Origin: Brachybacterium sp. Z12
Lineage (GTDB): Bacteria > Actinomycetota > Actinomycetes > Actinomycetales > Dermabacteraceae
Direction of reading: 5' to 3'
DNA length: 64,000 nucleotides
NCBI RefSeq assembly: GCF_014400405.1
Contig: NZ_CP060496.1
Span: 558,001-622,000, forward strand
Shown: one piece after another, positions 1 to 64,000 of the stretch
Layout: each line of letters opens with the position of its first letter
Numbering within the stretch: position 1 is the first letter of the stretch
The notes under the pieces: model-generated
Told to the model about the DNA's origin: nothing
What the model saw: only the letters and a program-made list of their open reading frames with translations
Databases searched by the model: none
Position numbers and translations under genes: made by a program

Positions 1-2922
<2,922 letters not shown>

Positions 2923-3042
2923 CAACATTTTTATTGTTTATGCGTGTTTGCGTCCACTGTGCGGTTCTTGAGGAACAACCTCCGAGGACACTTGGATCCC
3001 TGTGGGGGTTTGGGTGTTTTGGGTGGCTGGTTGTCTCATTGT

Positions 3043-3161
3043 GTTACGGCGGTCATAGCGTCGAGGAAACGCCCGGTTCCATTCCGAACCCGGAAGCTAA
3101 GCTCGATTGCGCCGATGGTACTGCACTCGGGAGGGTGTGGGAGAGTAGGTCGCCGCCGGAC
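3043..3161 (+). rRNA. rrf: 5S ribosomal RNA
   Basis: About 119 nt, lying 120 nt after the 23S gene. It has the classic 5S features: a 5' arm TTACGGCGGTCATAGCG that pairs with the 3' arm ending GTCGCCGCCGGAC, and the loop CCCGGTTCCATTCCGAACCCGGAAGCTAAG. No tRNA is visible in the 23S-5S spacer or after 5S. Confidence 0.97.
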
Positions 3162-3170
3162 ATCTTTGTG

Positions 3171-3228
3171 GGGAGTGGGAGTGAGCTTGAGACCCTTTAA
3201 GGGGTTTCGCTCCTCCCACTCTCTTTTT
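3171..3228 (+). terminator. Rho-independent terminator of the rRNA operon
   Basis: Long hairpin: GGGAGTGGGAGTGAGC pairs with GCTCCTCCCACTC around an inner ACCCTTTAAGGGGT stem. It is followed by CTTTTTC, and it sits directly after 5S at the end of the operon. Confidence 0.9.
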
Positions 3229-3239
3229 CATGCCCAAAA

Positions 3240-4533
3240 TCAGCGGCCATCGTGTAGCCGGCCCGCAGCCCTCGAGCTCTCCGTTCGCGTGCTCGTGCCT
3301 CCACCTGCTGCCGAGGCACCCGTCCAGCCCATCGAGTACACCCAGCCCAGTACGTGGCGCAGCGGGGTGGACAGGGCGAGGCGCACGGACCGCTGCCGCA
3401 GCCACGACAGCGACGAAGGCAGCGGACGGCCTGCAGCCGTGTTCGCATGCGCGAGCATGCCGGCAACGAGAGCGCGACGCCGCACTCGCCGCGCCGCACG
3501 CCGCCAGGGGGATCCGCGCGCAGAGGGCCGCGCCGCCTCCTCGTCACAGAACGCTTCAGCAGTGGCGCGACGTCGAGCGCGTCCAAGAGGCCCAGCGTGA
3601 TGCCCTGGCCACCGATGGGACTGATCTCGTGGGCGGCGTCGCCGAGCAGCACGGCACGCCCCCGCAGCAGCGGCCAGGCACTGCGCCGGCGCACGGTGAA
3701 CGCGCTGAGCATGGTCGTCGACCCCGGATCGAGACGGATCCGGGTGCGGGAGCGCACGAGCTCGGTGAGAGTCTCGGGAGCAGGTTCGGGAGCCGGGTGG
3801 GCTGGCGGATTCACACCGGTGTGTACGACCCAGCGACGGCGCCCGTCGGGCAGCGGGAAGGACTCCACCACACCGTCGGGCTCGAGATGGATGAACGCCT
3901 CGCGCGCACTGGCGGTGTTCCCCGAGCCGTCGGCAGGATCGGCGAGATCGCCCATGAGATAGGTGTCCGGATGCTCGGTGCCCGTGGTGCCGATCGCGAG
4001 CAGCTCACGCACCCGGCTGCGCGCCCCATCGGCCCCGACCACGACGCTTGCCCGTATCCGCATACCGGGAACGGAGGCGCCGTCCTCACGCGCGGTGACC
4101 TCCACGCCGCCATGGTGGGTGCGTAGCGCCGTGACTTCCCAACCGCGGTGCAGGGCAGCGGGTGCGAGAGCGGCCAGACGCTCCTCGAGCAGCAGCTCCG
4201 TCCGGCTCTGGGGCAGCGACAGCACATAGGGGCGCTCAGGCCAGGCGCGCCCGAACCGCACCTGTCCCAGATCGCCGTCGCGCGCACGAGCCCTCCCGCA
4301 GTAGATCTGCGTCCCCTGCCTGACCGCGGCCTCGTGGAGCCCCACCGCGGCCAGCGCCGCCAGCGCCGGGGATGCAGGCCGATCGCGCGGGAATGGGCGC
4401 TGACCTCTCGGCGGCGCTCCAGCACCCGCACGTCCACGCCGCGGGCCGCGAGCAGGACAGCGAGGAACAGGCCCGTCGGGCCGCCGCCGACGATCAGCAC
4501 CTCGCACCGTCGCCCCGGCCCCGTCCGGTTCAT
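3240..4533 (-). CDS. FAD-dependent aromatic hydroxylase (UbiH/PheA type) of the type III PKS operon, frame disrupted
   Basis: Flavoprotein monooxygenase of about 431 aa, predicted to hydroxylate a phenolic product of the neighbouring polyketide synthase with NAD(P)H and O2. The N-terminus has the dinucleotide motif VLIVGGGPTGLFLAVLLAARG, the middle VVGADGARSRVRELL, and the C-terminal half GRAVLLGDAAHEISPIGGQG, all diagnostic for the PHBH-type family. The ATG at 4533 overlaps the stop of the methyltransferase (ATGA), so the two are translationally coupled. The frame is broken twice, in C runs near 4375 (after AIGLHP, continuing ALAALAAVGL) and near 3507-3511, each repaired by one extra C. In Streptomyces griseus, SrsC is an equivalent flavoprotein next to a type III PKS. 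The substrate here is an inference. Confidence 0.85.
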
Positions 4534-5264
4534 CGGGAGTCGTGGACGAGCAGCAGGCGCCACGGACCGAGCGCTTCCACCGCCCATCCGCGGGGTGCGA
4601 TCAGGCGCAGCTCGGCAGCGGTGTAGCTGCGCCGGATCGAGGTCAGCCCGTCCTCGCGGATGAAGGACCCCGGCGCCAGCGGCAGGCTCGCCACCGAGAA
4701 CAGGGCATAGCCGAGCCGGCTCCGCTGGATGTCGCTGTGCACCGCAGCGAGCCGCGCCAGCTGCTCGGAGTCCGTGAGAACGTCGTCGCGCTGCTGCGGC
4801 GAGAGGTGGTGGAGCAGATGGTTGGAGGTCACCAGATCGAAGCGCGACCCGTCGGCGACCAGCTCCTCAGAGGAGGCGCGACGGAACTGCACCCCCGCGA
4901 CCGGCGGCCGACTGCGCGACCAGGTGAACGCCCGCGGATCGGGGTCGATGCCCGTCACCCGCAGATCGAACCCATCGCGGCGGGCCCAGCGCGCCAGCGC
5001 CCGGGCGAGGTCCCCGCCCCCGCTGCCCAGGTCCAGAAGGGTTGTAGGTCCGTGGGCGTGAAAGCGGGGGCGCAGGTGGCGACGATAGGTGGTGCGCCAG
5101 CCCGCGACCAGAGAGTTGAGCATCCGGAACCGGGCGTAGGTGCGCGCGAGCCGCCGCGGATCGCAGTCCGGATCGTCCATCAGCTCGACGGCCCGAAGAT
5201 CACGCTCGCTGAGATCGGGTGGGAGAGCGAGCCGGCCCACCCGCCGCGCCGCGTCCTCGCTCAC
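4530..5264 (-). CDS. class I SAM-dependent methyltransferase of the type III PKS operon
   Basis: A 244-aa Rossmann-fold methyltransferase. Motif I is LLDLGSGGGDLARAL, followed by VTGIDPDP (acidic loop for the SAM ribose) and SNHLLHHL (post-motif region). The GTG start at 5264 overlaps the polyketide synthase stop as GTGA. Longer in-frame starts would run far into the upstream gene, so the coupled GTG is preferred. It probably O- or C-methylates the phenolic polyketide. The S. griseus counterpart SrsB is an isoprenylcysteine-methyltransferase-like membrane enzyme, so this is the same pathway role filled by a different fold (inference). Confidence 0.85.
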   Translation of the reverse strand: MSEDAARRVGRLALPPDLSERDLRAVELMDDPDCDPRRLARTYARFRMLNSLVAGWRTTYRRHLRPRFHAHGPTTLLDLGSGGGDLARALARWARRDGFDLRVTGIDPDPRAFTWSRSRPPVAGVQFRRASSEELVADGSRFDLVTSNHLLHHLSPQQRDDVLTDSEQLARLAAVHSDIQRSRLGYALFSVASLPLAPGSFIREDGLTSIRRSYTAAELRLIAPRGWAVEALGPWRLLLVHDSR

Positions 5265-6406
5265 GGGTCGGAGGTGGGGGCGCCGTGGGCGGTCAGCAGC
5301 CCGGTCTCCACCGTCAGCCCTGGCCCGAAGGCCATGGTGCACACCCGCTCGCGGGTGCCCGGCGCTGCGGCGTGGAGGATCTTCTGCAGCACGAACATCA
5401 CGGTTGCGCTGGACATGTTGCCGTAGTCGCGCAGCGTCTCCCGGGCAGGGACCAGCTGCGCGGGGTCGAGCTCCAGCTTGGCCTCGACCTTGTCCAGGAT
5501 GCTGCGGCCACCGGGATGGATGGCCCAGTGTTCGATCTCGCGGTGGGGGCGCTCCGCGAGCTCGGGTTCGTGAGCGAACAGCGGCACGAGGGCGCCGGTG
5601 ATGTGCTCATCGATGATGTGGGGGACATACGTGCCCAGCACCATCTCGAAGCCGTGATCGCCGATGTTCCAGGCCATCGCTTCCTCACCCACGGGGGTCA
5701 GCACCGTCTCGAAGTGATCCAGCTGCAGCACCGGGGTCGAGGAGGGCAGGTCCCTCCCGGTGACGACCGCCGCGGCCGCGCCGTCGCCGAACAGCGAGGA
5801 GCCGACGATGGTGTCAGGGTCGTTCGAGGTGCGCACGTGCAGCGTGCACAGCTCGACCGAGACCACGAGGACCACGGCGTCGGGATCGGCGCGGCAGATC
5901 GTCTGGGCCTGCCGCAGGGCCGGCAGAGCGGCATAGCAGCCCATGAACCCCAGGTGGTAGCGCTGCGTCGCCGGGTTCAGTTCCAGAGCGCGCACGATCC
6001 GGTAGTCCGGGCCGGGGGCGAAGAAGCCGGTGCAGGAGACGGTGACGACGTGCGTGACGTCTGCCGCTGCGATGCCCTCCGCCGCGTCGAGCGCCTGCGA
6101 CGCGACGTGGGTGAACAGCGCCGTCGCCTCCAGCTCGTACACCCGGTTGCGGGTACCGGTGGTGGGGTTCAGGAAGCGACCAGTCCCGGCCTCGAAGAAC
6201 ACGGGTTCGCCGTCGGCCGGTGGGCCCTCCCACTCCGCCAGCGCGCTGTAGCGCCGTTCGATCCCGGAGGCGTCGAAAGCGGTGGAGACCAGACGCTTCC
6301 CGAGCCTGCTGAGATCCGGCTGCGCGGCCAGCAGGTCGCGCACCTCCTCCTGTCGCAGAGCGGTGGCGGGGACGGCGGTCTCGAGCGAGCGAAGGGTGAC
6401 GCTCAT
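5261..6406 (-). CDS. type III polyketide synthase (chalcone/stilbene synthase family)
   Basis: 381-aa ketosynthase of the chalcone synthase superfamily. It extends an acyl-CoA (or acyl-ACP) starter with malonyl-CoA and cyclises the product on one active site. The triad is visible: Cys157 in GFMGCYAALP, His297 in AIHPGG, Asn330 in YGNMSSATVMF; the GFGPGLT-type loop appears as AFGPGLTVETGLL. The start at 6406 is chosen because GAGGAGGAA lies just upstream and MSVTLRSLETAVP aligns with family N-termini; the longer frame has no such support. It heads an operon with a methyltransferase and an FAD hydroxylase, a set known from alkylresorcinol/alkylquinone pathways. A phenolic lipid is the likely product, but starter length cannot be read from sequence alone. 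Confidence 0.93.
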   Translation of the reverse strand: MSVTLRSLETAVPATALRQEEVRDLLAAQPDLSRLGKRLVSTAFDASGIERRYSALAEWEGPPADGEPVFFEAGTGRFLNPTTGTRNRVYELEATALFTHVASQALDAAEGIAAADVTHVVTVSCTGFFAPGPDYRIVRALELNPATQRYHLGFMGCYAALPALRQAQTICRADPDAVVLVVSVELCTLHVRTSNDPDTIVGSSLFGDGAAAAVVTGRDLPSSTPVLQLDHFETVLTPVGEEAMAWNIGDHGFEMVLGTYVPHIIDEHITGALVPLFAHEPELAERPHREIEHWAIHPGGRSILDKVEAKLELDPAQLVPARETLRDYGNMSSATVMFVLQKILHAAAPGTRERVCTMAFGPGLTVETGLLTAHGAPTSDP

Positions 6407-6781
6407 GCGCGTTCCTCCTCGTGGGTCGGATCCGATGTCGACGCGCCGTGGCTCGCCGGGCTCGGGAAGGTGCGCTGGGATATGTGGTCTGCTCCACAAC
6501 GTACGCTCCAGCCGTCCCGAAGCCCACGCCCCTACCGGTCGTATTGCACTGCTGGAGGTTTCCAGGTGAGGGGCGGTCGCGCGAGGCGCGCGGCGGCCAG
6601 AGCTGCTGAGCTGCCTGGCGCCGGGGCTGGTGCGCCATGTGCGGGTGATGAGTGGGGCGGATCCGGGTCTGATCTGGTTCAGCGATCTGCTGGTCGCGGG
6701 CAGGATCGACGCGCCAGGCAGGGTCGACGCGCCGGGCAGGGCCGACGAGGCGCGCGGCCGGGTCGCGACGACCCACCCCGC
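6407..6781. other. intergenic region upstream of the PKS operon
   Basis: About 375 bp without a convincing gene. It must hold the promoter of the leftward polyketide operon, near 6407-6560, where GC content dips (GTATTGCAC, TATGTGGTC). The rest is GC-rich and contains the 18-bp tandem repeat annotated separately. No rho-independent terminator for the MFS gene was recognised. Confidence 0.5.
6698..6751. repeat. imperfect 18-bp tandem repeat, three copies
   Basis: Three adjacent units, GGGCAGGATCGACGCGCC, AGGCAGGGTCGACGCGCC and GGGCAGGGCCGACGAGGC, differing at 2-4 positions. It lies just downstream of the MFS gene stop. Confidence 0.7.
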
Positions 6782-8034
6782 TCAGCAGGCGGCGGGGACC
6801 TCGGAGGTCTCCGGCACCTCGGCCGCGACCCCGCGGGCCTGCTGGCGGCGATGCACCACGAACGACCAGCCAGCGATCCCCAGGCCCAGCACGGCGAGCG
6901 CCACGCCGGTCCAGGCGGGGGCGAGCAGGCCCCAGCCGGCGGCGAGCACGGCCGCGCCGAGCGCCGCACCGAGGGAGTTGCCGATGTTCAGCGCCGAGTG
7001 GTGCAGCGCCGCGGCGAGGGAGGGTGCGTCGGGTGAAGCGTCTAGCAGGAACAGCTGCAGCGAGGGGCCCATCATCTGGGAGGTGATGGCGATCGCGAGC
7101 AGCAGGAGGATCCCGGCGATCGCGTTCTGGGCGACCAGCGCGAACACGGCGAGGCTGAGCGCCATCCCGATCAGGCCGAGGAAGATGGTGCCGTAGACGC
7201 TGCGGTCCGCGAGGCGGCCGGCGAGGATGTTGCCGAGCGTCATGCCGAGGCCGAACACGAACAGCGCCATGGGCACGGCGCGTTCGCCGAGGCCCATCAC
7301 GCCGGGCACGATCTCGCCGATGTAGCTGTAGACCGCGAACATGCCGCCGAAGCCGATCGAGCCGATGCCGAGCGCGAACCAGACCTGGCCGCGGCGCAGG
7401 GCGCCGAGCTCGGCGCGGATCGAGCCGGTGGTGCCGGCCCCTTCGGGTTCGGGCACCAGTCGCCACACGGCCAGGGCGGTGATCGCGGCGATCACGACGA
7501 CGATCACGTAGGCGGAGCGCCAGCCGACGCTCTGCCCGAGCGCGGTCGAGGCCGGGACCCCGATCATGGTGGCGATCGTCAGGCCCAGCATCACCAGGGA
7601 CACGGAGCGGGCTCGTCGGCCGGCGGGGGAGAGCCGTGCGGCGATCAGCGAGGCGACGCCGAAGTACGCGCCGTGGGGAGGCCGGAGAGGAAGCGGGACG
7701 CGGCGAGGACGGTGTAGCTGTCCGCCATCGCGGAGAGCAGGTTCCCCACCCCGATCAGGGCGATCAGCAGCACCAGCAGACGGGCGCGCGGCATCCGCAC
7801 CGCAGCGATCGTCACCAGGGGCGCACCGACCACCACGCCCAGGGCGTACAGGGTGATCAGCATGCCGGCCTGCGGGATGGAGACGCCGAGGTCGCGGGCG
7901 ATCTGCGGCAGCAGTCCCATGCTCGCGAACTCGGTGGTGCCGATCGCGAAGGCGCCCAGCGACATCGCCAGTATGACCAGCCGCAGGCGGCCGGGGGACA
8001 GCGGTGCGGCCTGAGGAGTGGGGTGCGAGGTCAT
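6782..8034 (-). CDS. MFS efflux transporter, AraJ/SotB-like (DHA1), one frameshift
   Basis: About 417-aa, 12-helix drug/sugar-efflux-type permease. The N-terminus LVILAMSLGAFAIGTTEF followed by SMGLLPQIARDLG is typical of the AraJ/SotB branch, and the C-terminal half carries clear hydrophobic segments (FALGIGSIGFGGMFAVYSY, LALAVLGLGIAGWSFVV). The frame breaks near 7678, where RFLSGLP should continue HGAYFGVASLIAARL. One C is missing in CTCCCCAC. ATG 8034 is the start (MTSHPTPQ). It is a monocistronic neighbour of the polyketide operon. An exporter role for that product is possible but unproven. Confidence 0.85.
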
Positions 8035-8275
8035 GGGGCTCCAGCGCGACGGGGTCGAGGAAACGCTGCCGACGCTGGTAGCGGTGAGTACCCCTCGATC
8101 CTAGGGCTCGGGACGGTTCCGAGGCCAGGGGAGGTGAGCGCCGGTACCTGGCGCGCCCGAGCCCGCTGGACCAGCTGCTCCACAACCGGGAGGCCCGCGC
8201 CCCGTCCCCGGCGCCGGGGCGGCGGCCCGGCCGATCCACCCAGGAGTGCACTCGTATCCAGGGTGCCTCCGCGCC

Positions 8276-8863
8276 TCAGTCCCCGTATCGCAGCTCCACG
8301 CGGCGGTTGGCGGCGAAGCTCGAGGGATCGTCGGGGTTCTCGGCGACGGCCGGGTCCTGGTCACCGAACCCCTCTACCTCGAGCGTGAGATCGGGGCGTG
8401 CGCCAGCCAGCGCGTCGGCCACGGCCTGGGCGCGGTGCTCGGAGAGCTGCTGGTTGTCGAAGTCGTAGCGGGAGCGATCCACCGGGCGGGAGTCGGTGTG
8501 TCCGCCCACCTGGATTGTCGCCCCGTCCGGCACTTCGGCGGCGAGCTCGGCGATCCGGGTGGCGGCGCCGGAGGGCAGGTCCCAGGCGTTGGAGACGAAG
8601 AGGATGTCGGTCTCCAGCACGATGACCTGGTCCTCGGCCGGCTCGGTGCTGCCGAGCGAGGTGACGGAGGCTGTCGGGTCGAAGTGGGTGACGGAGTCGG
8701 CGAGGATCTTTTCGGTGATCTCGAAAGGCTGTTCGGGCCGCTCGTTCATCCCGTTCTCGGCGAGCGCCGGAGGGGTGAGGGGCGCCAGCATCAGCAGCAT
8801 CGCCGAGCCTGCTGCGATACGCGCGGCGGAGGTGCGCAGCGAGTCGGGCATCGTCATGCTCAC
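8276..8863 (-). CDS. secreted OmpA-family (peptidoglycan-binding) protein
   Basis: 195 aa with an N-terminal signal sequence (AAGSAMLLMLAPLTPPALA, cleavage after ALA). The C-terminal OmpA/MotB domain is seen in VQVGGHTDSRPVD-like IQVGGHTDSRP, followed by LSEHRAQAVADAL and EGFGDQDPA...ANRRVELRY. This domain binds peptidoglycan non-covalently. The GTG start at 8863 overlaps the stop of the lipoprotein gene (GTGA), so both are co-translated and probably act together at the cell envelope. Confidence 0.85.
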   Translation of the reverse strand: MSMTMPDSLRTSAARIAAGSAMLLMLAPLTPPALAENGMNERPEQPFEITEKILADSVTHFDPTASVTSLGSTEPAEDQVIVLETDILFVSNAWDLPSGAATRIAELAAEVPDGATIQVGGHTDSRPVDRSRYDFDNQQLSEHRAQAVADALAGARPDLTLEVEGFGDQDPAVAENPDDPSSFAANRRVELRYGD

Positions 8864-9549
8864 GCCGTCCCCTCGTCGTCGCTCGAGGCCTGCTCGATCG
8901 CGACATCCTCGAACTCGGGGGCCCCGGGGATGGCGATGTCGATCGTGTCGATGTCGTCCTCGGGCGCGGCGTAGGTCGCCCAGTACGCCTGGGTGTCGCC
9001 GGAGGCCAGCTTGTGCTTCGCCTGCTTGCTGTTCCAGACGTTCTCGCCGTCCCAGTCCCCTCCACTGCGCAGGATGTCGTAGCGCTTGAGGTTCTCGCGG
9101 TCGAACAGGGCCGGGGCCACACTCGCGTGGTCCCTCCCGTGCAGGTCCCAGAGGCTGTAGGCCCCGCTCCCGCTGAACTCCGGAGTGAAGGTCAGCAGCA
9201 GCTCCATCGTCTGGCCGCGTCGGCGCAGATGGTGCAGGCCCACGGTCATCGTTCCGTCGATCTCGTCGGTAGGCAGGGTGTAGTCGATCGTCGCGACCGC
9301 ATCGCTCGGGTCGATCACCCCTCCGCCTGCCGCAGCCTGGTCCTCCTCGTCCTTGTCGTCCGGCTCCTGACCTCCGCCATCGGAGGCGTTGGGCTGGTCC
9401 GGTGCGGTGTCCTCGGGGCCGGCCTCAGGGCTGTCGTCCTCGAACTCGGCGTCTGCGGCGCCGCAGGCGGTGAGGGACAGCGCGGCGAGCGCGGACAGGG
9501 TGAGCGCCGCCTGGCGGCGGGTGGGCTGGGCCTCGCGGATGCGTGTCAT
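8860..9549 (-). CDS. lipoprotein of unknown function paired with OmpA-like protein
   Basis: 229 aa. The ATG at 9549 is preceded by TAGGAGAG. It has a twin-basic n-region (PTRRQAALTLSAL) and the lipobox LSLTAC, so it is a membrane-anchored lipoprotein. An acidic linker rich in D, E and P follows, then a beta-rich domain (VATIDYTLPTDEIDGTMTV, MELLLTFTPEF). I do not recognise the domain. Coupling to the OmpA-like gene suggests a two-protein envelope module. Confidence 0.8.
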   Translation of the reverse strand: MTRIREAQPTRRQAALTLSALAALSLTACGAADAEFEDDSPEAGPEDTAPDQPNASDGGGQEPDDKDEEDQAAAGGGVIDPSDAVATIDYTLPTDEIDGTMTVGLHHLRRRGQTMELLLTFTPEFSGSGAYSLWDLHGRDHASVAPALFDRENLKRYDILRSGGDWDGENVWNSKQAKHKLASGDTQAYWATYAAPEDDIDTIDIAIPGAPEFEDVAIEQASSDDEGTA

Positions 9550-9672
9550 GGTCTCTCCTACGGTCGGGGGCCGGAACGCGGCTGCCCTTGAGCTGTTGTC
9601 ACCCGTATGTCGTCGCGGGGAGCGGAATGGTTGCATCTAATCCGGAGAAGGTTTCCGGCCGATGAACTGAGC

Positions 9673-10928
9673 TCAGCCGACGACCCTCACGGTGACCCGC
9701 GTCTCCAGTTCCTGGCCGTCGGCGGTGCGGCCGCGCAGGATCACCTCCGCGGTGCCCGGTCCGGAGGCGGTCAGCGCTGCCTGCTCCTGATCGACCAGGT
9801 GGGAGCCGGTGGGCAGTGACCACACCCAGGAGTCGATCCCCTCCACCTCGGCGGTGAACACCGCCTCCTCGCCGGTGGTGATCTCCTTGGGCCCCTCGAT
9901 CGCGAGGGAGGCGTCGTCTCGAGCCGCGGGTGCGGTGACACCGGGGCCCAGCAGCGCCCCCGCCCCCAGTCCGAGCAGCAGGGCGACTGCCGCCACCAGG
10001 GCCGTCAGGGCAGCGCGCCGGCGCCGAAGCGGCGTACCTGCGGGCGAGGCAGCGGCGGGGCCTGCGTCGGAGGGGGCGGCCGACGGGCCGGTCGCGGCGG
10101 CGGCAGCCGGCGGATGACCTCCGCTGGCGGGGCGAGCGCCTGCTCGACCTCGCTGAGCCAGGCCCGGGCGTCGGGCTGACGGTTGCTGGGGTCCTCTGCG
10201 AGGCCCCGCTCGATGACCTGCGTGAGCGCGACGGGCAGGGCGGCACCCTGGATCAGCCATCGCAGCAGCGCGGACATCGCCCAGATGTCGGCCCGGATGT
10301 CCACCACTGCGGGACGGGACTGCTCGGGAGGGCGGAACCCCTCGGTGCCGGCGGCGACGGTGAGCCCGGAGCTGACGGCGAGGTCCTTGCACATGCCCAG
10401 ATCCGCGACCAGCAACCGCTCGTCCGCGCCCAGCAGCGCGGCCCCCTCCCGGCCCGTGGCTGCCCCGGCATCACCGACGATGCCTCCGGTGCTGGTCAAC
10501 AGCAGGTTCCCGGGGCTGAGATCGCGGTGCACGAGCTGGGCCTGGTGGACCGCGTCCACTGCGGCGGCCAGCGGCCGCGCCACGGCCAGCACATCGTCGT
10601 CGCTCGCGGTCCAACCCTGCGTGCGCAGCGCCTCGACGCGGTCGCGCAGCGTACCGCGGTCGGCATGCTCGAGCACCAGGTAGGGCTGCTGGCGGGAGGT
10701 CTGCCCGATGTCGTGGACGGTGACCACGTGCGGACCGCCGACCCGGCGCAGGCTGCGCCCCTCGGCGATGAACCGTTCCCGGATCTCCGGGTTCAGGCTG
10801 TGGTTCTCGGCCAGGACCTTCACCACCACTGTCGCGTCCAGCCGTTCGTCGTGCGCGCGGTGCGCGGTGGCGAAGGAGCCGAACCCCACCACCTTCTGCA
10901 GGCGGTAGTGGCCGAGCAGTTCGCTCAT
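9673..10928 (-). CDS. membrane Ser/Thr protein kinase with extracellular Ig/PKD-like domain, one frameshift
   Basis: About 418 aa. The N-terminal Hanks-type kinase domain has the Gly loop VVGFGSFATAH, the Lys in TVVVKVLAE, the catalytic loop HRDLSPGNLLL, a DLG in place of DFG (VADLGMCKD), and a GTEGFRPPEQ activation segment. After a Pro/Ala linker comes one transmembrane helix (LTALVAAVALLLGLGAGALL) and then an outside domain of about 85 aa (GPKEITTGEEAVFTAEVEG...WSLPTG). The frame breaks near 10135 in CGCCCCGCC, where one C is missing; kinase and membrane parts rejoin cleanly when it is restored. Its ATG overlaps the sigma factor stop (TGATG), so the kinase likely senses an external signal and acts on that sigma factor. 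Confidence 0.85.
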
Positions 10929-11595
10929 CAGCGCACCCCGGAAGAACGGTCGGAGGCGCCGAGCCGGCCGGCGAGCATCGCGCGGCCGCGGCTGATCTGC
11001 GATTTCACGGTGCCCTCGCTGCGGTCCAGCCGCTCGGCGATGACCTTGTACGGCAGCTGCTCGAGATCGCGCAGCTGCACCGGCACCCGGTACAGCTCCG
11101 GGAGCTCGGCCAGCACCTGCCGCACCGTGAGGCGGTCTGCGATCAGCGAGCTCATCCGGGCCGCCGGGCGATGCTGCTCCTGCAGCTCGACGGTCTCGCG
11201 CTGGCGACGGAGATGGTCGACCACGCGTCGGCGCACGATGCTGTGCGCCCAGGTGGTCACCTTGGCCCGGCCGTCGTACCCGCCGACCGATTGCGCGATC
11301 GAGATCAGGGAATCCTGGGCGACATCATCCACGGCGACAGGGTCCAGCAGTGCGGCGCCGGCGAACCGCCGCACCACCCCGGAAGCGTCGAGGATCTCGA
11401 CGAACAGCTCGAGCGCCTCGGGCCCGGTGGGGGCGAGGCGTGCGAGCGCGTCGAGCGCTTCATCCTGCGCACCGGCCTCGATCAGTTCGCCCGCCGCACG
11501 CCGGGCGGCATCGATCCTGCCATCGCGGACGTATCGCGCCAGCTCATCGCTGTGGCGTGTGGTTCCCCGGCCAGCGGCCCCCGCTCCGTGTCCAT
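10928..11595 (-). CDS. ECF-type RNA polymerase sigma factor
   Basis: Sigma-70 family, extracytoplasmic-function class. Region 2 is seen in DPVAVDDVAQDSLISIAQSV and TTWAHSIVRRRVVDHLRRQ; region 4 in VLAELPELYRVPVQL and ERLDRSEGTVKSQISRGR (helix-turn-helix for the -35 element). The frame from 11450 downward (ELIEAGAQDEALDALARLAP) has no in-frame start and meets a stop at about 11606. ATG 11595 (MDTERG) joins it if one G is restored in the GGGGG run near 11577. It is followed without a gap by a membrane kinase, and no anti-sigma gene is present. Confidence 0.82.
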
Positions 11596-11840
11596 GGAGC
11601 GGAGCCTATCGCGGGTGTCCCAGCGCACCCCGCGTGATGCCTGCTGTTCATCGCGCCTGCTGCGCGCCGCGCGCTCGCCGGGCCGACCTCGCTCGGCGAT
11701 CAGCTCGCCGACCACCTCGAAACCGCTCGGGGAGCCGGGCCCGCGCGGATGCCGGTACTGTGCTGACCAGCCGGCCGCAGCAGCCCGGCACCCGCGCGCC
11801 CGCTGACGCTGCGTGCGGTCGTCGAATCGAGAGATGCACC

Positions 11841-12158
11841 ATGGAACAGATCACCGTCGCCGGCCACCCCGAGCCCGTCCCCGCCTCCGCCGTCGCCGCG
11901 CGACAGCTGGCCGAGCGCCTCGATAAGGTGCGCGCGACCCGCGGAGCCGAGGCTGCCGAGGCGCTCGAGATCCTGGTCGGCCAGCGGATCGGCACCCTCC
12001 TCGAAGGCGGGATGCCCAGCATCGATGTGGCGACCATGCGCGCCATCGTCGACTACGTGGAGATCCCCGAGGAGGAGGACAACTCCACCGCTCTGGGTCG
12101 TGCGGTGCAGGGGATCCGGGACAAGGCCGCCCAGCGCGGAAAGCGCGCGATGCCCTGA
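11841..12158 (+). CDS. conserved hypothetical protein, 105 aa
   Basis: Begins MEQITVAGHPEPVPASAVAARQLAERLDKV and ends AAQRGKRAMP. It is mostly helical, with the acidic stretch VEIPEEEDNS. No known domain or signal peptide is recognised. The start at 11841 has GAGAG about 10 nt upstream. The gene is divergent from the sigma factor gene and may be regulated together with it. Function unknown. Confidence 0.6.
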   Translation: MEQITVAGHPEPVPASAVAARQLAERLDKVRATRGAEAAEALEILVGQRIGTLLEGGMPSIDVATMRAIVDYVEIPEEEDNSTALGRAVQGIRDKAAQRGKRAMP

Positions 12159-12202
12159 CCGCGACCGGTCGACAGCAGCATTCTCGTTCACACCCCGGTT
12201 CT

Positions 12203-12221
12203 ACTTATGTCCCACATAAGT
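12203..12221. promoter_or_regulatory. inverted repeat (putative operator) at the tsuA start
   Basis: Perfect 7-bp arms ACTTATG and CATAAGT around TCCCA, ending 13 nt before the ATG of the YeeE-type transporter. It is AT-rich compared with its surroundings. Its position suggests a repressor site overlapping the promoter or transcription start. Confidence 0.6.
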
Positions 12222-12234
12222 TAGCGTGGCCGCC

Positions 12235-13305
12235 ATGATCCTCACCGGCCTCCTCCTCGGCGCCGCGCTCGGCTACGTGCTGCAGCGCTCGCGATTCTGC
12301 GTCACCGGCGCGTTCCGCGACCTGTACATGGCCCGCTCCGCACGCTTCTTCATCCCCTTCCTCCTCGCCATCGCGATCCAGGCGATCGGCGTCGCCGCGC
12401 TCACCGGCGCCGGCGTCATCGCCCCCGAACCCGCCTCCTTCGCGCCGCTCGCGGTGATCGGCGGCGGGCTGCTGTTCGGCGTCGGCATCATCATGGCCGG
12501 CGGCTGCGCGACCGGCACCTACTACCGCGCTGGCGAGGGCCTCATCGGCTCCTGGGTGGCGCTGATCTTCTACGCCCTGTTCGCCGCGGTCATGAAGTAC
12601 GGCCCGCTCGGCGGCTTCACCGAGGCCGCACGCTCCCGCACCGTCGCCGATTCGACGATCCAGGAGACCCTCGGCGTCAGCGTCTGGGTGCCCACGATCC
12701 TGTTCTCCGTGCTCGTGGGGGTGCTCGTGGTTCGCCAGGTGCGCAAGAGCGCCGGCCGCAAGGTGGTGCGCCTGCCCGCCCGCCGCAGCGGCATCGGCCA
12801 CTACCTCGCCGACATCCCCTGGAGCCCCTGGGTGGGCGGCATCCTGCTGGGCTTCCTCGCCATCGCTGCCTGGGTGCTGCTCTCCACCGCCTCCGGCCGC
12901 AACGGCGGCCTCGGCATCACCACCCCGTCGGCCAAGATAGTCACCTACCTCAGCACCGGGGACGTCACCCTCCTGGACTGGTCCGTGATGCTCGTGCTCG
13001 GCATCCTGATCGGCTCCTTCATCGCCGCGAAGCTCTCCGGCGAGTTCCGCTGGCGCGTCCCGGATGCGAACACGATCCTGCGCAGCGCCGGCGGCGGCGT
13101 GGTGATGGGCATCGGCGCCGCGCTCGCCGGCGGCTGCACCATCGGCAACTCGCTGGTGGAGACCAGCCTGTTCAGCTACCAGGGCTGGGTATCGTTCGCC
13201 GCGATCATGCTCGGCACCTGGGCAGCAGCCTGGTTCTTCCTGGTGCGCCCGCAGAAGGCCGCCGCGAAGAGCCGCCCCGCCCCTGCGCTCAGCCCCGCCG
13301 CCTGA
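12235..13305 (+). CDS. tsuA: YeeE/YedE (TsuA) family thiosulfate/sulfur-compound permease
   Basis: 356-aa polytopic membrane protein. It has the family's repeated Cys motifs: SRFCVTGAFRDLYMARS near the N-terminus, MAGGCATGTYYRAGEG, and in the second half LAGGCTIGNSLVETS. In TsuA these cysteines guide thiosulfate through the pore. ATG 12235 is preferred over the in-frame GTG 12226, which sits almost on the inverted repeat. It is followed 40 nt later by the TusA/TsuB-like gene, the usual pairing. It supplies sulfur to cysteine or thiolation pathways in the cytoplasm. Confidence 0.88.
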   Translation: MILTGLLLGAALGYVLQRSRFCVTGAFRDLYMARSARFFIPFLLAIAIQAIGVAALTGAGVIAPEPASFAPLAVIGGGLLFGVGIIMAGGCATGTYYRAGEGLIGSWVALIFYALFAAVMKYGPLGGFTEAARSRTVADSTIQETLGVSVWVPTILFSVLVGVLVVRQVRKSAGRKVVRLPARRSGIGHYLADIPWSPWVGGILLGFLAIAAWVLLSTASGRNGGLGITTPSAKIVTYLSTGDVTLLDWSVMLVLGILIGSFIAAKLSGEFRWRVPDANTILRSAGGGVVMGIGAALAGGCTIGNSLVETSLFSYQGWVSFAAIMLGTWAAAWFFLVRPQKAAAKSRPAPALSPAA

Positions 13306-13345
13306 CCGACCTCACTCTCGACATCCCACCACCGGAAGGACCCTC

Positions 13346-13576
13346 ATGCCCGCCTACACCCTCGAGACCAACGGCGCCGTCTGCCCGTTCCCGCTGATCG
13401 ACGCGAAGAGCGCCATGGAGCAGCTGAACTCGGGCGATGACCTGATCATCGGCTTCGACTGCACCCAGGCCACCGACTCCCTGCCCCAGTGGGCCGCCGA
13501 CGACGGCCACGAGGTGGTCGCCTTCGACCGCGTCGGCGACGCCGGCTGGACGATCACGGTGCGCAAGGGGGCCTGA
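13346..13576 (+). CDS. tsuB: TusA-like sulfur carrier protein (TsuB/YeeD)
   Basis: 76 aa. The motif GAVCPFPLIDAK holds the CPxP signature cysteine that carries persulfide in the TusA/SirA/YeeD family, followed by the beta-strand LIIGFDCTQATDSLPQWA. A GGAAGG ribosome site lies upstream of ATG 13346. In other bacteria TsuB aids thiosulfate decomposition after TsuA uptake, and the gene order here agrees. Confidence 0.9.
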   Translation: MPAYTLETNGAVCPFPLIDAKSAMEQLNSGDDLIIGFDCTQATDSLPQWAADDGHEVVAFDRVGDAGWTITVRKGA

Positions 13577-13690
13577 GCCCGGCGGTTGAGGCCGTAGGCA
13601 CAGCCACCGAGAAGAGTCGTACGATCGATCCCGTACGGCGGTGCAGAGTCGCGATCGCCCTCCCCGACTGCGAAAGCCTCGTCGAACACC

Positions 13691-14917
13691 GTGTACTCCC
13701 TCCTGCTCGCGATCATCTACCTCGCCTTCGTCAGCCTCGGACTGCCCGATTCGCTCATCGGCGCCGGCTGGCCCGTCATGCACCAGGACCTCGGCGTCCC
13801 CGTCGCCTTCGCCGGCATCGTCACGATGATCATCGCGGTGGGCACGATCGTCTCGAGCCTCGCCTCCGAACGGCTCACCCTGCGCTTCGGTGCCGGAGTG
13901 GTCACCGCGCTCAGCGTCGGGATGACCGCCGCGGCGCTGGTGGGGTTCTCCGCCTCCGACCAGTTCTGGATGCTGTGCCTGTGGGCGATCCCGTACGGGC
14001 TCGGCGCCGGCGCGGTCGATGCGGCGCTGAACAACTACGTGGCCCTGCACTACGCCGCCCGCCACATGAACTGGCTGCACAGCTTCTGGGGCGTGGGCGC
14101 CTCGATCAGCCCCTTCGTGATGGGCCTGGCCATCTCCACCGGCAGCGGCTGGCCCAGCGCCTACCTGGTGATCGGCGCGGTCCAGGCCGTGCTCACCCTC
14201 GCGCTGCTGATCAGCATTCCGCTGTGGGGCAAGGTCGACCGTGAGCGCACCCGGGCGCGGACCGCCCAGACTCATGAGTTGGTGGAGGACGCGCCCGCTC
14301 AGAAGGGCAGCGCGCCCGTGCCGCTGAAGACTGCGCTGAAGGTCCCCGGCGTGGTGCTGATCCTGCTGGCCTTCTTCGCCTACTGCTCGCTCGAGAGCAC
14401 CGCACTGGTGTGGTCGGCGTCGTACATGGTCTCCGAGCGCGGCGCGCCACCGGCCGCGGCCGCAGTGCTCGGCGCGCTGTTCGTGCTGGGCCTGACCGCC
14501 GGGCGCTTCCTGGCCGGATTCTTCGCCGACCGGATCGGGGATCGGGCCCTGATCCGCGGCGGGTTCATCGCGATCGGCGTCGGCTCGGTGCTGCTCCTGC
14601 TGCCGCTGCCCACGGACGTGGTGGGCTTCGTGGGCCTGGTGATCGTGGGGCTCGGCTCCGCGCCCGTGTATCCGGCGATCATCCACTCCACCCCGGGCAA
14701 CTTCGGCCGACGCAACTCCCAGGCCATCATCGGCATCCAGATGGCCGCCGCGTACGTCGGCTCCACCCTCGCCCCTCCGCTGTTCGGCCTGCTGTCGACC
14801 TGGACCGGGATGTGGATCTTCCCGCTGTACATCGGCGCGCTGGTGGTGCTTGGCCTGGTAATGTCCGAACGGCTGAACCGGGTGGTCCCCTCGCCGTCGG
14901 GCGCCGCAGCGGCGTAG
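13691..14917 (+). CDS. MFS transporter (FucP/sugar-porter-like)
   Basis: 408 aa, 12 predicted helices. It starts with GTG 13691 (MYSLLLAIIYLAFVSLGLPDSLIGAGWPVM), a pattern seen in FHS/FucP-like MFS proteins, and contains YGLGAGAVDAALNNYVA and WLHSFWGVGASISP, also typical of that branch. A central loop of about 35 aa separates the halves. It lies 98 nt upstream of a fucosidase gene on the same strand, so import of a fucose-containing or other sugar is plausible, but specificity is not shown by the sequence. Confidence 0.82.
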   Translation: MYSLLLAIIYLAFVSLGLPDSLIGAGWPVMHQDLGVPVAFAGIVTMIIAVGTIVSSLASERLTLRFGAGVVTALSVGMTAAALVGFSASDQFWMLCLWAIPYGLGAGAVDAALNNYVALHYAARHMNWLHSFWGVGASISPFVMGLAISTGSGWPSAYLVIGAVQAVLTLALLISIPLWGKVDRERTRARTAQTHELVEDAPAQKGSAPVPLKTALKVPGVVLILLAFFAYCSLESTALVWSASYMVSERGAPPAAAAVLGALFVLGLTAGRFLAGFFADRIGDRALIRGGFIAIGVGSVLLLLPLPTDVVGFVGLVIVGLGSAPVYPAIIHSTPGNFGRRNSQAIIGIQMAAAYVGSTLAPPLFGLLSTWTGMWIFPLYIGALVVLGLVMSERLNRVVPSPSGAAAA

Positions 14918-15015
14918 CCCGCCCAGCCCCGATGGATCCGGTGCGCCCGGGGGCGTGAGCCCGTAGCGTGGAGCGCGTCCCTCGATGCAGCGACCCGGAG
15001 AGCGCAGGGCCCGTC

Positions 15016-16324
15016 ATGGATGACCTCGACCGTTGGAACACCCTGCCCACGCGGCTGCCGGACTGGTTCCGGGACGCCCCGCTGGGCATCTTCATCCACT
15101 GGGGGCCTACGCGGTGCCCGCCTGGGCGGAGCTCGGCGCCGAGCTCGGCGCCGCAGATGACGGCGCGGACCGCCTGACCCGCAACCCCTACTCGGAGTGG
15201 TACGCCAACACCATCCGCATCGAAGGCTCCGCGGCCGCCGAGCACCACCGCGCCGTCCACGGCGGCGCCCCTACGACGACTTCCTGGACCAGTGGCGGGC
15301 CGAGGCCTTCGACCCCGGCGCCTGGGCGGACCTGTTCCGCCGGGCAGGCGCCGACTACGTCGTGCTGACGACCAAGCACCACGACGGGATCACCCTGTGG
15401 GACGCCCCCGGCACCGGGCACCGCAACACCGCCCATCGCGGCCCGCGACGAGACCTGGTGGGCGAGATCGCCCGCGCCGCCGGCGAGGCCGGGCTGCGGT
15501 TCGGGGTCTACTACTCCGGCGGCCTGGACTGGCACGTACGGCCCACGGCCCCTCTGGTGCACGGCGAGGACGTCCACGACGCCAAGCGGCCCCGGGACGA
15601 TGAGTACGGGGCGTACTGCAGCTCCCAGGTGCGCGACCTCATCGACCGCTACGGCCCGGACGTGCTGTGGAACGACATCGGCTGGCCGGATCAGAACATG
15701 CACTTCGACCAGGGCGGCCTCGGCGAGCTGCTCGAGCACTTCTACCGGCAGCGGCCCGAGGGACTGATCAACGACCGCTTCTCCGGCGCCCACCACGACT
15801 TCGTGACCACCGAATACCAGGCGGGCGAGGCACCCGTAGATCAGGCCTGGGAGAACTGCCGCGGCATCGGACAGAGCTTCGGCTACAACCAGCTCGAGGG
15901 CCCCGACCAGTACATCAGCGGCACCCAGGCCGTGCGGCACGTGATCGACGCCGTCTCCCGCGGCGGGAGGGTGCTGCTGAACGTGGGGCCCCGGGCCGAC
16001 GGGACATTGCCCGAGCCCCAGGTCGAGGTGCTCGAGCAGCTGGGTGAGTTCATGGCCGAGCACAAGCAGGCGCTCGCCGGATCCCGCGGCCTCGGGGAGC
16101 TCCAGATCCCCGGCGCCGACTGGGCCCGGGCGGTCGAGAAGGACGGGCGCTGCCACGTGTTCGTCGTGGGAGACCCGGGCGTGCTGCGGATCGCGGCAGG
16201 GGATCTGCCGGAGGGCTTCGGCTGGCCGGCGGAGGGGGTCGAGGTGGAGCTGGGCGGAGCGACCGCGGTGCCGGTCGCGGTGTCGTCGGAAGCGTCGGGC
16301 CCCCGCGCTACCGTTCCCTCATGA
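15016..16324 (+). CDS. GH29 alpha-L-fucosidase, two frameshifts
   Basis: About 437 aa, without a signal peptide, so it acts on imported oligosaccharides in the cytoplasm. GH29 landmarks are PDWFRDAPLGIFIHWG, YVVLTTKHHDGITLWDA, the nucleophile region PDVLWNDIGWP (Asp), and SRGGRVLLNVGPRADGTLP. The frame breaks twice: near 15107 in TGGGGGCC (one G missing; HWG should continue AYAVPAWAE) and near 15270 in GCGCCCCTAC (one C missing; GGAPYDDFLDQW). Its stop overlaps the ATG of the next gene (ATGA). Confidence 0.88.
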
Positions 16325-17277
16325 CGACCGCCACCCGCGCAGACCGCGCCGCCGGAGCACTGCTGGGGCTCGCCTGCGGGGACGCCGCCGGCGTCCCGTA
16401 CGAGTACGCCACCGCCCCGTACGATCCGCAGCGCGGCCCGGAGATGATCGGCGGCGGGCTCGGCCCGTACGCACCGGGGGAGTGGTCCGACGACACGCAG
16501 ATGGCGCTGTGCATCGCGCGCGTCGCAGCGTCGAACACCCCGATCGATTCCCCTGAGGGGCTTGACGCGATCGCCCGCGGGTTCCTGGACTGGCTGCGCG
16601 AGGGCGCGACCGACGTGGGGACCCAGACCCGCCAGGTGCTCGGCGCGCTGCAGGCCGACGACGATGGCCCCGGCCTCGCTGAGCGGATGACGATGCTGGC
16701 CGCGGAGCTGCACGCTCGCTCCGGCCGCACCGCCGGCAACGGCGCCCTGATGCGTACCGCGCCCATCGCCCTCGCCTTCCCGGACGATCCGGAACGCACC
16801 GCCCGCGCCGCCCGTCTGATCGCCGAGCTCACCCACGCGGACCCGCTCGCCGGGGACTCCTGCGTGCTGTGGTGCGAGGCGATCCGCCGCTCCGTCGCCG
16901 ACGGCGTGCAGGGCAGGCCGGAGGACGGCTTCGGCCTGCTCCCGGCCGAGCGCCGCGACGCCTGGGCGGCGCTCGCCGACGGAACCTGGCGCCAGAGCGC
17001 CCTGGCACCGAACGGATTCACCGTCACGGCGCTGTACGCCGCGCTGCACGCGGTGGAGCAGACGGCCGGCGATCCGGCGGACAGCTTCCGTGCAGGCATC
17101 GCCGCGGCCGTCGCGCTCGGCGATGACACCGACACGATCGCCGCGATCACCGGCTCGCTGCTCGGAGCCTGGGCCGGGGCGACCGCCATCCCAGCGCAGC
17201 GGACAGGTGCGGTGCACGGCTGGCCGGGATATGACGGTGCCGGGCTGCGAGAGCTGGGGGCTTATATCGTCGGCTGA
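16321..17277 (+). CDS. ADP-ribosylglycohydrolase family protein (DraG-like)
   Basis: 318 aa. The family's two metal-binding segments are present: LGLACGDAAGVPYEY and EWSDDTQMAL near the N-terminus, and ALGDDTDTIAAITGSLLGA near the C-terminus, which coordinate the two Mg ions. The NGALMRTAP motif is also typical. It removes ADP-ribose from modified proteins, nucleic acids or small molecules in the cytoplasm. It is translationally coupled to the fucosidase (ATGA), an unexpected pairing. The gene ends 50 nt from the convergent AAA+ gene. Confidence 0.9.
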   Translation: MTTATRADRAAGALLGLACGDAAGVPYEYATAPYDPQRGPEMIGGGLGPYAPGEWSDDTQMALCIARVAASNTPIDSPEGLDAIARGFLDWLREGATDVGTQTRQVLGALQADDDGPGLAERMTMLAAELHARSGRTAGNGALMRTAPIALAFPDDPERTARAARLIAELTHADPLAGDSCVLWCEAIRRSVADGVQGRPEDGFGLLPAERRDAWAALADGTWRQSALAPNGFTVTALYAALHAVEQTAGDPADSFRAGIAAAVALGDDTDTIAAITGSLLGAWAGATAIPAQRTGAVHGWPGYDGAGLRELGAYIVG

Positions 17278-17327
17278 GCACGCCGCCGGAGTTCTACCGC
17301 GCACGAGGTCACGTCGGCCTCTGATCC

Positions 17328-20009
17328 TCAGCCGCTGATGTCTTCCGGGCGCAGGATGCGGATCTCCTCCGTCGTCGCCTCTGGCAGCTCGACAACCCGC
17401 ATCGCCTGGTGGCTGAGCGCGGCTTCGAAGAGGTTCCGCATAGCGCGGCCGTTGCCGAAGCCGGTGGGGCGTGGAGCGGGCAGGAGCGCGCGCACAGCGT
17501 CCTCGGCGCCCTCGGCGAGCTCGAGGCCAGCGCCGTCGGAGATGCTGCGGAAGATATCCACGAGTTGATCGTCGGTGTAGTCGGGAAACTCGAGAGTGGT
17601 GGGGAACCGCGAGGCGAGCCCGGGATTGGAGCCCAGGAACTGCGCCATCTGCTCGCCGTAGCCAGCGACGATCACCACAAGGTCCCGGCGATGGTCCTCC
17701 ATGAGCTTCAGCAGGGTGTCGATCGCCTCCCGGCCGAAGTCGGTCCCGGAGCCGGCGCTCTGCGCGAGCGTGTACGCCTCGTCGATGAACAGCACGCCGC
17801 CGAGCGCCTCCTGCACCTTGTCCGTGGTCTTCGGTGCGGTGTGCCCCACGTACTGGCCCACCAGGTCCGAACGGGAGGCCTCCACCAGGTGGCCGTTGTC
17901 CAGGATCCCGGCGCTCTGATAGATGCGGGCGAGGATCCGAGCCACCGTGGTCTTCGCCGTGCCCGGGTTGCCGGTGAACACCAGGTGCCGGGACGGTTCC
18001 TGGACCTTCAGGCCTGCCTGGCGGCGCAGCTCGCCGGCCTTGAGCTCGGCGGAGAGCATCCGCACCCGGTGCTTGACCGGCTCGAGACCGGTGAGGCCCT
18101 CGAGCTCGGCGACGGGGTCTCGGTCGCCCTCCTGGCGTTCGGCAGGCCGGGAGCGCTGCTTGCGGGGGAGATCGTCGGCGATGAGGGTGCGGATCTCCTC
18201 GTCGCTCGCCGTGTCGGGAGCGATGCGCATCGCCTGCTGCCCGAGGGAGGCTTCGAGCAGGTTGCGCACCCACCTCCCGTTGCCGAATCCTTCCGGTCGG
18301 GGCGAGGGGATCATCTCGGAGAAGCGTGCGACGAAGTCCTCGGCAACGACCATGCCCATGTCCTCGGCCAGGGCTGCGAGGATCTGCAGCAGCTCGGCGT
18401 CCGAGTAGTCGGGGAAGTCGATCGTGAGCGGGAACCGGGAGGCCAGGCCGCTGTTCGCGCGCAGGAAGTCGTTCATCTCCTTGCGGTACCCGGCAGCGAT
18501 CACCACGAAGCGATCACGGTGATCCTCCATGAGCTTCAGGAGGGTCGCCACAGCCTCTTTGCCGAAGTCGTTGCCGGAGTCCTTCGGCGCCAGGGAGTAC
18601 GCCTCGTCGATGAACAGCACCCCGCCGAAGGCCTCCTCGACCTTGGCCTTGACCAGCTGAGCGGTGCCGCCGACGTGTTCAGCCACCAGATCATCACGGG
18701 TGACCTCCACGAGATGACCGGATTCGAGCACCCCGAGGTCGCGATAGATGTGGGCGATAAGGCGTGCGACTGTCGTCTTCGCGGTGCCGGGGCCGCCGAG
18801 GAACAGGGCGTGGCGCGTGGGGCTGCCTACGCGCACTCCGGCCGCGCGCCGTCGTTCGGTCCACTGCAGCTCCGCGACCAGCGATGCGACCTGTTGCTTC
18901 ACCGAGGTGAGGCCGATCAGTCGGGAGAGCTCGTCCAGGGGCTGGTCGGACGTCGCCTCGGACGTCGTGCCAGCGGCCTCGGAGTACGTGCCTCCGGCCA
19001 GCGCGTCCCGGACGCGATCCAGGTCCGGGACCGTCGGGAAGCTGCTGTCGGGCGCCCCCAGCGCCCGTGCCTGCCACCGGAAGGAGGCGCCGACCCAGCG
19101 CCGCAGTTCCGCGGTCCGCCCGTCGGCGAGCAGGGCGTCGATGAAACGGCCAACGCGGTCGCGGACCTCCTCGGCATCGGTGCGCACCTCAGGAGCCCGC
19201 AGTCGGCCCAGCACGGCGTCTCCGGCGAGCTCGATGGCCTCCACTGTGAGCTCGGACCGCTCCTCATCGGAGTTGTGGAAGGCGGCCATCACCAGCAGAT
19301 CAGCCGGGTCCGGGGCATCTGGTGCGAGCGTGCCGAGGTGCGCGAGCTCGGCGTACGCGCTGCGCAGCACCGCGGCGGGACCCTTCAGGTCGGGGAAGAC
19401 GGCGGCCTCCTCGGCGGTGACGGCATCGCACAGCACACGATCGAGCTCGTCGATGTCCTCCGCGGCGTCGGCCGCCTCGCGGATGCTCTCGTCGGAAGAG
19501 ACACGGCGGAGCACCGACACGGTCGCGGTGAGCCGTTGCTGGAGCGGCGCAATGAACGGCACCAGGGAGAGCGCATCGCCCAGTGCTCCGGCACGGAGCG
19601 CTACGGGCAGCGCCTGCTGAGATGTGTAGAGCGCGGTGGTGAGCGGGGAGTGGCCCGTCGGCCAGGACGCTCCGTAGACCTGCGTGGAGCGGCCCTCATC
19701 GGAGCCGGGTGAGAGGAACGGTGCGGTCCAGTGGTACGAGAAGTTCTCGGCGTCCACGAACGTGAGCCCGCCGAGCTTGTGCAGCAGCAGGACAGCCGTT
19801 TCGAGGAGGGGGACGATGTCCTCACGCAGAGTGCCGTCGTGGGAGAAAGCGAACGCGCCGGGATGCCGGGCCAGCTTCCACATGCGGCGCTGGTACTCCT
19901 CGAGCCATCCCTCCGGGACATCCCAGGGTTCGGCGACCCCGTAGAAGTCGACCCGGGCGCGCCGGCTCTCCTCGGTGCGTGCCTGCTGCGTCTGTGCCTG
20001 CGGGGTCAT
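17328..20009 (-). CDS. tandem AAA+ ATPase (EccA/CbbX-like) coupled to the NERD protein
   Basis: 893 aa. The first ~370 residues form a helical N-terminal region with no recognised domain. Two CbbX/SpoVK-type AAA+ modules follow. Module 1 has Walker A LGGPGTAKTT near residue 408 and Walker B VLFIDEAYSL near 466; module 2 has TGNPGTAKTT near 683 and VLFIDEAYTL near 740. Both have the arginine-finger/sensor region SGLASRFPLTIDFPDYSD or PGLASRFPTTLEFPDYTD and GFGNGRWVRNLLE-like sensor 2. ESX EccA and CbbX carry one such module, so the tandem form is unusual. ATG 20009 overlaps the NERD gene stop (ATGA). No ESX genes are nearby, so a type VII secretion role is unlikely. Probably an energy-dependent remodeller of its partner. 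Confidence 0.85.
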   Translation of the reverse strand: MTPQAQTQQARTEESRRARVDFYGVAEPWDVPEGWLEEYQRRMWKLARHPGAFAFSHDGTLREDIVPLLETAVLLLHKLGGLTFVDAENFSYHWTAPFLSPGSDEGRSTQVYGASWPTGHSPLTTALYTSQQALPVALRAGALGDALSLVPFIAPLQQRLTATVSVLRRVSSDESIREAADAAEDIDELDRVLCDAVTAEEAAVFPDLKGPAAVLRSAYAELAHLGTLAPDAPDPADLLVMAAFHNSDEERSELTVEAIELAGDAVLGRLRAPEVRTDAEEVRDRVGRFIDALLADGRTAELRRWVGASFRWQARALGAPDSSFPTVPDLDRVRDALAGGTYSEAAGTTSEATSDQPLDELSRLIGLTSVKQQVASLVAELQWTERRRAAGVRVGSPTRHALFLGGPGTAKTTVARLIAHIYRDLGVLESGHLVEVTRDDLVAEHVGGTAQLVKAKVEEAFGGVLFIDEAYSLAPKDSGNDFGKEAVATLLKLMEDHRDRFVVIAAGYRKEMNDFLRANSGLASRFPLTIDFPDYSDAELLQILAALAEDMGMVVAEDFVARFSEMIPSPRPEGFGNGRWVRNLLEASLGQQAMRIAPDTASDEEIRTLIADDLPRKQRSRPAERQEGDRDPVAELEGLTGLEPVKHRVRMLSAELKAGELRRQAGLKVQEPSRHLVFTGNPGTAKTTVARILARIYQSAGILDNGHLVEASRSDLVGQYVGHTAPKTTDKVQEALGGVLFIDEAYTLAQSAGSGTDFGREAIDTLLKLMEDHRRDLVVIVAGYGEQMAQFLGSNPGLASRFPTTLEFPDYTDDQLVDIFRSISDGAGLELAEGAEDAVRALLPAPRPTGFGNGRAMRNLFEAALSHQAMRVVELPEATTEEIRILRPEDISG

Positions 20010-22466
20010 CGGTAGCTCCAGCCGCTCGCGACCACGGAGAAGCGCGAGTGGGCGTCGGGGTCGTCCACACGAAGTGTGGGGTAGTCGGGCTCCTCGAACA
20101 GGGCCAGGCGCACCTGCTCGATCTCGTCATGGAAGGCGTCGAGACCTGCGCGGACGAACCCGGCGTGAAAGGTTCCTTGGCGGGGGTCGCCGATCGTCTC
20201 GGCGCTCAGCGCTCCGAGCATGCCGGCCGCGGAGCGGATCAGCACCCGGCCGGGGACGAAGGCGATCGTGACGTCCTGTTCGGGGGAACGTCGGCCAGCA
20301 GCGGGACGAGCTCGCTCACGGGCACCATCGCCCGCACCAGGCTCTGGCCCTCGATGAGACGGAACGGCGAGTCCTCTCTCGGTGCACGCAGGAGCCGCAG
20401 GCGGTGACGGTCCGTCCCCGCGCTGAGGGCGAGCGTCGCCGTCCAGTCCTCGTGGGCGCCGAGCGTCAGCTGCAGCTGCCCGGAGGCGGAGTGGAGGCCC
20501 TCGAGCTGGTCGGTGCTGGTCAGCGCATGCAGCTCGGGGCCCTCACCGCTCGGCGTCCATTCCATGGCGCGGGAGATGGCGATCCCGTCGATCTTCCCGT
20601 TGACCAAGAAGTACTGCGTGCCCTCTCGGATGCCGACGGAGAGGTGGAAAGGGAGGGCAGGAGGTTGCGGGCCCTCGTCAGGGTTGCCGAGCCGGTGCAC
20701 GGCACCGAGCGCACCGCTGACCTCGCGCATCGCCGTGAGCAGGCAGCCGCCGTCGACGGTCCCGAGGGTGAGGAGGTCATCGGCGGGGAGGTCGATGTCC
20801 TTGACGGTGATGTCGCTCCATCCGCTGCGCGAGTGCAGGCTGTGGCTCTCACCGTCGACGTCCAGGTACCAGTTGGGCTCACGCGCGACCGCACTCCCAG
20901 CAGAAGGTCCAGTCTGCACCGAACATCGCGCCGCACTCCTCGCAGGTGCGGGCCGGGGTGGCGGCGGCGGCCTTCGCGGGGGCCGCCTGCTGCACAGCGG
21001 CGACCTCCGAGGCGTCCTGTGCCACGGAGACGCCAGCACCTGCGGAATGGTCGGTGGAGGTCGCCGCGGACGTGGCTGCGGGGGCCCCGGCCGACGCTGC
21101 GGTGCTGCTGCTAGCACGGGCGGGGGAACCGGTGGCGGTGTCGGATGCCGGGCGCGGACGGCGCATCCCGGGCGCTTGCTTCCAGGCCTCGCCGAGACGC
21201 GGAGCGGAGCCGGACTCATCCTTCACCAGCCAGCGGAAGACGCGCACGATGTGCTCGCTATCGGGTGCGGCGGGATCGAACGGCGGTTCGGCGGTGAGCT
21301 CGTTGATCGTGCGGTCGAGGTTCTCCGCCGAGATCCCGCCCGGCCAGAGGACGTCGGGAGCGATGGTCCCGATCCCCGTTGTCGGTCGGCATGAAGACGA
21401 CGCGGGCTCTCACCTCGTGGCCGACGCCGAGCGCACGGAACTTCTTCTGGACGCGGTCGGCGGCGAGCTCCATGTTCCTGCTCATAGAGCGGGCCTTGCC
21501 GATGTACCCGCCGGTGGGGTTGTCGATGAGGCGCAGGGCGTCGTCCTCCATGATCCAGGTGACGTCCCCCTGTGTGTAATTCTTCATGTCCAGCAGGTAG
21601 ATGGACCGGCCGGTGACGACGACACAGTCGATGTCGGAGCTGTAGGTGGTGCTTGCGCCGACAGTCTCGTCAGGCATGTGCACGGACCAGAAGGTCGCGA
21701 AGCGGTCGAGCTGTCCGGCGTGCTGGAGGGCGCGGGCGAAGTTCAGCTCGCCGTCCTGACCTTTGGCGATCTTGTCGGCGCCGAAGCCGGAGCCGCTGAG
21801 GCCGGCGCCCGGGGAGCCGTAGAGGTTCGCCAGTGCGGGGAGCTCGACCGCCGTGAGCGCTGAGGGCTCCAACCCGGTGAAGCGTCCCTGGGCGCTGGGC
21901 TGCAGCTGGCTGTTGACCTCCCGCTGCATCCGGCGGTCGTACTCGATCTCCTGCAGACGGGCCTTCTCGATGGCCTCCTGCTCGGCCCGGTGGGCGTTAT
22001 GGCGGCGGAGCTCCTCCCTGTGGACGCGGACCCTCTCCGCATCCTTCCTCGCAGCGCCGGGGACGAGCTTGCGCAGGATGAATCGAGCTGTCACCCCGAC
22101 TGCCATGACCAACGGCCACAGCGCATGCATCATCCACCAAGGGACATAGAGGAACCATTGCTCGACGCCTCCGGAGCTGAGCAGGAGCGAACCTGCGATC
22201 CAGAGAACAGCCAGGATGGCGCCGAAACCGACGACTCTCCCCATCTGCGACGCATGCGTCGCACCCTTCCCGACCATCTTCCACGTCAGCATCACGAAGG
22301 TCAGTGCCGGGATGATGCAGATCAGCCACACCGGCGGCATATCGCCCTTCGGTGCCACCCACAGGACGGCGATCAGCAGCGTGTAGAGGAACAGCCCCGT
22401 CCCGATATAGGCACGGAACTTCGTCAGCGTGATCGCCCGGTCGGCTGCCGGCTGGATGCTGGTCAT
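20006..22466 (-). CDS. membrane NERD-nuclease / zinc-ribbon / sliding-clamp-like protein, three frameshifts
   Basis: About 820 aa when three indels are restored (near 21376, 20890 and 20287). Order of parts: four hydrophobic helices in residues ~19-130 (LFLYTLLIAVLWVA, FGAILAVLWIAGSLLL, WWMMHALWPLVMAVGV); a charged helical stretch; a NERD domain at ~240-345 with GQDGELNFARAL and the nuclease-like D...DxK core (SSDIDCVVV, YLLDMKNYTQGD); a low-complexity Ala/Ser/Thr linker; a zinc ribbon CEECGAMFGADWTFCWECG; and ~290 C-terminal residues. That C-terminus resembles beta-clamp segments: LSAGTDRHRLRLL (compare ATDGHRL), AMVPVSELVPLLAD, and FHAGFVRAGLDAF with EQVRLALFE. The clamp relation is my inference. 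The gene is coupled to the tandem AAA+ gene. Confidence 0.72.
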
Positions 22467-22736
22467 CGTTCGTTCTTCCCCTCATCGTGCGCTGGGACGA
22501 CCTACGTGACCGTCCAGACCCCTGAGCGTGCTTCTGACGCCGCTGTGGCCACCATGATGCCGTTTCGATGGGACGGATGGATACCGAATCTGCCACCTGG
22601 GTTCTTCGACCTGCCGCGACTGGGGTGGAGCTGCGGGTCTCGGGAGCGTCGACCCGCACCGACGCCAGCGCGTCGCAGGGCGTGAGAGGAGCTCGGTGCA
22701 GGACACCAAGGATGCACTTGCTGCTGCCCGCACGGG

Positions 22737-22985
22737 TCAGCGGGCGGCAATGCCCTCCAACTCGCGCACCCAGCTCTGGACGCGCTCGGGCTCGGCCCAG
22801 CTGATCTCGAGCGAGTTGCGGGCCAGCAGCACCACCTCGTCGCGGGTGAGCTGCTGCGCGGTCGCGAGCGCTTCGATGTTGTCGCCCACGTAGCCACCGA
22901 AGTAGGAGGGGTCGTCCGAGGCGATCGAGACCTTCAGCCCCTGGCGCAGCAGCGTGGTGATCTCCTCGTGCGGAGGATCGATCCG
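22737..22985 (-). pseudogene. add: adenosine deaminase, C-terminal remnant
   Basis: Only about 80 C-terminal codons remain, read as PPHEEITTLLRQGLKVSIASDDP, then SYFGGYVGDN and LTRDEVVLLARNSLEISW, ending GIAAR. The SxASDDP block with its zinc-binding Asp pair and the NSLE segment are hallmarks of the adenosine/adenine deaminase family. Upstream of about 22985 the homology stops in this frame and the rest of the enzyme is absent. No promoter or start was found, so it is a deletion remnant. Confidence 0.75.
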
Positions 22986-23104
22986 AAGGAGATCCGCGCG
23001 TCCGGGGTGCGGGGGTGAGTCGAATGCTGACGGCCAGTGGTGGCGCTGCTGCCGCTCGTGGGACGCTGGGCAAGCTCAAGGCTTCTCGACCGATCGGAGC
23101 ACAG

Positions 23105-23314
23105 ATGTCTTCCCACGCAGGCAACGTCGTCCGCGGCATTTTCGGGGCGGTGGTCTCGATCGCGATCATCGCCTTCGGGATCGCGTGGGCGACCACCGGC
23201 GTCTCCCTCGGGCAGAGCGTGCTCCTCGGTCTGATCGTGGCGGTGGCGGGAGTGCTCCGTCTTGCTGACGCCGCCCGCCAGGTCTTCCGGACGGTGGACG
23301 GCGAGGACGGGTGA
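23105..23314 (+). CDS. small two-helix membrane protein, unknown
   Basis: 69 aa beginning MSSHAGNVVRGIFGAVVS. Two hydrophobic helices (IFGAVVSIAIIAFGIAWATTGV and VLLGLIVAVAGVLRLA) are joined by a short loop, with a charged C-tail (RQVFRTVDGEDG). ATG 23105 gives the compact form; the longer frame upstream has no coding character. Function unknown. Confidence 0.6.
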   Translation: MSSHAGNVVRGIFGAVVSIAIIAFGIAWATTGVSLGQSVLLGLIVAVAGVLRLADAARQVFRTVDGEDG

Positions 23315-23353
23315 ACGCCGGCAGTGCCAGCCCGGCACTGCCCCGCATGCCGC

Positions 23354-24118
23354 TCACCGTCCCAGGGCCGCGAGCCTCGCCATGAGGCCATCGGGTGCCA
23401 GCCGCGCCGCGGTGTAGATCGCCTTGTAGCGCCGGCTCGGCACGGACACGGCCTTCGCTCGTGCCACGTCCCGCAGCGACTCGGACACGACTCGGGGTGC
23501 CTCGAGCCACAGCCAGTCCGGGATGCCCTCCTCGCCCTTCGCGAGGCCCAGCCGGGCATGGAAGTCGGTGTGGGTGTAGCCGGGGCACACCGCCGTGACG
23601 GTGACACCGCGGGAGCGGTACTGGCTGCTGGCCCAGCGGGAGAACATCACCTGCCAGGACTTCACCGCCGCGTAGGTGGAGCGGGGCATGACGGCGGAGG
23701 CCGAGGAGATGTTGAGGATCGTGCCGGAGCGTCGCGCCAGCATTCCCGGCAGCGCGGCATGCATGAGCCGCATCGGCACTTCGACGTGGAGCCGGAGGTG
23801 GCGGGCCTCGTCCTCGATGTCGTTCCGTTCGAACGCGAGCGGCAGGCCGAACCCGGCGCTGTTGATCAGCGTCTCGACAGGTCGCGCTTCGTCCGTGAGC
23901 CGCTCGACCACAGCCGCGATGCCGTCGGGGGAGGAGAGGTCTGCGCTGAGCACTTCGACCTCCGCCGCGCCGGCCCGGGTGAGCTCGGCGGCGAGCTCCT
24001 CGAGCCGGGCCGCGTCGCGGGCGACTAGCACGAGGTGGTCGCCGCGGCGGGCGAGCTGGTGGGCGTACTCGGTGCCGAGCCCGGAGCTGGCGCCTGTGAT
24101 CAGGGACGTCGATGTCAT
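23354..24118 (-). CDS. short-chain dehydrogenase/reductase (DltE/YqjQ-like)
   Basis: 254 aa, classical SDR. It has the cofactor motif TGASSGLG at residue ~8, NSAGFG in place of NNAG, Ser in LNISSASAVMP, and the catalytic YAAVKSW (YxxxK). The CPGYTHTDFHARLG segment after the active site is usual for acyl/lipid-type SDRs. Substrate unknown. ATG 24118 is the start (MTSTSLITGAS). Single gene. Confidence 0.88.
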   Translation of the reverse strand: MTSTSLITGASSGLGTEYAHQLARRGDHLVLVARDAARLEELAAELTRAGAAEVEVLSADLSSPDGIAAVVERLTDEARPVETLINSAGFGLPLAFERNDIEDEARHLRLHVEVPMRLMHAALPGMLARRSGTILNISSASAVMPRSTYAAVKSWQVMFSRWASSQYRSRGVTVTAVCPGYTHTDFHARLGLAKGEEGIPDWLWLEAPRVVSESLRDVARAKAVSVPSRRYKAIYTAARLAPDGLMARLAALGR

Positions 24119-24261
24119 GGGCAGAGCTTAGGGGAGCGTTATGACCGCGCAGGCCGCCCTGACGAGCCACGCTGCAGCTGAGGTTCACCCGGCCGCGGTG
24201 GCTCGGCGCACGTGACCAACGCCCCGCCCGTCGGCCGCGCGTGGAGCCATAGACTCGATCG

Positions 24262-25800
24262 GTGCCCGGACTCCCTGATTCCCCTGATTCCTCGACGCCC
24301 TATAGCGGCGGTGAGCCCGACGAGCTGACCGCTGAGGACATCGCCACCGCGCTGCGCGTGCTGCGCGCGGCCCCGGCGCTCGCCGACGAGGACGCGAATC
24401 TGATCGCCCTGAAGCGCGCTTCCCGGAACTTCGAGAAGAAGCTCGCGAAGGCCCGCCGCGGGGAGAAGACCTGGGCCCAGCGCAAGGCGGACCGCGCCGT
24501 GATCGCCGCGACCGCCACCGGTTCCCCCATGCGCATCGACGACGAGACCAAGGGGATCCCGCTGGTCTCCACCGCGCAGGGCGCGTTCGCGGGAGAGCTG
24601 AACAAGGCCCGCGGCTGCTACATCTGCAAGTCCGACTACACCCTGGTCGATGCCTTCTACCACTGGCTGTGCCCGGACTGCGCAGCGATGTCGCACGCCA
24701 AGCGCCACCAGCGCACCGACCTCACCGGCAAGCGGGCCCTGCTCACCGGAGGCCGGTCCAAGATCGGGATGTACATCGCGCTGAGGCTGCTGCGCGACGG
24801 CGCGCACACCACCATCACCACCCGCTTCCCGAAGGACGCGGTGCGGCGCTTCGCGCAGATGGAGGACGCGGCTGACTGGATCGACCGGTTGAAGATCGTG
24901 GGGATCGACCTGCGTGACCCCACCCAGGTGATCGCCCTCGCCGACGAGGTCGCCGCCGCCGGTCCGCTGGACATCCTCATCAACAACGCTGCGCAGACGG
25001 TGCGCCGCTCGCCGAGCGCCTACTCGGCCTTGATCGAGCAGGAGAGCGCGCCGCTGCCCAGCGACCTCGCGCTGCCGGAGATGACAGCTTTCGACCGCAT
25101 CTCCCAGGCGCATCCCGCCGCGATCGCCGGTGTGCTGCAGAACGAGTCGGTCCCGCAGCACGACGGGGAATCGCTCGAGCATGCCCGGGCCGCGCAGACC
25201 GCCGCGTCGATGACGGCGCTCGCGCTGCGGGCCGGTAAAGCCAGCCTCCAGGAGCACCTCGCGGGCACCGCGGTCGACGCGGGCGGCCTGCTCCCGGATC
25301 TGCAGACCAACAACTCCTGGACGCAGACGGTGGACCAGGTCGATGCGCTCGAGATGCTCGAGGTGCAGCTGTGCAACGAGACCGCTCCCTTCCTGCTGAT
25401 CAGCAGGCTGCGCGCCTCGATGCGCGCCGCCGTGCAGGCCGGGGCGCGCCGCGCCTACATCGTGAACGTCTCGGCGATGGAGGGCCAGTTCTCCCGCCGC
25501 TACAAGGGTGCTGGTCACCCGCATACGAACATGGCCAAGGCCGCGCTGAACATGCTCACCCGAACCAGCGCGGGCGAAGCGTTCGAGACGGACCGGATCC
25601 TGATGACGGCTGTGGATACCGGCTGGATCACCGACGAACGCCCCCACCAGGACAAGCTGCGCATCGCCGCCGAAGGCTGGCACGCTCCGCTCGATCTCGT
25701 GGACGGCGCAGCCCGCGTCTACGACCCGATCGTGCGCGGCGAGGCCGGTGAGGACATGTACGGCTGCTTCGTGAAGGACTACAAGCCCAGCCCCTGGTGA
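24262..25800 (+). CDS. SDR-family oxidoreductase with N-terminal zinc-finger extension
   Basis: 512 aa, GTG start. The first ~150 residues are an unusual extension: a basic helix (KRASRNFEKKLAKARRGEK) and a four-cysteine knuckle, CYICKSDYTLVDAFYHWLCPDC split as CYICK...CPDC. The SDR core follows from residue ~155 with GKRALLTGGRSKIGMYIAL, ILINNAAQTVRRSP, NVSAMEGQFSRR and a YKG...NMAKAALNMLTR active site. It is twice the normal SDR length. Similar long SDRs with CxxC fingers are known as conserved proteins of unknown function. Substrate unknown. Confidence 0.78.
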   Translation: MPGLPDSPDSSTPYSGGEPDELTAEDIATALRVLRAAPALADEDANLIALKRASRNFEKKLAKARRGEKTWAQRKADRAVIAATATGSPMRIDDETKGIPLVSTAQGAFAGELNKARGCYICKSDYTLVDAFYHWLCPDCAAMSHAKRHQRTDLTGKRALLTGGRSKIGMYIALRLLRDGAHTTITTRFPKDAVRRFAQMEDAADWIDRLKIVGIDLRDPTQVIALADEVAAAGPLDILINNAAQTVRRSPSAYSALIEQESAPLPSDLALPEMTAFDRISQAHPAAIAGVLQNESVPQHDGESLEHARAAQTAASMTALALRAGKASLQEHLAGTAVDAGGLLPDLQTNNSWTQTVDQVDALEMLEVQLCNETAPFLLISRLRASMRAAVQAGARRAYIVNVSAMEGQFSRRYKGAGHPHTNMAKAALNMLTRTSAGEAFETDRILMTAVDTGWITDERPHQDKLRIAAEGWHAPLDLVDGAARVYDPIVRGEAGEDMYGCFVKDYKPSPW

Positions 25801-25899
25801 GAGGGCGTCCCTGCCCGCCTCGTCTGACAAGCCAGAGGGGAGTGCGGTAGGGCGGCTCAGATGCGTGAGGCCGAGACGTCAGGGAAGCAGCGCGGATGC

Positions 25900-26331
25900 T
25901 CAGCTCGTGGCGAAGGTGTACTCGGCGGAGAAGTCCTCGATGGGCTCCTCAGCAGTGGTCTGCAGCACCGCGTAGGTCTCGTTGCTGTTGCCCTGCCGCT
26001 CCAGCAGAGGCAGAGCGAGGTCCTCGACCACCACGGGCTCACCGGGGCGGAGCTCGTACTCCATGCCCTGGTCGTCCGCACCGTAAAGGGTCAGGGTGCC
26101 GCTGCCGGACTCGATGGTGAAGGTGCCGCTGATGACGATCGCGGTGTGCCCGCCCCCGCCCTCGAGATCGGTGGACCACTGCCCGTCCGATGCACCGACC
26201 GACGCGGTGCAGGTCGACTCGTAGTCCGAGCCGCTGCACTTCTCGCTGACGAACTTGTTGCACCCGCCCAGCAGCAGTGTCGAGGCGAGCAGGACGCAGG
26301 CGATACCGGCGCGCTTCCGATGTCGATCCAT
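25900..26331 (-). CDS. small lipoprotein, unknown function
   Basis: 143 aa. The signal peptide MDRHRKRAGIACVLLASTLL ends in the lipobox LLGGC, so the mature protein is anchored outside the membrane. The rest is a beta-rich domain (TAIVISGTFTIESGSGTLTLYG, VVVEDLALPLLE). Cysteines at KCSG and STCTAS may form a disulfide. I recognise no family. An earlier in-frame ATG (26349) is possible but lies further from a plausible signal start. Confidence 0.65.
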   Translation of the reverse strand: MDRHRKRAGIACVLLASTLLLGGCNKFVSEKCSGSDYESTCTASVGASDGQWSTDLEGGGGHTAIVISGTFTIESGSGTLTLYGADDQGMEYELRPGEPVVVEDLALPLLERQGNSNETYAVLQTTAEEPIEDFSAEYTFATS

Positions 26332-26454
26332 GCCCGCGATGCTACGCATAGGCTCGTTCAGCTGGCACTGGCTTCCTCTCCTCCACAGCTCGTAGTTGTC
26401 CACTGCAGACTTTTAGGCGTGGCTCGTGCTCGCGCAGTCCTCCAGGCTCCAGAC

Positions 26455-27420
26455 ATGACGCCTGATGACACTGACTTCACTGATTCCGATGTGTTCGCGA
26501 CTGTTCGCGATAGTGCGCTGTGGTTCCTCGGCGAGGCTCCAGTCCCGGGCCGCGAGCCACAGGATGCCGAGGAACGCGCAGGCATGCTTGCCGAATTCGA
26601 ACAGCTGCCCTTCCTCCTCACTGTCCGTCACCTGCTCGACTTCGTAGGAGAGGGGCGGCGCATCACTAAGCAGGGGGAGCTCTTCGCAGTGGATCGTCGA
26701 GAGCTTGAGGAGCTCCTCGATGAGGTCGACACGCGCTGGTCCTGGCACCTTCATGGCTCCGGCCAGATCCTCCACCTCGCCTGGAGGACCCTGCTGAGCA
26801 GACGGGTGCTCTTCAGAGAAGAGGGCCAGGTGCGGCCAGTCCTGAAGAGGCTGGAAGACCAGTGGGATTCGTCGGATCCGGAGCAGCAGCTGAAATGGAT
26901 GCAGAGCCAGGTGGAGACCGCCTTGGAAGCGGCACTGACCAGCCATGAATTCACACCATGGAGTGTGGGGTTTGATGATCACCTGATGGATGCACTGTTG
27001 ATCGCCAGCGGGCCTGACGGGCTGCTGCTGCCCACCCTCCCTCCCGACGGCGATCTGGTGCACTGCCGTGAGGTCGTACAGTTCATGTCCCAGATGTTGC
27101 GCCACCCTTGGATCCGCCAGGTCCCGCTCGACCACGTCACCGGACACCCCTCTGAGCATGGCCTCCGTGCCCTCTCGCACACCCTGTACGTGATGGGGCG
27201 GCTCAACGACTGTGGTCTGCTCACCTCTGCGCCTGAACGGTCAGATCCGGACAGTGCGTGGGAAGGCGACGGTCAGGTTGTGTTGGATTACGGCCCCTCT
27301 GTGCGGGACCGTCGCTACTCGCCGATGGCCCTCTACCGCGCTCCCGTGGCGATGCGTGGCGTGATCGCACGGGTGCGGGCTCGGCGCTCCGACCCCTCGC
27401 ACCTCACGGCGTGGGCCTAG
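26455..27420 (+). CDS. hypothetical protein, 321 aa
   Basis: Starts MTPDDTDFTDSDVFATVRDSALWFLGEAP. It is rich in Leu, Asp, His and Trp, apparently all alpha-helical, and soluble, with segments such as LPFLLTVRHLLDFVGEGRRIT and ELLDEVDTRWSWHL. Base composition is a little less GC-rich than its neighbours, which may indicate transfer. It ends VIARVRARRSDPSHLTAWA. No known domain or motif is recognised. It lies between a lipoprotein and a phage-type helicase. Confidence 0.65.
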   Translation: MTPDDTDFTDSDVFATVRDSALWFLGEAPVPGREPQDAEERAGMLAEFEQLPFLLTVRHLLDFVGEGRRITKQGELFAVDRRELEELLDEVDTRWSWHLHGSGQILHLAWRTLLSRRVLFREEGQVRPVLKRLEDQWDSSDPEQQLKWMQSQVETALEAALTSHEFTPWSVGFDDHLMDALLIASGPDGLLLPTLPPDGDLVHCREVVQFMSQMLRHPWIRQVPLDHVTGHPSEHGLRALSHTLYVMGRLNDCGLLTSAPERSDPDSAWEGDGQVVLDYGPSVRDRRYSPMALYRAPVAMRGVIARVRARRSDPSHLTAWA

Positions 27421-27453
27421 AGCCGAAGCAGTCTCACGCTCCGCATCCTTGTG

Positions 27454-27810
27454 ATGCTCTTCAACTCGGGGGCGAGCGCCTGCGGTCCGGAGGCGCGGCT
27501 CGAGTCGATGCCCCGCTCCCAGGCAGGTCTGGACGAGGTACGCAACTTCACCGAGCGTGAGGTCGACGGCGTGGAGAGAGGTATCGGCACGGCGGTGCGC
27601 GTGCGCTTCTCCGAGGTGCCACCCATGGCCTGGTATCCCGCGTCCGTGGCCGCCGGCATAGGGTTACCCGTTATGTGGCGCTGCTCCAGGCAGCGCCGGT
27701 CCGCCGCGGGGGAACGGAGCAACGATGGGACGACGCCGAGACCGACAACGAGCACGAGTCTCCAGAGGCGACCGGGCCTCGCTCTTCCTGGAGATGCTCG
27801 ACGTGATTGC
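27454..27810 (+). CDS. possible small protein, frame disrupted
   Basis: A frame starting MLFNSGASACGPEARLESM and continuing EVRNFTEREVDGVERGIGTAVRV to about 27660 appears to rejoin, after a one-base shift, the frame VTRYVALLQAAPVRRGGTEQ ending near 27810. It would give about 118 aa. No family is recognised and the call rests only on codon character. Confidence 0.3.
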
Positions 27811-27868
27811 AGGCCTGGGACAGCTCCTGGTGCGCCTCCCGGTGATGCTTCTACGCTTCTTCGGCTGA
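27725..27868 (+). CDS. possible 47-aa protein
   Basis: ATG 27725 has GGAG upstream and opens MGRRRDRQRARVSRGDRASL, then a hydrophobic tail FLEMLDVIAGLGQLLVRLPVM ending LLRFFG. A basic head with an amphipathic or membrane tail is plausible for a small membrane protein. It overlaps the preceding doubtful frame, so at most one of them is real. Confidence 0.3.
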   Translation: MGRRRDRQRARVSRGDRASLFLEMLDVIAGLGQLLVRLPVMLLRFFG

Positions 27869-27926
27869 GCACGCAGGGCGCCCAGGACAGTGCGCACGCG
27901 CCCGAACATTACGGCTGACCCGCCCC

Positions 27927-29660
27927 TCAGGCGTTGCCCTCGGTGAGGCTCGCCGACGGCAGCCAGTCCGCCCCCAGCAGCTGGGCGACGCCCTCGAGGC
28001 CAGCGGTGTCGCCTCCCACGGTGTCGGAGGCGGCGGCGATCCTCTCCACCATCACCTTGCTGACCTGCTCCTCGACGGTGCCATGCGCGTAGGCGATGTG
28101 CCACGGGGAGACCTGGTGGTCGCGGTGGGTACGGCCGGTGACCTGCCGGCCCGCGATGCCCGAGAACCGGGCCTGGTGGAAGACGCCGACGCGGGGTTCG
28201 GTGCTCGCCCGGCGGCCGCCTTCGAGGGTCTCGCCGGCGTGGAGGCTGATCGAGGCGACCGTGGTGAACACACAGACCTTCGCCTGCCCGGTCTGGAACT
28301 TCAGCCGTTCGGCCTCGACATCGAAGCGGCCCTGTCCGTAGATGGTGGCGACCTCGAGGCCGGAGTCGCGCAGCCGCTCGGCGATCGGGTCGGCGGCGGT
28401 GCCGACGAACTCGACCGAGCACGCCACCTGCCGCTCGGACTCGACCTGCTGGGCGATCCAGGCGACAGTCGAGTCCACGCGGATCAGCCCGGCCTTCTGA
28501 CGGAAGCGCAGCAGCGCTGCCCGGCCCTTGGCGGTGTTGCGGCCGCGGCGGGCGATGTCCATCTCGCGGCAGAACTCTCCCCATTCGGCCTCATACGCGG
28601 CCCGCTCCGTCGGCGTGAGCGTGACCGGCATCCCGGAGATCGGCACCGGGCCCCATGGCGCCGCGCGATGCAGCATCGCGGGCGGCTGCGCGTCCTCGAG
28701 CCAGCCGCGCACCAGAGCGAGATCCGCAGCGCGCCGCTCGGCGTCGGTGGTCCAGGTCGCGCCGTAGCGTCCCTTCTCCAGGCCGACGCCGTGGCGCTCG
28801 AGCGCGGTCGCGAACGTGACCGCGGGCTGGGTGGCCGAGGTCCACTGCTTCATCGGCTCGTCGTGCACCTGTGCGTAGGCCGGGGCGAGGTAGGGCAGTT
28901 CGAGCGGTGTGTGGCCGGGCGTCGCCGTGGTCGCGATGACGAACGGCGCCTTGTCAGGGGGCTTGCTGTGCCCGGAGATCTTCGCCCAGAGCTTCCAGCG
29001 CTTCGTGGTGGTGCGCCGGAGCGCGTGGGCCTCATCCGCGATGATCACGTCCCAGTCGTAGTCGGTGACCTTCTCCAGCCGGTCCCAGGTAATCACCACC
29101 CACTCCAGGCCGTCATCGCCCAGTGCCGTGATGGTGCGGCACCAGTGCCCGATGGTGATCGCGGCAGGCCTGTCGGCGACCACGAGCACACGCTGCGCAC
29201 CGCGGAGGTCGCCCACCGCTGTGGCGCCGAGGACGGCGGAGATCGTCTTGCCGACGCCGGGCTCGTCGGCCAGCAGGAACTGCCGCCCACCGGCCGCGGC
29301 GCGTTCGGCGATCGCGTCGGCCGCCTCGTACTGGTTCTGGCGGGGCTCGAGGTCCTCGGCGGGCTCGGGGCTGGGCGCGGGATCATCGGGGTTGAGGGTG
29401 TTTTCGAGGAACTGCCCGAGCGTGTGCGGGCCCGGAGCGTAAGGGGCCAGGTGCTCGGGCAGCGTGCGCCCGACGAAGAGGTGCATCTTCACGGCCGGGT
29501 GCCAGGAGGCGCCTTCGACCTGGGTCCCGTAGGGCACGTCGAGCACCCACAGCCGCTCGCCCGGGCCGACGAACGGCAGCGGCCGCTGCGACTGCCCGGA
29601 CCTCGTCCGGCGCGGGGACCTGCGGCGACGGCGAGTGGGGGAGCGGCGAGGGGTGGGCAT
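27927..29660 (-). CDS. SNF2-like DEAH helicase, phage type
   Basis: 577 aa, SF2 ATPase. An Arg/Ser-rich tail (residues 1-25) precedes a small conserved domain RPLPFVGPGERLWVLDVPYG. Motif I is LLADEPGVGKTISAV (~residue 135), motif II VIIADEAHALRR, motif III IATTATPGHT, and motif VI region IAGRQVTGRTHRDHQ. The compact size and the Q-motif-free layout match helicases of actinophages and their islands rather than chromatin remodellers. It stands alone with no other phage genes visible. A diverged copy of its N-terminus is found at 39171-39308. Confidence 0.85.
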   Translation of the reverse strand: MPTPRRSPTRRRRRSPRRTRSGQSQRPLPFVGPGERLWVLDVPYGTQVEGASWHPAVKMHLFVGRTLPEHLAPYAPGPHTLGQFLENTLNPDDPAPSPEPAEDLEPRQNQYEAADAIAERAAAGGRQFLLADEPGVGKTISAVLGATAVGDLRGAQRVLVVADRPAAITIGHWCRTITALGDDGLEWVVITWDRLEKVTDYDWDVIIADEAHALRRTTTKRWKLWAKISGHSKPPDKAPFVIATTATPGHTPLELPYLAPAYAQVHDEPMKQWTSATQPAVTFATALERHGVGLEKGRYGATWTTDAERRAADLALVRGWLEDAQPPAMLHRAAPWGPVPISGMPVTLTPTERAAYEAEWGEFCREMDIARRGRNTAKGRAALLRFRQKAGLIRVDSTVAWIAQQVESERQVACSVEFVGTAADPIAERLRDSGLEVATIYGQGRFDVEAERLKFQTGQAKVCVFTTVASISLHAGETLEGGRRASTEPRVGVFHQARFSGIAGRQVTGRTHRDHQVSPWHIAYAHGTVEEQVSKVMVERIAAASDTVGGDTAGLEGVAQLLGADWLPSASLTEGNA

Positions 29661-29810
29661 CCCGTGAGGCTACCGGGATCCCGCCTATGACCAGGGCGGC
29701 TCGCCCATGGCCGTTGCGCCGGCGACCGTCATCCGCGCAGACCTGGAAGCGCACCATCTCTGGAGCACTCCGATACTTCACTCCCCGAAGTTCGGGCGGG
29801 AGCCAGATAT

Positions 29811-30598
29811 TCAACGCTCGAGCCCGGCGGCGAATCCCATCGTGAACCCATCGAGCAGGTCAGCAGCGAGCTTGCTCCGCATGTGTTGCAGTAGAACCGG
29901 ACGCAGCCGGGCATCGTGGAGAGTATCGAGCACCGCCATGCCATCGAAGGGGTGAATGCCTCTGCGGCACGGCGTGCGTAGTGGTAACTCGCTGCGGCGA
30001 CGACGCCGTCGTCCGTGGCGCTGAGTGCCTCATCGTCCTCCCAGACGTCATCGACGAACGGATCCTCGGCCAGGGCCGCGAGGATGACTCGCAGGTCGAG
30101 CCCGTCCTTGGGATTGGCATGATGCCGGTCCCTCCACGCCAGCACTTTGAGCGCGGTCTGCGCGGGAGCGCTCGCGACACGGAGCTCGGTGCCGAGCGGC
30201 ATCCGCACCGGAACCGACGTGGCATGCGCCTCCTGCAGTCCATTGACATCCAGGAGATAGCCATCGGCGAAGCGCACTTCGCGGCCCTGCTCGATCCCTC
30301 CGAACGGGACGACGTCGACCTCGACTCCGAACACCTCGAAAGTGTGCTCCGAGCGTCCTTTCCGTGTCAGACGATCCGCCAACTCGATGAACTGTTCACC
30401 GATGCGGACGGCGACAGCGATATCGATGTCCTCGGTCGCGCGTATCGGGGTGCTCTGCTGAAGGGCATGGATCACGAGATCGCGAGCTGCGGCACCGACG
30501 ACGAGGAACTCGAGCTCCAGGTCACGACAGATGTCTGTCAGCTCCGCGAGGACCTCCTCGGCGACTGGTATATCGGAGCGCCCTGTCAGGTCGATCAT
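29811..30598 (-). CDS. nucleotidyltransferase toxin, AbiEii-like (type IV toxin-antitoxin), one frameshift
   Basis: About 262 aa. The nucleotidyltransferase signature is LEFLVVGAAARDLV followed by the metal pair in RATEDIDIAVAV (DxD). Downstream, LLDVNGLQEAHATSV and ALKVLAWRDRH fit the AbiEii/AbiGii and related NTase toxins, which add nucleotides to tRNA acceptor ends. The frame shifts near 29957 (one C missing in CACCCCTTCG); the restored end reads FDGMAVLDTLHDARLRPVLL and stops at 29811. ATG 30598 overlaps the stop of the partner antitoxin gene (ATGA), the standard arrangement for such pairs. Confidence 0.78.
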
Positions 30599-31602
30599 CG
30601 CGTGTCACCGAACAGCTGGGCGCGGATCTCGTCGAGCCGGGGGTCGTCCTCGAGCAGCAGGTCCGCCCTGAGCAGTGGCCTGGGAACGACGCCTTCCTCC
30701 CCGGTCGGTGGGGATTTCCAGAAGGTCGGGCGGATCCGCACCAGGCCGTCCGGTGCTCTGCGCAGACGCCCTTGGCGGATGAGGTTGCGCCGGGCGTCGG
30801 GAGGAAGATGAACAAGGGCCTGTGATGGCCGGATCGGTGCGCCGAGGCGCGCGGCGGCCAGCTCCGAGCCGAGAAGCGCTCCGTGGGGGAGCTCCACCTC
30901 CAGGAGGTCCGAGGGGTCCTTCCAGATGTCGCTGGTGAACCGCTCCTCGGGCCATGTGCTGGGTTGCATGGTCGAGTAGGCGGCGACCCATTCGTCTTCG
31001 AGCGCGGCGGGGCGCAGCACTTGGTTGTTCTTGTCGAGCATCGGTGGCGTGCGCTCGCGCAGAGCGCGGACGACACGGTTGACAGTGCCGATCGATGCTC
31101 CTGATGACGCTGCCAGTTCACGCTGCAGGACTCGACGCTCCTGCTGATTCGCAAGGAGCACGGCGAAGGTGACAGGCAGGCCGGCGCGCGTGAAGGGAGC
31201 TGCGGTGGAGGTTCGGCCCGCCCCGGTATCTCTCTTGCCCGCGATCTCGATGAGAAGCCCTGGTGACCGCAGCGATGCGTTGCCCGTCGAATCGGCGTAG
31301 CCACCCCAGCCTCGCGCGGCGAGTGCCTCCGCTCGTGCGGGGGTCATGTGGCGGGTCAGCAGGACCGTCTGCTTGTCATGGGGCAGCAGCGCGAGTTCGG
31401 CGGGGCTGACGGTCGCGGTGGCCACGGCTGGGAACTCGTGCACCCCGGTTCCGTCATCGAGCAGGAGAGTGCCAGTGCAGATACTGCCCTCGAGGTTCTC
31501 CCCGTGCCGCCAGTCGGGCTTGATGCCCAGGTCACTGAGATGGTGGAGCACATTCTGGATGACGGTGCCCGCGGCACCCTTCGGATGTTCAATCGATCCC
31601 AT
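30595..31602 (-). CDS. AbiEi-like antitoxin/transcriptional regulator (type IV toxin-antitoxin)
   Basis: 335 aa. N-terminal ~190 residues: a domain with VLLTRHMTPARAEALAARGWGGYAD and, further on, a winged helix LQRELAASSGASIGTVNRVV RALRE (recognition helix SIGTVNRVV). The C-terminal part (PPDARRNLIRQGRLRRAP) resembles AbiEi antitoxin domains. It precedes and overlaps the nucleotidyltransferase toxin gene. AbiEi proteins neutralise the toxin and repress their own promoter at inverted repeats; matching repeats lie directly at its start codon. Confidence 0.78.
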   Translation of the reverse strand: MGSIEHPKGAAGTVIQNVLHHLSDLGIKPDWRHGENLEGSICTGTLLLDDGTGVHEFPAVATATVSPAELALLPHDKQTVLLTRHMTPARAEALAARGWGGYADSTGNASLRSPGLLIEIAGKRDTGAGRTSTAAPFTRAGLPVTFAVLLANQQERRVLQRELAASSGASIGTVNRVVRALRERTPPMLDKNNQVLRPAALEDEWVAAYSTMQPSTWPEERFTSDIWKDPSDLLEVELPHGALLGSELAAARLGAPIRPSQALVHLPPDARRNLIRQGRLRRAPDGLVRIRPTFWKSPPTGEEGVVPRPLLRADLLLEDDPRLDEIRAQLFGDTR

Positions 31603-31640
31603 GTGTTCAACATGCTGGAATTTGAGAGAAAATTGAACAC
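31586..31640 (-). promoter_or_regulatory. AbiEi autoregulatory operator (TGTTCAA repeats)
   Basis: GTGTTCAA at 31603-31610 and TTGAACAC at 31633-31640 form a perfect 8-bp inverted repeat (22-nt spacer) ending at the ATG of the antitoxin. A third TGTTCAA lies inside the first codons at 31586-31592. The region is much richer in A/T than its surroundings. Confidence 0.7.
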
Positions 31641-31696
31641 TACCTCATGCTTCGAGGCTCTGTGCTGCAGCGGCGTGCCGGCTCCGGAGCCGCCCG

Positions 31697-31790
31697 TGGC
31701 CCTGCCGCCGATGCTCCCGTGGCGTCATGCCGCACGCCGCGCTCATGTGTTTGTAGACGCTGCTGAGCGAGCCGAACCTGCGGCGTCGGC
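31697..31790 (-). pseudogene. AraC-family regulator, C-terminal remnant
   Basis: About 30 codons read FGSLSSVYKHMSAACGMTP, then REHRRQ, nearly identical to the last turn of the AraC gene at 41719 (FGSLSSFYEHVSAACGMTP). The rest of the gene is absent, and upstream on the minus strand the frame runs into the end of the 31835 gene region. It is a scrap of a paralogue. Confidence 0.65.
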
Positions 31791-31834
31791 GATCTCATCG
31801 GGGCTGGCTCGGAGGTCGAGAGCCGAGCGGCCGC

Positions 31835-32986
31835 TCAGCGGTGGGGGTACGCGCTCTCGCGACCCTGGAACTCGACGATCGCGGGATTCCGGATCACGCC
31901 GTCCTGGATCTCGATGGCCTGGTCGATGGTGGGGTCCGCGGCCCAGGCCGTGGGTCCCGTCATGACGGTCTCGAGGAAGGGAAGGAGAGCGGAGCTGTTC
32001 TCCCAGCTCGCCGAGTTCCACAGGTATGAGGGGCTGTGATCCACCGCGTAGTAGTGGATGCCGTTGTCCAGCTCGAACATGGGTGCCTGGAAGGTGGTGG
32101 GTCGCGCCCAGGAGAACCCCATGCCCTCGTCGCAGGAGACGTCGACGATCAGGCTTCCGGGCTCGAACTTCGGCAGATCGTTCTCGTGCAGGTAGAGCAG
32201 CGGGGCGTTGGGGTCCTGCAGGGTGCAGTTGACCACCACGTCGCTCTCGGCGAGGAACGGCGCCAGGGGCACCGGCCCGTCGTCGGTGAGGGCCTTGCTC
32301 TGGTAGGGGGCGTCCGAGTGGCCGAACTGGACGATGTCCACCGAGTGGATCGGTGAGCCGACGGCGGCGACCGCACGGTTCGTCAGCACCCGGACCTGCG
32401 AGATGCCGTGGGCGCTCAGCGCCGTGATCGCGCCTCGCGCGGTGGCGCCTGAAGCCGATCACCGTCGCGGTGAGACGCTGTCCGTAGTTTCCTGTCGTGC
32501 CACGCAGCTGCAGCGCATGCAGCACCGAGCAGTAGCCCGCCAGCTCGTTGTTGGCATGGAACACATGCAGTGCGAAGGAGCCGTCGGCTCCCCAGTGGTT
32601 CATCGCCTCGAATGCGATGAGCGTGAGGCGCTTGTCGATCGCCAGCTGGGTGAGCTCGCGGTCCTGGACGCAGTGCGGCCAGCCCCAGAGGATCTGGCCC
32701 TCGCGCATGGCGCGCACGTCCTCATGCTGCGGCTTCGGCAGCACGAGAATGTCGGCGGATGCGAACACCTCGGCGCGGGTCCCGACGCGCCCCACCAGCT
32801 GTGCGATCTCAGCGTCGGAGATCCCGAAGGGGAGTCCGTAGCCCTCCTCGACGAGGATGCGGTGGCGCAGGTGGTCTGGAATGCGGTCCAGATGCGCGGG
32901 ATGCACCGGCACCCGGCGCTCATCCTGCTTGCGGGAGGCCCCGATCAGCCCGAGGGTGAGGGCGGAAGTGGTGGCTGATCCGTCAT
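31835..32986 (-). CDS. N5-(carboxyethyl)ornithine synthase-like / alanine dehydrogenase-PNT family enzyme, frameshifted
   Basis: About 380 aa. The N-terminus [19 protein letters not shown], then [15 protein letters not shown] and [11 protein letters not shown] belong to the AlaDH/PNT substrate domain. A Rossmann motif [19 protein letters not shown] follows once an indel near 32450 is repaired (one extra base in GGCTTCAGGCGCC). The C-terminal half has [17 protein letters not shown] and [18 protein letters not shown]. The family reduces an imine of a 2-oxo acid with an amino acid, or oxidises amino acids. The start is uncertain: ATG 32986 (MTDQPP) is one base out of frame with LTLGLIG. Confidence 0.75.
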
Positions 32987-33198
32987 GGCCATTGCGGGAA
33001 GGCTGCACGTGTATCCGTTTCTGGGTGCCTGATGGCTCCCTGTTCCTTGACGATAGAGCATGGCTCCGCATCCCCGATCGAGCAGGTGGAGACCCCGCGC
33101 CTGCGAGGCCCCGGCCCGGCATCGCCGTTGCCCCGTCCGACCTGCGGGAGTACGGTCAGGAGCAGGATGCCGCCCATCGACGCAAGGGGTTCGAGGTC

Positions 33199-34606
33199 AT
33201 GGAGACGACAGGCGGATACCCGGTCCCTGAGGCGAGACCCGCTCTGGACCGGCTGCGCCAGCGGGTCGAGGGCAGGTACCTCGAGCCCGGCGACGCTGAC
33301 TACGAATCAGCCCGTGCGGTGTGGAACGGGATGATCGACCGCTATCCGCTGGCGATCGTCTGCGCCGCCTCCACGCTGACGTGGCCCCTGTGCTGGAGGC
33401 CGCGCGGGAGACGGGGCTGCCGCTGGCGGTGCGCGGCGGCGGCCACAGCATCGCCGGCCTCGGCACGGTGGACGACGGGATCGTGCTGGACCTCGGCGGC
33501 TTGAGGGACGTGCGAGTCGATCCGCAGACACAGCAGGTGACGGTCGCCCCCGGCGCGCTGTCGGCCGACGTCGACGCCGCCACGGTGCCGCACCGCCTGG
33601 CCGTCCCCCTGGGGACGGTGTCCCGGCCCGGGATCGCCGGGCAGACTCTGGGAGGCGGCGTCGGGTGGCTGATCCGCCGAGCGGGCCTGGCCCTGGACCG
33701 ACTCATCAGCGCCGAGGTGATCACCGCCGACGGGAAGCGCCTGGTGGCCAGCGCGACCGAGCACCCGGACCTGTTCTGGGGGCTGCGCGGTGGCGGCGGG
33801 AACTTCGGTGTCGTCACCTCCTTCACGTTCCAGGCGGTGGAGCTGCCGGACCCGGTGCTCGGGGTGAGCCTGTATACCGCGAGCCCCACTGGCGCAGGGC
33901 ACTGGTCGCCTTCGAGCGGTGGTCGAGGAACCTGCCTGACGAGCTCACCTCGATCGTGACGTTCATGTCGGCGCCCGAGGAAGCCCGCAGCGGTGACGAG
34001 ACCTGGATGATCATCCGCTGCGTCTACGTCGGGGCCGACGAGCAGCGGGGCCAGGTGCTGCTGGACCGTCTGCGGCGTGCGGCACCGCCCGATGAGCAGA
34101 CTGCGGAGCCGATCGACTGGCTCCGCTGGCAGTGCTCGGTGGATGACCTCTACCCCGACGGCTCGCGCGGCTTCTGGCGCAATGTGGCGTTCACCCGCAT
34201 GGACGAGGGCGCCCTGGACACGATCCTCGACATCGCCGGCGCGATCCCGGGCCGCGGCACCGGCGTGGACATCCACCACCTCGGCGGCGCCTTCGCCCGG
34301 GTCCCCGAGGAGTCGACCGCCTTCCCCAACCGCACCGCGCGCTTCTGGATGACCCTCTACGGCTTCTGGCAGGAGCAGGGCGAGGACGAGCGCCTCTCCG
34401 CCTACGCCGAACGGTCCCGCAGGGCGATGCGGCAGCTCGGCGAGCACGGCGAGTACGTGAACTTCCGAGCCCGTGAATACACCCGCCCCATCGCCGACTT
34501 CACCCGCGCCATCTATGGGCAGGAGAAGTACCGCCAGCTGCAGCGCGTCAAGCAGCGCTACGACCCCGGGAACCTGTTCCGGGAGAACTACAACGTGGTG
34601 CCGTAG
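33199..34606 (+). CDS. FAD-linked oxidoreductase, berberine-bridge-enzyme type, two frameshifts
   Basis: About 469 aa. The FAD-binding PCMH domain shows [19 protein letters not shown] (His for covalent FAD), [17 protein letters not shown] and [18 protein letters not shown]. The C-terminal BBE segment is [16 protein letters not shown]. Such enzymes oxidise sugars, alcohols or alkaloid-like compounds with O2. The frame breaks near 33385 ([15 protein letters not shown] if one base is added) and near 33880 (should read [13 protein letters not shown]). ATG 33199 has a GAGGTC site. It is transcribed away from the dehydrogenase gene at 31835-32986. No signal peptide. Confidence 0.85.
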
Positions 34607-34737
34607 GCAGCGCGGGCTCGAGCGAGAGCTGCGGCTGGTCCGCGAGCCGCCGCGATGCTGCGCGGCAGCCGTCGTGGCGTGAAGCAACTGGTGGACACCC
34701 CATCGAACGTTCAGTAAGGTGCACTCGGTACCATTTA

Positions 34738-34749
34738 GACAACGTTGTC
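34738..34749. promoter_or_regulatory. LacI-family operator (GACAACGTTGTC)
   Basis: Perfect 12-bp palindrome with the central CG usual for LacI-family sites. It lies just before the truncated sugar-binding protein and 600 bp upstream of a LacI gene. It is probably the old operator of the deleted sugar transport operon. Confidence 0.65.
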
Positions 34750-34768
34750 AGAACGTCCGTGATCACTC

Positions 34769-35274
34769 CAGCCGAAGATCGACGACGGCACGCTCGTGGT
34801 CGTCTCCGGGCAGACGGACTTCCAGCAGGTCGCGACCCAGGACTGGGACAACGGCAAGGCGCAGTCCCGCATGGACTCTCGCTGCTGGCCGCGAACTACT
34901 CGGACAAGCCCGTCGACGGCGTGCTCTCCCCGAACGACGGCATCGCCCGCGCGATCATCACCTCGTGCAAGGGCGCCGGCCAGGACATCCCCGTGGTCGA
35001 CGGCCTCGACGCCGAGACGGAGTCGATCAAGTCGATCTGGGCCGGCGAGCAGTACTCGACCGTGCACAAGCCGACGAAGGACCTCGTGGCCAAGACCGTC
35101 GAGATCATCGCCGCTTTCCAGAAGGGTGAGGAGGCGCCGGCGGCCGAGGAGTCGGAGAACAACGGCGTGATCGACGTGCCGATCTATGCACTGGATCCGA
35201 TCGTCGTGACCGAGGCGAACGCGGAAGAGATCTTCGCAGAGGACCCGGACCGCCTCGCGCTCCTCGAAGGCTGA
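34769..35274 (+). pseudogene. sugar ABC transporter substrate-binding protein (ChvE/XylF-like), C-terminal remnant
   Basis: Roughly 170 codons of the second lobe of a periplasmic-binding-type sugar protein: KIDDGTLVVVSGQTDFQQV, LAANYSDKPVDGVLSPNDGI, IPVVDGLDAETESIKSIW, GEQYSTVHKPTKDLVAKTV, and the Asp/Asn-rich end. The signal peptide and first lobe (about half the protein) are missing. A LacI-type operator now abuts the break, so an internal deletion joined the promoter to the 3' half. A further indel sits near 34877. No permease or ATPase genes follow. Confidence 0.8.
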
Positions 35275-35287
35275 TACAGGACACGAT

Positions 35288-35320
35288 GGTGGCCCCGGGA
35301 CTCGTAGCCTCGGGGCCACC
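35288..35320 (+). terminator. hairpin terminator after the sugar-binding remnant
   Basis: GGTGGCCCCG pairs perfectly with CGGGGCCACC (10 bp) around a 13-nt loop, 14 nt after the stop codon. Only a short weak T stretch follows, as is common in actinobacteria. Confidence 0.75.
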
Positions 35321-35349
35321 ACCCCTTGCTGCGGATCGGAAGAGACGGG

Positions 35350-36362
35350 ATGACGAAGAAGCGCGCCACCATGAAGGACGTCGCGGCACGTGCCGGGGTG
35401 GGCTTCAAGACCGTCTCCCGGGTGGTCAACGACGAACCCGGGGTCTCTGAACTGACAGCAGCGAAGGTGAGGAAGGCTGCCGCAGAGCTGAACTACCGGC
35501 GCGATATGACCGCGGGGAACCTCCGCCGTGCCGCGGGCCGCACCGACAGCGTGGGGCTCCTCGTCGCGAGCGTCGACAACGAGTTCGATGCGAAGCTGCA
35601 CCGCGCCGTCGAGGACGCCGCCCAGGCGCGCCGCGTCAGCGTGTTCTCGTCGAGCACCGACGAGGACGCCGAACGTGAGCGGCAGCGCGCGCTCACCCTC
35701 CTGGCACGAAGGGTCGACGGGCTCGTGCTCATGCCCTCAAGCGGCGACCTCTCCTTCCTGCAGCACGAGCTCGACCTGGGCACACCGGTGATCGCCGTCG
35801 ACCGCCCGCCGAAGGGCATCTCCATCGACACCCTCATGGTCGACAACGAGACCGGAGCCCGCGACTCCGTCACCACCTCATCGAGCACGGGCACCGGCGG
35901 GTCGTGGTCCTGGCGCATCTGGCGACCCTGGCCACCTCCGCACAGCGGATAGCTGGGGCGCGCAGCGCCTGGTCCGACGCCGGGCTCGCCGCGGACTCCC
36001 TGAAGATCATCGACGGGATATCGACCGCCGAGGACACAGCCCGCGTCCTGCATGACCTGCTGGAGGGGGAGGAGCCGCCGACCGCGGTGTTCGCGGCCCG
36101 CAACGAGATCACCGTGGGGGTGGTGCGCGCGCTGCAGAGTCGCGGCCAGCAGCACGAGATCGCGCTGATCGGCTTCGACGACTTCGAGCACGCAGATCTG
36201 CTGGATCCCGCGGTGACCGTCGTCCGCCAGGATCCGGCTCGGCTCGGCGGGCTCGTGACGGAGCGGCTGTTCGCACGTCTGGACGACCCGTCCCTCCCAG
36301 TGGAGCAGCTGGTCGTCAAGACCCGCCTGATCCGGCGACAATCCTGCGGATGCGGCGCCTGA
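35350..36362 (+). CDS. LacI-family transcriptional regulator, one frameshift
   Basis: About 338 aa. The N-terminal HTH is ATMKDVAARAGVGFKTVSRVVN with the hinge LNYRRDMTAGNLRR. The sugar-binding core has VGLLVASVDNEFDAKL, RRVDGLVLMPSSGD, VFAARNEITVGVVRAL and IALIGFDDFEHADLL. One C is missing near 35872 (ACCACCTC; the restored protein reads THLIEHGHRRVVVLAHL). It likely repressed the adjacent sugar ABC operon, of which only a remnant and an operator-like palindrome remain. Confidence 0.88.
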
Positions 36363-36394
36363 GCATGGGGGACTCGACCACGGCCTGAGCCGGA

Positions 36395-36688
36395 TCAGGA
36401 GCAGTTCGAGCGTGGAGCGCGCAGTCTGCGCAGATCCACCCTGTCGCCCACGAACGGGACGTGCTCCTGCGCCAGCAGCGAAGGAGCCGTGCCGCCGTGA
36501 CACGCGGCGGGTGTTCCGTCGGCGCGGACGACTCTCCACCAGGGGATCTCCTCGGAGATGCGGGCGACGATCTGTCCCACCTGGCGGGGGTGCAGGCCGG
36601 TCTCCACGGCGATGTCCCCGTAGGTCATCACGCGTCCGGGCGGGATCTCGACCGCGGTCGCACGGACCGCATCCTCGGAGCTCTGCAT
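36395..36688 (-). CDS. alkyltransferase-like protein (ATL), MGMT-family without active cysteine
   Basis: 97 aa covering only the DNA-binding part of O6-alkylguanine methyltransferases: IPPGRVMTYGDIAVETGLHPRQVGQIV. The PCHRV active-site motif is replaced by PWWRVVRADG, so it cannot accept alkyl groups. ATL proteins bind O6-alkylguanine and hand the lesion to nucleotide excision repair. ATG 36688 (MQSSEDAV) with a GGAAGG site is chosen. Confidence 0.88.
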   Translation of the reverse strand: MQSSEDAVRATAVEIPPGRVMTYGDIAVETGLHPRQVGQIVARISEEIPWWRVVRADGTPAACHGGTAPSLLAQEHVPFVGDRVDLRRLRAPRSNCS

Positions 36689-36809
36689 GGTGCCGTCCTT
36701 CCAGGGAGGATCCAGCGGGGCGAGGCAGCACGGTGGCTGTCCTGCACCGCACGATAGTCGGCCGCGAGTAGCATCGGGATGCTGACCCGAGGCAAAGGAG
36801 CATCCGCAC

Positions 36810-38519
36810 ATGCACGCACCGCAGAACCACCGATCGGCGGGGGCCGTCGAGGCCTTCACCGAGATCATGGGACGGAAGCACGTGCTCACCTCAGCGCGCG
36901 CCACGGCCCGCTACACCACCGGGGATCGCTTCGGCGCGGGCGAAGTGCTCGCCGTGCTGCGACCGGGATCGCTGGTGGACATGTGGCGCGCCCTGCAGGT
37001 GTGCGTGGATCACGATCTGATCGTCATCACCCAGGCCGCCAACACCGGGCTCACCGGCGGATCGGGGCCCGGTGACCAGGACTACGACCGTGACATCGTC
37101 ATCATCTCCACGCTGCGGATCGACCAGATCCATCTGCTCCACGACGCCCGCGAGGCGATCTGCCTGGCCGGCTCCACCCTCTTCGCGCTCGAGGAGAAGC
37201 TCGCTCCGCACGGGCGCGAGCCGCACTCGGTGATCGGGTCGACCTCGATCGGGGCGAGCGTCGTGGGCGGCATCGCGAACAATTCCGGCGGTACCCAGAT
37301 CCGCAAGGGCCCTGCCTACACCGAGCAGGCGATCTTCGCACGGGTCGACGAGCACGGTCAGATCCAGCTCGTGAACCACCTGGGCATCGACCTCGGCTCC
37401 GACCCCACGCACATCCTGGACCGGTTGCAGCGCGGGCAGTGGGACGCCGCCGACGTCACCCCGCCGCCGCCGGACTCCACCGGCACCGCCTATGCCGAGC
37501 ACGTGCGCGAGCTCGCCGACTCCCCGGCCCGCTTCAACGCTGATCCGACCTTCCTCCACGAGGCCTCGGGCAGCGCCGGGAAGCTGATGGTGTTCGCGGT
37601 GCGCACCCGCACGTTCCCGCTCGAGGAGGACAAGGCGACGTTCTACATCGGCACGGATCGTCCCGCGGACCTCGAGGGCCTGCGGCGTGCGTTCCTCGCT
37701 GCGGAGGGCCCGCTGCCGATCTCCGGGGAGTACATGAGCTCGCACGCCTTCAACCTGGCCGTGACGTATGGGAAGGACACGTACGTCTCCCTCAAGCACG
37801 TCGGCTCCCGCACGCTGGTGCGCATGTTCGCCCTGAAGAGCTGGGCGAACGGCGTGTTCGCGAAGATGCCGGGCATGGGGCCGTCGGTCGCCGACACGAT
37901 CTCCCAGAAGCTGTTCGCACTGATCCCGGAGAAAATCCCGCCGCGCCTGGTCGAGTTCCGCGACCGCTTCGCCCATCACCTGCTGCTGGTGGTCAGCGGC
38001 AGCCAGCGCGAGGAGACCACGCAGCTGCTCGAGCAGTTCTTCGCCGCGCCGGAGCACGAGGGGGCGTTCTTCGAGTGCGACGCCGACGAGGCGCAGAGCG
38101 CCACGCTGATCCGCTTCGGCGTGGCCAGCGCCGCCAGCCGCTTCTTCGCCATGCACCGCAGCGAGGCCTCGGCCATGGTCACCTTCGACGTCGCGCTGCG
38201 CCGGGACGACGAGGACTGGCTCGAGGTGCTGCCTCCGGAGATCGCCGACCAGCTGCTGGAGAGCGTCTACTTCGGGCACTTCTTCTGCCACGTGCTGCAC
38301 CAGGACCACGTGGCGAAGAAGGGAGTGGACCCGGTGGCGCTCAAGAAGCAGATGACTGCGCTGCTCGAGGACCGAGGCGCCGCTGTGCCCGCCGAGCACA
38401 ACTTCGGGCGCATCTACCCGGCGCCCGAACCGATGATCGAGCACTTCCAGCAGCTCGACCCGCTGAACATGTTCAACGCCGGGGTGGGGGATACGTCGCC
38501 GCGGAAGCGGTGGGCGTGA
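36810..38519 (+). CDS. dld: quinone-dependent D-lactate dehydrogenase
   Basis: 569 aa, same length class as E. coli Dld (571 aa). The FAD domain has LIVITQAANTGLTGGSGP and SVIGSTSIGASVVGGIANNSGGTQI. The membrane-binding and cap regions follow (ISGEYMSSHAFNLAVTYGKDTY, RMFALKSWANGVFAKMPGMG), ending in the Dld C-terminal domain with AEHNFGRIYPAPEPM and DPLNMFNAGVGDTSP. It is a peripheral membrane enzyme oxidising D-lactate to pyruvate and passing electrons to (mena)quinone. The gene is intact and monocistronic. Confidence 0.95.
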   Translation: MHAPQNHRSAGAVEAFTEIMGRKHVLTSARATARYTTGDRFGAGEVLAVLRPGSLVDMWRALQVCVDHDLIVITQAANTGLTGGSGPGDQDYDRDIVIISTLRIDQIHLLHDAREAICLAGSTLFALEEKLAPHGREPHSVIGSTSIGASVVGGIANNSGGTQIRKGPAYTEQAIFARVDEHGQIQLVNHLGIDLGSDPTHILDRLQRGQWDAADVTPPPPDSTGTAYAEHVRELADSPARFNADPTFLHEASGSAGKLMVFAVRTRTFPLEEDKATFYIGTDRPADLEGLRRAFLAAEGPLPISGEYMSSHAFNLAVTYGKDTYVSLKHVGSRTLVRMFALKSWANGVFAKMPGMGPSVADTISQKLFALIPEKIPPRLVEFRDRFAHHLLLVVSGSQREETTQLLEQFFAAPEHEGAFFECDADEAQSATLIRFGVASAASRFFAMHRSEASAMVTFDVALRRDDEDWLEVLPPEIADQLLESVYFGHFFCHVLHQDHVAKKGVDPVALKKQMTALLEDRGAAVPAEHNFGRIYPAPEPMIEHFQQLDPLNMFNAGVGDTSPRKRWA

Positions 38520-38532
38520 GGGTAACCGGGCG

Positions 38533-38691
38533 ATGAGCTTTATCCATGATGCGGAGGACCTCGGTGCCCACGCCGTCGGCGCGGCGGAGGCCATCTTGAG
38601 AGGCGACGTCGAAGATCTGCTCGACAAGCCCACGCTGGTCACGCGTATGAGCCCGATTCCGGTCGGTGCGGAAGAGCAGGGCCAGCTGTGA
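38533..38691 (+). CDS. possible 52-aa protein
   Basis: ATG 38533, 14 nt after the dld stop: MSFIHDAEDLGAHAVGAAEA...LRGDVEDLLDKPTLVT, ending GAEEQGQL. Acidic and helical. Codon use looks coding, but no homologue is recognised and it could be a remnant. Confidence 0.35.
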   Translation: MSFIHDAEDLGAHAVGAAEAILRGDVEDLLDKPTLVTRMSPIPVGAEEQGQL

Positions 38692-38723
38692 GGGGTTGAG
38701 CCAGCGGAGCGACCCGTATCTCG

Positions 38724-38845
38724 TCAGGGCTTCGTGACGAAGCCCTGCTCGATCATGAAGTCGAAGGCGACGTGGGATGGGAGCTCGCCGTTCTCGTCGA
38801 CCCGCAAATTCAGTGCGCGCAGCGCGTCGTCAGTGAGGACGGGGG
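38724..38845 (-). pseudogene. glycine betaine/choline-binding protein (OpuCC/ProX-like), C-terminal remnant
   Basis: About 40 codons: VLTDDALRALNLRVDENGELP, then HVAFDFMIEQGFVTKP and stop. The LTDDALRxLNxRVD block is typical of the end of osmoprotectant-binding proteins. It is fused directly to a permease fragment by deletion. The palindrome AGGGCTTCGTGACGAAGCCCT at 38726-38746 overlaps the stop and may be the old terminator. Confidence 0.7.
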
Positions 38846-38849
38846 CCAC

Positions 38850-39170
38850 ACGCCGGAGAGCATGACGGGCACGGCGAGCGGAAGCTCCACGCGCAGAAGC
38901 ACCGAGAACGCCGTCATCCCCATGCCGCGGCCAGCCTCGACCAGCCGCTGGTCGACGCCGCGGGTGCCGATCATCGTGTTCCGCAGAACCGGCAGCACGG
39001 CGTAGGCGACCAGCGCGACGATCGAGGCGCGGAAACCGTCCGGAATGGCCATGGCCAGCAGCACGATCAGGTCGATGGCGGGGGCCGACTGGCCGAAGTT
39101 CGCGATGGCGAGAACGGGTTCGGCCACGAACCGCAGCGGTCGCCGGGTCAGCAGGATCCCGAGCGGGATG
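38850..39170 (-). pseudogene. osmoprotectant ABC permease (OpuCB/ProW-like), internal fragment
   Basis: About 105 codons of the permease core: PLGILLTRRPLRFVAEPVLAI, FGQSAPAIDLIVLLAMAI, YAVLPVLRNTMIGTRGVD and the EAA loop LVEAGRGMGMTAFSVLLRVELPLAVPV split as EAGRGMGM...ELPLAVPVML. Both the 5' part and the last helix are gone. It is sandwiched between a helicase N-terminus and a binding-protein tail. Confidence 0.75.
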
Positions 39171-39308
39171 GGTCCCGTAGGGGACGTCGAGCACGCACGT
39201 CCGCTCGTCCGGGCCGACGAAGGGGAGTGGCCGCTGCGAGCTCCCGGATCCCTTGCGGCGCGAGGGGCTGCGGCGTCGGCGGGTGCTGGATCGGCGGGTG
39301 CGGGGCAC
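39171..39308 (-). pseudogene. N-terminal fragment of an SNF2-helicase-like gene
   Basis: Encodes an Arg/Ser-rich tail followed by SQRPLPFVGPDERTCVLDVPYG, matching the first ~45 residues of the helicase at 27927-29660 (SQRPLPFVGPGERLWVLDVPYG) with scattered substitutions. The homology ends abruptly at about 39171, where the permease sequence starts. Confidence 0.75.
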
Positions 39309-39407
39309 CCCGCGACCTTACCGGGTGTGGTCGGTGCTCAGGGCGGCACGTCCGTGGGCCCGTGACGACCCAGGGGCGGTCGAGATCGTCCGCATCCGCG
39401 CCGCATC

Positions 39408-39815
39408 TCAGCCGGCAGGAGCGGTGAGCCGGTGCGTCATCACGGCGAGGGTGCGCCGGCTCAGGACGCGACCGGCAAGGGCGGCGAGACGGTTCTGGCG
39501 GCCATCGATCGTGCTCGGCCCGGGTGAGCGGTGCTCGAGATGCGCCATGGCGGTCGCGACCACATCCTCGGCCGTGCGCATCGAGGCGCCCGCCGTCGCG
39601 TCGTCCGTGCCGACGACGGCGTTGAACTCCGTGCTGGTGGCGCCGGGGAGAGCGCGAAGACGGTCGCTCCGGTGTGGCGGGTCTCCGCCCACAGCGCCTC
39701 GGTCCAGCTCAGCACGAACGCCTTCGCCCCGCCGTAGACGGCCATCCGAGGCGTCGGCGCGTAGGCAGCCATGCTGGCGACGTTGATGAGGAACCCTTCC
39801 GCCGCGACGATGTCG
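39408..39815 (-). pseudogene. short-chain dehydrogenase, 3' half only
   Basis: Contains the SDR active-site half GFLINVASMAAYAPTPRMAVYGGAKAF (Ser and YGGAK), split here as NVASMAAYAP and YGGAKAFVLSWTEAL, then after an indel GATSTEFNAVVGTDDA and a tail ending THRLTAPAG. The NAD-binding N-terminal half (TGxxxGxG) is missing; the frame is cut at about 39815, exactly where the TetR gene begins on the other strand. Deletion remnant. Confidence 0.75.
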
Positions 39816-39817
39816 GC

Positions 39818-40399
39818 ATGAGCGACGACGGATTGTGGACCCGGGCGCGGCGAGCCGCCCATGCCGAGATCGCGCGAACGGCGATGGAGCTGTTCCTGGA
39901 GCAGGGGTTCGAGAACACCACGATCGATCAGATCGTTGCCGCCGCAGGCATCTCGAGACGCTCCTTCTTCCGGTACTTCGGGACGAAGGAAGATGTGGTT
40001 CTGGGGGACCTCGCCGGGGAAGGCGCGAAGGTGCAGGAGGCACTCGAGGCGGTCCCTCTGGACGTGCCGCCCTGGGAGGCGATCGAGGAGGCTTTCTGGC
40101 GGGTCGCCGAGCAGGCTCCGGGCGACGAGGTCATGAGGAAGGAAGCGGAGATGCTGTACGGGACGCCGTCGCTCCGTGCCCGCAGCATCGAGAAGCACCT
40201 CCAGTGGCAGGAGCTGATGGTGCCGAACATCCAGCGCCGGCTCGAGGCGGGCGGCGGCGAGGCACGGCCGCCCGCTGCCGACGCCATCGTCGCCAGCGCC
40301 ATCGCCTGTCTCGACGTCGCGGGGCAGGCGTGGCTCCGGGAGCCCGGGAGTGATCTGCGCGAGCTCTACCGTCGGGCCGCGCGAGCAGCGGGGGCGTAG
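39818..40399 (+). CDS. TetR/AcrR-family transcriptional regulator
   Basis: 193 aa. The HTH is HAEIARTAMELFLEQGFENTTIDQIV, with AAAGISRRSFFRYFGTKEDVV as the recognition unit, the classic TetR pattern. The C-terminal ligand domain runs to LYRRAARAAGA. ATG 39818 (MSDDGLWTRARRAAH) is chosen since the frame upstream lies over the SDR remnant. It was probably divergent from that SDR gene before the deletion, so its natural promoter may be lost. Confidence 0.88.
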   Translation: MSDDGLWTRARRAAHAEIARTAMELFLEQGFENTTIDQIVAAAGISRRSFFRYFGTKEDVVLGDLAGEGAKVQEALEAVPLDVPPWEAIEEAFWRVAEQAPGDEVMRKEAEMLYGTPSLRARSIEKHLQWQELMVPNIQRRLEAGGGEARPPAADAIVASAIACLDVAGQAWLREPGSDLRELYRRAARAAGA

Positions 40400-40479
40400 G
40401 ACCCACCCGGCGGCGCCCGGCAGCAGGACGGGCCCGCGACAGCAGGCGGCGGACTTCGACGCGCAGGCACCGCCCCTGG

Positions 40480-41526
40480 TCAGGCGCGCCCGCCGAGCCC
40501 CACCACATGCTCGGGAAGTCGCTCGTTGCTGCCGTACATGAAATGGTTCGCCATGTTCTCGGAGAACCGGCTGGCCTCCGGGGTGCGGCCGACGGCCTCA
40601 GCGACCTCGCGGATGTGGATCGGGGCCGCACCGCAGCACACGCCCAGGTAGTTCACGCCGAGTGCGTAGGCCTCCTCGGCGAAGGCCCGGATCTCGTAGC
40701 GATTGGCGAGCAGGGGATCCAGGGCCGTGGGGAAGGTGCGCCCGTGCGGGGAGGGCACGGTCGCCGCGACGTCGGACAGGTTGAAGAACGTCGGCTCCTC
40801 CTGCGTGGTCCGGTACGGGATCGGCAGCGCGCCCACGTGACAGGAGACCGCCTCGCGGATCTGCCGCAGCCACGGCATCAGGGTCTCCGGGCCCCGGAAG
40901 CAGTTCAGCCCGACCACATCGGCCCCACCCTGCTCCAGACGCTGAGCGGTCTCGACGATCCCTGCCCCGTCGGCCATCTCCTGGAATGCCATCGGCGCGA
41001 GCGTGAGCACCACCGGCAGCCCGGACGCCTTCGCCACCTCGAGAGCCGCCAGCGCCTCGCCAGCGTAGTAGAAGGTCTCGCCGATGATGAGGTCCGCGCC
41101 TTCCTCGACGGCCCAGCCGACCATCTCCTCGAACATGCCGCGCACCTCGGACTGCCGGGCGGGGTCCGCCGGGTCCCAGATGTTCGAGTTCGAGATGTTG
41201 CCGGCCATGAGGTTCCCGGGCACCGCATCAGCGACTTCACGGGCGATGCGCAGCGCGGAGCGGTTCAGCGGCTCCAGGAGGTCTTCCTTGCCGATCACTC
41301 GCATCTTCTCGCGGTGACCGTTGTAGGTGAACGCCTCGACGATGTCGGAGCCGGCGCGCTGGAAATCCACGTGCAGGGTCCGCAGGGCCTCCGGATGCTC
41401 GAGCGCGACCTCGGGAACGAATTCGCCGGCGGTGAGGTAGCCGCGACGCTCGAGCTCGAACAGGAAGCCCTCCGCGCAGATGACGGGGCCGGCGTCGAGG
41501 CGCTCGGTGAGGATGTTCTGGGGCAT
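40480..41526 (-). CDS. homocysteine S-methyltransferase family protein (BHMT-like)
   Basis: 348 aa TIM-barrel enzyme. Zinc ligands are visible in VVGLNCFRGPE (Cys) and YLGVCCGAAPIHIREV (CC). The N-terminus LDAGPVICAEGFLFELERRGYL and LRTLHVDFQRAGSDIVEAFTY match betaine/S-methylmethionine:homocysteine methyltransferases. It would make methionine from homocysteine and a methyl donor such as betaine. ATG 41526 (MPQNIL) with a GGAGAT-like site is chosen over upstream starts. Single gene. Confidence 0.88.
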   Translation of the reverse strand: MPQNILTERLDAGPVICAEGFLFELERRGYLTAGEFVPEVALEHPEALRTLHVDFQRAGSDIVEAFTYNGHREKMRVIGKEDLLEPLNRSALRIAREVADAVPGNLMAGNISNSNIWDPADPARQSEVRGMFEEMVGWAVEEGADLIIGETFYYAGEALAALEVAKASGLPVVLTLAPMAFQEMADGAGIVETAQRLEQGGADVVGLNCFRGPETLMPWLRQIREAVSCHVGALPIPYRTTQEEPTFFNLSDVAATVPSPHGRTFPTALDPLLANRYEIRAFAEEAYALGVNYLGVCCGAAPIHIREVAEAVGRTPEASRFSENMANHFMYGSNERLPEHVVGLGGRA

Positions 41527-41718
41527 GGTCGATCTCCGTGGTGTGATGGGCGGGGCCTTGGCGGCAGAGACTAGCCCCGGCATCGCATCGACGTCGCGTG
41601 GATGGCGGAGTGTGAACGAGGCGCGATCCCGACGATCCGCCCTCTGCGCGGGGCGGGAACAGGAGTTGGCTCTACCGGGAGGGGCCGACGAGCGGGGCGG
41701 TTCCTGCGTGCTGGGCGG

Positions 41719-42600
41719 TCACCGACCCTGCCGCCGATACTCCCGCGGCGTCATCCCGCACGCCGCACTCACGTGCTCGTAGAAGCTGCTGAGCGACCCG
41801 AACCCCGCCACCTCGGCGATCTCGGTGACCTTCATCGAGGTGGTCAGCAGCAGACGCTGCGCCTCGGCGACCCGGCACATGGTCACGTAGTCGCCGAGGG
41901 TGACGCCGGCGGTGCGACGGAACACCGTCATCGCGTGCGAGGGGGTGAGGTGCACAGACGCGGCGATGTCCGCGACCGCGATGGGGGAGCGGTGGTGATC
42001 CCGCACGTACTGCGCCATGGCGCTGACCTGTCGCAGTCGGGCCGCGGGCACGGAGCCGCCGCCGTCGGTCGGTGCCTCGGGATTCGCGCGGGACGAGGCG
42101 CGCAGGATCCGGCGCATCGCCGCCTGGATCTCGAGCTGTGCGATCGCCGCGCTGTCCTCGTCGCCCGCGCCGTCGGGGGTTCCGCCGCCGGGCTCGGACC
42201 CTCCCACCTCTTCACCCCAACGCTCGGCCATGTGCGCGATGCGCCGGGCAAGTTCCGGCGCGTGGGTGATCAGGGGCTGGGCGCTGAGCAGGGGAGCGGT
42301 CTGTGATTCCGGCAGCCCCCAGGAGAGGAACATGCTGAAGGGCACGTGCACCCAGCACATGTCGCCGGCGCGGGAGCCGACGAGGCCATGGGGCTGAGCG
42401 GCCCAGAACACGGCGATCTCGCCCTCGCGGATCGTCAGCGGCTGCCCGCCGAAGAGGTAGTGGAGCTGGCCGTCGAGCACCAGGTTGATCTCGACGTCGT
42501 CGTGGCGGTGCATCGAGAACATCGGCGGCGGGGCCCCGCGGCGGATCCACAGCCCCGGGGGCATCTCCTCGACCACGTCGCTGATCGGCCAGTGCGTCAT
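41719..42600 (-). CDS. AraC-family regulator of the alpha-galactoside operon (MelR-like)
   Basis: 293 aa. The cupin sensor domain is MHRHDDVEINLVLDGQLHYLF with HGLVGSRAGDMCWVHVPF. The C-terminal double HTH is VADIAASVHLTPSHAMTVFRR and VTEIAEVAGFGSLSSFYEHV, ending MTPREYRRQGR. It is divergent from the GH4 alpha-galactosidase gene with 104 bp between the starts, as in E. coli melR-melAB, so it probably controls that operon in response to melibiose or related sugars. A fragment of a paralogue is at 31697-31790. Confidence 0.88.
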   Translation of the reverse strand: MTHWPISDVVEEMPPGLWIRRGAPPPMFSMHRHDDVEINLVLDGQLHYLFGGQPLTIREGEIAVFWAAQPHGLVGSRAGDMCWVHVPFSMFLSWGLPESQTAPLLSAQPLITHAPELARRIAHMAERWGEEVGGSEPGGGTPDGAGDEDSAAIAQLEIQAAMRRILRASSRANPEAPTDGGGSVPAARLRQVSAMAQYVRDHHRSPIAVADIAASVHLTPSHAMTVFRRTAGVTLGDYVTMCRVAEAQRLLLTTSMKVTEIAEVAGFGSLSSFYEHVSAACGMTPREYRRQGR

Positions 42601-42645
42601 CCCCGCACCATAGACCCCGAGCGACCAGGAGCGCCGTAGGATCCT

Positions 42646-42677
42646 GGAGGTTTCGCCAATGATCCCGGGAGACCTCC
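42646..42677. promoter_or_regulatory. inverted repeat between melR-like and melA genes
   Basis: GGAGGT and ACCTCC separated by 20 nt in the 104-bp divergent promoter region. A reasonable candidate binding site for the AraC-type regulator. Confidence 0.45.
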
Positions 42678-42704
42678 GGCCACCTGCGCCCCTAGCGTGA
42701 GGGC

Positions 42705-44093
42705 ATGACAACGACGTTCGTGAAGAATCCCAAGATCACCCTCATCGGCGCCGGCGGTTTCGTGTTCCCGTTCCGCCTCATCGGAGACATCCTCTCCTTC
42801 CCCGCGCTGCGCGATTCGACGCTCACCCTGATGGACATCAACCCCGACAAGCTCGGGCCCGTCGCCGCCGCGACCCGTGAGCTCGTGGCCCACCACGGCT
42901 TCCCCACCACAGTCGAGGAGACCACCGACCGCCGCGCGGCGCTGGACGGTGCGGACATCGTGATCATCACCTTCCAGGTGGGCGGGGTGGAGTCCTATAA
43001 GCACGACGTCGAGATCCCGCGCGAGTACGGGATCGACCAGACCGTCGGCGACACCGTGGGCCCCGGCGGCGTGTTCCGCTTCCTGCGCTCCGTGCCCGCC
43101 TACGAGCAGATCGCGAACGACGCCCTCGAGGTGTGCCCGGATGCCACCTTCATCAACTACGCCAACCCGATGGCGATGGCCACCGCGTATCTGAACGCGA
43201 AGGGCCTGCGCACGGTGGGGCTGTGCCACAGCGTGCAGGGCACCACCCGGATGCTCGCCCGCACGCTCGGCGTTCCCTATGAGGAGATCTCTTACCGTTG
43301 CGCGGGCATCAACCACCAGGCCTGGATCCTCGAGTTCATGCATGGCCAGGAGGACCTGTACCCGCAGCTCCGCGAGGTGATGGCCGAGAAGCACCAGCGC
43401 GGGCGCGGCGCCGAGAACCTCGCGGGCGACGATGGCGACCATTCGGAGGCGGCCGACGCGGCGAGCAACTACGAGGGCGGCAACGAGCAGGTGCGCACCT
43501 CGATCATGAATGCCTTCGGCTACTTCCAGACCGAGTCCAGCCACCACGCCTCGGAGTATCTGCCCTACTTCCGCAAGTCCCCGGAGCTGGTGGAGGAGTT
43601 CATCCCCGAGCGCTGGGACTACTACGAGATCTGCGCGGCCCACGACGACCAGGGCGACATCGACGCCCAGCTGGAGAAGCTGAAGGAAGAGCTCGCCCCG
43701 AGCGTCGAGTACGGCGCGCAGATCGCGAACTCGATCGTCTCCGGCACCCCGAGCGTGGTCCACGGCAACGTCCCCAACACCGGCGCGCTGATCACGAACC
43801 TGCCGGATGACGCCTGCGTGGAGGTGCCCTGCCTGGTCGATGCCCGCGGAGTGCAGCCCACCGCCATCGGTGACCTCCCGCCGCAGCTCGCCGCACTGAA
43901 CCGCACCAACGTCAACGTGCAGACCCTCGCCGTGCGCGCTGCGCTCGAGGGGAACGTGGAGAACGTCCACCACGCCGTGGCGCTCGATCCGCTGACCGCC
44001 GCGCTGCTCACGCTCGAGGACGCCCGCGCGATGACTGACGAGCTGCTGGCCGCGCACGCGGACAGGCTGCCGGAGGGGCTGCGGCAGGCCTGA
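42705..44093 (+). CDS. melA: GH4 alpha-galactosidase (melibiase)
   Basis: 462 aa, NAD/Mn-dependent GH4 glycosidase. N-terminal Rossmann: KITLIGAGGFVFPFRLIGDI; metal/substrate motifs FINYANPMAMATAY, VGLCHSVQGTT (catalytic Cys) and CAGINHQAWILEF (His), and the ESSHHASEYLPYFRK stretch. VPCLVDARGVQPTAIGDLPPQ is typical of MelA/AglA enzymes. It hydrolyses alpha-galactosides in the cytoplasm after uptake by the ABC transporter encoded 40 nt downstream. Confidence 0.95.
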   Translation: MTTTFVKNPKITLIGAGGFVFPFRLIGDILSFPALRDSTLTLMDINPDKLGPVAAATRELVAHHGFPTTVEETTDRRAALDGADIVIITFQVGGVESYKHDVEIPREYGIDQTVGDTVGPGGVFRFLRSVPAYEQIANDALEVCPDATFINYANPMAMATAYLNAKGLRTVGLCHSVQGTTRMLARTLGVPYEEISYRCAGINHQAWILEFMHGQEDLYPQLREVMAEKHQRGRGAENLAGDDGDHSEAADAASNYEGGNEQVRTSIMNAFGYFQTESSHHASEYLPYFRKSPELVEEFIPERWDYYEICAAHDDQGDIDAQLEKLKEELAPSVEYGAQIANSIVSGTPSVVHGNVPNTGALITNLPDDACVEVPCLVDARGVQPTAIGDLPPQLAALNRTNVNVQTLAVRAALEGNVENVHHAVALDPLTAALLTLEDARAMTDELLAAHADRLPEGLRQA

Positions 44094-44134
44094 TCGAACC
44101 CATCCGCAGCCGTCGCTCAAAGGAGAGTGGACAC

Positions 44135-45419
44135 GTGAGAAACCCGCCCATCGGACGCCGCCAGGTACTGGCGGTGGCCGGCATCTCGGTCGCCGGTGCC
44201 CTGGCCGCATGCAGCGGTCAGGACACCGGGACGGAGCATCTGCGACTGTCGTCGTGGAACATCCCGATCGATCTCGAGTCGTATCAGGCGATCGCCGACC
44301 GCTTCGTCGAGGACCACCCCGGGACGTCGGTCGCCGTGGAGGTGACGACCGGATCGTTCCACCAGTGGTTCATCACGCGCCTGGCGGCGGACCTCGCGCC
44401 GGACATCATCCGGATCACCCCGCAGCAGATCGGCCGGTATGCCGCCAACGGCAGCCTGGTCGACCTCTCCTCGGCGATCCCGGCTGACTACCAGGAGGAC
44501 TGGAGCGACCCGTTCTGGGCGATCGGCCAGCGGGACAACGGTCTCTTCGGCGTCTTCCAGCACACCGACAACTTCATCACCTTCTACGACCGTGCGGTGA
44601 TGGAGGAGATCGGGGTGCAGCCGCCGACGGCGCTCGCGGACGCCTGGACCTGGGACGAGTTCCTGGAGGTCTCTGCCGAGGTCAAACAGGTCACGGGCAA
44701 TTACGCCTTCTCCTACGGCTGGAGCGGCCCGGACACCGCCTACCGCTGGATGCCGCTGATCTACCAGAACGGGGGAGCGTTCCTCGGGGAGGACGGGCTG
44801 ACGCCCTCGATGGATTCCGACGAGGCGATCGAGGCGCTCGCCTTCGGCCGCCGGTGGTACGCCGACGGGCTGGGTCAGCCCCAGCAACATGAGCAAATCC
44901 GGCGGTGGGCACGTCGACTTCGACCTGTTCACCACCGGGCAGGTGGGCATGGCGCTGACCAACCCCGAGGCGATCGCCAACTTCGACGAGGCGATGCCGG
45001 GCCAGTGGGGCACCGCCCCCATGATCCGGAACGTCGGCGAAGGTTCGGACCTCGGCGGGAACGCCCTGGCCGTCACGAAGTCCTCAAAGCATCCCGAGCT
45101 CGCCGCGGAGCTCGTCGCCTACATGACCAGCCGCGAGAGCATCCAGGAGTTCTGCCACAACGGCAACTGGATCCCCTCCCGCTCCTCGCTCAGCGCGGAG
45201 GACATCGGCTACGCCGATCACGAGGACGTCATGCAGCAGTTCATCGACCAGGGCACCACGATCCCGCTGTCGATGGTGAAGGCGCAGTCCGGGGAGTACT
45301 TCAGCTCGTTGAACGCGGTGTTCGGGGACTACCTGGATCTGTGCTTCCTCGGCGAGCTCACCCCGCAGGAGGCCTCGGCCCAGATGATGGAGGCGATGCT
45401 CAGTGTCACGTCCCGATGA
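44135..45419 (+). CDS. sugar ABC transporter substrate-binding lipoprotein, one frameshift
   Basis: About 428 aa. GTG start after AAAGGAGAGTG. Tat-like RRQ and lipobox GALAACSG mark it as a lipoprotein. Extracellular solute-binding family 1 features: SSWNIPIDLESYQAIADRF and ITFYDRAVMEEIGVQPP, with TGQVGMALTNPEAIANF and GGNALAVTKSSKHPELA in the second half. An extra G near 44873 (CTGGGTCAGC) breaks the frame; restored it reads DGLVSPSNMSKSGGGHVDF. It should bind melibiose or related alpha-galactosides. It overlaps the first permease gene. Confidence 0.88.
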
Positions 45420-46284
45420 GCGGCGCAGCCGCCTGACCCCGTACATCTTCATCGGCCCCGCAGCGCTGCTGTTCGCCGCCTTCTCCCTGATCCCGATCAT
45501 TATCGCGATCACCCTCAGCTTCCAGGACACCCAGACTCTCGGCGAAGGGCAGTGGGTGGGGCTGGACAACTTTGCCCAGATGGGCTCCGACAGGCTGTTC
45601 CGCACGGCGCTCGTGAACACGCTCGTGTTCACCATCGGCACCGTGCCCACGGCAATGGTCGCCGGGCTCGCGCTCGCCGTGGCGCTGAACCGCCCGCTGC
45701 CCGGCCGCGGCGTGCTGCGGGCGATGTTCTTCGTGCCCATGGTCGCCGCCGGAGTGGTGGTGGGCGTGATCATGTCCTGGATCTTCAACGTCGACTACGG
45801 GGTTGCCAACAACGCCCTCGCCGTGTTCGGCATCGACCGGATCCCGTGGCTGACCTCGCCATCCATGGGCATGTTCACCCTGATCATCGTGGTGGTGTGG
45901 ACCCGCATCGGGTTCTGCATGGTCATCTATCTCGGGGCACTGCAATCCATCCCCGCCGAGCTCAAGGAGGCAGCGGCGATCGACGGCGCGGGGCGCTGGT
46001 CGCGCTTCCGCTCCATCACCGTCCCGATGCTCACCCCCACCACCTCGATCCTGCTGATCCTCAACGTGGTGTTCTCGATCCAGGCATTCGACGTCATCTA
46101 CGTGATGACCGGCGGCGGCCCGGGCTTCTCCACCACGGTTCTCATCCAGTACGTGTTCCGCTCCGCCTTCCAGGACGGAGAGATGGGCTATGCCGCCGCG
46201 CTGGGCCTGGTGCTCGTCGGGATCCTGCTGGTCTTCACCCTGCTGCGGCAGCAGGCCTCCAAGAGAGCGGAGAGCTTCCTATGA
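45403..46284 (+). CDS. sugar ABC transporter permease 1 (MalF/UgpA type)
   Basis: 293 aa with six membrane segments beginning LTPYIFIGPAALLFAAFS. The EAA loop is ELKEAAAIDGAGRWSRFRS. The GTG start at 45403 lies inside the binding-protein gene end (17-bp overlap), and the stop overlaps the next ATG (ATGA), so the three transporter genes are tightly coupled. No ATPase gene is in the operon; a shared MsmK-type ATPase elsewhere is likely. Confidence 0.93.
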   Translation: MSRPDERRSRLTPYIFIGPAALLFAAFSLIPIIIAITLSFQDTQTLGEGQWVGLDNFAQMGSDRLFRTALVNTLVFTIGTVPTAMVAGLALAVALNRPLPGRGVLRAMFFVPMVAAGVVVGVIMSWIFNVDYGVANNALAVFGIDRIPWLTSPSMGMFTLIIVVVWTRIGFCMVIYLGALQSIPAELKEAAAIDGAGRWSRFRSITVPMLTPTTSILLILNVVFSIQAFDVIYVMTGGGPGFSTTVLIQYVFRSAFQDGEMGYAAALGLVLVGILLVFTLLRQQASKRAESFL

Positions 46285-47174
46285 GCACCACCCTGAGACC
46301 GGCTGCGTCGCCGGCGACACCGTCTTCCGCACGTACACGGGGCGGCAGGGCCCGGACTTCCCCGCGGCGCTGGCTGCTCGTTGTCGCGCTCTCCGTGCTC
46401 GCGCTGTTGATGATCTTCCCGCTGTACTGGATGGTGGTCTCCGCGCTCACCCCGGGCGGGCAGTCGCAGAGCTCCGAGTTCTACCTGTGGCCTGCAGAGC
46501 CGACCTTCGCGAACTTCTCCGAGGTGTTCTCCACCCAGCCCGTATGGCGCTGGATCGCGAATTCGACGTTCATCGCGGTGGTCGCCACCGCGATCTCCGT
46601 GTGCGTCTCTCTCGGTGCCGGCTACGCGCTGGCGAAGTACCGCTTCATGGGCAAGGGCCTGCTGTACACGGCCTTCCTCATCACCATCATGATCCCGATC
46701 CAGGTCACCCTGGTGCCCTCATTCCTGGTGGTAGCGCGGCTGGGGCTCGTGGACTCGCCGTGGGCGGTCATCCTGCCCACGGCCTTCGACGTGGTGGGCA
46801 TCTTCATCGCCCGCCAGTTCATGCTCTCCGTGCCGAACGCCCTCGTCGAAGCCGCCCGTGTGGACGGTGCCGGAGAGTTCCGTGCCTTCTTCTCCGTGGT
46901 GCTGCCCACCTGCGGTCCGCTGATCGGCGTGCTCGTGATCCTCGCCTTCATGGCCCGCTGGAACGACTTCCTGTGGCCGATGGTGGTGCTGCAGGGCAAC
47001 GAGAGCCTCACGGTGCCGGTGGCACTGTCCACCCTGACGAACAACCCGGCCTTCGCCTCCCCGTGGGGTGCGGTGATGGCGGTGGCGACCGTGACCGTGC
47101 TGCCGATCCTGGTGGTGTTCCTGGCCTTCCAGCGACAGTTCGTGCAGGGGATCTCGAGCACCGGGATTAAGTGA
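46281..47174 (+). CDS. sugar ABC transporter permease 2 (MalG/UgpE type)
   Basis: 297 aa, six membrane segments (LLVVALSVLALLMIFPLYWMVVSAL at the start). The EAA loop is LVEAARVDGAGEFRAFFSV with VLPTCGPLIGVL, and it ends FQRQFVQGISSTGIK, the standard MalG-type C-terminus. It partners the upstream permease. The operon ends here. Confidence 0.93.
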   Translation: MSTTLRPAASPATPSSARTRGGRARTSPRRWLLVVALSVLALLMIFPLYWMVVSALTPGGQSQSSEFYLWPAEPTFANFSEVFSTQPVWRWIANSTFIAVVATAISVCVSLGAGYALAKYRFMGKGLLYTAFLITIMIPIQVTLVPSFLVVARLGLVDSPWAVILPTAFDVVGIFIARQFMLSVPNALVEAARVDGAGEFRAFFSVVLPTCGPLIGVLVILAFMARWNDFLWPMVVLQGNESLTVPVALSTLTNNPAFASPWGAVMAVATVTVLPILVVFLAFQRQFVQGISSTGIK

Positions 47175-47348
47175 GCAGTGAGGAGAGGTGACCCGAAATG
47201 CACTCGCAGATATCGGTGAGTGTCGCATGACGCCGAGCAGCAGCCGAACGGACAGCTCCGGGAAGGATGCAGATCCGGGACCGCCGCTCGATGGGGTTCT
47301 CGGGTGAAGGTCCCGGGTGTGGTGCGGCGGTGCTTCATGACCAGGAGG

Positions 47349-48559
47349 TCAGGGCTGGTAGGGAGCGGGCATGGTGTGCAGCCGCTCATCGATCGTCCTG
47401 CGCAGCAGTTCGACGGCGTACCCCAGCTCGATCCGCTCCTGCTCCAGCCGCAGTCCCGTCGCGCTCAGCTCGCGATATAGCTCGGCCTCCGTAGCTGTGA
47501 GGCGCGTCAGCTCGACCTGGCTGCGCTCACCACCGGATCCTGTCAGTTCTCGGTGCGCGTCGAGAGCGGCTCGATCCATCAGCACGCTGTGGACATCGCT
47601 GTGGTGGTGACGCGCCCTGTCGAGGATCCGCAATCCGTCAGCATCGATATCGCCCCAGTACAGGACGGGTGCCCTCTGGACCCATGGCACAGCGAAGAGA
47701 TCCAGCAGGTTGTACCCGGTCCCGCCCACCGCCACGGTCCCTGGGAGGTCCGGCAGCACCTGTACGGTCTCCGAGTTCTCGCACACGATCACCACGCGAG
47801 GGTGAAGCCCCGTCGCAGCGAGCGCCTCCGGATCCATGCGGCTCGATCGGGGCAGGCCCGGCCGCTCGGCACGTGACGGGGATCGAGCACCACGAGATCG
47901 TGGAAGGTGGGCGCGGGCCGGAGCCCCAGCTCGGTGGAGCCATCGGCCCGCGCGGCGCCGACAAGCCCTTCGACCACGGCGCGGTGATCCTTCAACCACT
48001 TCGTGTGCATCCCGGGCAGCGGCACCTGACGGATCCGGAAGCCGCTGCCGGGATGAGCGAGCAGCCAGGCAGCGGCCCGGACGCACAAGTCCGCATCGAC
48101 CGACGGCATCTGCAGCCACTGCGCTCGGCGGCGTGTGATCGCGGTGGCCACGCGGGACCGCAGATCCGAGGGAGCGTCGTCCGCGGGCGTCATTGCCGCG
48201 AGGGCCTCCACCGCCGCCTCCGCACGTCGGGAGAGTACCGCCCACTCCGTTCTGGTCGCCTCCCCAGCGAGGCGGCACAGCGCACCTGCCTCCCCGGCCT
48301 GCCAACGCACGGGAACCAGCTGGGTGCCCAGGTGCGCCCAGCGCCGCTCCTCCCACGCCACGAACTCGGCCAGAGGGCCAGCACTCCGCCACGCATCGAT
48401 CCAGGTGTGGGCGCTGGTCGGGTCGGCGAGCGCCTCGGCGCCCGTCGGCGGATGCAGCGGCACCGAGACGGCCGCGCCCGATGGGTCGGCGATCCACGCT
48501 GCGGTGTTCCGTGCCCATGCCTGCTGCAGGCGCTTGCGCACTTCCTCCGGGAAACGCAT
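47349..48559 (-). CDS. jetD: Wadjet system protein JetD (toprim nuclease subunit), one frameshift
   Basis: About 403 aa (DUF3322 plus DUF2220). The C-terminal toprim-like domain reads VVIVCENSETVQVLPDLPG with the catalytic Glu, then GGTGYNLLDLFAVPW and VLYWGDIDADGLRILDRAR (DxD). The N-terminal arm has WLKDHRAVVEGL and TFHDLVVLDPRHVPSG. One base is missing near 47850 (GGCCGGGCC), after which the protein continues LPRSSRMDPEALAATG. JetD cleaves circular DNA extruded by the JetABC condensin-like motor. The ATG overlaps the jetC stop (TGATG). Confidence 0.92.
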
Positions 48560-51500
48560 CACGCCTCCAACTCGGCGAACGTCACGGCCGCGAGATGAGA
48601 GGTGCTGTCCGCACTCTTGGCCACCACGGCGGCACCGCCCACGTATTCCTCGATGGTCTGCAGCATCTTCAGCGGCGTGGCCAGCAGCATCTGGAACCCG
48701 AAGGATCGGAACACCTCGAGTCCGGCGCGGGTGTAATGCATGTCGGAGTTCCCGAAGGCTTCGTCCAGCACCACCGAGCCATACGCCGGCACTCCGTCGG
48801 CCGACTCCATGAGTTGATAGCGCAGCGCTGCTGCCAGGCAGAACGTCACCAGACGTTGCCGCTGCCCACCCGAACGGCCGCCCGCGCCGCGGTAGACATC
48901 CACCACCGCGCCGGATTCATCGAGCTCACGCGCCTCGAACTCGACGTGCCGGCGTGTGTCGAGCACGCGACGTCTCCAGGAGACGTCGCTGGTCTCCGCA
49001 CTCCCGAGACGGCGCAGAAGCGCATCCATCCGCACATAGCGGTGCTCCGCCTGGGCGATGGTCTCCTCTCCTTGGCCGAAGGCGCCCTGTGTGATCTCCA
49101 GCAGCGCGGTGAGGAAGTCCCGTACCTCTTCGGTGTGCTTCTTCTTCACGACGATAGTGAGCCAGGTGCGGCGCTCCGTGTCGAACGGGGTCGCCTCCAG
49201 GGAGCGGTTCACCGGCGTGAGGCGCTGATGCACGTCACGGATCGCATGGCTGATCACCGCACGGAGCTGCCCGATGTTGTTCTGTGACTGGCTGCGCAGC
49301 AGATCGCGGAAGCGGTGCTCGAACTCGGGCAGCCGGTCGCTCTCCAGCCGCTCCAATATGCGCAGGAAATCCTCGGTGGCGTCGATGTCGTCGACCAGGT
49401 TCGCCGACCGCTCCGCCCAGCGCCGCAGATACTCCCGCCGCGCCCCTTCGAGCGCCGAGGCGGCACGGCGGATCCTCTCCCGTGCTGCGTCCAGGTCATC
49501 TCGGATCTCGCCGTCCAGCAGGCGGATCGTCTCTGGCAGGTTGGCCCGCTTCAGCGCCGTTCGTCGATGGGAGAGCAGCCGCCGATGCAGCTCGTCCTTA
49601 TCGGCCGGTGCCAGCTCCTCGCCGCCCAGCACGTTGCGCGCCCTGTCCAGATCAGCCTGTGCCTCCTCGGCCTCCTGCTCCAGTGAGGTCACGGCCAGTC
49701 GAGCAGTGTCATAGGCGTTCTTCGCGATGGCGAGGTCGCGCGTCGCTTCCTCGAGCATCTGGTCGAGGGCTCCGAGTCCCTGATCGTTCATGAGCGTGCG
49801 ACGCCGGGCCTCATAGCTCGCGATACGCTCCTGCACACCGGCCAGGTCCAGATCGGCCCATCGGGTGTCGAGCAGCGTGTCGAGCGCGCGCTGTCGCCCT
49901 TCGAGATCTCGGCGCTCCCGTTCGAGGTCGCCGAGCGCGGTCTGCTCCCGAGTGAGCGCGGTCTTCGTCGTCTGGAGCTCCGCCCCGCGCAGCTCGAGCA
50001 GCTCCATGTTGTCCGTGCCGATGATCCAGCGGGACCGGTCATCGATGCGGAAGCGATCATCCTTGAGGTGGTGGTCGCGGTTCTTGATCTGCCCTGCACG
50101 GGTCAGGGCCCGCTCGTGGCGGGCGAGGTCGGCGATGTCGTCCACCAGGACGTGTGGGTGCGAGCGTTCGATGCGGTGGCGCAACCACTCCTGGAACGGG
50201 GACTCGGTCAGGCGCAGCACCGAGAGCACTGTGCGGGCACCGTCGCCGGGACGGACGGGAGACTCATGGTGCCGGGCGGTGTCGCGCACCCGCTCGTAGG
50301 AGATTCGCGTGCCCCAGTGCCGTCCCTCGACCGCCCGGGACACCTGCGGATACAGACGTTCTGGAACCAGGATGGTCACGGCCAGGGAGTGCAGCAGCCT
50401 CTCCACTGCGCCCTGCCAGCTCGGATCGCGCACATCCATCAGCTCCGCGGCGAAGGGCAGCGCGCTGGGCGCCTCTCCGGCGAGGTCCGCGAGCTCATCC
50501 CGCACTTCCGCCATCCGGCCCGGCACCCGCGATCGTCGGGCCCGCAACGACCGGATTTCGGTCTCCAGCTCCGCCATGCGCCGCCGCGCGCCATCGAGGG
50601 CGACGTGGTGCGGTGTCGCTCCCTCCGACAGTGCCGACATCTCCGCGGTGATCCGGGCCTGCTCCCTGTCCGCCAGGGCATGCGCTGCCGCCAGTTCCTC
50701 GGGGCCGGACGGCTGCGCGGCGTCGAGCTGTGCGAGCACCGGCAGGAAACGGTCGATGTTCTCCGAGACGCGGAGGGACTGTGCGCGGGCGTCCTCGAGG
50801 TCTCGCTCCAGCAGCTGGAGATCTGCCCCGCCACGTCCGTCCCTCTGCGTCCTCACCTCCCGTTCCCGCTGGTCGGCATCGCGTTCGGCGATCCGGGCGC
50901 GTTCCTCAGCGGTCAGCGCGACCTCGAGCTCGGTGCGGGTCGTCGCGAGATCGGCCTCGGCGAGCTGGGCGAGCACGGTGTGCTGGAACGGAGTGACCGC
51001 GGTGTGCAGACGCTCCCACCGCTGCTTGTCGCGACTGGCTTCGGAGTGGATGCGCCACTGCTCCCGCTGCGGCAGGAGGACGTCCACCTGCTCGCGGGCG
51101 TCGAGCACCGTGGCATGGGCGTCCTGCAACGCCCTGAACTGGTCGACCGCTTGCTCGGCAAGGTCGAAGGTCTCGGGCGTATCGAGCATGAACTCGCGCA
51201 GCAGCTCATCGAGCGAGGTGAGGGACTTCGCGGCCTGGGTGCGGTGCAGCAGCCGTTGCGCGCCCTCCGTGCGGATGCCGGTGTGCCGTCGCAGCTGGAG
51301 GCCGAACTTGGTGTACGTGTCCTCGGCGACCAGAGGGGTCAGCGCCCGCTTGAGCTTCCGCCGATCGATCCCGGGCCTGCTCAGCGCCAGCGGCTCCGCG
51401 AGGTCGACCGCGCGATCGAACAGAACGAACGCCGAGCGGAGATCGGTCGCGGCGGCGGAACGCCCGGTGACGTGCAGGATTCGCATCGCCGTGACGACGC

Positions 51501-51975
51501 GATCCTTGCCGTCCTCGAAGGTGAGTGCGATGCCGGAGACCGTCGTCGCCGGGCGCAGATACCCGGAGGTGACCTCGCCGGTGTCGTCATCGGACTGTTT
51601 GCGGAACGCGCCGCGCACATAGCTCATCGGGGTGCGGTCACGGTCACCGACGGGCCCGTCCTGTGCAGCGGCGTTGAAGCGCGTCTCGCCTGGACGCATG
51701 AGCACGGCGCTGAGCGCGTCCAGCACCGAAGATTTGCCCGACCCGGACTCACCCGTCAGCAGCAGTCCGGCGCGGGGGACGGGCAGCACATGGCCGCCCT
51801 GGAACGTGCCCCAGTTGTGCAGCTGCACGCGGGATAGGCGCATCTGCCCGAGATGCAGAGGAGCCGGGGCCGTCGTCGCGTCGGTGGGTGCTCCGTCAGT
51901 GGGCGCGGTGTCTCCGGGTGCGATCTCGTCGGACATCGAGTCAACGGCCCCGAGGGCGAGCTCCGGCTGGGTCAT
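48559..51975 (-). CDS. jetC: Wadjet system protein JetC (SMC/MukB-like ATPase)
   Basis: 1138 aa. A disordered acidic N-tail (~40 aa) is followed by RLSRVQLHNWGTFQGGHVLPV and Walker A LLTGESGSGKSSVLDALSA (residues ~74-90). Long coiled-coil arms flank a hinge-like region (~residues 480-560). The C-terminal ATPase half has the signature GGRSGGQRQRLVTFCLAAAL and Walker B YGSVVLDEAFGNSD. JetC dimers extrude DNA loops and select small circular plasmids. Length fits the MukB/JetC family. It overlaps jetB by ATGA. Confidence 0.96.
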   Translation of the reverse strand: MTQPELALGAVDSMSDEIAPGDTAPTDGAPTDATTAPAPLHLGQMRLSRVQLHNWGTFQGGHVLPVPRAGLLLTGESGSGKSSVLDALSAVLMRPGETRFNAAAQDGPVGDRDRTPMSYVRGAFRKQSDDDTGEVTSGYLRPATTVSGIALTFEDGKDRVVTAMRILHVTGRSAAATDLRSAFVLFDRAVDLAEPLALSRPGIDRRKLKRALTPLVAEDTYTKFGLQLRRHTGIRTEGAQRLLHRTQAAKSLTSLDELLREFMLDTPETFDLAEQAVDQFRALQDAHATVLDAREQVDVLLPQREQWRIHSEASRDKQRWERLHTAVTPFQHTVLAQLAEADLATTRTELEVALTAEERARIAERDADQREREVRTQRDGRGGADLQLLERDLEDARAQSLRVSENIDRFLPVLAQLDAAQPSGPEELAAAHALADREQARITAEMSALSEGATPHHVALDGARRRMAELETEIRSLRARRSRVPGRMAEVRDELADLAGEAPSALPFAAELMDVRDPSWQGAVERLLHSLAVTILVPERLYPQVSRAVEGRHWGTRISYERVRDTARHHESPVRPGDGARTVLSVLRLTESPFQEWLRHRIERSHPHVLVDDIADLARHERALTRAGQIKNRDHHLKDDRFRIDDRSRWIIGTDNMELLELRGAELQTTKTALTREQTALGDLERERRDLEGRQRALDTLLDTRWADLDLAGVQERIASYEARRRTLMNDQGLGALDQMLEEATRDLAIAKNAYDTARLAVTSLEQEAEEAQADLDRARNVLGGEELAPADKDELHRRLLSHRRTALKRANLPETIRLLDGEIRDDLDAARERIRRAASALEGARREYLRRWAERSANLVDDIDATEDFLRILERLESDRLPEFEHRFRDLLRSQSQNNIGQLRAVISHAIRDVHQRLTPVNRSLEATPFDTERRTWLTIVVKKKHTEEVRDFLTALLEITQGAFGQGEETIAQAEHRYVRMDALLRRLGSAETSDVSWRRRVLDTRRHVEFEARELDESGAVVDVYRGAGGRSGGQRQRLVTFCLAAALRYQLMESADGVPAYGSVVLDEAFGNSDMHYTRAGLEVFRSFGFQMLLATPLKMLQTIEEYVGGAAVVAKSADSTSHLAAVTFAELEA

Positions 51976-52733
51976 GTGTGGTCCTCCTCGTGGATCCCGT
52001 CGGCGGGGTCGGACTCCTCGAACTCGGCCATCCGCTCGTCGGCCTCCTCCGCGCTGTCCTCGTTGTCCGGGGCGGCAGCCCCGCCCACTGACCCGAACTC
52101 TGTGGCATCCCGCAGTCGCCGGTACTCCTCTTCGATCCCGCTGATCTCGTCGGCGGAGAGAATGAGAGCGAGGATGGAAGATACCTCCCAGCGCTCCTCC
52201 GTGTCGGTGCGGAGCAGGATCGAGTAGTCGTACATCCGCTTGATGCTCGCGTTCAGCCGCTTGCGGAACTGCGCCTCATCGTTGCCGCTGGAGGCGACAT
52301 AGGCCTGCATGTGCGCATCGATCTCGTCCCTGCCGACGACCACCCGCTCCTGTCGGGCGGCTCCCTGGAGGAGCAGATGGCGCAGGTGCAGCAGCAGCGC
52401 CGAGTCGATGAAGCTCAGCGGCGCGGTGCGCAGCACGCTCGGCACCGGTGAGGGGAAGTCCGGGTCTGGCACCAGATTGCGGGAGAAGGCGACCTCCGCA
52501 TCAGCATCGATCGCCAGATCCAGCAGCAGATCGCCCAACCGTCGACGCACCACCTGCTCGTGTGCGAGAAGCGCGGACCACAGCAGCGGGTCCTTCTGAT
52601 GGGAGATATACGGGCCGCGGAGCAGGGCGACGAGCACTCGACGCACGTCCAACGGCAAGGTGCCCGGGTCGCCGGGCCACAGCTCCACACGCTCACCGGC
52701 CGGTGACGTGGTGGGGATGTCCAAATCAGCCAT
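51972..52733 (-). CDS. jetB: Wadjet system protein JetB (DUF4194, MukE-like)
   Basis: 253 aa. Winged-helix, MukE/kite-type subunit: VLVALLRGPYISHQKDPLLW, RRLGDLLLDLAIDADAEVAF and SSGNDEAQFRKRLNASIKRM, with the very acidic C-tail (DNEDSAEEADERMAEFEES). JetB bridges JetA and the JetC heads. The start overlaps the end of jetA by 8 bp. Confidence 0.93.
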   Translation of the reverse strand: MADLDIPTTSPAGERVELWPGDPGTLPLDVRRVLVALLRGPYISHQKDPLLWSALLAHEQVVRRRLGDLLLDLAIDADAEVAFSRNLVPDPDFPSPVPSVLRTAPLSFIDSALLLHLRHLLLQGAARQERVVVGRDEIDAHMQAYVASSGNDEAQFRKRLNASIKRMYDYSILLRTDTEERWEVSSILALILSADEISGIEEEYRRLRDATEFGSVGGAAAPDNEDSAEEADERMAEFEESDPADGIHEEDHT

Positions 52734-54198
52734 GGGTGCGTTCCTTCGACGAGCGGGTGAATGTCAGGAGGGGCAGCCGAGCCGAGCGCACGCCGTGGTC
52801 GGTCTCCCACCGGATGAGCTCCTCCACGCCACCGTCGTGGGCCGGCTGCTCGTGCCGCTGTGCGAGGACAACCAGGCCCACGACCGATGCCAGCCCCTGG
52901 GTGGCCGGGAACGCCTCGAGAACCTCGCCGATGGTGGCAGCGGACCGCGTGGCGAGGGTGGCATCGACGGCGGCCTGGAGCTCTGCGAGGTCGATCTCGG
53001 ATTCCCGGATGGTGGCGCGCAGTGCGTCGAGATCCAGAGCACCTACGTGGGCGACCTCGAGCGGATCATCCGCGGTCGCCTCGCCGGGAGAGAGGAGCCG
53101 GAACTGGCCCACCGAGCGCGGCGTGAAGGTGGACAGTGTCAGCTCGACCCCGAGCTTCGTGTGGGGGCGGACGTGCGGCGCAATCTCGAGGCCGAGCCGC
53201 TGAGGGCGTCGCAGCCTGTCTGCCAGGGCGCGGAACTCCTCGAACTGCCTCGAGCGGACGAACTCCCGCAGCGACCGGGAAAGATCGATCATCGCGTGCC
53301 GCACCTGATGGGAGTCACGCTGCAGTCGGAAGAGATAGGACTGCAGGTAGAGCACACGATCGGCGCCGAGCGCAGCAGCGAACGGGCGCGAGGCCAACGC
53401 ATCCACCGCCTCGTGGAACCGTGCCTCCTGCACGGGATCGATGAGCATCGCGTGGAAGGCAGAGAAAGATCTTCCCGCCTCGGACCCCTCGATCGCATCG
53501 ACCCCGAGGAACAGCTGATCGAGGATCTCTCCCTGCGGGCCGTCGTGCTCGACGAGGCCCAGCCGAAGCTGCCGGTGCAGGTCCTCCAGCTCGCTGCGCA
53601 CGCGGGTGAAGTCGGAGGGGACGTCGAGTGCGAGCGAAAACAGCTCCTCCGCCGCTTCCAGGGCCTGATCCTGCGGCATCGGGTCGGCGCCGTGCTCGCG
53701 GACGGTATCGATGAGTGCGTCGATCCGCGCGCGCTCCGCTTCCAGCTCGAGGATGCGGCGGGAGGCGTCGGGATCCGTGTCCTGCGCGAGGGTGCGCAGT
53801 CGGTCCGTGAGCAGTGCGAGACGCGACCGGGTCACGGCCTCTCGCGGGGCGTGGACCTGGTCCAAGATGCGCAGCGCCACGTGCGTGTGCTCCGTCAGGG
53901 AGAACTCCTCGGTCCGCTCGGCGCGAGCGGCGCGGCGGGTGAGATACCCCTGTTCGACCCATGCGGAGCAGTAGTGCTGGGCACTGCGGGGGAGGTCGAT
54001 GTCGTGGAGGCGCAGCTCCTCGAGATCGGCGTCGAGGAGATCGTAGAGATCCGCTGCTGTGCGGGTGCGCTCGGCGCCGCCGAGGTGCTCCGCGAGCATC
54101 CCGAGTATGTACGGCGCATTGTCCCGACGAAGAAGCTGCAGAGGCCCCTTGTCGGTCATGAGCTCACGGTTCTGCAGGGCGCGGGCGAGACCGGACAT
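52726..54198 (-). CDS. jetA: Wadjet system protein JetA (DUF3375, MukF/kleisin-like)
   Basis: 490 aa, first gene of the operon. N-terminal winged helix (LLRRDNAPYILGMLAEHL, TAADLYDLLDADLEELRLHD) and a helical core (RILELEAERARIDALIDTV) typical of DUF3375 kleisins. ATG 54198 follows CAGGAGAGGAG. JetA joins the two JetC heads and contacts DNA. Gene order A-B-C-D on one strand with overlaps is that of type I Wadjet. Confidence 0.93.
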   Translation of the reverse strand: MSGLARALQNRELMTDKGPLQLLRRDNAPYILGMLAEHLGGAERTRTAADLYDLLDADLEELRLHDIDLPRSAQHYCSAWVEQGYLTRRAARAERTEEFSLTEHTHVALRILDQVHAPREAVTRSRLALLTDRLRTLAQDTDPDASRRILELEAERARIDALIDTVREHGADPMPQDQALEAAEELFSLALDVPSDFTRVRSELEDLHRQLRLGLVEHDGPQGEILDQLFLGVDAIEGSEAGRSFSAFHAMLIDPVQEARFHEAVDALASRPFAAALGADRVLYLQSYLFRLQRDSHQVRHAMIDLSRSLREFVRSRQFEEFRALADRLRRPQRLGLEIAPHVRPHTKLGVELTLSTFTPRSVGQFRLLSPGEATADDPLEVAHVGALDLDALRATIRESEIDLAELQAAVDATLATRSAATIGEVLEAFPATQGLASVVGLVVLAQRHEQPAHDGGVEELIRWETDHGVRSARLPLLTFTRSSKERTHG

Positions 54199-54416
54199 GG
54201 GATCGTCTCCTCTCCTGGTCGCGGGGAGCTGGGCTCTACGGGGCGCGGTGGCAGGGCCAGGCTATGTGGAGGGGTGACAGACGGGAGGGCGACCTCGCCG
54301 ACAGCGGCACGCGGCCAGCCAATGGGCGGCTTGTCCACGCCATGCCATTCGCCCGCGCTGAGGTCCTCCGGGCCGATGCTGTCCTCCCCGACACCGACGC
54401 CGCGGACTGGTCGGCA

Positions 54417-55139
54417 CTACCCCCGACGCACCTCGTCCAGATACCCGTACGTCGTCACCCTCGAGACCCCGAGCCGTGCTGAGACCTTCTCGGCGGCGCG
54501 CTTGATGTGGAAGGCGCCGCGGTCCTCGAGCAGGCGCAGCACCTCGATGCGGTCGGCCTTGGTCATCGCGGAGGGGATCTTGCCGGTGGCGGTGATCGCC
54601 TCGGAGATCATGTCCTCGAGCACGCTGGTGACGTCCGGGGCGACTAGCTCGTGCGGGGCGTCGCTCGCCTCCGCGGTGCTCTCCGGGAGCAGTGCGGCCA
54701 GCGCCGCCATCGCGTTCTGGGTGGGGGAGAGGTCGCGGTTGATGCAGAGCGCGGCGAGGATCCGCCCATCGTGGTCGCGGTAGTAGACCGAGGAGCTGAT
54801 CAGCTCGCGCCCGTCGGCCGTGCGCCCGCGGTAGCCGAAGGCGTTGTGGTCCAGGCTCTCGTCCCGCAGCACCTCGGCGCCGAGGTTCGTGGAGGGCCCG
54901 CCCACGCTCCGGCCGCTCACGTGGCCGTTGACGATCGCGTAGACCGAGCGCTCGAGGTCGCGCCGGCTGAGGTCGTGGAGCACCACCTCGCAGTGCGGGC
55001 CGCCCACGGCGGCGATCGCATCCATCAGCGGGGCCAGCATCCGGTGGGCAGTGGCGATGTCCGTGAAGCGCGGCTCCGCGACCTGCTCCACGGGCTCTGC
55101 GACGGCGCTGCGCGAAGACAGCTCGGGGGTGACGGGCAC
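54417..55139 (-). CDS. YheO/DauR-type transcriptional regulator (PAS-like plus HTH)
   Basis: 240 aa. The N-terminal YheO-like PAS domain has GPHCEVVLHDLSRRDLE and ISSSVYYRDHDGRILAALCIN (NxD core). The C-terminal HTH_22 is RIEVLRLLEDRGAFHIKRAAEKV with SARLGVSRVTTYGYLDEVR. The GTG at 55139 with GGAGGGC upstream is chosen over a longer frame. DauR of Pseudomonas aeruginosa, of this family, represses D-arginine use. Here the gene is divergent from a D-amino-acid operon, so it is the likely regulator. Confidence 0.88.
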   Translation of the reverse strand: MPVTPELSSRSAVAEPVEQVAEPRFTDIATAHRMLAPLMDAIAAVGGPHCEVVLHDLSRRDLERSVYAIVNGHVSGRSVGGPSTNLGAEVLRDESLDHNAFGYRGRTADGRELISSSVYYRDHDGRILAALCINRDLSPTQNAMAALAALLPESTAEASDAPHELVAPDVTSVLEDMISEAITATGKIPSAMTKADRIEVLRLLEDRGAFHIKRAAEKVSARLGVSRVTTYGYLDEVRRG

Positions 55140-55210
55140 GGCGCCCTCCTTTCGGCGATGGCTCCATCGTCTCATCCGCGCACGACCGGTATGAACAGAA
55201 TGGTAGTCAA

Positions 55211-55236
55211 GGAGAGATAATTTATGTATTGTCTCC
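55211..55236. promoter_or_regulatory. AT-rich inverted repeat in the divergent promoter of the D-amino-acid operon
   Basis: GGAGA and TCTCC flank GATAATTTATGTATTG, the most AT-rich stretch in the 190-bp gap between the regulator and the MHS transporter. It is a likely promoter plus operator. Confidence 0.5.
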
Positions 55237-55330
55237 CTCGCTGCGGTCGCGATCCCGTCGTCGAGCTCGCCCTCGCAGCACCTCCGGCGCATCGCCGCCC
55301 CGGAGCCGTCCCGCCCCGAGGAGCACGACC

Positions 55331-56674
55331 ATGACCATGCAGCGAGAAGCTGAGGGCGCCCCGCCGCAGCTGGGCGCGAAGCAGAAGCGCACCATCGCCG
55401 GCGGAGCCATCGGCACCCTGATGGAGTACTTCGACTACTACCTCTACGGCCTCGCCGCCGCGACCGTGTTCCCGCACGTCTTCTTCTCCGGGGACTCGGA
55501 GTTCGTCGCGCAGCTGTCCTCCTTCGCCAGCTTTGCCGTCGGCTTCCTGTTCCGCCCGTTGGGCGGGCTCGTGTTCGGCGCGATCGGCGACCGGCTGGGT
55601 CGCAAGGTCACGCTGCTGGTCACGGTGATCGGGATGGGCCTGTCCACCGCGGCGATCGGCCTGATCCCGTCGGACGCCGCGATCGGCGCCACCGCACCGA
55701 TCCTGCTGATCCTCATGCGCATGCTGCAGGGCCTGTTCGTGGGCGGTGAGATGGGCGGGGCGGCGACGATGGTCGTCGAGCACGCCCCCGTGGGCCGCCG
55801 CGGGTTCTTCGGCGCCTTCCTCATCTCCGGCGCCGGCATCGCCAACGTGCTCTCCGCGGGCATGTTCGCAGGCCTCGGCGCCGGGCCCGAGTCCTTCTTC
55901 ATGACCTGGGGCTGGCGCATCCCGTTCGTCTTCTCCCTGGTCCTGTCCATCATCGCGATCCTGCTGCGGCGCCACCTCGAGGAATCCGAGGAGTTCCAGG
56001 AGCACGCCCGCAATGCCGCGGCCGCCACCACGAAGGCCCGCTCGCCGCTGCTGGAGGTGTTCCGCCACCCCAAGAACACGATCCTGGGCATCCTCATCGG
56101 TCTGCCGCAGTCCATCGCCGGGTACATCGTGCTCACCTACGGCCTGGCCTACATGGTCGCCGAGGGCACGGCCGCTTCCGTCGGGTTCCTGGGCACCATG
56201 ATCGTGGGCCTCCTGCAGATCGTGATCGCTCCCGCCTACGGCGCGCTCTCGGACAAGGTGGGCCGCCGCACCGTCTACATCGCCGGCTGCGTCGGCTTCG
56301 CGGTGCTGGTGTGGCCCACGTTCCTGCTCTACTCCACCGAGAGCGCGGGCCTGATCTGGCTGGGCATGGTGGTCGGATTCGTGATCCCCGGCGTCGCGAT
56401 GCAGGCCACGCTCTCCACCATGCTCACCGAGATGTTCGACGTCGAGCAGCGCACCACCGGCGTGAACATCGGCTACCAGCTCTCCAACACGCTCGGCGGC
56501 GGCCTCGCCCCGCTGATCGCGACCGCCCTGGTGGGCTGGGCGAGCGGCAGCATCTGGCCGGTGATCGTCTATGTTGTCGCCATCTGCCTGATCGGGGCGA
56601 TCGCCACGGCGGCGGCCTCGATCCGGCCTGACACGGCGAACGCCGGTCGACTCCACGAGAAGGTGGCCCACTGA
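55331..56674 (+). CDS. MHS-family MFS transporter (metabolite:H+ symporter)
   Basis: 447 aa. Diagnostic MHS motifs: GTLMEYFDYYLYGLAAATVF in helix 1, FLFRPLGGLVFGAIGDRLGRK between helices 2 and 3, and RMLQGLFVGGEMGGA. It imports an organic anion or amino acid derivative with protons. It is the first gene of the operon with a deacylase two bases later, so N-acyl-D-amino acids or related compounds are its likely cargo. Confidence 0.92.
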   Translation: MTMQREAEGAPPQLGAKQKRTIAGGAIGTLMEYFDYYLYGLAAATVFPHVFFSGDSEFVAQLSSFASFAVGFLFRPLGGLVFGAIGDRLGRKVTLLVTVIGMGLSTAAIGLIPSDAAIGATAPILLILMRMLQGLFVGGEMGGAATMVVEHAPVGRRGFFGAFLISGAGIANVLSAGMFAGLGAGPESFFMTWGWRIPFVFSLVLSIIAILLRRHLEESEEFQEHARNAAAATTKARSPLLEVFRHPKNTILGILIGLPQSIAGYIVLTYGLAYMVAEGTAASVGFLGTMIVGLLQIVIAPAYGALSDKVGRRTVYIAGCVGFAVLVWPTFLLYSTESAGLIWLGMVVGFVIPGVAMQATLSTMLTEMFDVEQRTTGVNIGYQLSNTLGGGLAPLIATALVGWASGSIWPVIVYVVAICLIGAIATAAASIRPDTANAGRLHEKVAH

Positions 56675-56675
56675 C

Positions 56676-58267
56676 ATGAGCTCGCTCCTCGTGCACGGCG
56701 GTCTCGTCCACCCCGGTGACGGACTGGCCCCCTCCGCGCCGACGTCCTCATCGAGGGCGGCCGGATCGCCGAGATCGGCCCCGACCTCGCCGCTCCCTTC
56801 GATGCCACCGTGCTCGAGGCCGGCGGGCGCCTGGTGGTCCCCGGCTTCGTGGACTCCCACTCGCACGCCGAGGCGGCGGTGTTCGAGCCGGAGGTGCAGC
56901 TCGCCCTGCTGCGCCAGGGCATCACCACCGTGATCGCCGGTCAGGACGGCGTCTCCTTCGCTCCCGGGGACGGCGCCTTCGCGGGGGAGTACTTCGCCCC
57001 CATCAACGGAGCCCACCCCACCTACCGCGGGCCCCGCGTCGCCGACCTGCTGGCCGGTTACGACGGGCGGATCCCGCTCGGCGTCGCCTACCTGGTGCCG
57101 GCCGGGACCGTGCGCCACGAGGTGATGGGCCGGGACTCCCGCCCGGCCCTGCCCGCCGAGCGGGAGGCGATGATGGACCTGGTCGCCGACGGGATCGCTG
57201 ACGGCGCCGTGGGTCTCTCGACCGGGCTCGACTACGTGCCGGGCCTGTTCGCGGAGGCCGACGAGATCGCGGCGCTGTGCACGCCGCTGGCCCCGCACGG
57301 CCTGCCCTACGTCACCCACATGCGCGGCGGCTACGAGCACAACGCCCAGGTGGGGGTCGAGGAGGCGACCGCGATCGGTGCCGCCGCCGGGGTGCCTGTG
57401 CACATCTCCCACTTCCACACCCCCGCCGGCGAGGCGTGGCGCCTGATGGACTGGATGGCCGCGCAGGGCGTGCGCGGAACCTTCGACGCCTACCCGTATA
57501 CGCGCGGCTGCTCGATGCTGTCGATGACGATGCTGCCCCCGGCCCTCACCGCGCAGGAGACGGACCACGTGCTCGAGCAGCTGCGCTCGCCGGAGCAGCG
57601 CGAGGTACTGCGCCGGGACTGGTTCCCGCAGGTCGCCCAGAACCCGAGCCTCGGCGAGGACTGGCCCGAGCTGATCACCGTCGCGCACACCAGCGCCGCC
57701 GAGCACGCCTGGGCCCCCGGCCTCACCCTCGCCGCGGTCGCCCGCCGCCGCGGCACCGACGCGGTCGATGCCGCGCTCGACCTGCTGCTGGCCGCACGGC
57801 TGGACGTCAACGTGGTGATGGCCGTGCGCGACCAGCGCCCCGCCTCAGACCTCGGCCGGCTCTTCGCCCACCCCGGTCACCTGGGCGGTTCCGACGGGAT
57901 CTTCGTGGGCGCCCATCCGCATCCCCGCGCCCGCGGCACCTTCGCCGCCTTCCTCGCCACCTATGTGCGCGAGCGCGGCGACCTCAGCTGGGCCGAGGCC
58001 GTCCAGCACCTGTCCACCTCCGCCGCTGACCTCTTCGCCCTCGGCGACCGCGGGCGCCTGCGCCCCGGCGCGATCGCCGACCTCGCCCTCGTTGCGCCCG
58101 AGCAGGTGCGCGAGGCCGCCACCTACGACGCCCCGCTCGCGCTCGCCGAGGGGATCGACGACGTGCTCGTGGGCGGCGTCCCGGTGCTGGCGGGCGGCCG
58201 CCTCACCGGCGCCCTGCCCGGCGGCGGCGTGCGCGCGAGCCGGCTCGCCCCGGATCCCCGCCCCTGA
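56676..58267 (+). CDS. N-acyl-D-amino-acid deacylase / D-aminoacylase (amidohydrolase), one frameshift
   Basis: About 530 aa. Amidohydrolase barrel: VPGFVDSHSHAEAAVF (HxH metal ligands), GADGAVGLSTGLDYVPG-like GAVGLSTGLDYVPGLFAEAD, YVTHMRGGYEHNAQVG (His), VHISHFHTPAG (His), and HLGGSDGIFVGAHPHPRARG (catalytic Asp). A C is missing near 56742 (GCCCCCTCCGC), after which the protein continues RADVLIEGGRIAEIGPDL. It releases free D-amino acids from N-acyl forms in the cytoplasm. Confidence 0.9.
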
Positions 58268-58328
58268 ACCCGGCAAGCCGACGCCCGTCGGCACCTGTCA
58301 CCCTGAAGGCACCAGAAGGAGAACCTCC

Positions 58329-58730
58329 ATGACCACCCCGCAGAACACCCCGCTCAAGCAGGCCATCGTCAGCGACCGCGCCCCGCAGCCGGCCGGCCCC
58401 TACAGCCAGGGAATCGTCAGCGGCGACCTGCTGTTCACCGCCGGCTTCGGCCCCCAGGACCGCGAGAACGGCAACGCCGTCGCGGACACCGTCGCCGAGC
58501 AGACCCGCCAGGTGCTGCGCAACATCCAGGCTGTCCTCGACGAGCACGGCGCGACCATGGACCAGGTCCTCAAGACCACCGTGCACCTCGCAGATCTCGC
58601 CGACTTCGAGGAGTTCAACGCCGCGTACCAGGAGTTCTTCACCGCGCCGTTCCCGGTGCGCACCACCGTCGGCTCGCAGCTGGCGAACATCCTCGTCGAG
58701 ATCGACGTGGTCGCCCGAGTGGCGGCCTGA
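58329..58730 (+). CDS. ridA: RidA family enamine/imine deaminase
   Basis: 133 aa. RidA hallmarks: PQPAGPYSQGIVSGDLLFTAG, QTRQVLRNIQAVLDEHGATM, and PVRTTVGSQLANILVEIDVVA (in the place of the usual PARxxVxVxxLP). It hydrolyses reactive enamine intermediates released by PLP enzymes such as the D-threonine/serine enzyme in the same operon. Confidence 0.9.
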   Translation: MTTPQNTPLKQAIVSDRAPQPAGPYSQGIVSGDLLFTAGFGPQDRENGNAVADTVAEQTRQVLRNIQAVLDEHGATMDQVLKTTVHLADLADFEEFNAAYQEFFTAPFPVRTTVGSQLANILVEIDVVARVAA

Positions 58731-58733
58731 GAG

Positions 58734-59684
58734 ATGCCCGCCGTGCACCCCGACCGGCCGCTGGACCTGCTCTGCCTCGGAGAGACGATGGCGCTGGTGG
58801 CCCCCGCCCGGCCCGAGCCGCTGGAGGAGGCGGAGGACCTCCGCCTGTCCATGGGCGGGGCCGAGTCCAACGTGGCCTGCCACCTCGCCGCCGCCGGGCA
58901 CCGCGCCGCCTGGTGCAGCGCCCTCGGCGAGGACGCTCTGGGCCGGCGGGTGCGCCGCGACATCGCCGCCCACGGCGTGGACGTGCAGCACGTACGGATG
59001 GACCCGGGCGCCCCGACGGGGCTGTATCTCAAGGACCCCGGCCACGGCGTCCTCTACTACCGTGCCGGCTCCGCTGCCTCCCGCATGGGACCGGGCGAGC
59101 TCGAACGCCTGGACCTCACCCGGGTGCGGATCGTGCACCTTTCCGGGATCACGCTCGCGCTCTCGGCCAGCTGCCGCGAGCTGGTGCACGCCGCGATCTC
59201 CGCCGCCCGGGCCGCCGGCGCGCTGGTGAGCGTCGACGTGAACCACCGCCCCGCGCTCTGGGATAGCACTGAGGAGGCCGGGCGCGAGATCCGCGCGGCC
59301 GCTCGCGAGGCCGACATCGTCCTGGTGGGCCGGGACGAGGCCGCCGTGCTGTGGGGGACCGACACCGCCGACGACGTCCGCGCCCTGTTCCCGGACGCCC
59401 CGCACCTGGTGGTCAAGGACGCCGACGTCGACGCCGTGGAGTTCGCGGCGGGGGAGCGCACCGCCGTGCCCACCCCGAAGATCGAGGTGGTCGAGGCCGT
59501 GGGCGCCGGAGACGCCTTCGCCGCCGGCTGGATGGACGGCCTGCTGAGCGGCGAGGACGCCGCCGGGCGCCTGGTGCGCGGCCACGCCCGCGCCGCCCAC
59601 GCGCTCTCCAGCACCCAGGACATCCCCTCGCCCAGCACATCCGCCACCGACCGCGCACATCGCGCAGGAGAGGCTCGCTCATGA
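58734..59684 (+). CDS. kdgK: 2-keto-3-deoxygluconate kinase (PfkB family)
   Basis: 316 aa. PfkB signatures: DLLCLGETMALVAPARP, LSMGGAESNVACHLAAAG, VDVNHRPALW, and the ATP/catalytic motif EAVGAGDAFAAGWMDGLL. The GGAESN segment and its pairing with a KDPG aldolase gene suggest 2-dehydro-3-deoxy-sugar-acid phosphorylation. It is three bases after ridA and overlaps the aldolase gene. Confidence 0.88.
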   Translation: MPAVHPDRPLDLLCLGETMALVAPARPEPLEEAEDLRLSMGGAESNVACHLAAAGHRAAWCSALGEDALGRRVRRDIAAHGVDVQHVRMDPGAPTGLYLKDPGHGVLYYRAGSAASRMGPGELERLDLTRVRIVHLSGITLALSASCRELVHAAISAARAAGALVSVDVNHRPALWDSTEEAGREIRAAAREADIVLVGRDEAAVLWGTDTADDVRALFPDAPHLVVKDADVDAVEFAAGERTAVPTPKIEVVEAVGAGDAFAAGWMDGLLSGEDAAGRLVRGHARAAHALSSTQDIPSPSTSATDRAHRAGEARS

Positions 59685-60336
59685 GCGCCCACCGCACCGA
59701 CCGCCCCGAGAGCACCGACAGCACTCAGCGCACCGACAGCGCCGCCTACTTCGACACCGCCTTCGCCGCCGCGCCCCTGATGGCGATCCTGCGCGGCATG
59801 GGCGTCGAGCGCAGCCTGGCGCTCGCCAACACTGCCTGGGACCTCGGCATCGACGCCGTCGAGCTCCCCTGCAGACCGACGTCGACCGTGAGGCGCTCGC
59901 CGCCGTCGTCGCCGCCGGGCGCGAGCGCGGCAAGCAGGTCGGCGCCGGCACCGTGCTGGACGCCGCCACCGTGGAGGTCGCCGCGTCCGTCGGTGCCGCC
60001 TTCACCGTCAGCCCCGGTCTGGACCTCGCGGTGGTCCGCGCCAGCGAGGAGGCCGGGCTCCCCTCCCTGCCCGGCGTCTCCACTGCCACCGAGGTGCAGC
60101 ACGCCCACGTCGCGGGCCTGCGCTGGCTGAAGGCCTTCCCTGCCTCGCTGCTGGGGGCCGGCTGGTTCCCTGCCATGGCTGGCCCGTTCCCGCAGATGCG
60201 CTTCGTCGCGACCGGTGGGATGAACGCCCGCAACGCCGCCGAGTTCCTCGACGCCGGCGTGCGCGTGGTGGCCGTGGGCAGCGCGCTCGAGGACCCCGCC
60301 GAGATCGCCCGCCTCGCCGAGGTGATCGCCCGATGA
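59681..60336 (+). CDS. eda: KDPG/KHG aldolase family protein (Eda-like), one frameshift
   Basis: About 218 aa. PLMAILRGMGVERSLALANT holds the catalytic Glu/Arg region, GAGTVLDAATVEVAASVGA follows, and the Schiff-base Lys is in LRWLKAFPASLLGA; FVATGGMNARNAAEFLDAG binds phosphate. One base is lost near 59870 (CTCCCCTGCAG; restored VELPxQTDVDREALAAV). It splits KDPG-type acids to pyruvate plus an aldehyde. The ATG overlaps kdgK, and the stop overlaps the next start. Confidence 0.87.
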
Positions 60337-61550
60337 GCCCCCGCACCATCACGGCCGAGGACAAGTCCTTCCCCGCCGGGCTCGTCGGCCGCGATGTCAC
60401 CGTTCTGGAGGAGCCGCTGGCGAGCTTCTCCACCCCCTGCTGGTGCTCGACGGCCCCGCAATGGCGCACAACCTGCAGGTGATGGCCGACTGGGTCGCCG
60501 CCCGCGGCCTCGAGCTGATGCCCCACGGGAAGACCACCATGGCCCCGGTGCTGTGGCGCCGACAGCTCGAGGCGGGCGCCACCGGCATCACCGTCGCCAC
60601 CGGCTGGCAAGCCGACGTGGCGCTGCGCGCCGGGATCCCCACGGTGCAGATCGCGAACATGTGCCTGGACCCGGCCCTGCTGCGCCGCCTGGACGGATGG
60701 CTCGCCGAGCACCCCGCGCAGGAGCTCGTGTGCTGGGCTGACTCCCTCGCCGCCGTGGACCTCATGGAGCAGGCGCTGCCCGAGGGCTCCCGCCTCGGCG
60801 TGCTGGTGGAGCTCGGGGCCGAGGGCGGCCGCACCGGCGCCCGCACCGAGGCCGAGTCCCTCGCGATCGCGGAGTCGGTCGCCGCCTCCCCGTGCTCACC
60901 TTGCGCGGGGTGAGTGGTTACGAGGGAGCTCTCGGCCACGACCGCAGCGAGGCCGCGCTCGAGGCCGTGCGCGTGTACTGCGGGCGCCTCGCCGTGCTCG
61001 GGGCGAGCGTGCGGGACCTGGTCGAGGGCACCACCTGGATCACCGCTGGGGGCAGCGCCTATCCCGATCTCGTCGCCGCCGCGATCGCCGGGGTGCCGGG
61101 ACCCGCGCGGTGCTCCGCTCGGGGGCGTACATCGTCCACGACAGCGGCTTCTACCGGGGCATCTCGCCCCTGGACCGTGATCGCGGCCTGCCGGAGCGGG
61201 AGGCACTGCTGCCCGCGATGCACGCCTACGCGCGGGTGGTCTCGCAACCCGAGCCGGGGCTCGCCCTGCTCGATGCCGGCAAGCGCGATGTGCCCTTCGA
61301 CGAGGGGCTGCCGGTGCCGCTCGCCGTCTCTGACACTCTCGGCGGGGTGAAGCGGCCGCTCGACGCCGAGGTCACGGCGCTCAACGACCAGCACTGCTTC
61401 CTACGCTGGGACGGCGAGGCCCCGGTCGCGATCGGGGACGTGGTGACCCTGGGGCTCTCCCACCCGTGCACCGCCTTCGACAAATGGCGGCTGATCCCCG
61501 TGGTGGATGCGGAGGGGACGGTGGGGGAGGCGGTCTCGACCCTCTTCTGA
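60333..61550 (+). CDS. D-threonine aldolase / D-serine deaminase-like PLP enzyme, three frameshifts
   Basis: About 406 aa, alanine-racemase-N fold type III PLP enzyme. PLP Lys is in LELMPHGKTTMAPVLWRRQ (~residue 66); ITAGGSAYPDLVA and the C-terminal metal motif LGLSHPCTAFDKWRLIPVVD (HxC) define the D-threonine aldolase/D-serine dehydratase group. The frame breaks near 60447 (ACCCCCTG), 60895 (TCCCCGTG) and 61108 (GGGACCCG), each repaired by one base. It degrades D-hydroxy amino acids made by the upstream deacylase. ATGA overlap with the aldolase gene. Last gene of the operon. Confidence 0.87.
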
Positions 61551-61570
61551 ATGGGGGCCAGGCTCGTTGG

Positions 61571-63019
61571 TCAACCCACTCGGACGGGAGCGGATGTCAC
61601 CGTGGTGCTCTCGTAGCCCTCGAGCTCGGCCGACACCTCGACGGTGATCTCCGCGCCCTTCCACTTCCCGGTGAGACGGAATCGCTCGGAGTTCGCTCCC
61701 TCGATGGCGATACCGTCGGCGAGCCAGCGATAGGTGAGCGTCGGTTGCGGCTGCCACGTTCCCGCCTCCGCGACAAGCAGCGCGCCGGGCTTGATCCGAC
61801 CATGGGGATCCTTCGAGATGATTCTCGGCTGCGGGGCGCTTTGGAAGGGCTCGGACGCCTCGGCTGGGGGCGAACGGCGCATGAGGATGGTCTGTCCAGA
61901 CGCTCAGCGTCAGCGTCGCGGCCTGCAGACCGTCCACGACGGAGTTCTCGCACAAGTAGTACATCCCATCGCCCATGGCCTGGAAGCCGACATCAGCCTT
62001 CTGGAACCAGCCGCGGATCCCGGTGGCTGCGTCCTCGAGGCCGTCCTCGGCCAGGGGCAGGGTGTCGCCGTCGACGCCGACCCCGCGCAGCTCCTGCCGC
62101 ACCGGCTGCGAGGCGGCCTCGATCGCGAACATCGTAAAGTTCGGGAAATCGGGCTTGCTCCCGGCGTAGACACCCATGAACCAGCGGCCGAGGGTCGAGT
62201 CGTAGGTGAGGTTCTGGATGCCCCAGCGCGTGGCCCCGGTGAAGACGAAGTACTGGCCGTCGATCTCGGTGGGCCCGCTGGTGGGGTCCGGCTTCGAGGT
62301 GTCATACGGCTTTGCGAAGGTGTCGAACACGTCCGGGTCGTACTGCACGAGGATCTGGTGGTCGTTGTCCTCGCGGTCCACGTCCGGCCACTGCGAGTGG
62401 GTGACGGTGAGCAGCCAGTCCCCGGTGGTGCTGCCGAACCGCGGCCCGAAGCCCACGCCGTCCACCCCGGCCGTGGCGTAGAGGCCGTCATCCGTGCCGT
62501 CGCCGTCGAGGTCCACGAAGCGGTCGGCGAGCAGCTGCTTGAGGTGGACCAGCGAGAGCGCGGAGTTCCTCTCCGGGCTCTCGTCGATCTCGTGCATCTG
62601 CTCCGGGTCGAAGATCGCGATGTACGGGGCGTAGTACGGGTTCTCGTCGCCCCAGAAGATGGAGCCGTATACCTTGCCGTTCTTCGGGTTCAGCGCGATG
62701 TCGCCCAGGTGAGCGGGCAGGCCGTTGATCGAGCCGAGCACCGTGCCGTCCAGGTCCGTCTTCACCAGGCGGTCGGTGAAGGAGAAGAACGCGAGCCCAC
62801 GCTCACGGTCCACGGCGATGCCCTGCACATGCGGGGACGGCCAGGCACCGCCGGAGAGGGTGAGGGGGAGGCCGTTGTTCCGGGCGGGGAGTCGGCCGAC
62901 GGGGCCTCCGCAGGTGCGGCGGCGGCCGCCTGCGCGGCGGTTCCGGTGGCTGCGAGCGTCAGCGGCGCCGCGGCGCCCATCGCGAGTGCGGTCAGCATCG
63001 TCCTGCGGGTGGTGTTCAT
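61571..63019 (-). CDS. Tat-exported protein with beta-propeller-like core and C-terminal Ig-like domain, two frameshifts
   Basis: About 483 aa. Tat signal MNTTRRTMLTALAMGAAAPL with cleavage near AQAAA. The middle (HVQGIAVDRERGLAFFSFTD, LGDIALNPKNGKVYGSIFWG, VDLDGDGTDDGLYATAGVD) looks like a propeller-type secreted enzyme or binding protein of unknown family. The end (TLTYRWLADGIAIEGANSER, LTGKWKGAEITVEVSAELEG) is an Ig-like repeat common at C-termini of actinobacterial exported proteins. Indels near 62890 and 61890 break the frame. Substrate unknown. Confidence 0.75.
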
Positions 63020-63490
63020 GGTGGTCTCGCTCTTCGTCGGTGCGTGCGGCGGTCAGGCAACGATTGACTCGATCATCCGCAGGCGGACTCCCGAGAACCA
63101 GGCGGTGAACGCGGCGGGAGAGGGAGGTGAAGCTCGACGGTCCGAGCCGGCGGGAGCGAGGGACATGACCGGGCGGCTCAAGAGCGTGCCATTGGAGCGG
63201 TGAAGGGGGCCGGCTCGAAGGCGCAGGGGGCGGCGACCTCTGTGACGGGGCGCGTCGGTTCCCTGTTCTCGAAGCGGGCGGTTGCGGAAGACCCTGACGC
63301 GGACGGCGAGGAGTAGGTCGCAGCGTGACCGCCTGAACGACCTTCCCACGAGCGCCGCATCGTCGTCCTTATGCGGTGCGGGGTCAAGGGCTTCGCGGTG
63401 GCTTCCGCCAGCGTTGGCAGGTGCAGCGCCAGACGGCGAAGGGCAACTGCCCGCTCTATGCGTGCCTGATCTACCCGTTCCCGCGACTTC
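63020..63490. other. intergenic region, no gene recognised
   Basis: About 470 bp between the Tat-protein start and the permease stop. Frames on both strands are short and lack coding character or ribosome sites. It should contain the promoter of the Tat-protein gene near 63020-63100, where the A/T-richer GGCAACGATTGACTCGATCA lies. Confidence 0.5.
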
Positions 63491-64000
63491 TCACGCGCTT
63501 CCCACGGCTTCCGCCTCCTCCAGCTTCTCCTCCACCTCGGCTTCGCGGGTTCGATGCTTCCGGGTCGACAACCACTTCGACAGGCCCAGCACAGCGATCA
63601 GCAGGACACCCCAGATGAAGTTCGACGCGAACGCCGAACCCGACCAGCTGCCCAGCGACATGTTGATCCCGGTCTGCAGCATCTGCATTGCGGCGGCACC
63701 CAGCAGGATCGCCCACAGGCGCCCGGTGCCGCCGTACGGGTCGATGCCCGCTACCACTGCGATGAGGATCGCCTGCATCAGGTATGAGCTCGCGAAGGAC
63801 ACGTTCGCGGCGTTCGTCGACGAGAACATGATCAACCCGGCGATGGCGGCCAACACTCCCGAGGCGGCGTAGGTCATCACGATCGTTCGAGTGACGGGGA
63901 GCCGTGAATACCGGGCGACCTTGTCCGACTCGCCGAGGGCGTACATGTGGAAGCCGGTGCGGGTCTTCAGGGTGATGCCCGTGCACAGGGCGAGCAACAC
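63491..64000 (-). CDS. sugar ABC transporter permease (RbsC-like), cut by window edge
   Basis: 169 C-terminal residues of a BPD_transp_2 permease. Hydrophobic segments GVLAAIAGLIMFSSTNAANVS, AILIAVVAGIDPYGGTGRLW and SNFIWGVLLIAVLGLSKWL are typical of RbsC/XylH/ChvE-partner permeases (the GxDPxGGxG loop). A charged C-tail is rich in E and K. The start lies outside the window. Confidence 0.88.
   Translation of the reverse strand: MLLALCTGITLKTRTGFHMYALGESDKVARYSRLPVTRTIVMTYAASGVLAAIAGLIMFSSTNAANVSFASSYLMQAILIAVVAGIDPYGGTGRLWAILLGAAAMQMLQTGINMSLGSWSGSAFASNFIWGVLLIAVLGLSKWLSTRKHRTREAEVEEKLEEAEAVGSA

Follow-up and report, generated by a model that had tools for sequence, protein, structure and literature searches.

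Sliding clamps are hubs of replication and repair and are loaded by RFC-type ATPases, and a clamp, an AAA+ ATPase and a nuclease are the classic parts of a repair machine; the AAA+ proteins CbbX and EccA act on proteins. Previous work on SmdA, a membrane NERD protein of Staphylococcus with a role in cell division, indicates in the available part of the paper that NERD proteins need not be nucleases, and its authors state that the functional importance of NERD had previously been unstudied in any bacterial protein (PMC9040797). Hsp70/DnaJ-TPR NTP-dependent conflict systems are GTPase- or MoxR-centred, and their main text, as far as available, names neither CbbX, SpoVK, NERD, DnaN nor a sliding clamp (PMC7159879). 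A published predicted defence cassette also contains a SpoVK-family AAA+ protein, which has a glycine-zipper neighbour there, the available main text being without NERD or sliding clamp. Here, we compare an operon of Brachybacterium sp. Z12 with these systems. Each of its parts has known relatives and none of the compared systems fits the whole, so that its novelty lies in the assembly; a description of a membrane NERD protein combined with a clamp paralogue and a double AAA+ protein was not found in the open-licence PMC literature. The window, i.e., the whole stretch of DNA analysed, comprises 64,000 nucleotides (contig NZ_CP060496.1, positions 558,001 to 622,000) and holds three overlapping genes on its minus strand, delimited with intact relatives as a guide:

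20879..22466, minus strand: gene 1, membrane NERD protein with C-terminal zinc ribbon (ORFs 21258-22466 and 20879-21247; Pfam NERD; intact copies in relatives)
21393..21764, minus strand: NERD domain, ORF residues 235-358 (Pfam; GE...DID...DxK residues kept)
20891..20944, minus strand: zinc ribbon, CxxC-x10-CxxC (from the sequence)
20006..20882, minus strand: gene 2, DnaN (beta sliding clamp) paralogue (genome searches, model and fold search)
17328..20009, minus strand: gene 3, AAA+ protein of 893 aa, intact ORF (ORF, family models, 80% identity to the counterpart in genome G022)
18975..20009, minus strand: N-terminal region of gene 3, ~345 aa, predicted mostly helical (low-confidence model)
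18165..18947, minus strand: AAA+ module 1, approximate bounds (Walker A GGPGTAKT, Walker B FIDEAY, ASRF)
17334..18128, minus strand: AAA+ module 2, approximate bounds (GNPGTAKT, FIDEAY, ASRF)
17245..22720, no strand: segment missing at the same place in genomes G143 and G006, which have 46 bp between matching flanks there

The original prediction had described two genes, a NERD gene with a long C-terminal part joined by an ATGA overlap to an AAA+ gene. Because an intact, overlapping three-gene set with a separate middle gene is present in G022 (locus L021) and in a Brachybacterium MAG (locus L030, genome G148), the two-gene reading is rejected. The zinc ribbon ends the NERD gene, whose stop at 20879 overlaps the GTG start of gene 2 (GTGA); the supposed C-terminal part is the separate gene at 20006-20882, and the ATGA overlap lies between this middle gene and the AAA+ gene. 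What had been called a clamp-like domain is indeed clamp-like, though it belongs to a third gene, a DnaN paralogue, and not to the NERD protein.

The window copy has three frame breaks across genes 1 and 2, one in gene 1 near 21380 (two offset matches) and two in gene 2, near its start and near 20285. These breaks could mark a dead operon, which we consider very unlikely: gene 3 is intact, the pieces remain under constraint (dN/dS 0.17-0.57), which is mild in the clamp, and dnaN, an essential gene, is likewise broken in this genome, its open frame having only 227 aa vs. 414-444 aa in the four relatives tested. The assembly reaches 85.7% completeness despite consisting of 1 contig, and looks frame-broken as a whole. 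Since dnaN is broken too, sequencing error is a likelier cause of the breaks in genes 1 and 2 than decay, and the dead-operon reading is disfavoured.

Gene 1 encodes 507 aa in G022, with intact copies at L021:11235-12758 (minus strand) and L030:2076-3599 (plus strand). From the four membrane helices originally predicted, three N-terminal hydrophobic segments were above threshold, and the fourth, tryptophan-rich, was found by reading only; the NERD core and the CxxC...CxxC ribbon were both borne out. Pfam NERD matches exceeded the cut-off (E 9.9e-9 in the window, and 3.7e-9), and the GE, DID and DxK residues, which we take to be the PD-(D/E)xK core, are present in 7/7 aligned NERD rows, the presumed nuclease residues appearing intact from sequence. 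The ribbon spacing is identical in G022, L030, and the Brevibacterium and two Bifidobacterium homologues; the Arthrobacter NERD homologue has no zinc ribbon. Gene 1 shares an N-terminal membrane part and a cytoplasmic NERD domain with SmdA, which, according to its authors in the available part of the text, lacks several conserved NERD residues (PMC9040797), whereas the aligned residues of gene 1 are kept. Its dN/dS was 0.17 over residues 1-364.

A divergent DnaN paralogue is encoded by gene 2; it belongs by homology to the beta sliding clamp superfamily and is additional to the normal dnaN elsewhere in the genome. When genomes were searched with it, dnaN was the top match in 12/12 further genomes (E 5e-5 to 0.007). 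These 12 were identified by reading the loci among 15 non-operon matches, of which two others (G022, G148) coincide with PF02768 hits and one, G004:C1:2090626 (E 0.0067), is outside the 12. Sequence homology to DnaN spans residues 88-272, and a profile comparison with the matched dnaN gave an hhalign probability of 63% (E 7e-5). Predicted residues 179-289, to which the DNA-clamp fold match is limited, match domain III of DnaN, with Z of 13.7-14.8 among the 50 Foldseek matches listed and 2.0-2.4 Å over 104-108 residues in 42 of these 50, all of which are sliding clamps or PCNA; model confidence is fair only from about residue 181 on (block-mean pLDDT 59-85 for residues 181-290, 26-52 for residues 1-180). 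No Pfam family was called for gene 2, which stayed below the DNA_pol3_beta cut-off, and a PF02768 search found one gene in each of 5/5 genomes, never gene 2. When 1,606 local ORFs were searched with a DnaN profile, the G022 copy came first, though weakly (E 0.0098), an unrelated ORF second (0.066), and the L030 copy fourth (0.19). The protein is 292 aa long in relatives, vs. about 375 aa for DnaN, and this two-domain length suggests a predicted PCNA-like trimer. Its C-terminus reads VLASGWSYR or VVASGWSYR in 3/3 copies, where 12/12 dnaN have LIMPMRI; the LIMPMR segment is part of the peptide pocket, so that the clamp, with ASGWSYR in its place, is unlikely to recognise the peptides that ordinarily dock on DnaN.

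Gene 3 has an AAA core and AAA_lid_6, and both modules match the SpoVK/CbbX/EccA family (TIGR02881, TIGR02880, TIGR03922), in agreement with the two CbbX/EccA-type modules first proposed; that a membrane NERD protein is encoded together with a dedicated CbbX-type remodeller is likewise supported. The SpoVK model scored 526 bits (two stretches summed) vs. a cut-off of 423, and the EccA and CbbX models scored gene 3 below their own cut-offs. With the G022 protein as query, the nearest solved chains were those of CbbX (3zuh/3syk), with the strongest stretch in module 2, and EccA1 (9lur) was among the closest matches, with the strongest stretch in module 1. It differs from this family by its two active-looking modules, by an unmatched N-terminal region, and by clamp and NERD partners in place of Rubisco, ESX or sporulation genes. 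The locus resembles clamp loaders (RFC, DnaX complex) in that an AAA+ ATPase is encoded with a sliding clamp, and possibly in ring remodelling, but gene 3 belongs to another AAA+ family: the RFC and DnaX models gave 20-24 bits vs. cut-offs of 250 or more. The N-terminal region, earlier sized at ~370 aa, measures ~345 aa and, as predicted, had no credible family match; its model reached a pLDDT of 44, insufficient for a fold search, and the region occurs in 1/148 class genomes, the window's own. Other AAA+ relatives within the genus have beta-helix-like or membrane N-termini (by reading). This region (dN/dS 0.41 vs. 0.16 for the modules) and the clamp (0.39-0.57) are the fastest-evolving parts, vs. 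0.16-0.17 for the modules and gene 1, as for a specificity surface. A tRNA-Pro call at 18996-19092, inside the AAA+ gene and on its strand, is probably false.

The three genes travel together. The clamp gene was found in 3/38 genus genomes (G000, G022, and G148), adjoined by the AAA+ gene in all of them, and strong NERD matches occurred in the same three. Co-occurrence beyond the genus, raised in the original prediction, was not supported. A NERD search of the order (119 genomes) returned the own genome and two marginal matches; a genome-contig scan, reaching only what two short patterns match, confirmed 2/64 candidates (one in the Brachybacterium MAG, the other a Brevibacterium NERD gene lacking the partners). 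Of 18 candidate stretches from viral contigs, scanned with the NERD alignment, none was confirmed. Seven of 72,556 plasmid records, one from Arthrobacter and six from Bifidobacterium, carry distant NERD relatives, at 28-39% identity across 40-41% of the query, and the plasmid search gave no match for gene 2, the AAA+ N-terminal region or the clamp domain of genome G018 (see below); a phage search, limited to genes 1 and 2, gave none for either. At four NERD loci outside the genus (three of the seven plasmid loci and the Brevibacterium locus), no clamp or CbbX-type gene was found within 16-21 kb by tblastn, for which L030 and L048 served as positive controls, the sole match (P0003 in L023, E 0.093 over 52 residues) being taken as chance. 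Carriage of the system on plasmids was rejected, as the records searched gave only distant NERD relatives and neither partner was found in the stretches examined at the opened loci.

The site occupied by the operon in the window is vacant in both G143 and G006, and in G006 another CbbX-type AAA+ gene lies beside the same neighbour. The immediate neighbours of the operon are metabolic genes; further off in the window are an AbiEi gene, at 8 kb, and Wadjet genes, at 25-32 kb. Neither ESX nor carboxysome genes were noticed in the neighbourhoods examined in the window, L021 and L030 (partly by family search, partly by reading translations), so that the consistent link of the AAA+ gene to such genes, named at the outset as evidence to the contrary, was not seen among them. 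Likewise, the flanks examined, where part of the genes were family-searched, had neither Hsp70 nor DnaJ that was noticed. PADLOC 2.0.0 gave only partial, low-scoring AAA/P-loop matches for gene 3 (best IetA, 4.1e-17) and no match at E 1 for the frame-broken NERD and clamp pieces of the window.

A link between a clamp and such an AAA+ protein was apparently seen a second time, in G018, where a weaker clamp-like domain of 266 aa is apparently fused to three CbbX-like modules. This domain matched the PHROG processivity factor (E 1.1e-5) and, below the cut-off, Pfam DNA_pol3_beta (E 5e-4), but hhalign did not support it (probability 5.9% vs. dnaN and 2.4% vs. the clamp of the operon). It occurs in 1/149 order genomes, G018 itself. 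The fusion shares one gene run with Hsp70 and a DnaJ-TPR protein, and a search of 148 class genomes with the latter gave no match at E 1e-20, the set being without a positive control. The combination of Hsp70 with DnaJ or TPR resembles the conflict systems introduced above, as far as their available text describes them (PMC7159879).

The composition of the system is well supported, and its mechanism and defence role are what we infer. We propose, as a possibility somewhat short of probable, a three-gene accessory system in which an accessory clamp, remodelled by the AAA+ protein, would deliver DNA to a membrane NERD nuclease, probably against mobile DNA. The AAA+ ring would act on the clamp subunit by opening, placing, removing or reshaping it, in the manner of a clamp loader from a different AAA+ family; the clamp would hold or mark DNA, and would present it to, or trigger, the membrane-anchored nuclease. 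The target would most likely be incoming plasmid or phage DNA, and less likely damaged host DNA. Points that weigh against this proposal are a trio so far confined to a single genus, the altered clamp C-terminus, the weak profile matches of gene 2 and of the G018 domain, NERD proteins that need not be nucleases, the metabolic neighbours, and the plasmid and phage searches without a match for gene 2. A defence role is plausible, given the empty site, the accessory distribution, and the Wadjet and AbiEi genes in other parts of the window. A wider version appears doubtful, in which the PCNA-sized two-domain paralogue and the CbbX-type AAA+ protein would be a second, non-RFC clamp-and-remodeller pair steering a membrane NERD nuclease onto foreign DNA, with the G018 fusion and its Hsp70 and DnaJ-TPR companions as another branch.

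The same parts could be read differently. The clamp might be a decoy or sensor that mimics the host clamp and is contacted by the replication proteins of phages or plasmids, upon which the AAA+ protein would free or activate the membrane NERD protein and the cell would be killed or arrested, the clamp never being loaded on DNA. That the clamp is the fastest-evolving subunit, that the locus is accessory and in G006 houses a different AAA+ gene, and that the effector sits in the membrane agree with such a role, but the peptide-binding end of DnaN is replaced in gene 2, contrary to mimicry of the usual docking site, and we regard it as unlikely. It is also not likely that the operon encodes a chaperone-like remodelling machine, with the clamp fold as an adaptor feeding a client to the SpoVK/CbbX-type ring and NERD as a membrane anchor rather than a nuclease. 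The gene run shared by the G018 fusion with Hsp70 and DnaJ-TPR, the action of CbbX and EccA on proteins, and the diverse N-termini of the AAA+ relatives in the genus point in this direction, as does SmdA, in which NERD may have no nuclease role according to the available part of that study (PMC9040797). The NERD core residues kept in all rows and the trio flanks, with no Hsp70 or DnaJ noticed where examined, speak against it. A host-chromosome module for repair or replication stress at the membrane, with an alternative clamp, its own loader and a nuclease, would account for the presence of these classic repair-machine parts, but the operon is accessory and rare (3/38 genus genomes, with the site empty in two relatives), which makes this quite improbable.

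With the accessory clamp-and-nuclease system as the preferred reading, the cluster may police foreign or damaged DNA. A clamp paralogue encoded beside a SpoVK/CbbX-type AAA+ protein, and apparently fused to one in a single relative, would imply that clamps may also be handled by a second family of ATPases, and would bring a clamp into the repertoire of bacterial conflict systems; the system also offers a testable role for NERD.

The operon lies on the reverse strand and, in transcription order, consists of three genes:

22466 to 20879, reverse strand, gene 1, first, membrane NERD gene
20882 to 20006, reverse strand, gene 2, second, middle gene
20009 to 17328, reverse strand, gene 3, third, AAA+ gene

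The original prediction described a two-gene system, a picture produced by frame breaks in the window copy, where gene 1 is broken once, gene 2 twice, and gene 3 is intact. Intact copies in two same-genus relatives, G022 (locus L021) and the MAG of Brachybacterium sp. 97_S4 (G148, locus L030), encode a NERD protein of 507 aa, a middle protein of 292 aa, and an AAA+ protein of 890 aa; in both, the GTG start of gene 2 overlaps the NERD stop and the ATG start of gene 3 overlaps the stop of gene 2. The frame breaks are probably sequencing errors, since the window genome reaches 85.7% completeness in 1 contig and its own essential dnaN is shortened as well (open frame of 227 aa vs. 414–444 aa in the four relatives tested). 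Compared with G022, dN/dS was 0.17 for NERD residues 1–364 and 0.57 and 0.39 for the two pieces of gene 2; in the AAA+ protein it was 0.41 over the N-terminal region and 0.16 over the modules. At these values the operon pieces are still constrained. Within the AAA+ gene, and in its orientation, ARAGORN also called a tRNA-Pro (18996–19092, reverse strand), which is probably false.

Gene 2 was named by none of the family libraries searched, and its identity as a sliding clamp rests on sequence homology to dnaN together with the predicted fold of residues 179–289. A search of the 38 genus genomes at E 0.01 recovered the three operon copies plus matches in 12 further genomes, where the best locus was in each case dnaN as judged by the C-terminal sequence (12/12), with a recF-like frame start seen by a simple motif at 8 of these 12 loci (names by reading). 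Residues 88–272 align with approximately the C-terminal half of DnaN, and the profile of the three copies matched those 12 dnaN in hhalign with a probability of 63% (E 7e-5). When the dnaN profile was run on 1,606 ORFs, gene 2 ranked first, weakly (E 0.0098), and an unrelated ORF second (0.066). The AlphaFold2 model had low confidence as a whole (pLDDT 50.8); block means were 66–85 over residues 181–250 (65 at the end) and 59–65 over residues 251–290. Foldseek returned 350 matches for this model at E 0.001 or better (best E 5.5e-9), and the 50 listed ones were without exception sliding clamps or PCNA. VIA-align superposed residues 179–289 on clamp domain III (E. coli 250–366) with Z 13.7–14.8, the fit being 2.0–2.4 Å over 104–108 residues in 42 of the 50 rows. 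In all three copies, ASGWSYR stands in place of the C-terminal LIMPMRI of DnaN, which belongs to the usual peptide pocket, so this pocket is probably altered in gene 2. As each of the five genomes tested carries one canonical dnaN above the Pfam cut-off, gene 2 is additional to it. Its 292 aa would leave room for two clamp domains, a size that may point to a PCNA-like trimer.

Both modules of gene 3 keep Walker A (GxPGTAKT), Walker B (FIDEAY), and the ASRF segment. With its two stretches summed, the SpoVK model reached 526 bits, above its cut-off; the models for EccA and CbbX scored high but below theirs, and the solved relatives are CbbX and EccA1. Of 148 class genomes searched for the N-terminal region, which is predicted with low confidence to be helical, only the window's own gave a match. 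In G018 (locus L048), also of this genus, an apparent fusion suggests a second link between clamp and AAA+: a 266-aa N-terminal stretch resembles the N-terminal domain of DnaN (Pfam E 5e-4, below cut-off) and matches a PHROG processivity factor (E 1.1e-5) and beta clamps in 18 of 18 PDB matches (E 0.09–0.46). Three CbbX-like modules come after this stretch, in which Walker A and Walker B motifs are each present three times. hhalign gave no support for this domain against dnaN (5.9%) or gene 2 (2.4%), and its clamp nature is therefore weaker. The fusion gene lies downstream of Hsp70 and DnaJ-TPR genes, which together form an unusual chaperone-like gene run (L048:8392–15435). Other AAA+ relatives in the genus carry a membrane N-terminus or a repeat-rich, beta-helix-like one (by reading), the latter being long, parallel, and ahead of CbbX-type modules at L049:14188–17601 and L057:1–1914 (L057 covers only the AAA+ start after it).

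The NERD match of gene 1 exceeds the Pfam cut-off, with E 9.9e-9 for the window copy and 3.7e-9 for that of G022. Hydropathy places three membrane segments over the threshold, a fourth being seen by reading alone, and CxxC pairs with zinc-ribbon spacing lie at the C-terminal end. Residues that we presume to form a PD-(D/E)xK-like core are kept in 7/7 aligned rows (three Brachybacterium, one Brevibacterium, one Arthrobacter, and two Bifidobacterium); the Arthrobacter row has neither the ribbon nor a membrane segment over the threshold. Co-occurrence of the pair beyond the genus was not borne out at the four NERD loci opened there (one Arthrobacter plasmid, two of six Bifidobacterium plasmids, and one Brevibacterium contig; 16–21 kb each), which contained neither a clamp nor a CbbX-type gene. 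Brevibacterium mcbrellneri encodes, upstream of its NERD gene, a protein (L031:5719–6705) that has a membrane N-terminus and ends in a similar zinc ribbon but lacks the NERD part, resembling a partner or partial duplicate (by reading).

Within the genus, the clamp was found in 3 of 38 genomes (G000, which is the window genome; G022; and G148), the same three that gave strong NERD matches; three more had short, weak NERD matches (E 5.6e-4 to 0.005). Two relatives, G143 and G006, lack window segment 17245–22720; their matching flanks, which are parts of an ADP-ribosylglycohydrolase gene and of an adenosine deaminase-like gene (the latter by reading), are 46 bp apart. In the window, the deaminase-like gene is reduced to its C-terminal part (22737–22968, reverse strand, approximately the last 77 codons), while G143 has a 336-aa ORF. 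In G006, a beta-helix-like/CbbX-type AAA+ gene adjoins the same deaminase-like gene and occupies the same chromosomal site as the window's operon. The operon keeps to one chromosomal region with variable borders, because both G022 and L030 have an ADP-ribosylglycohydrolase remnant (115 to 324 bp) immediately upstream of NERD (L021:13003–13117 and L030:1537–1860), on the opposite operon side from the window's intact gene, and the dehydrogenase gene that lies on the right flank in the window is found ~12 kb further on in G022. The intact neighbours of the operon in these two differ from those in the window: G022 has a metal P-type ATPase there, and a transporter gene is present in G022 and L030 alike (by reading).

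The window contains further features:

47349–54198, reverse strand, Wadjet JetA, JetB, JetC (1163 bits), and JetD (matching over its C-terminal part only)
30598–31602, reverse strand, AbiEi-type antitoxin/regulator (Pfam AbiEi_2, E 1.4e-17)
29732–30598, reverse strand, matched nothing
27927–29660, reverse strand, ResIII helicase-like protein (weak partial BrxHI match)
1–4000, low G+C (0.57–0.61 vs. about 0.66–0.75 elsewhere)

PADLOC left the operon pieces unnamed apart from partial AAA/P-loop matches. SpoVK-type AAA+ proteins occur in CoCoNuT cassettes (PMC11090510), but a term search of the main text describing them found neither NERD nor a sliding clamp. The same search of the main text describing Hsp70/DnaJ-TPR conflict systems (PMC7159879) found neither. 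In open-licence PMC, NERD and DnaN as whole words yielded a single paper (a genome analysis, judging by title), and nothing was found on a sliding clamp together with CbbX.

Building on the observed gene order, overlaps, co-occurrence, clamp homology, and AAA+ and NERD assignments, we propose that the AAA+ ring would act on the clamp, because the clamp and AAA+ genes overlap here, a clamp-like and an AAA+ part are apparently fused in G018, and the clamp and the AAA+ N-terminal region are what evolves fast, and that the NERD protein would be a membrane-bound effector. The clamp may be loaded on DNA, or may instead serve as a decoy, sensor, or adaptor. While no proof of defence or mobility, the setting is what would be expected of an accessory cassette with a possible role in defence.
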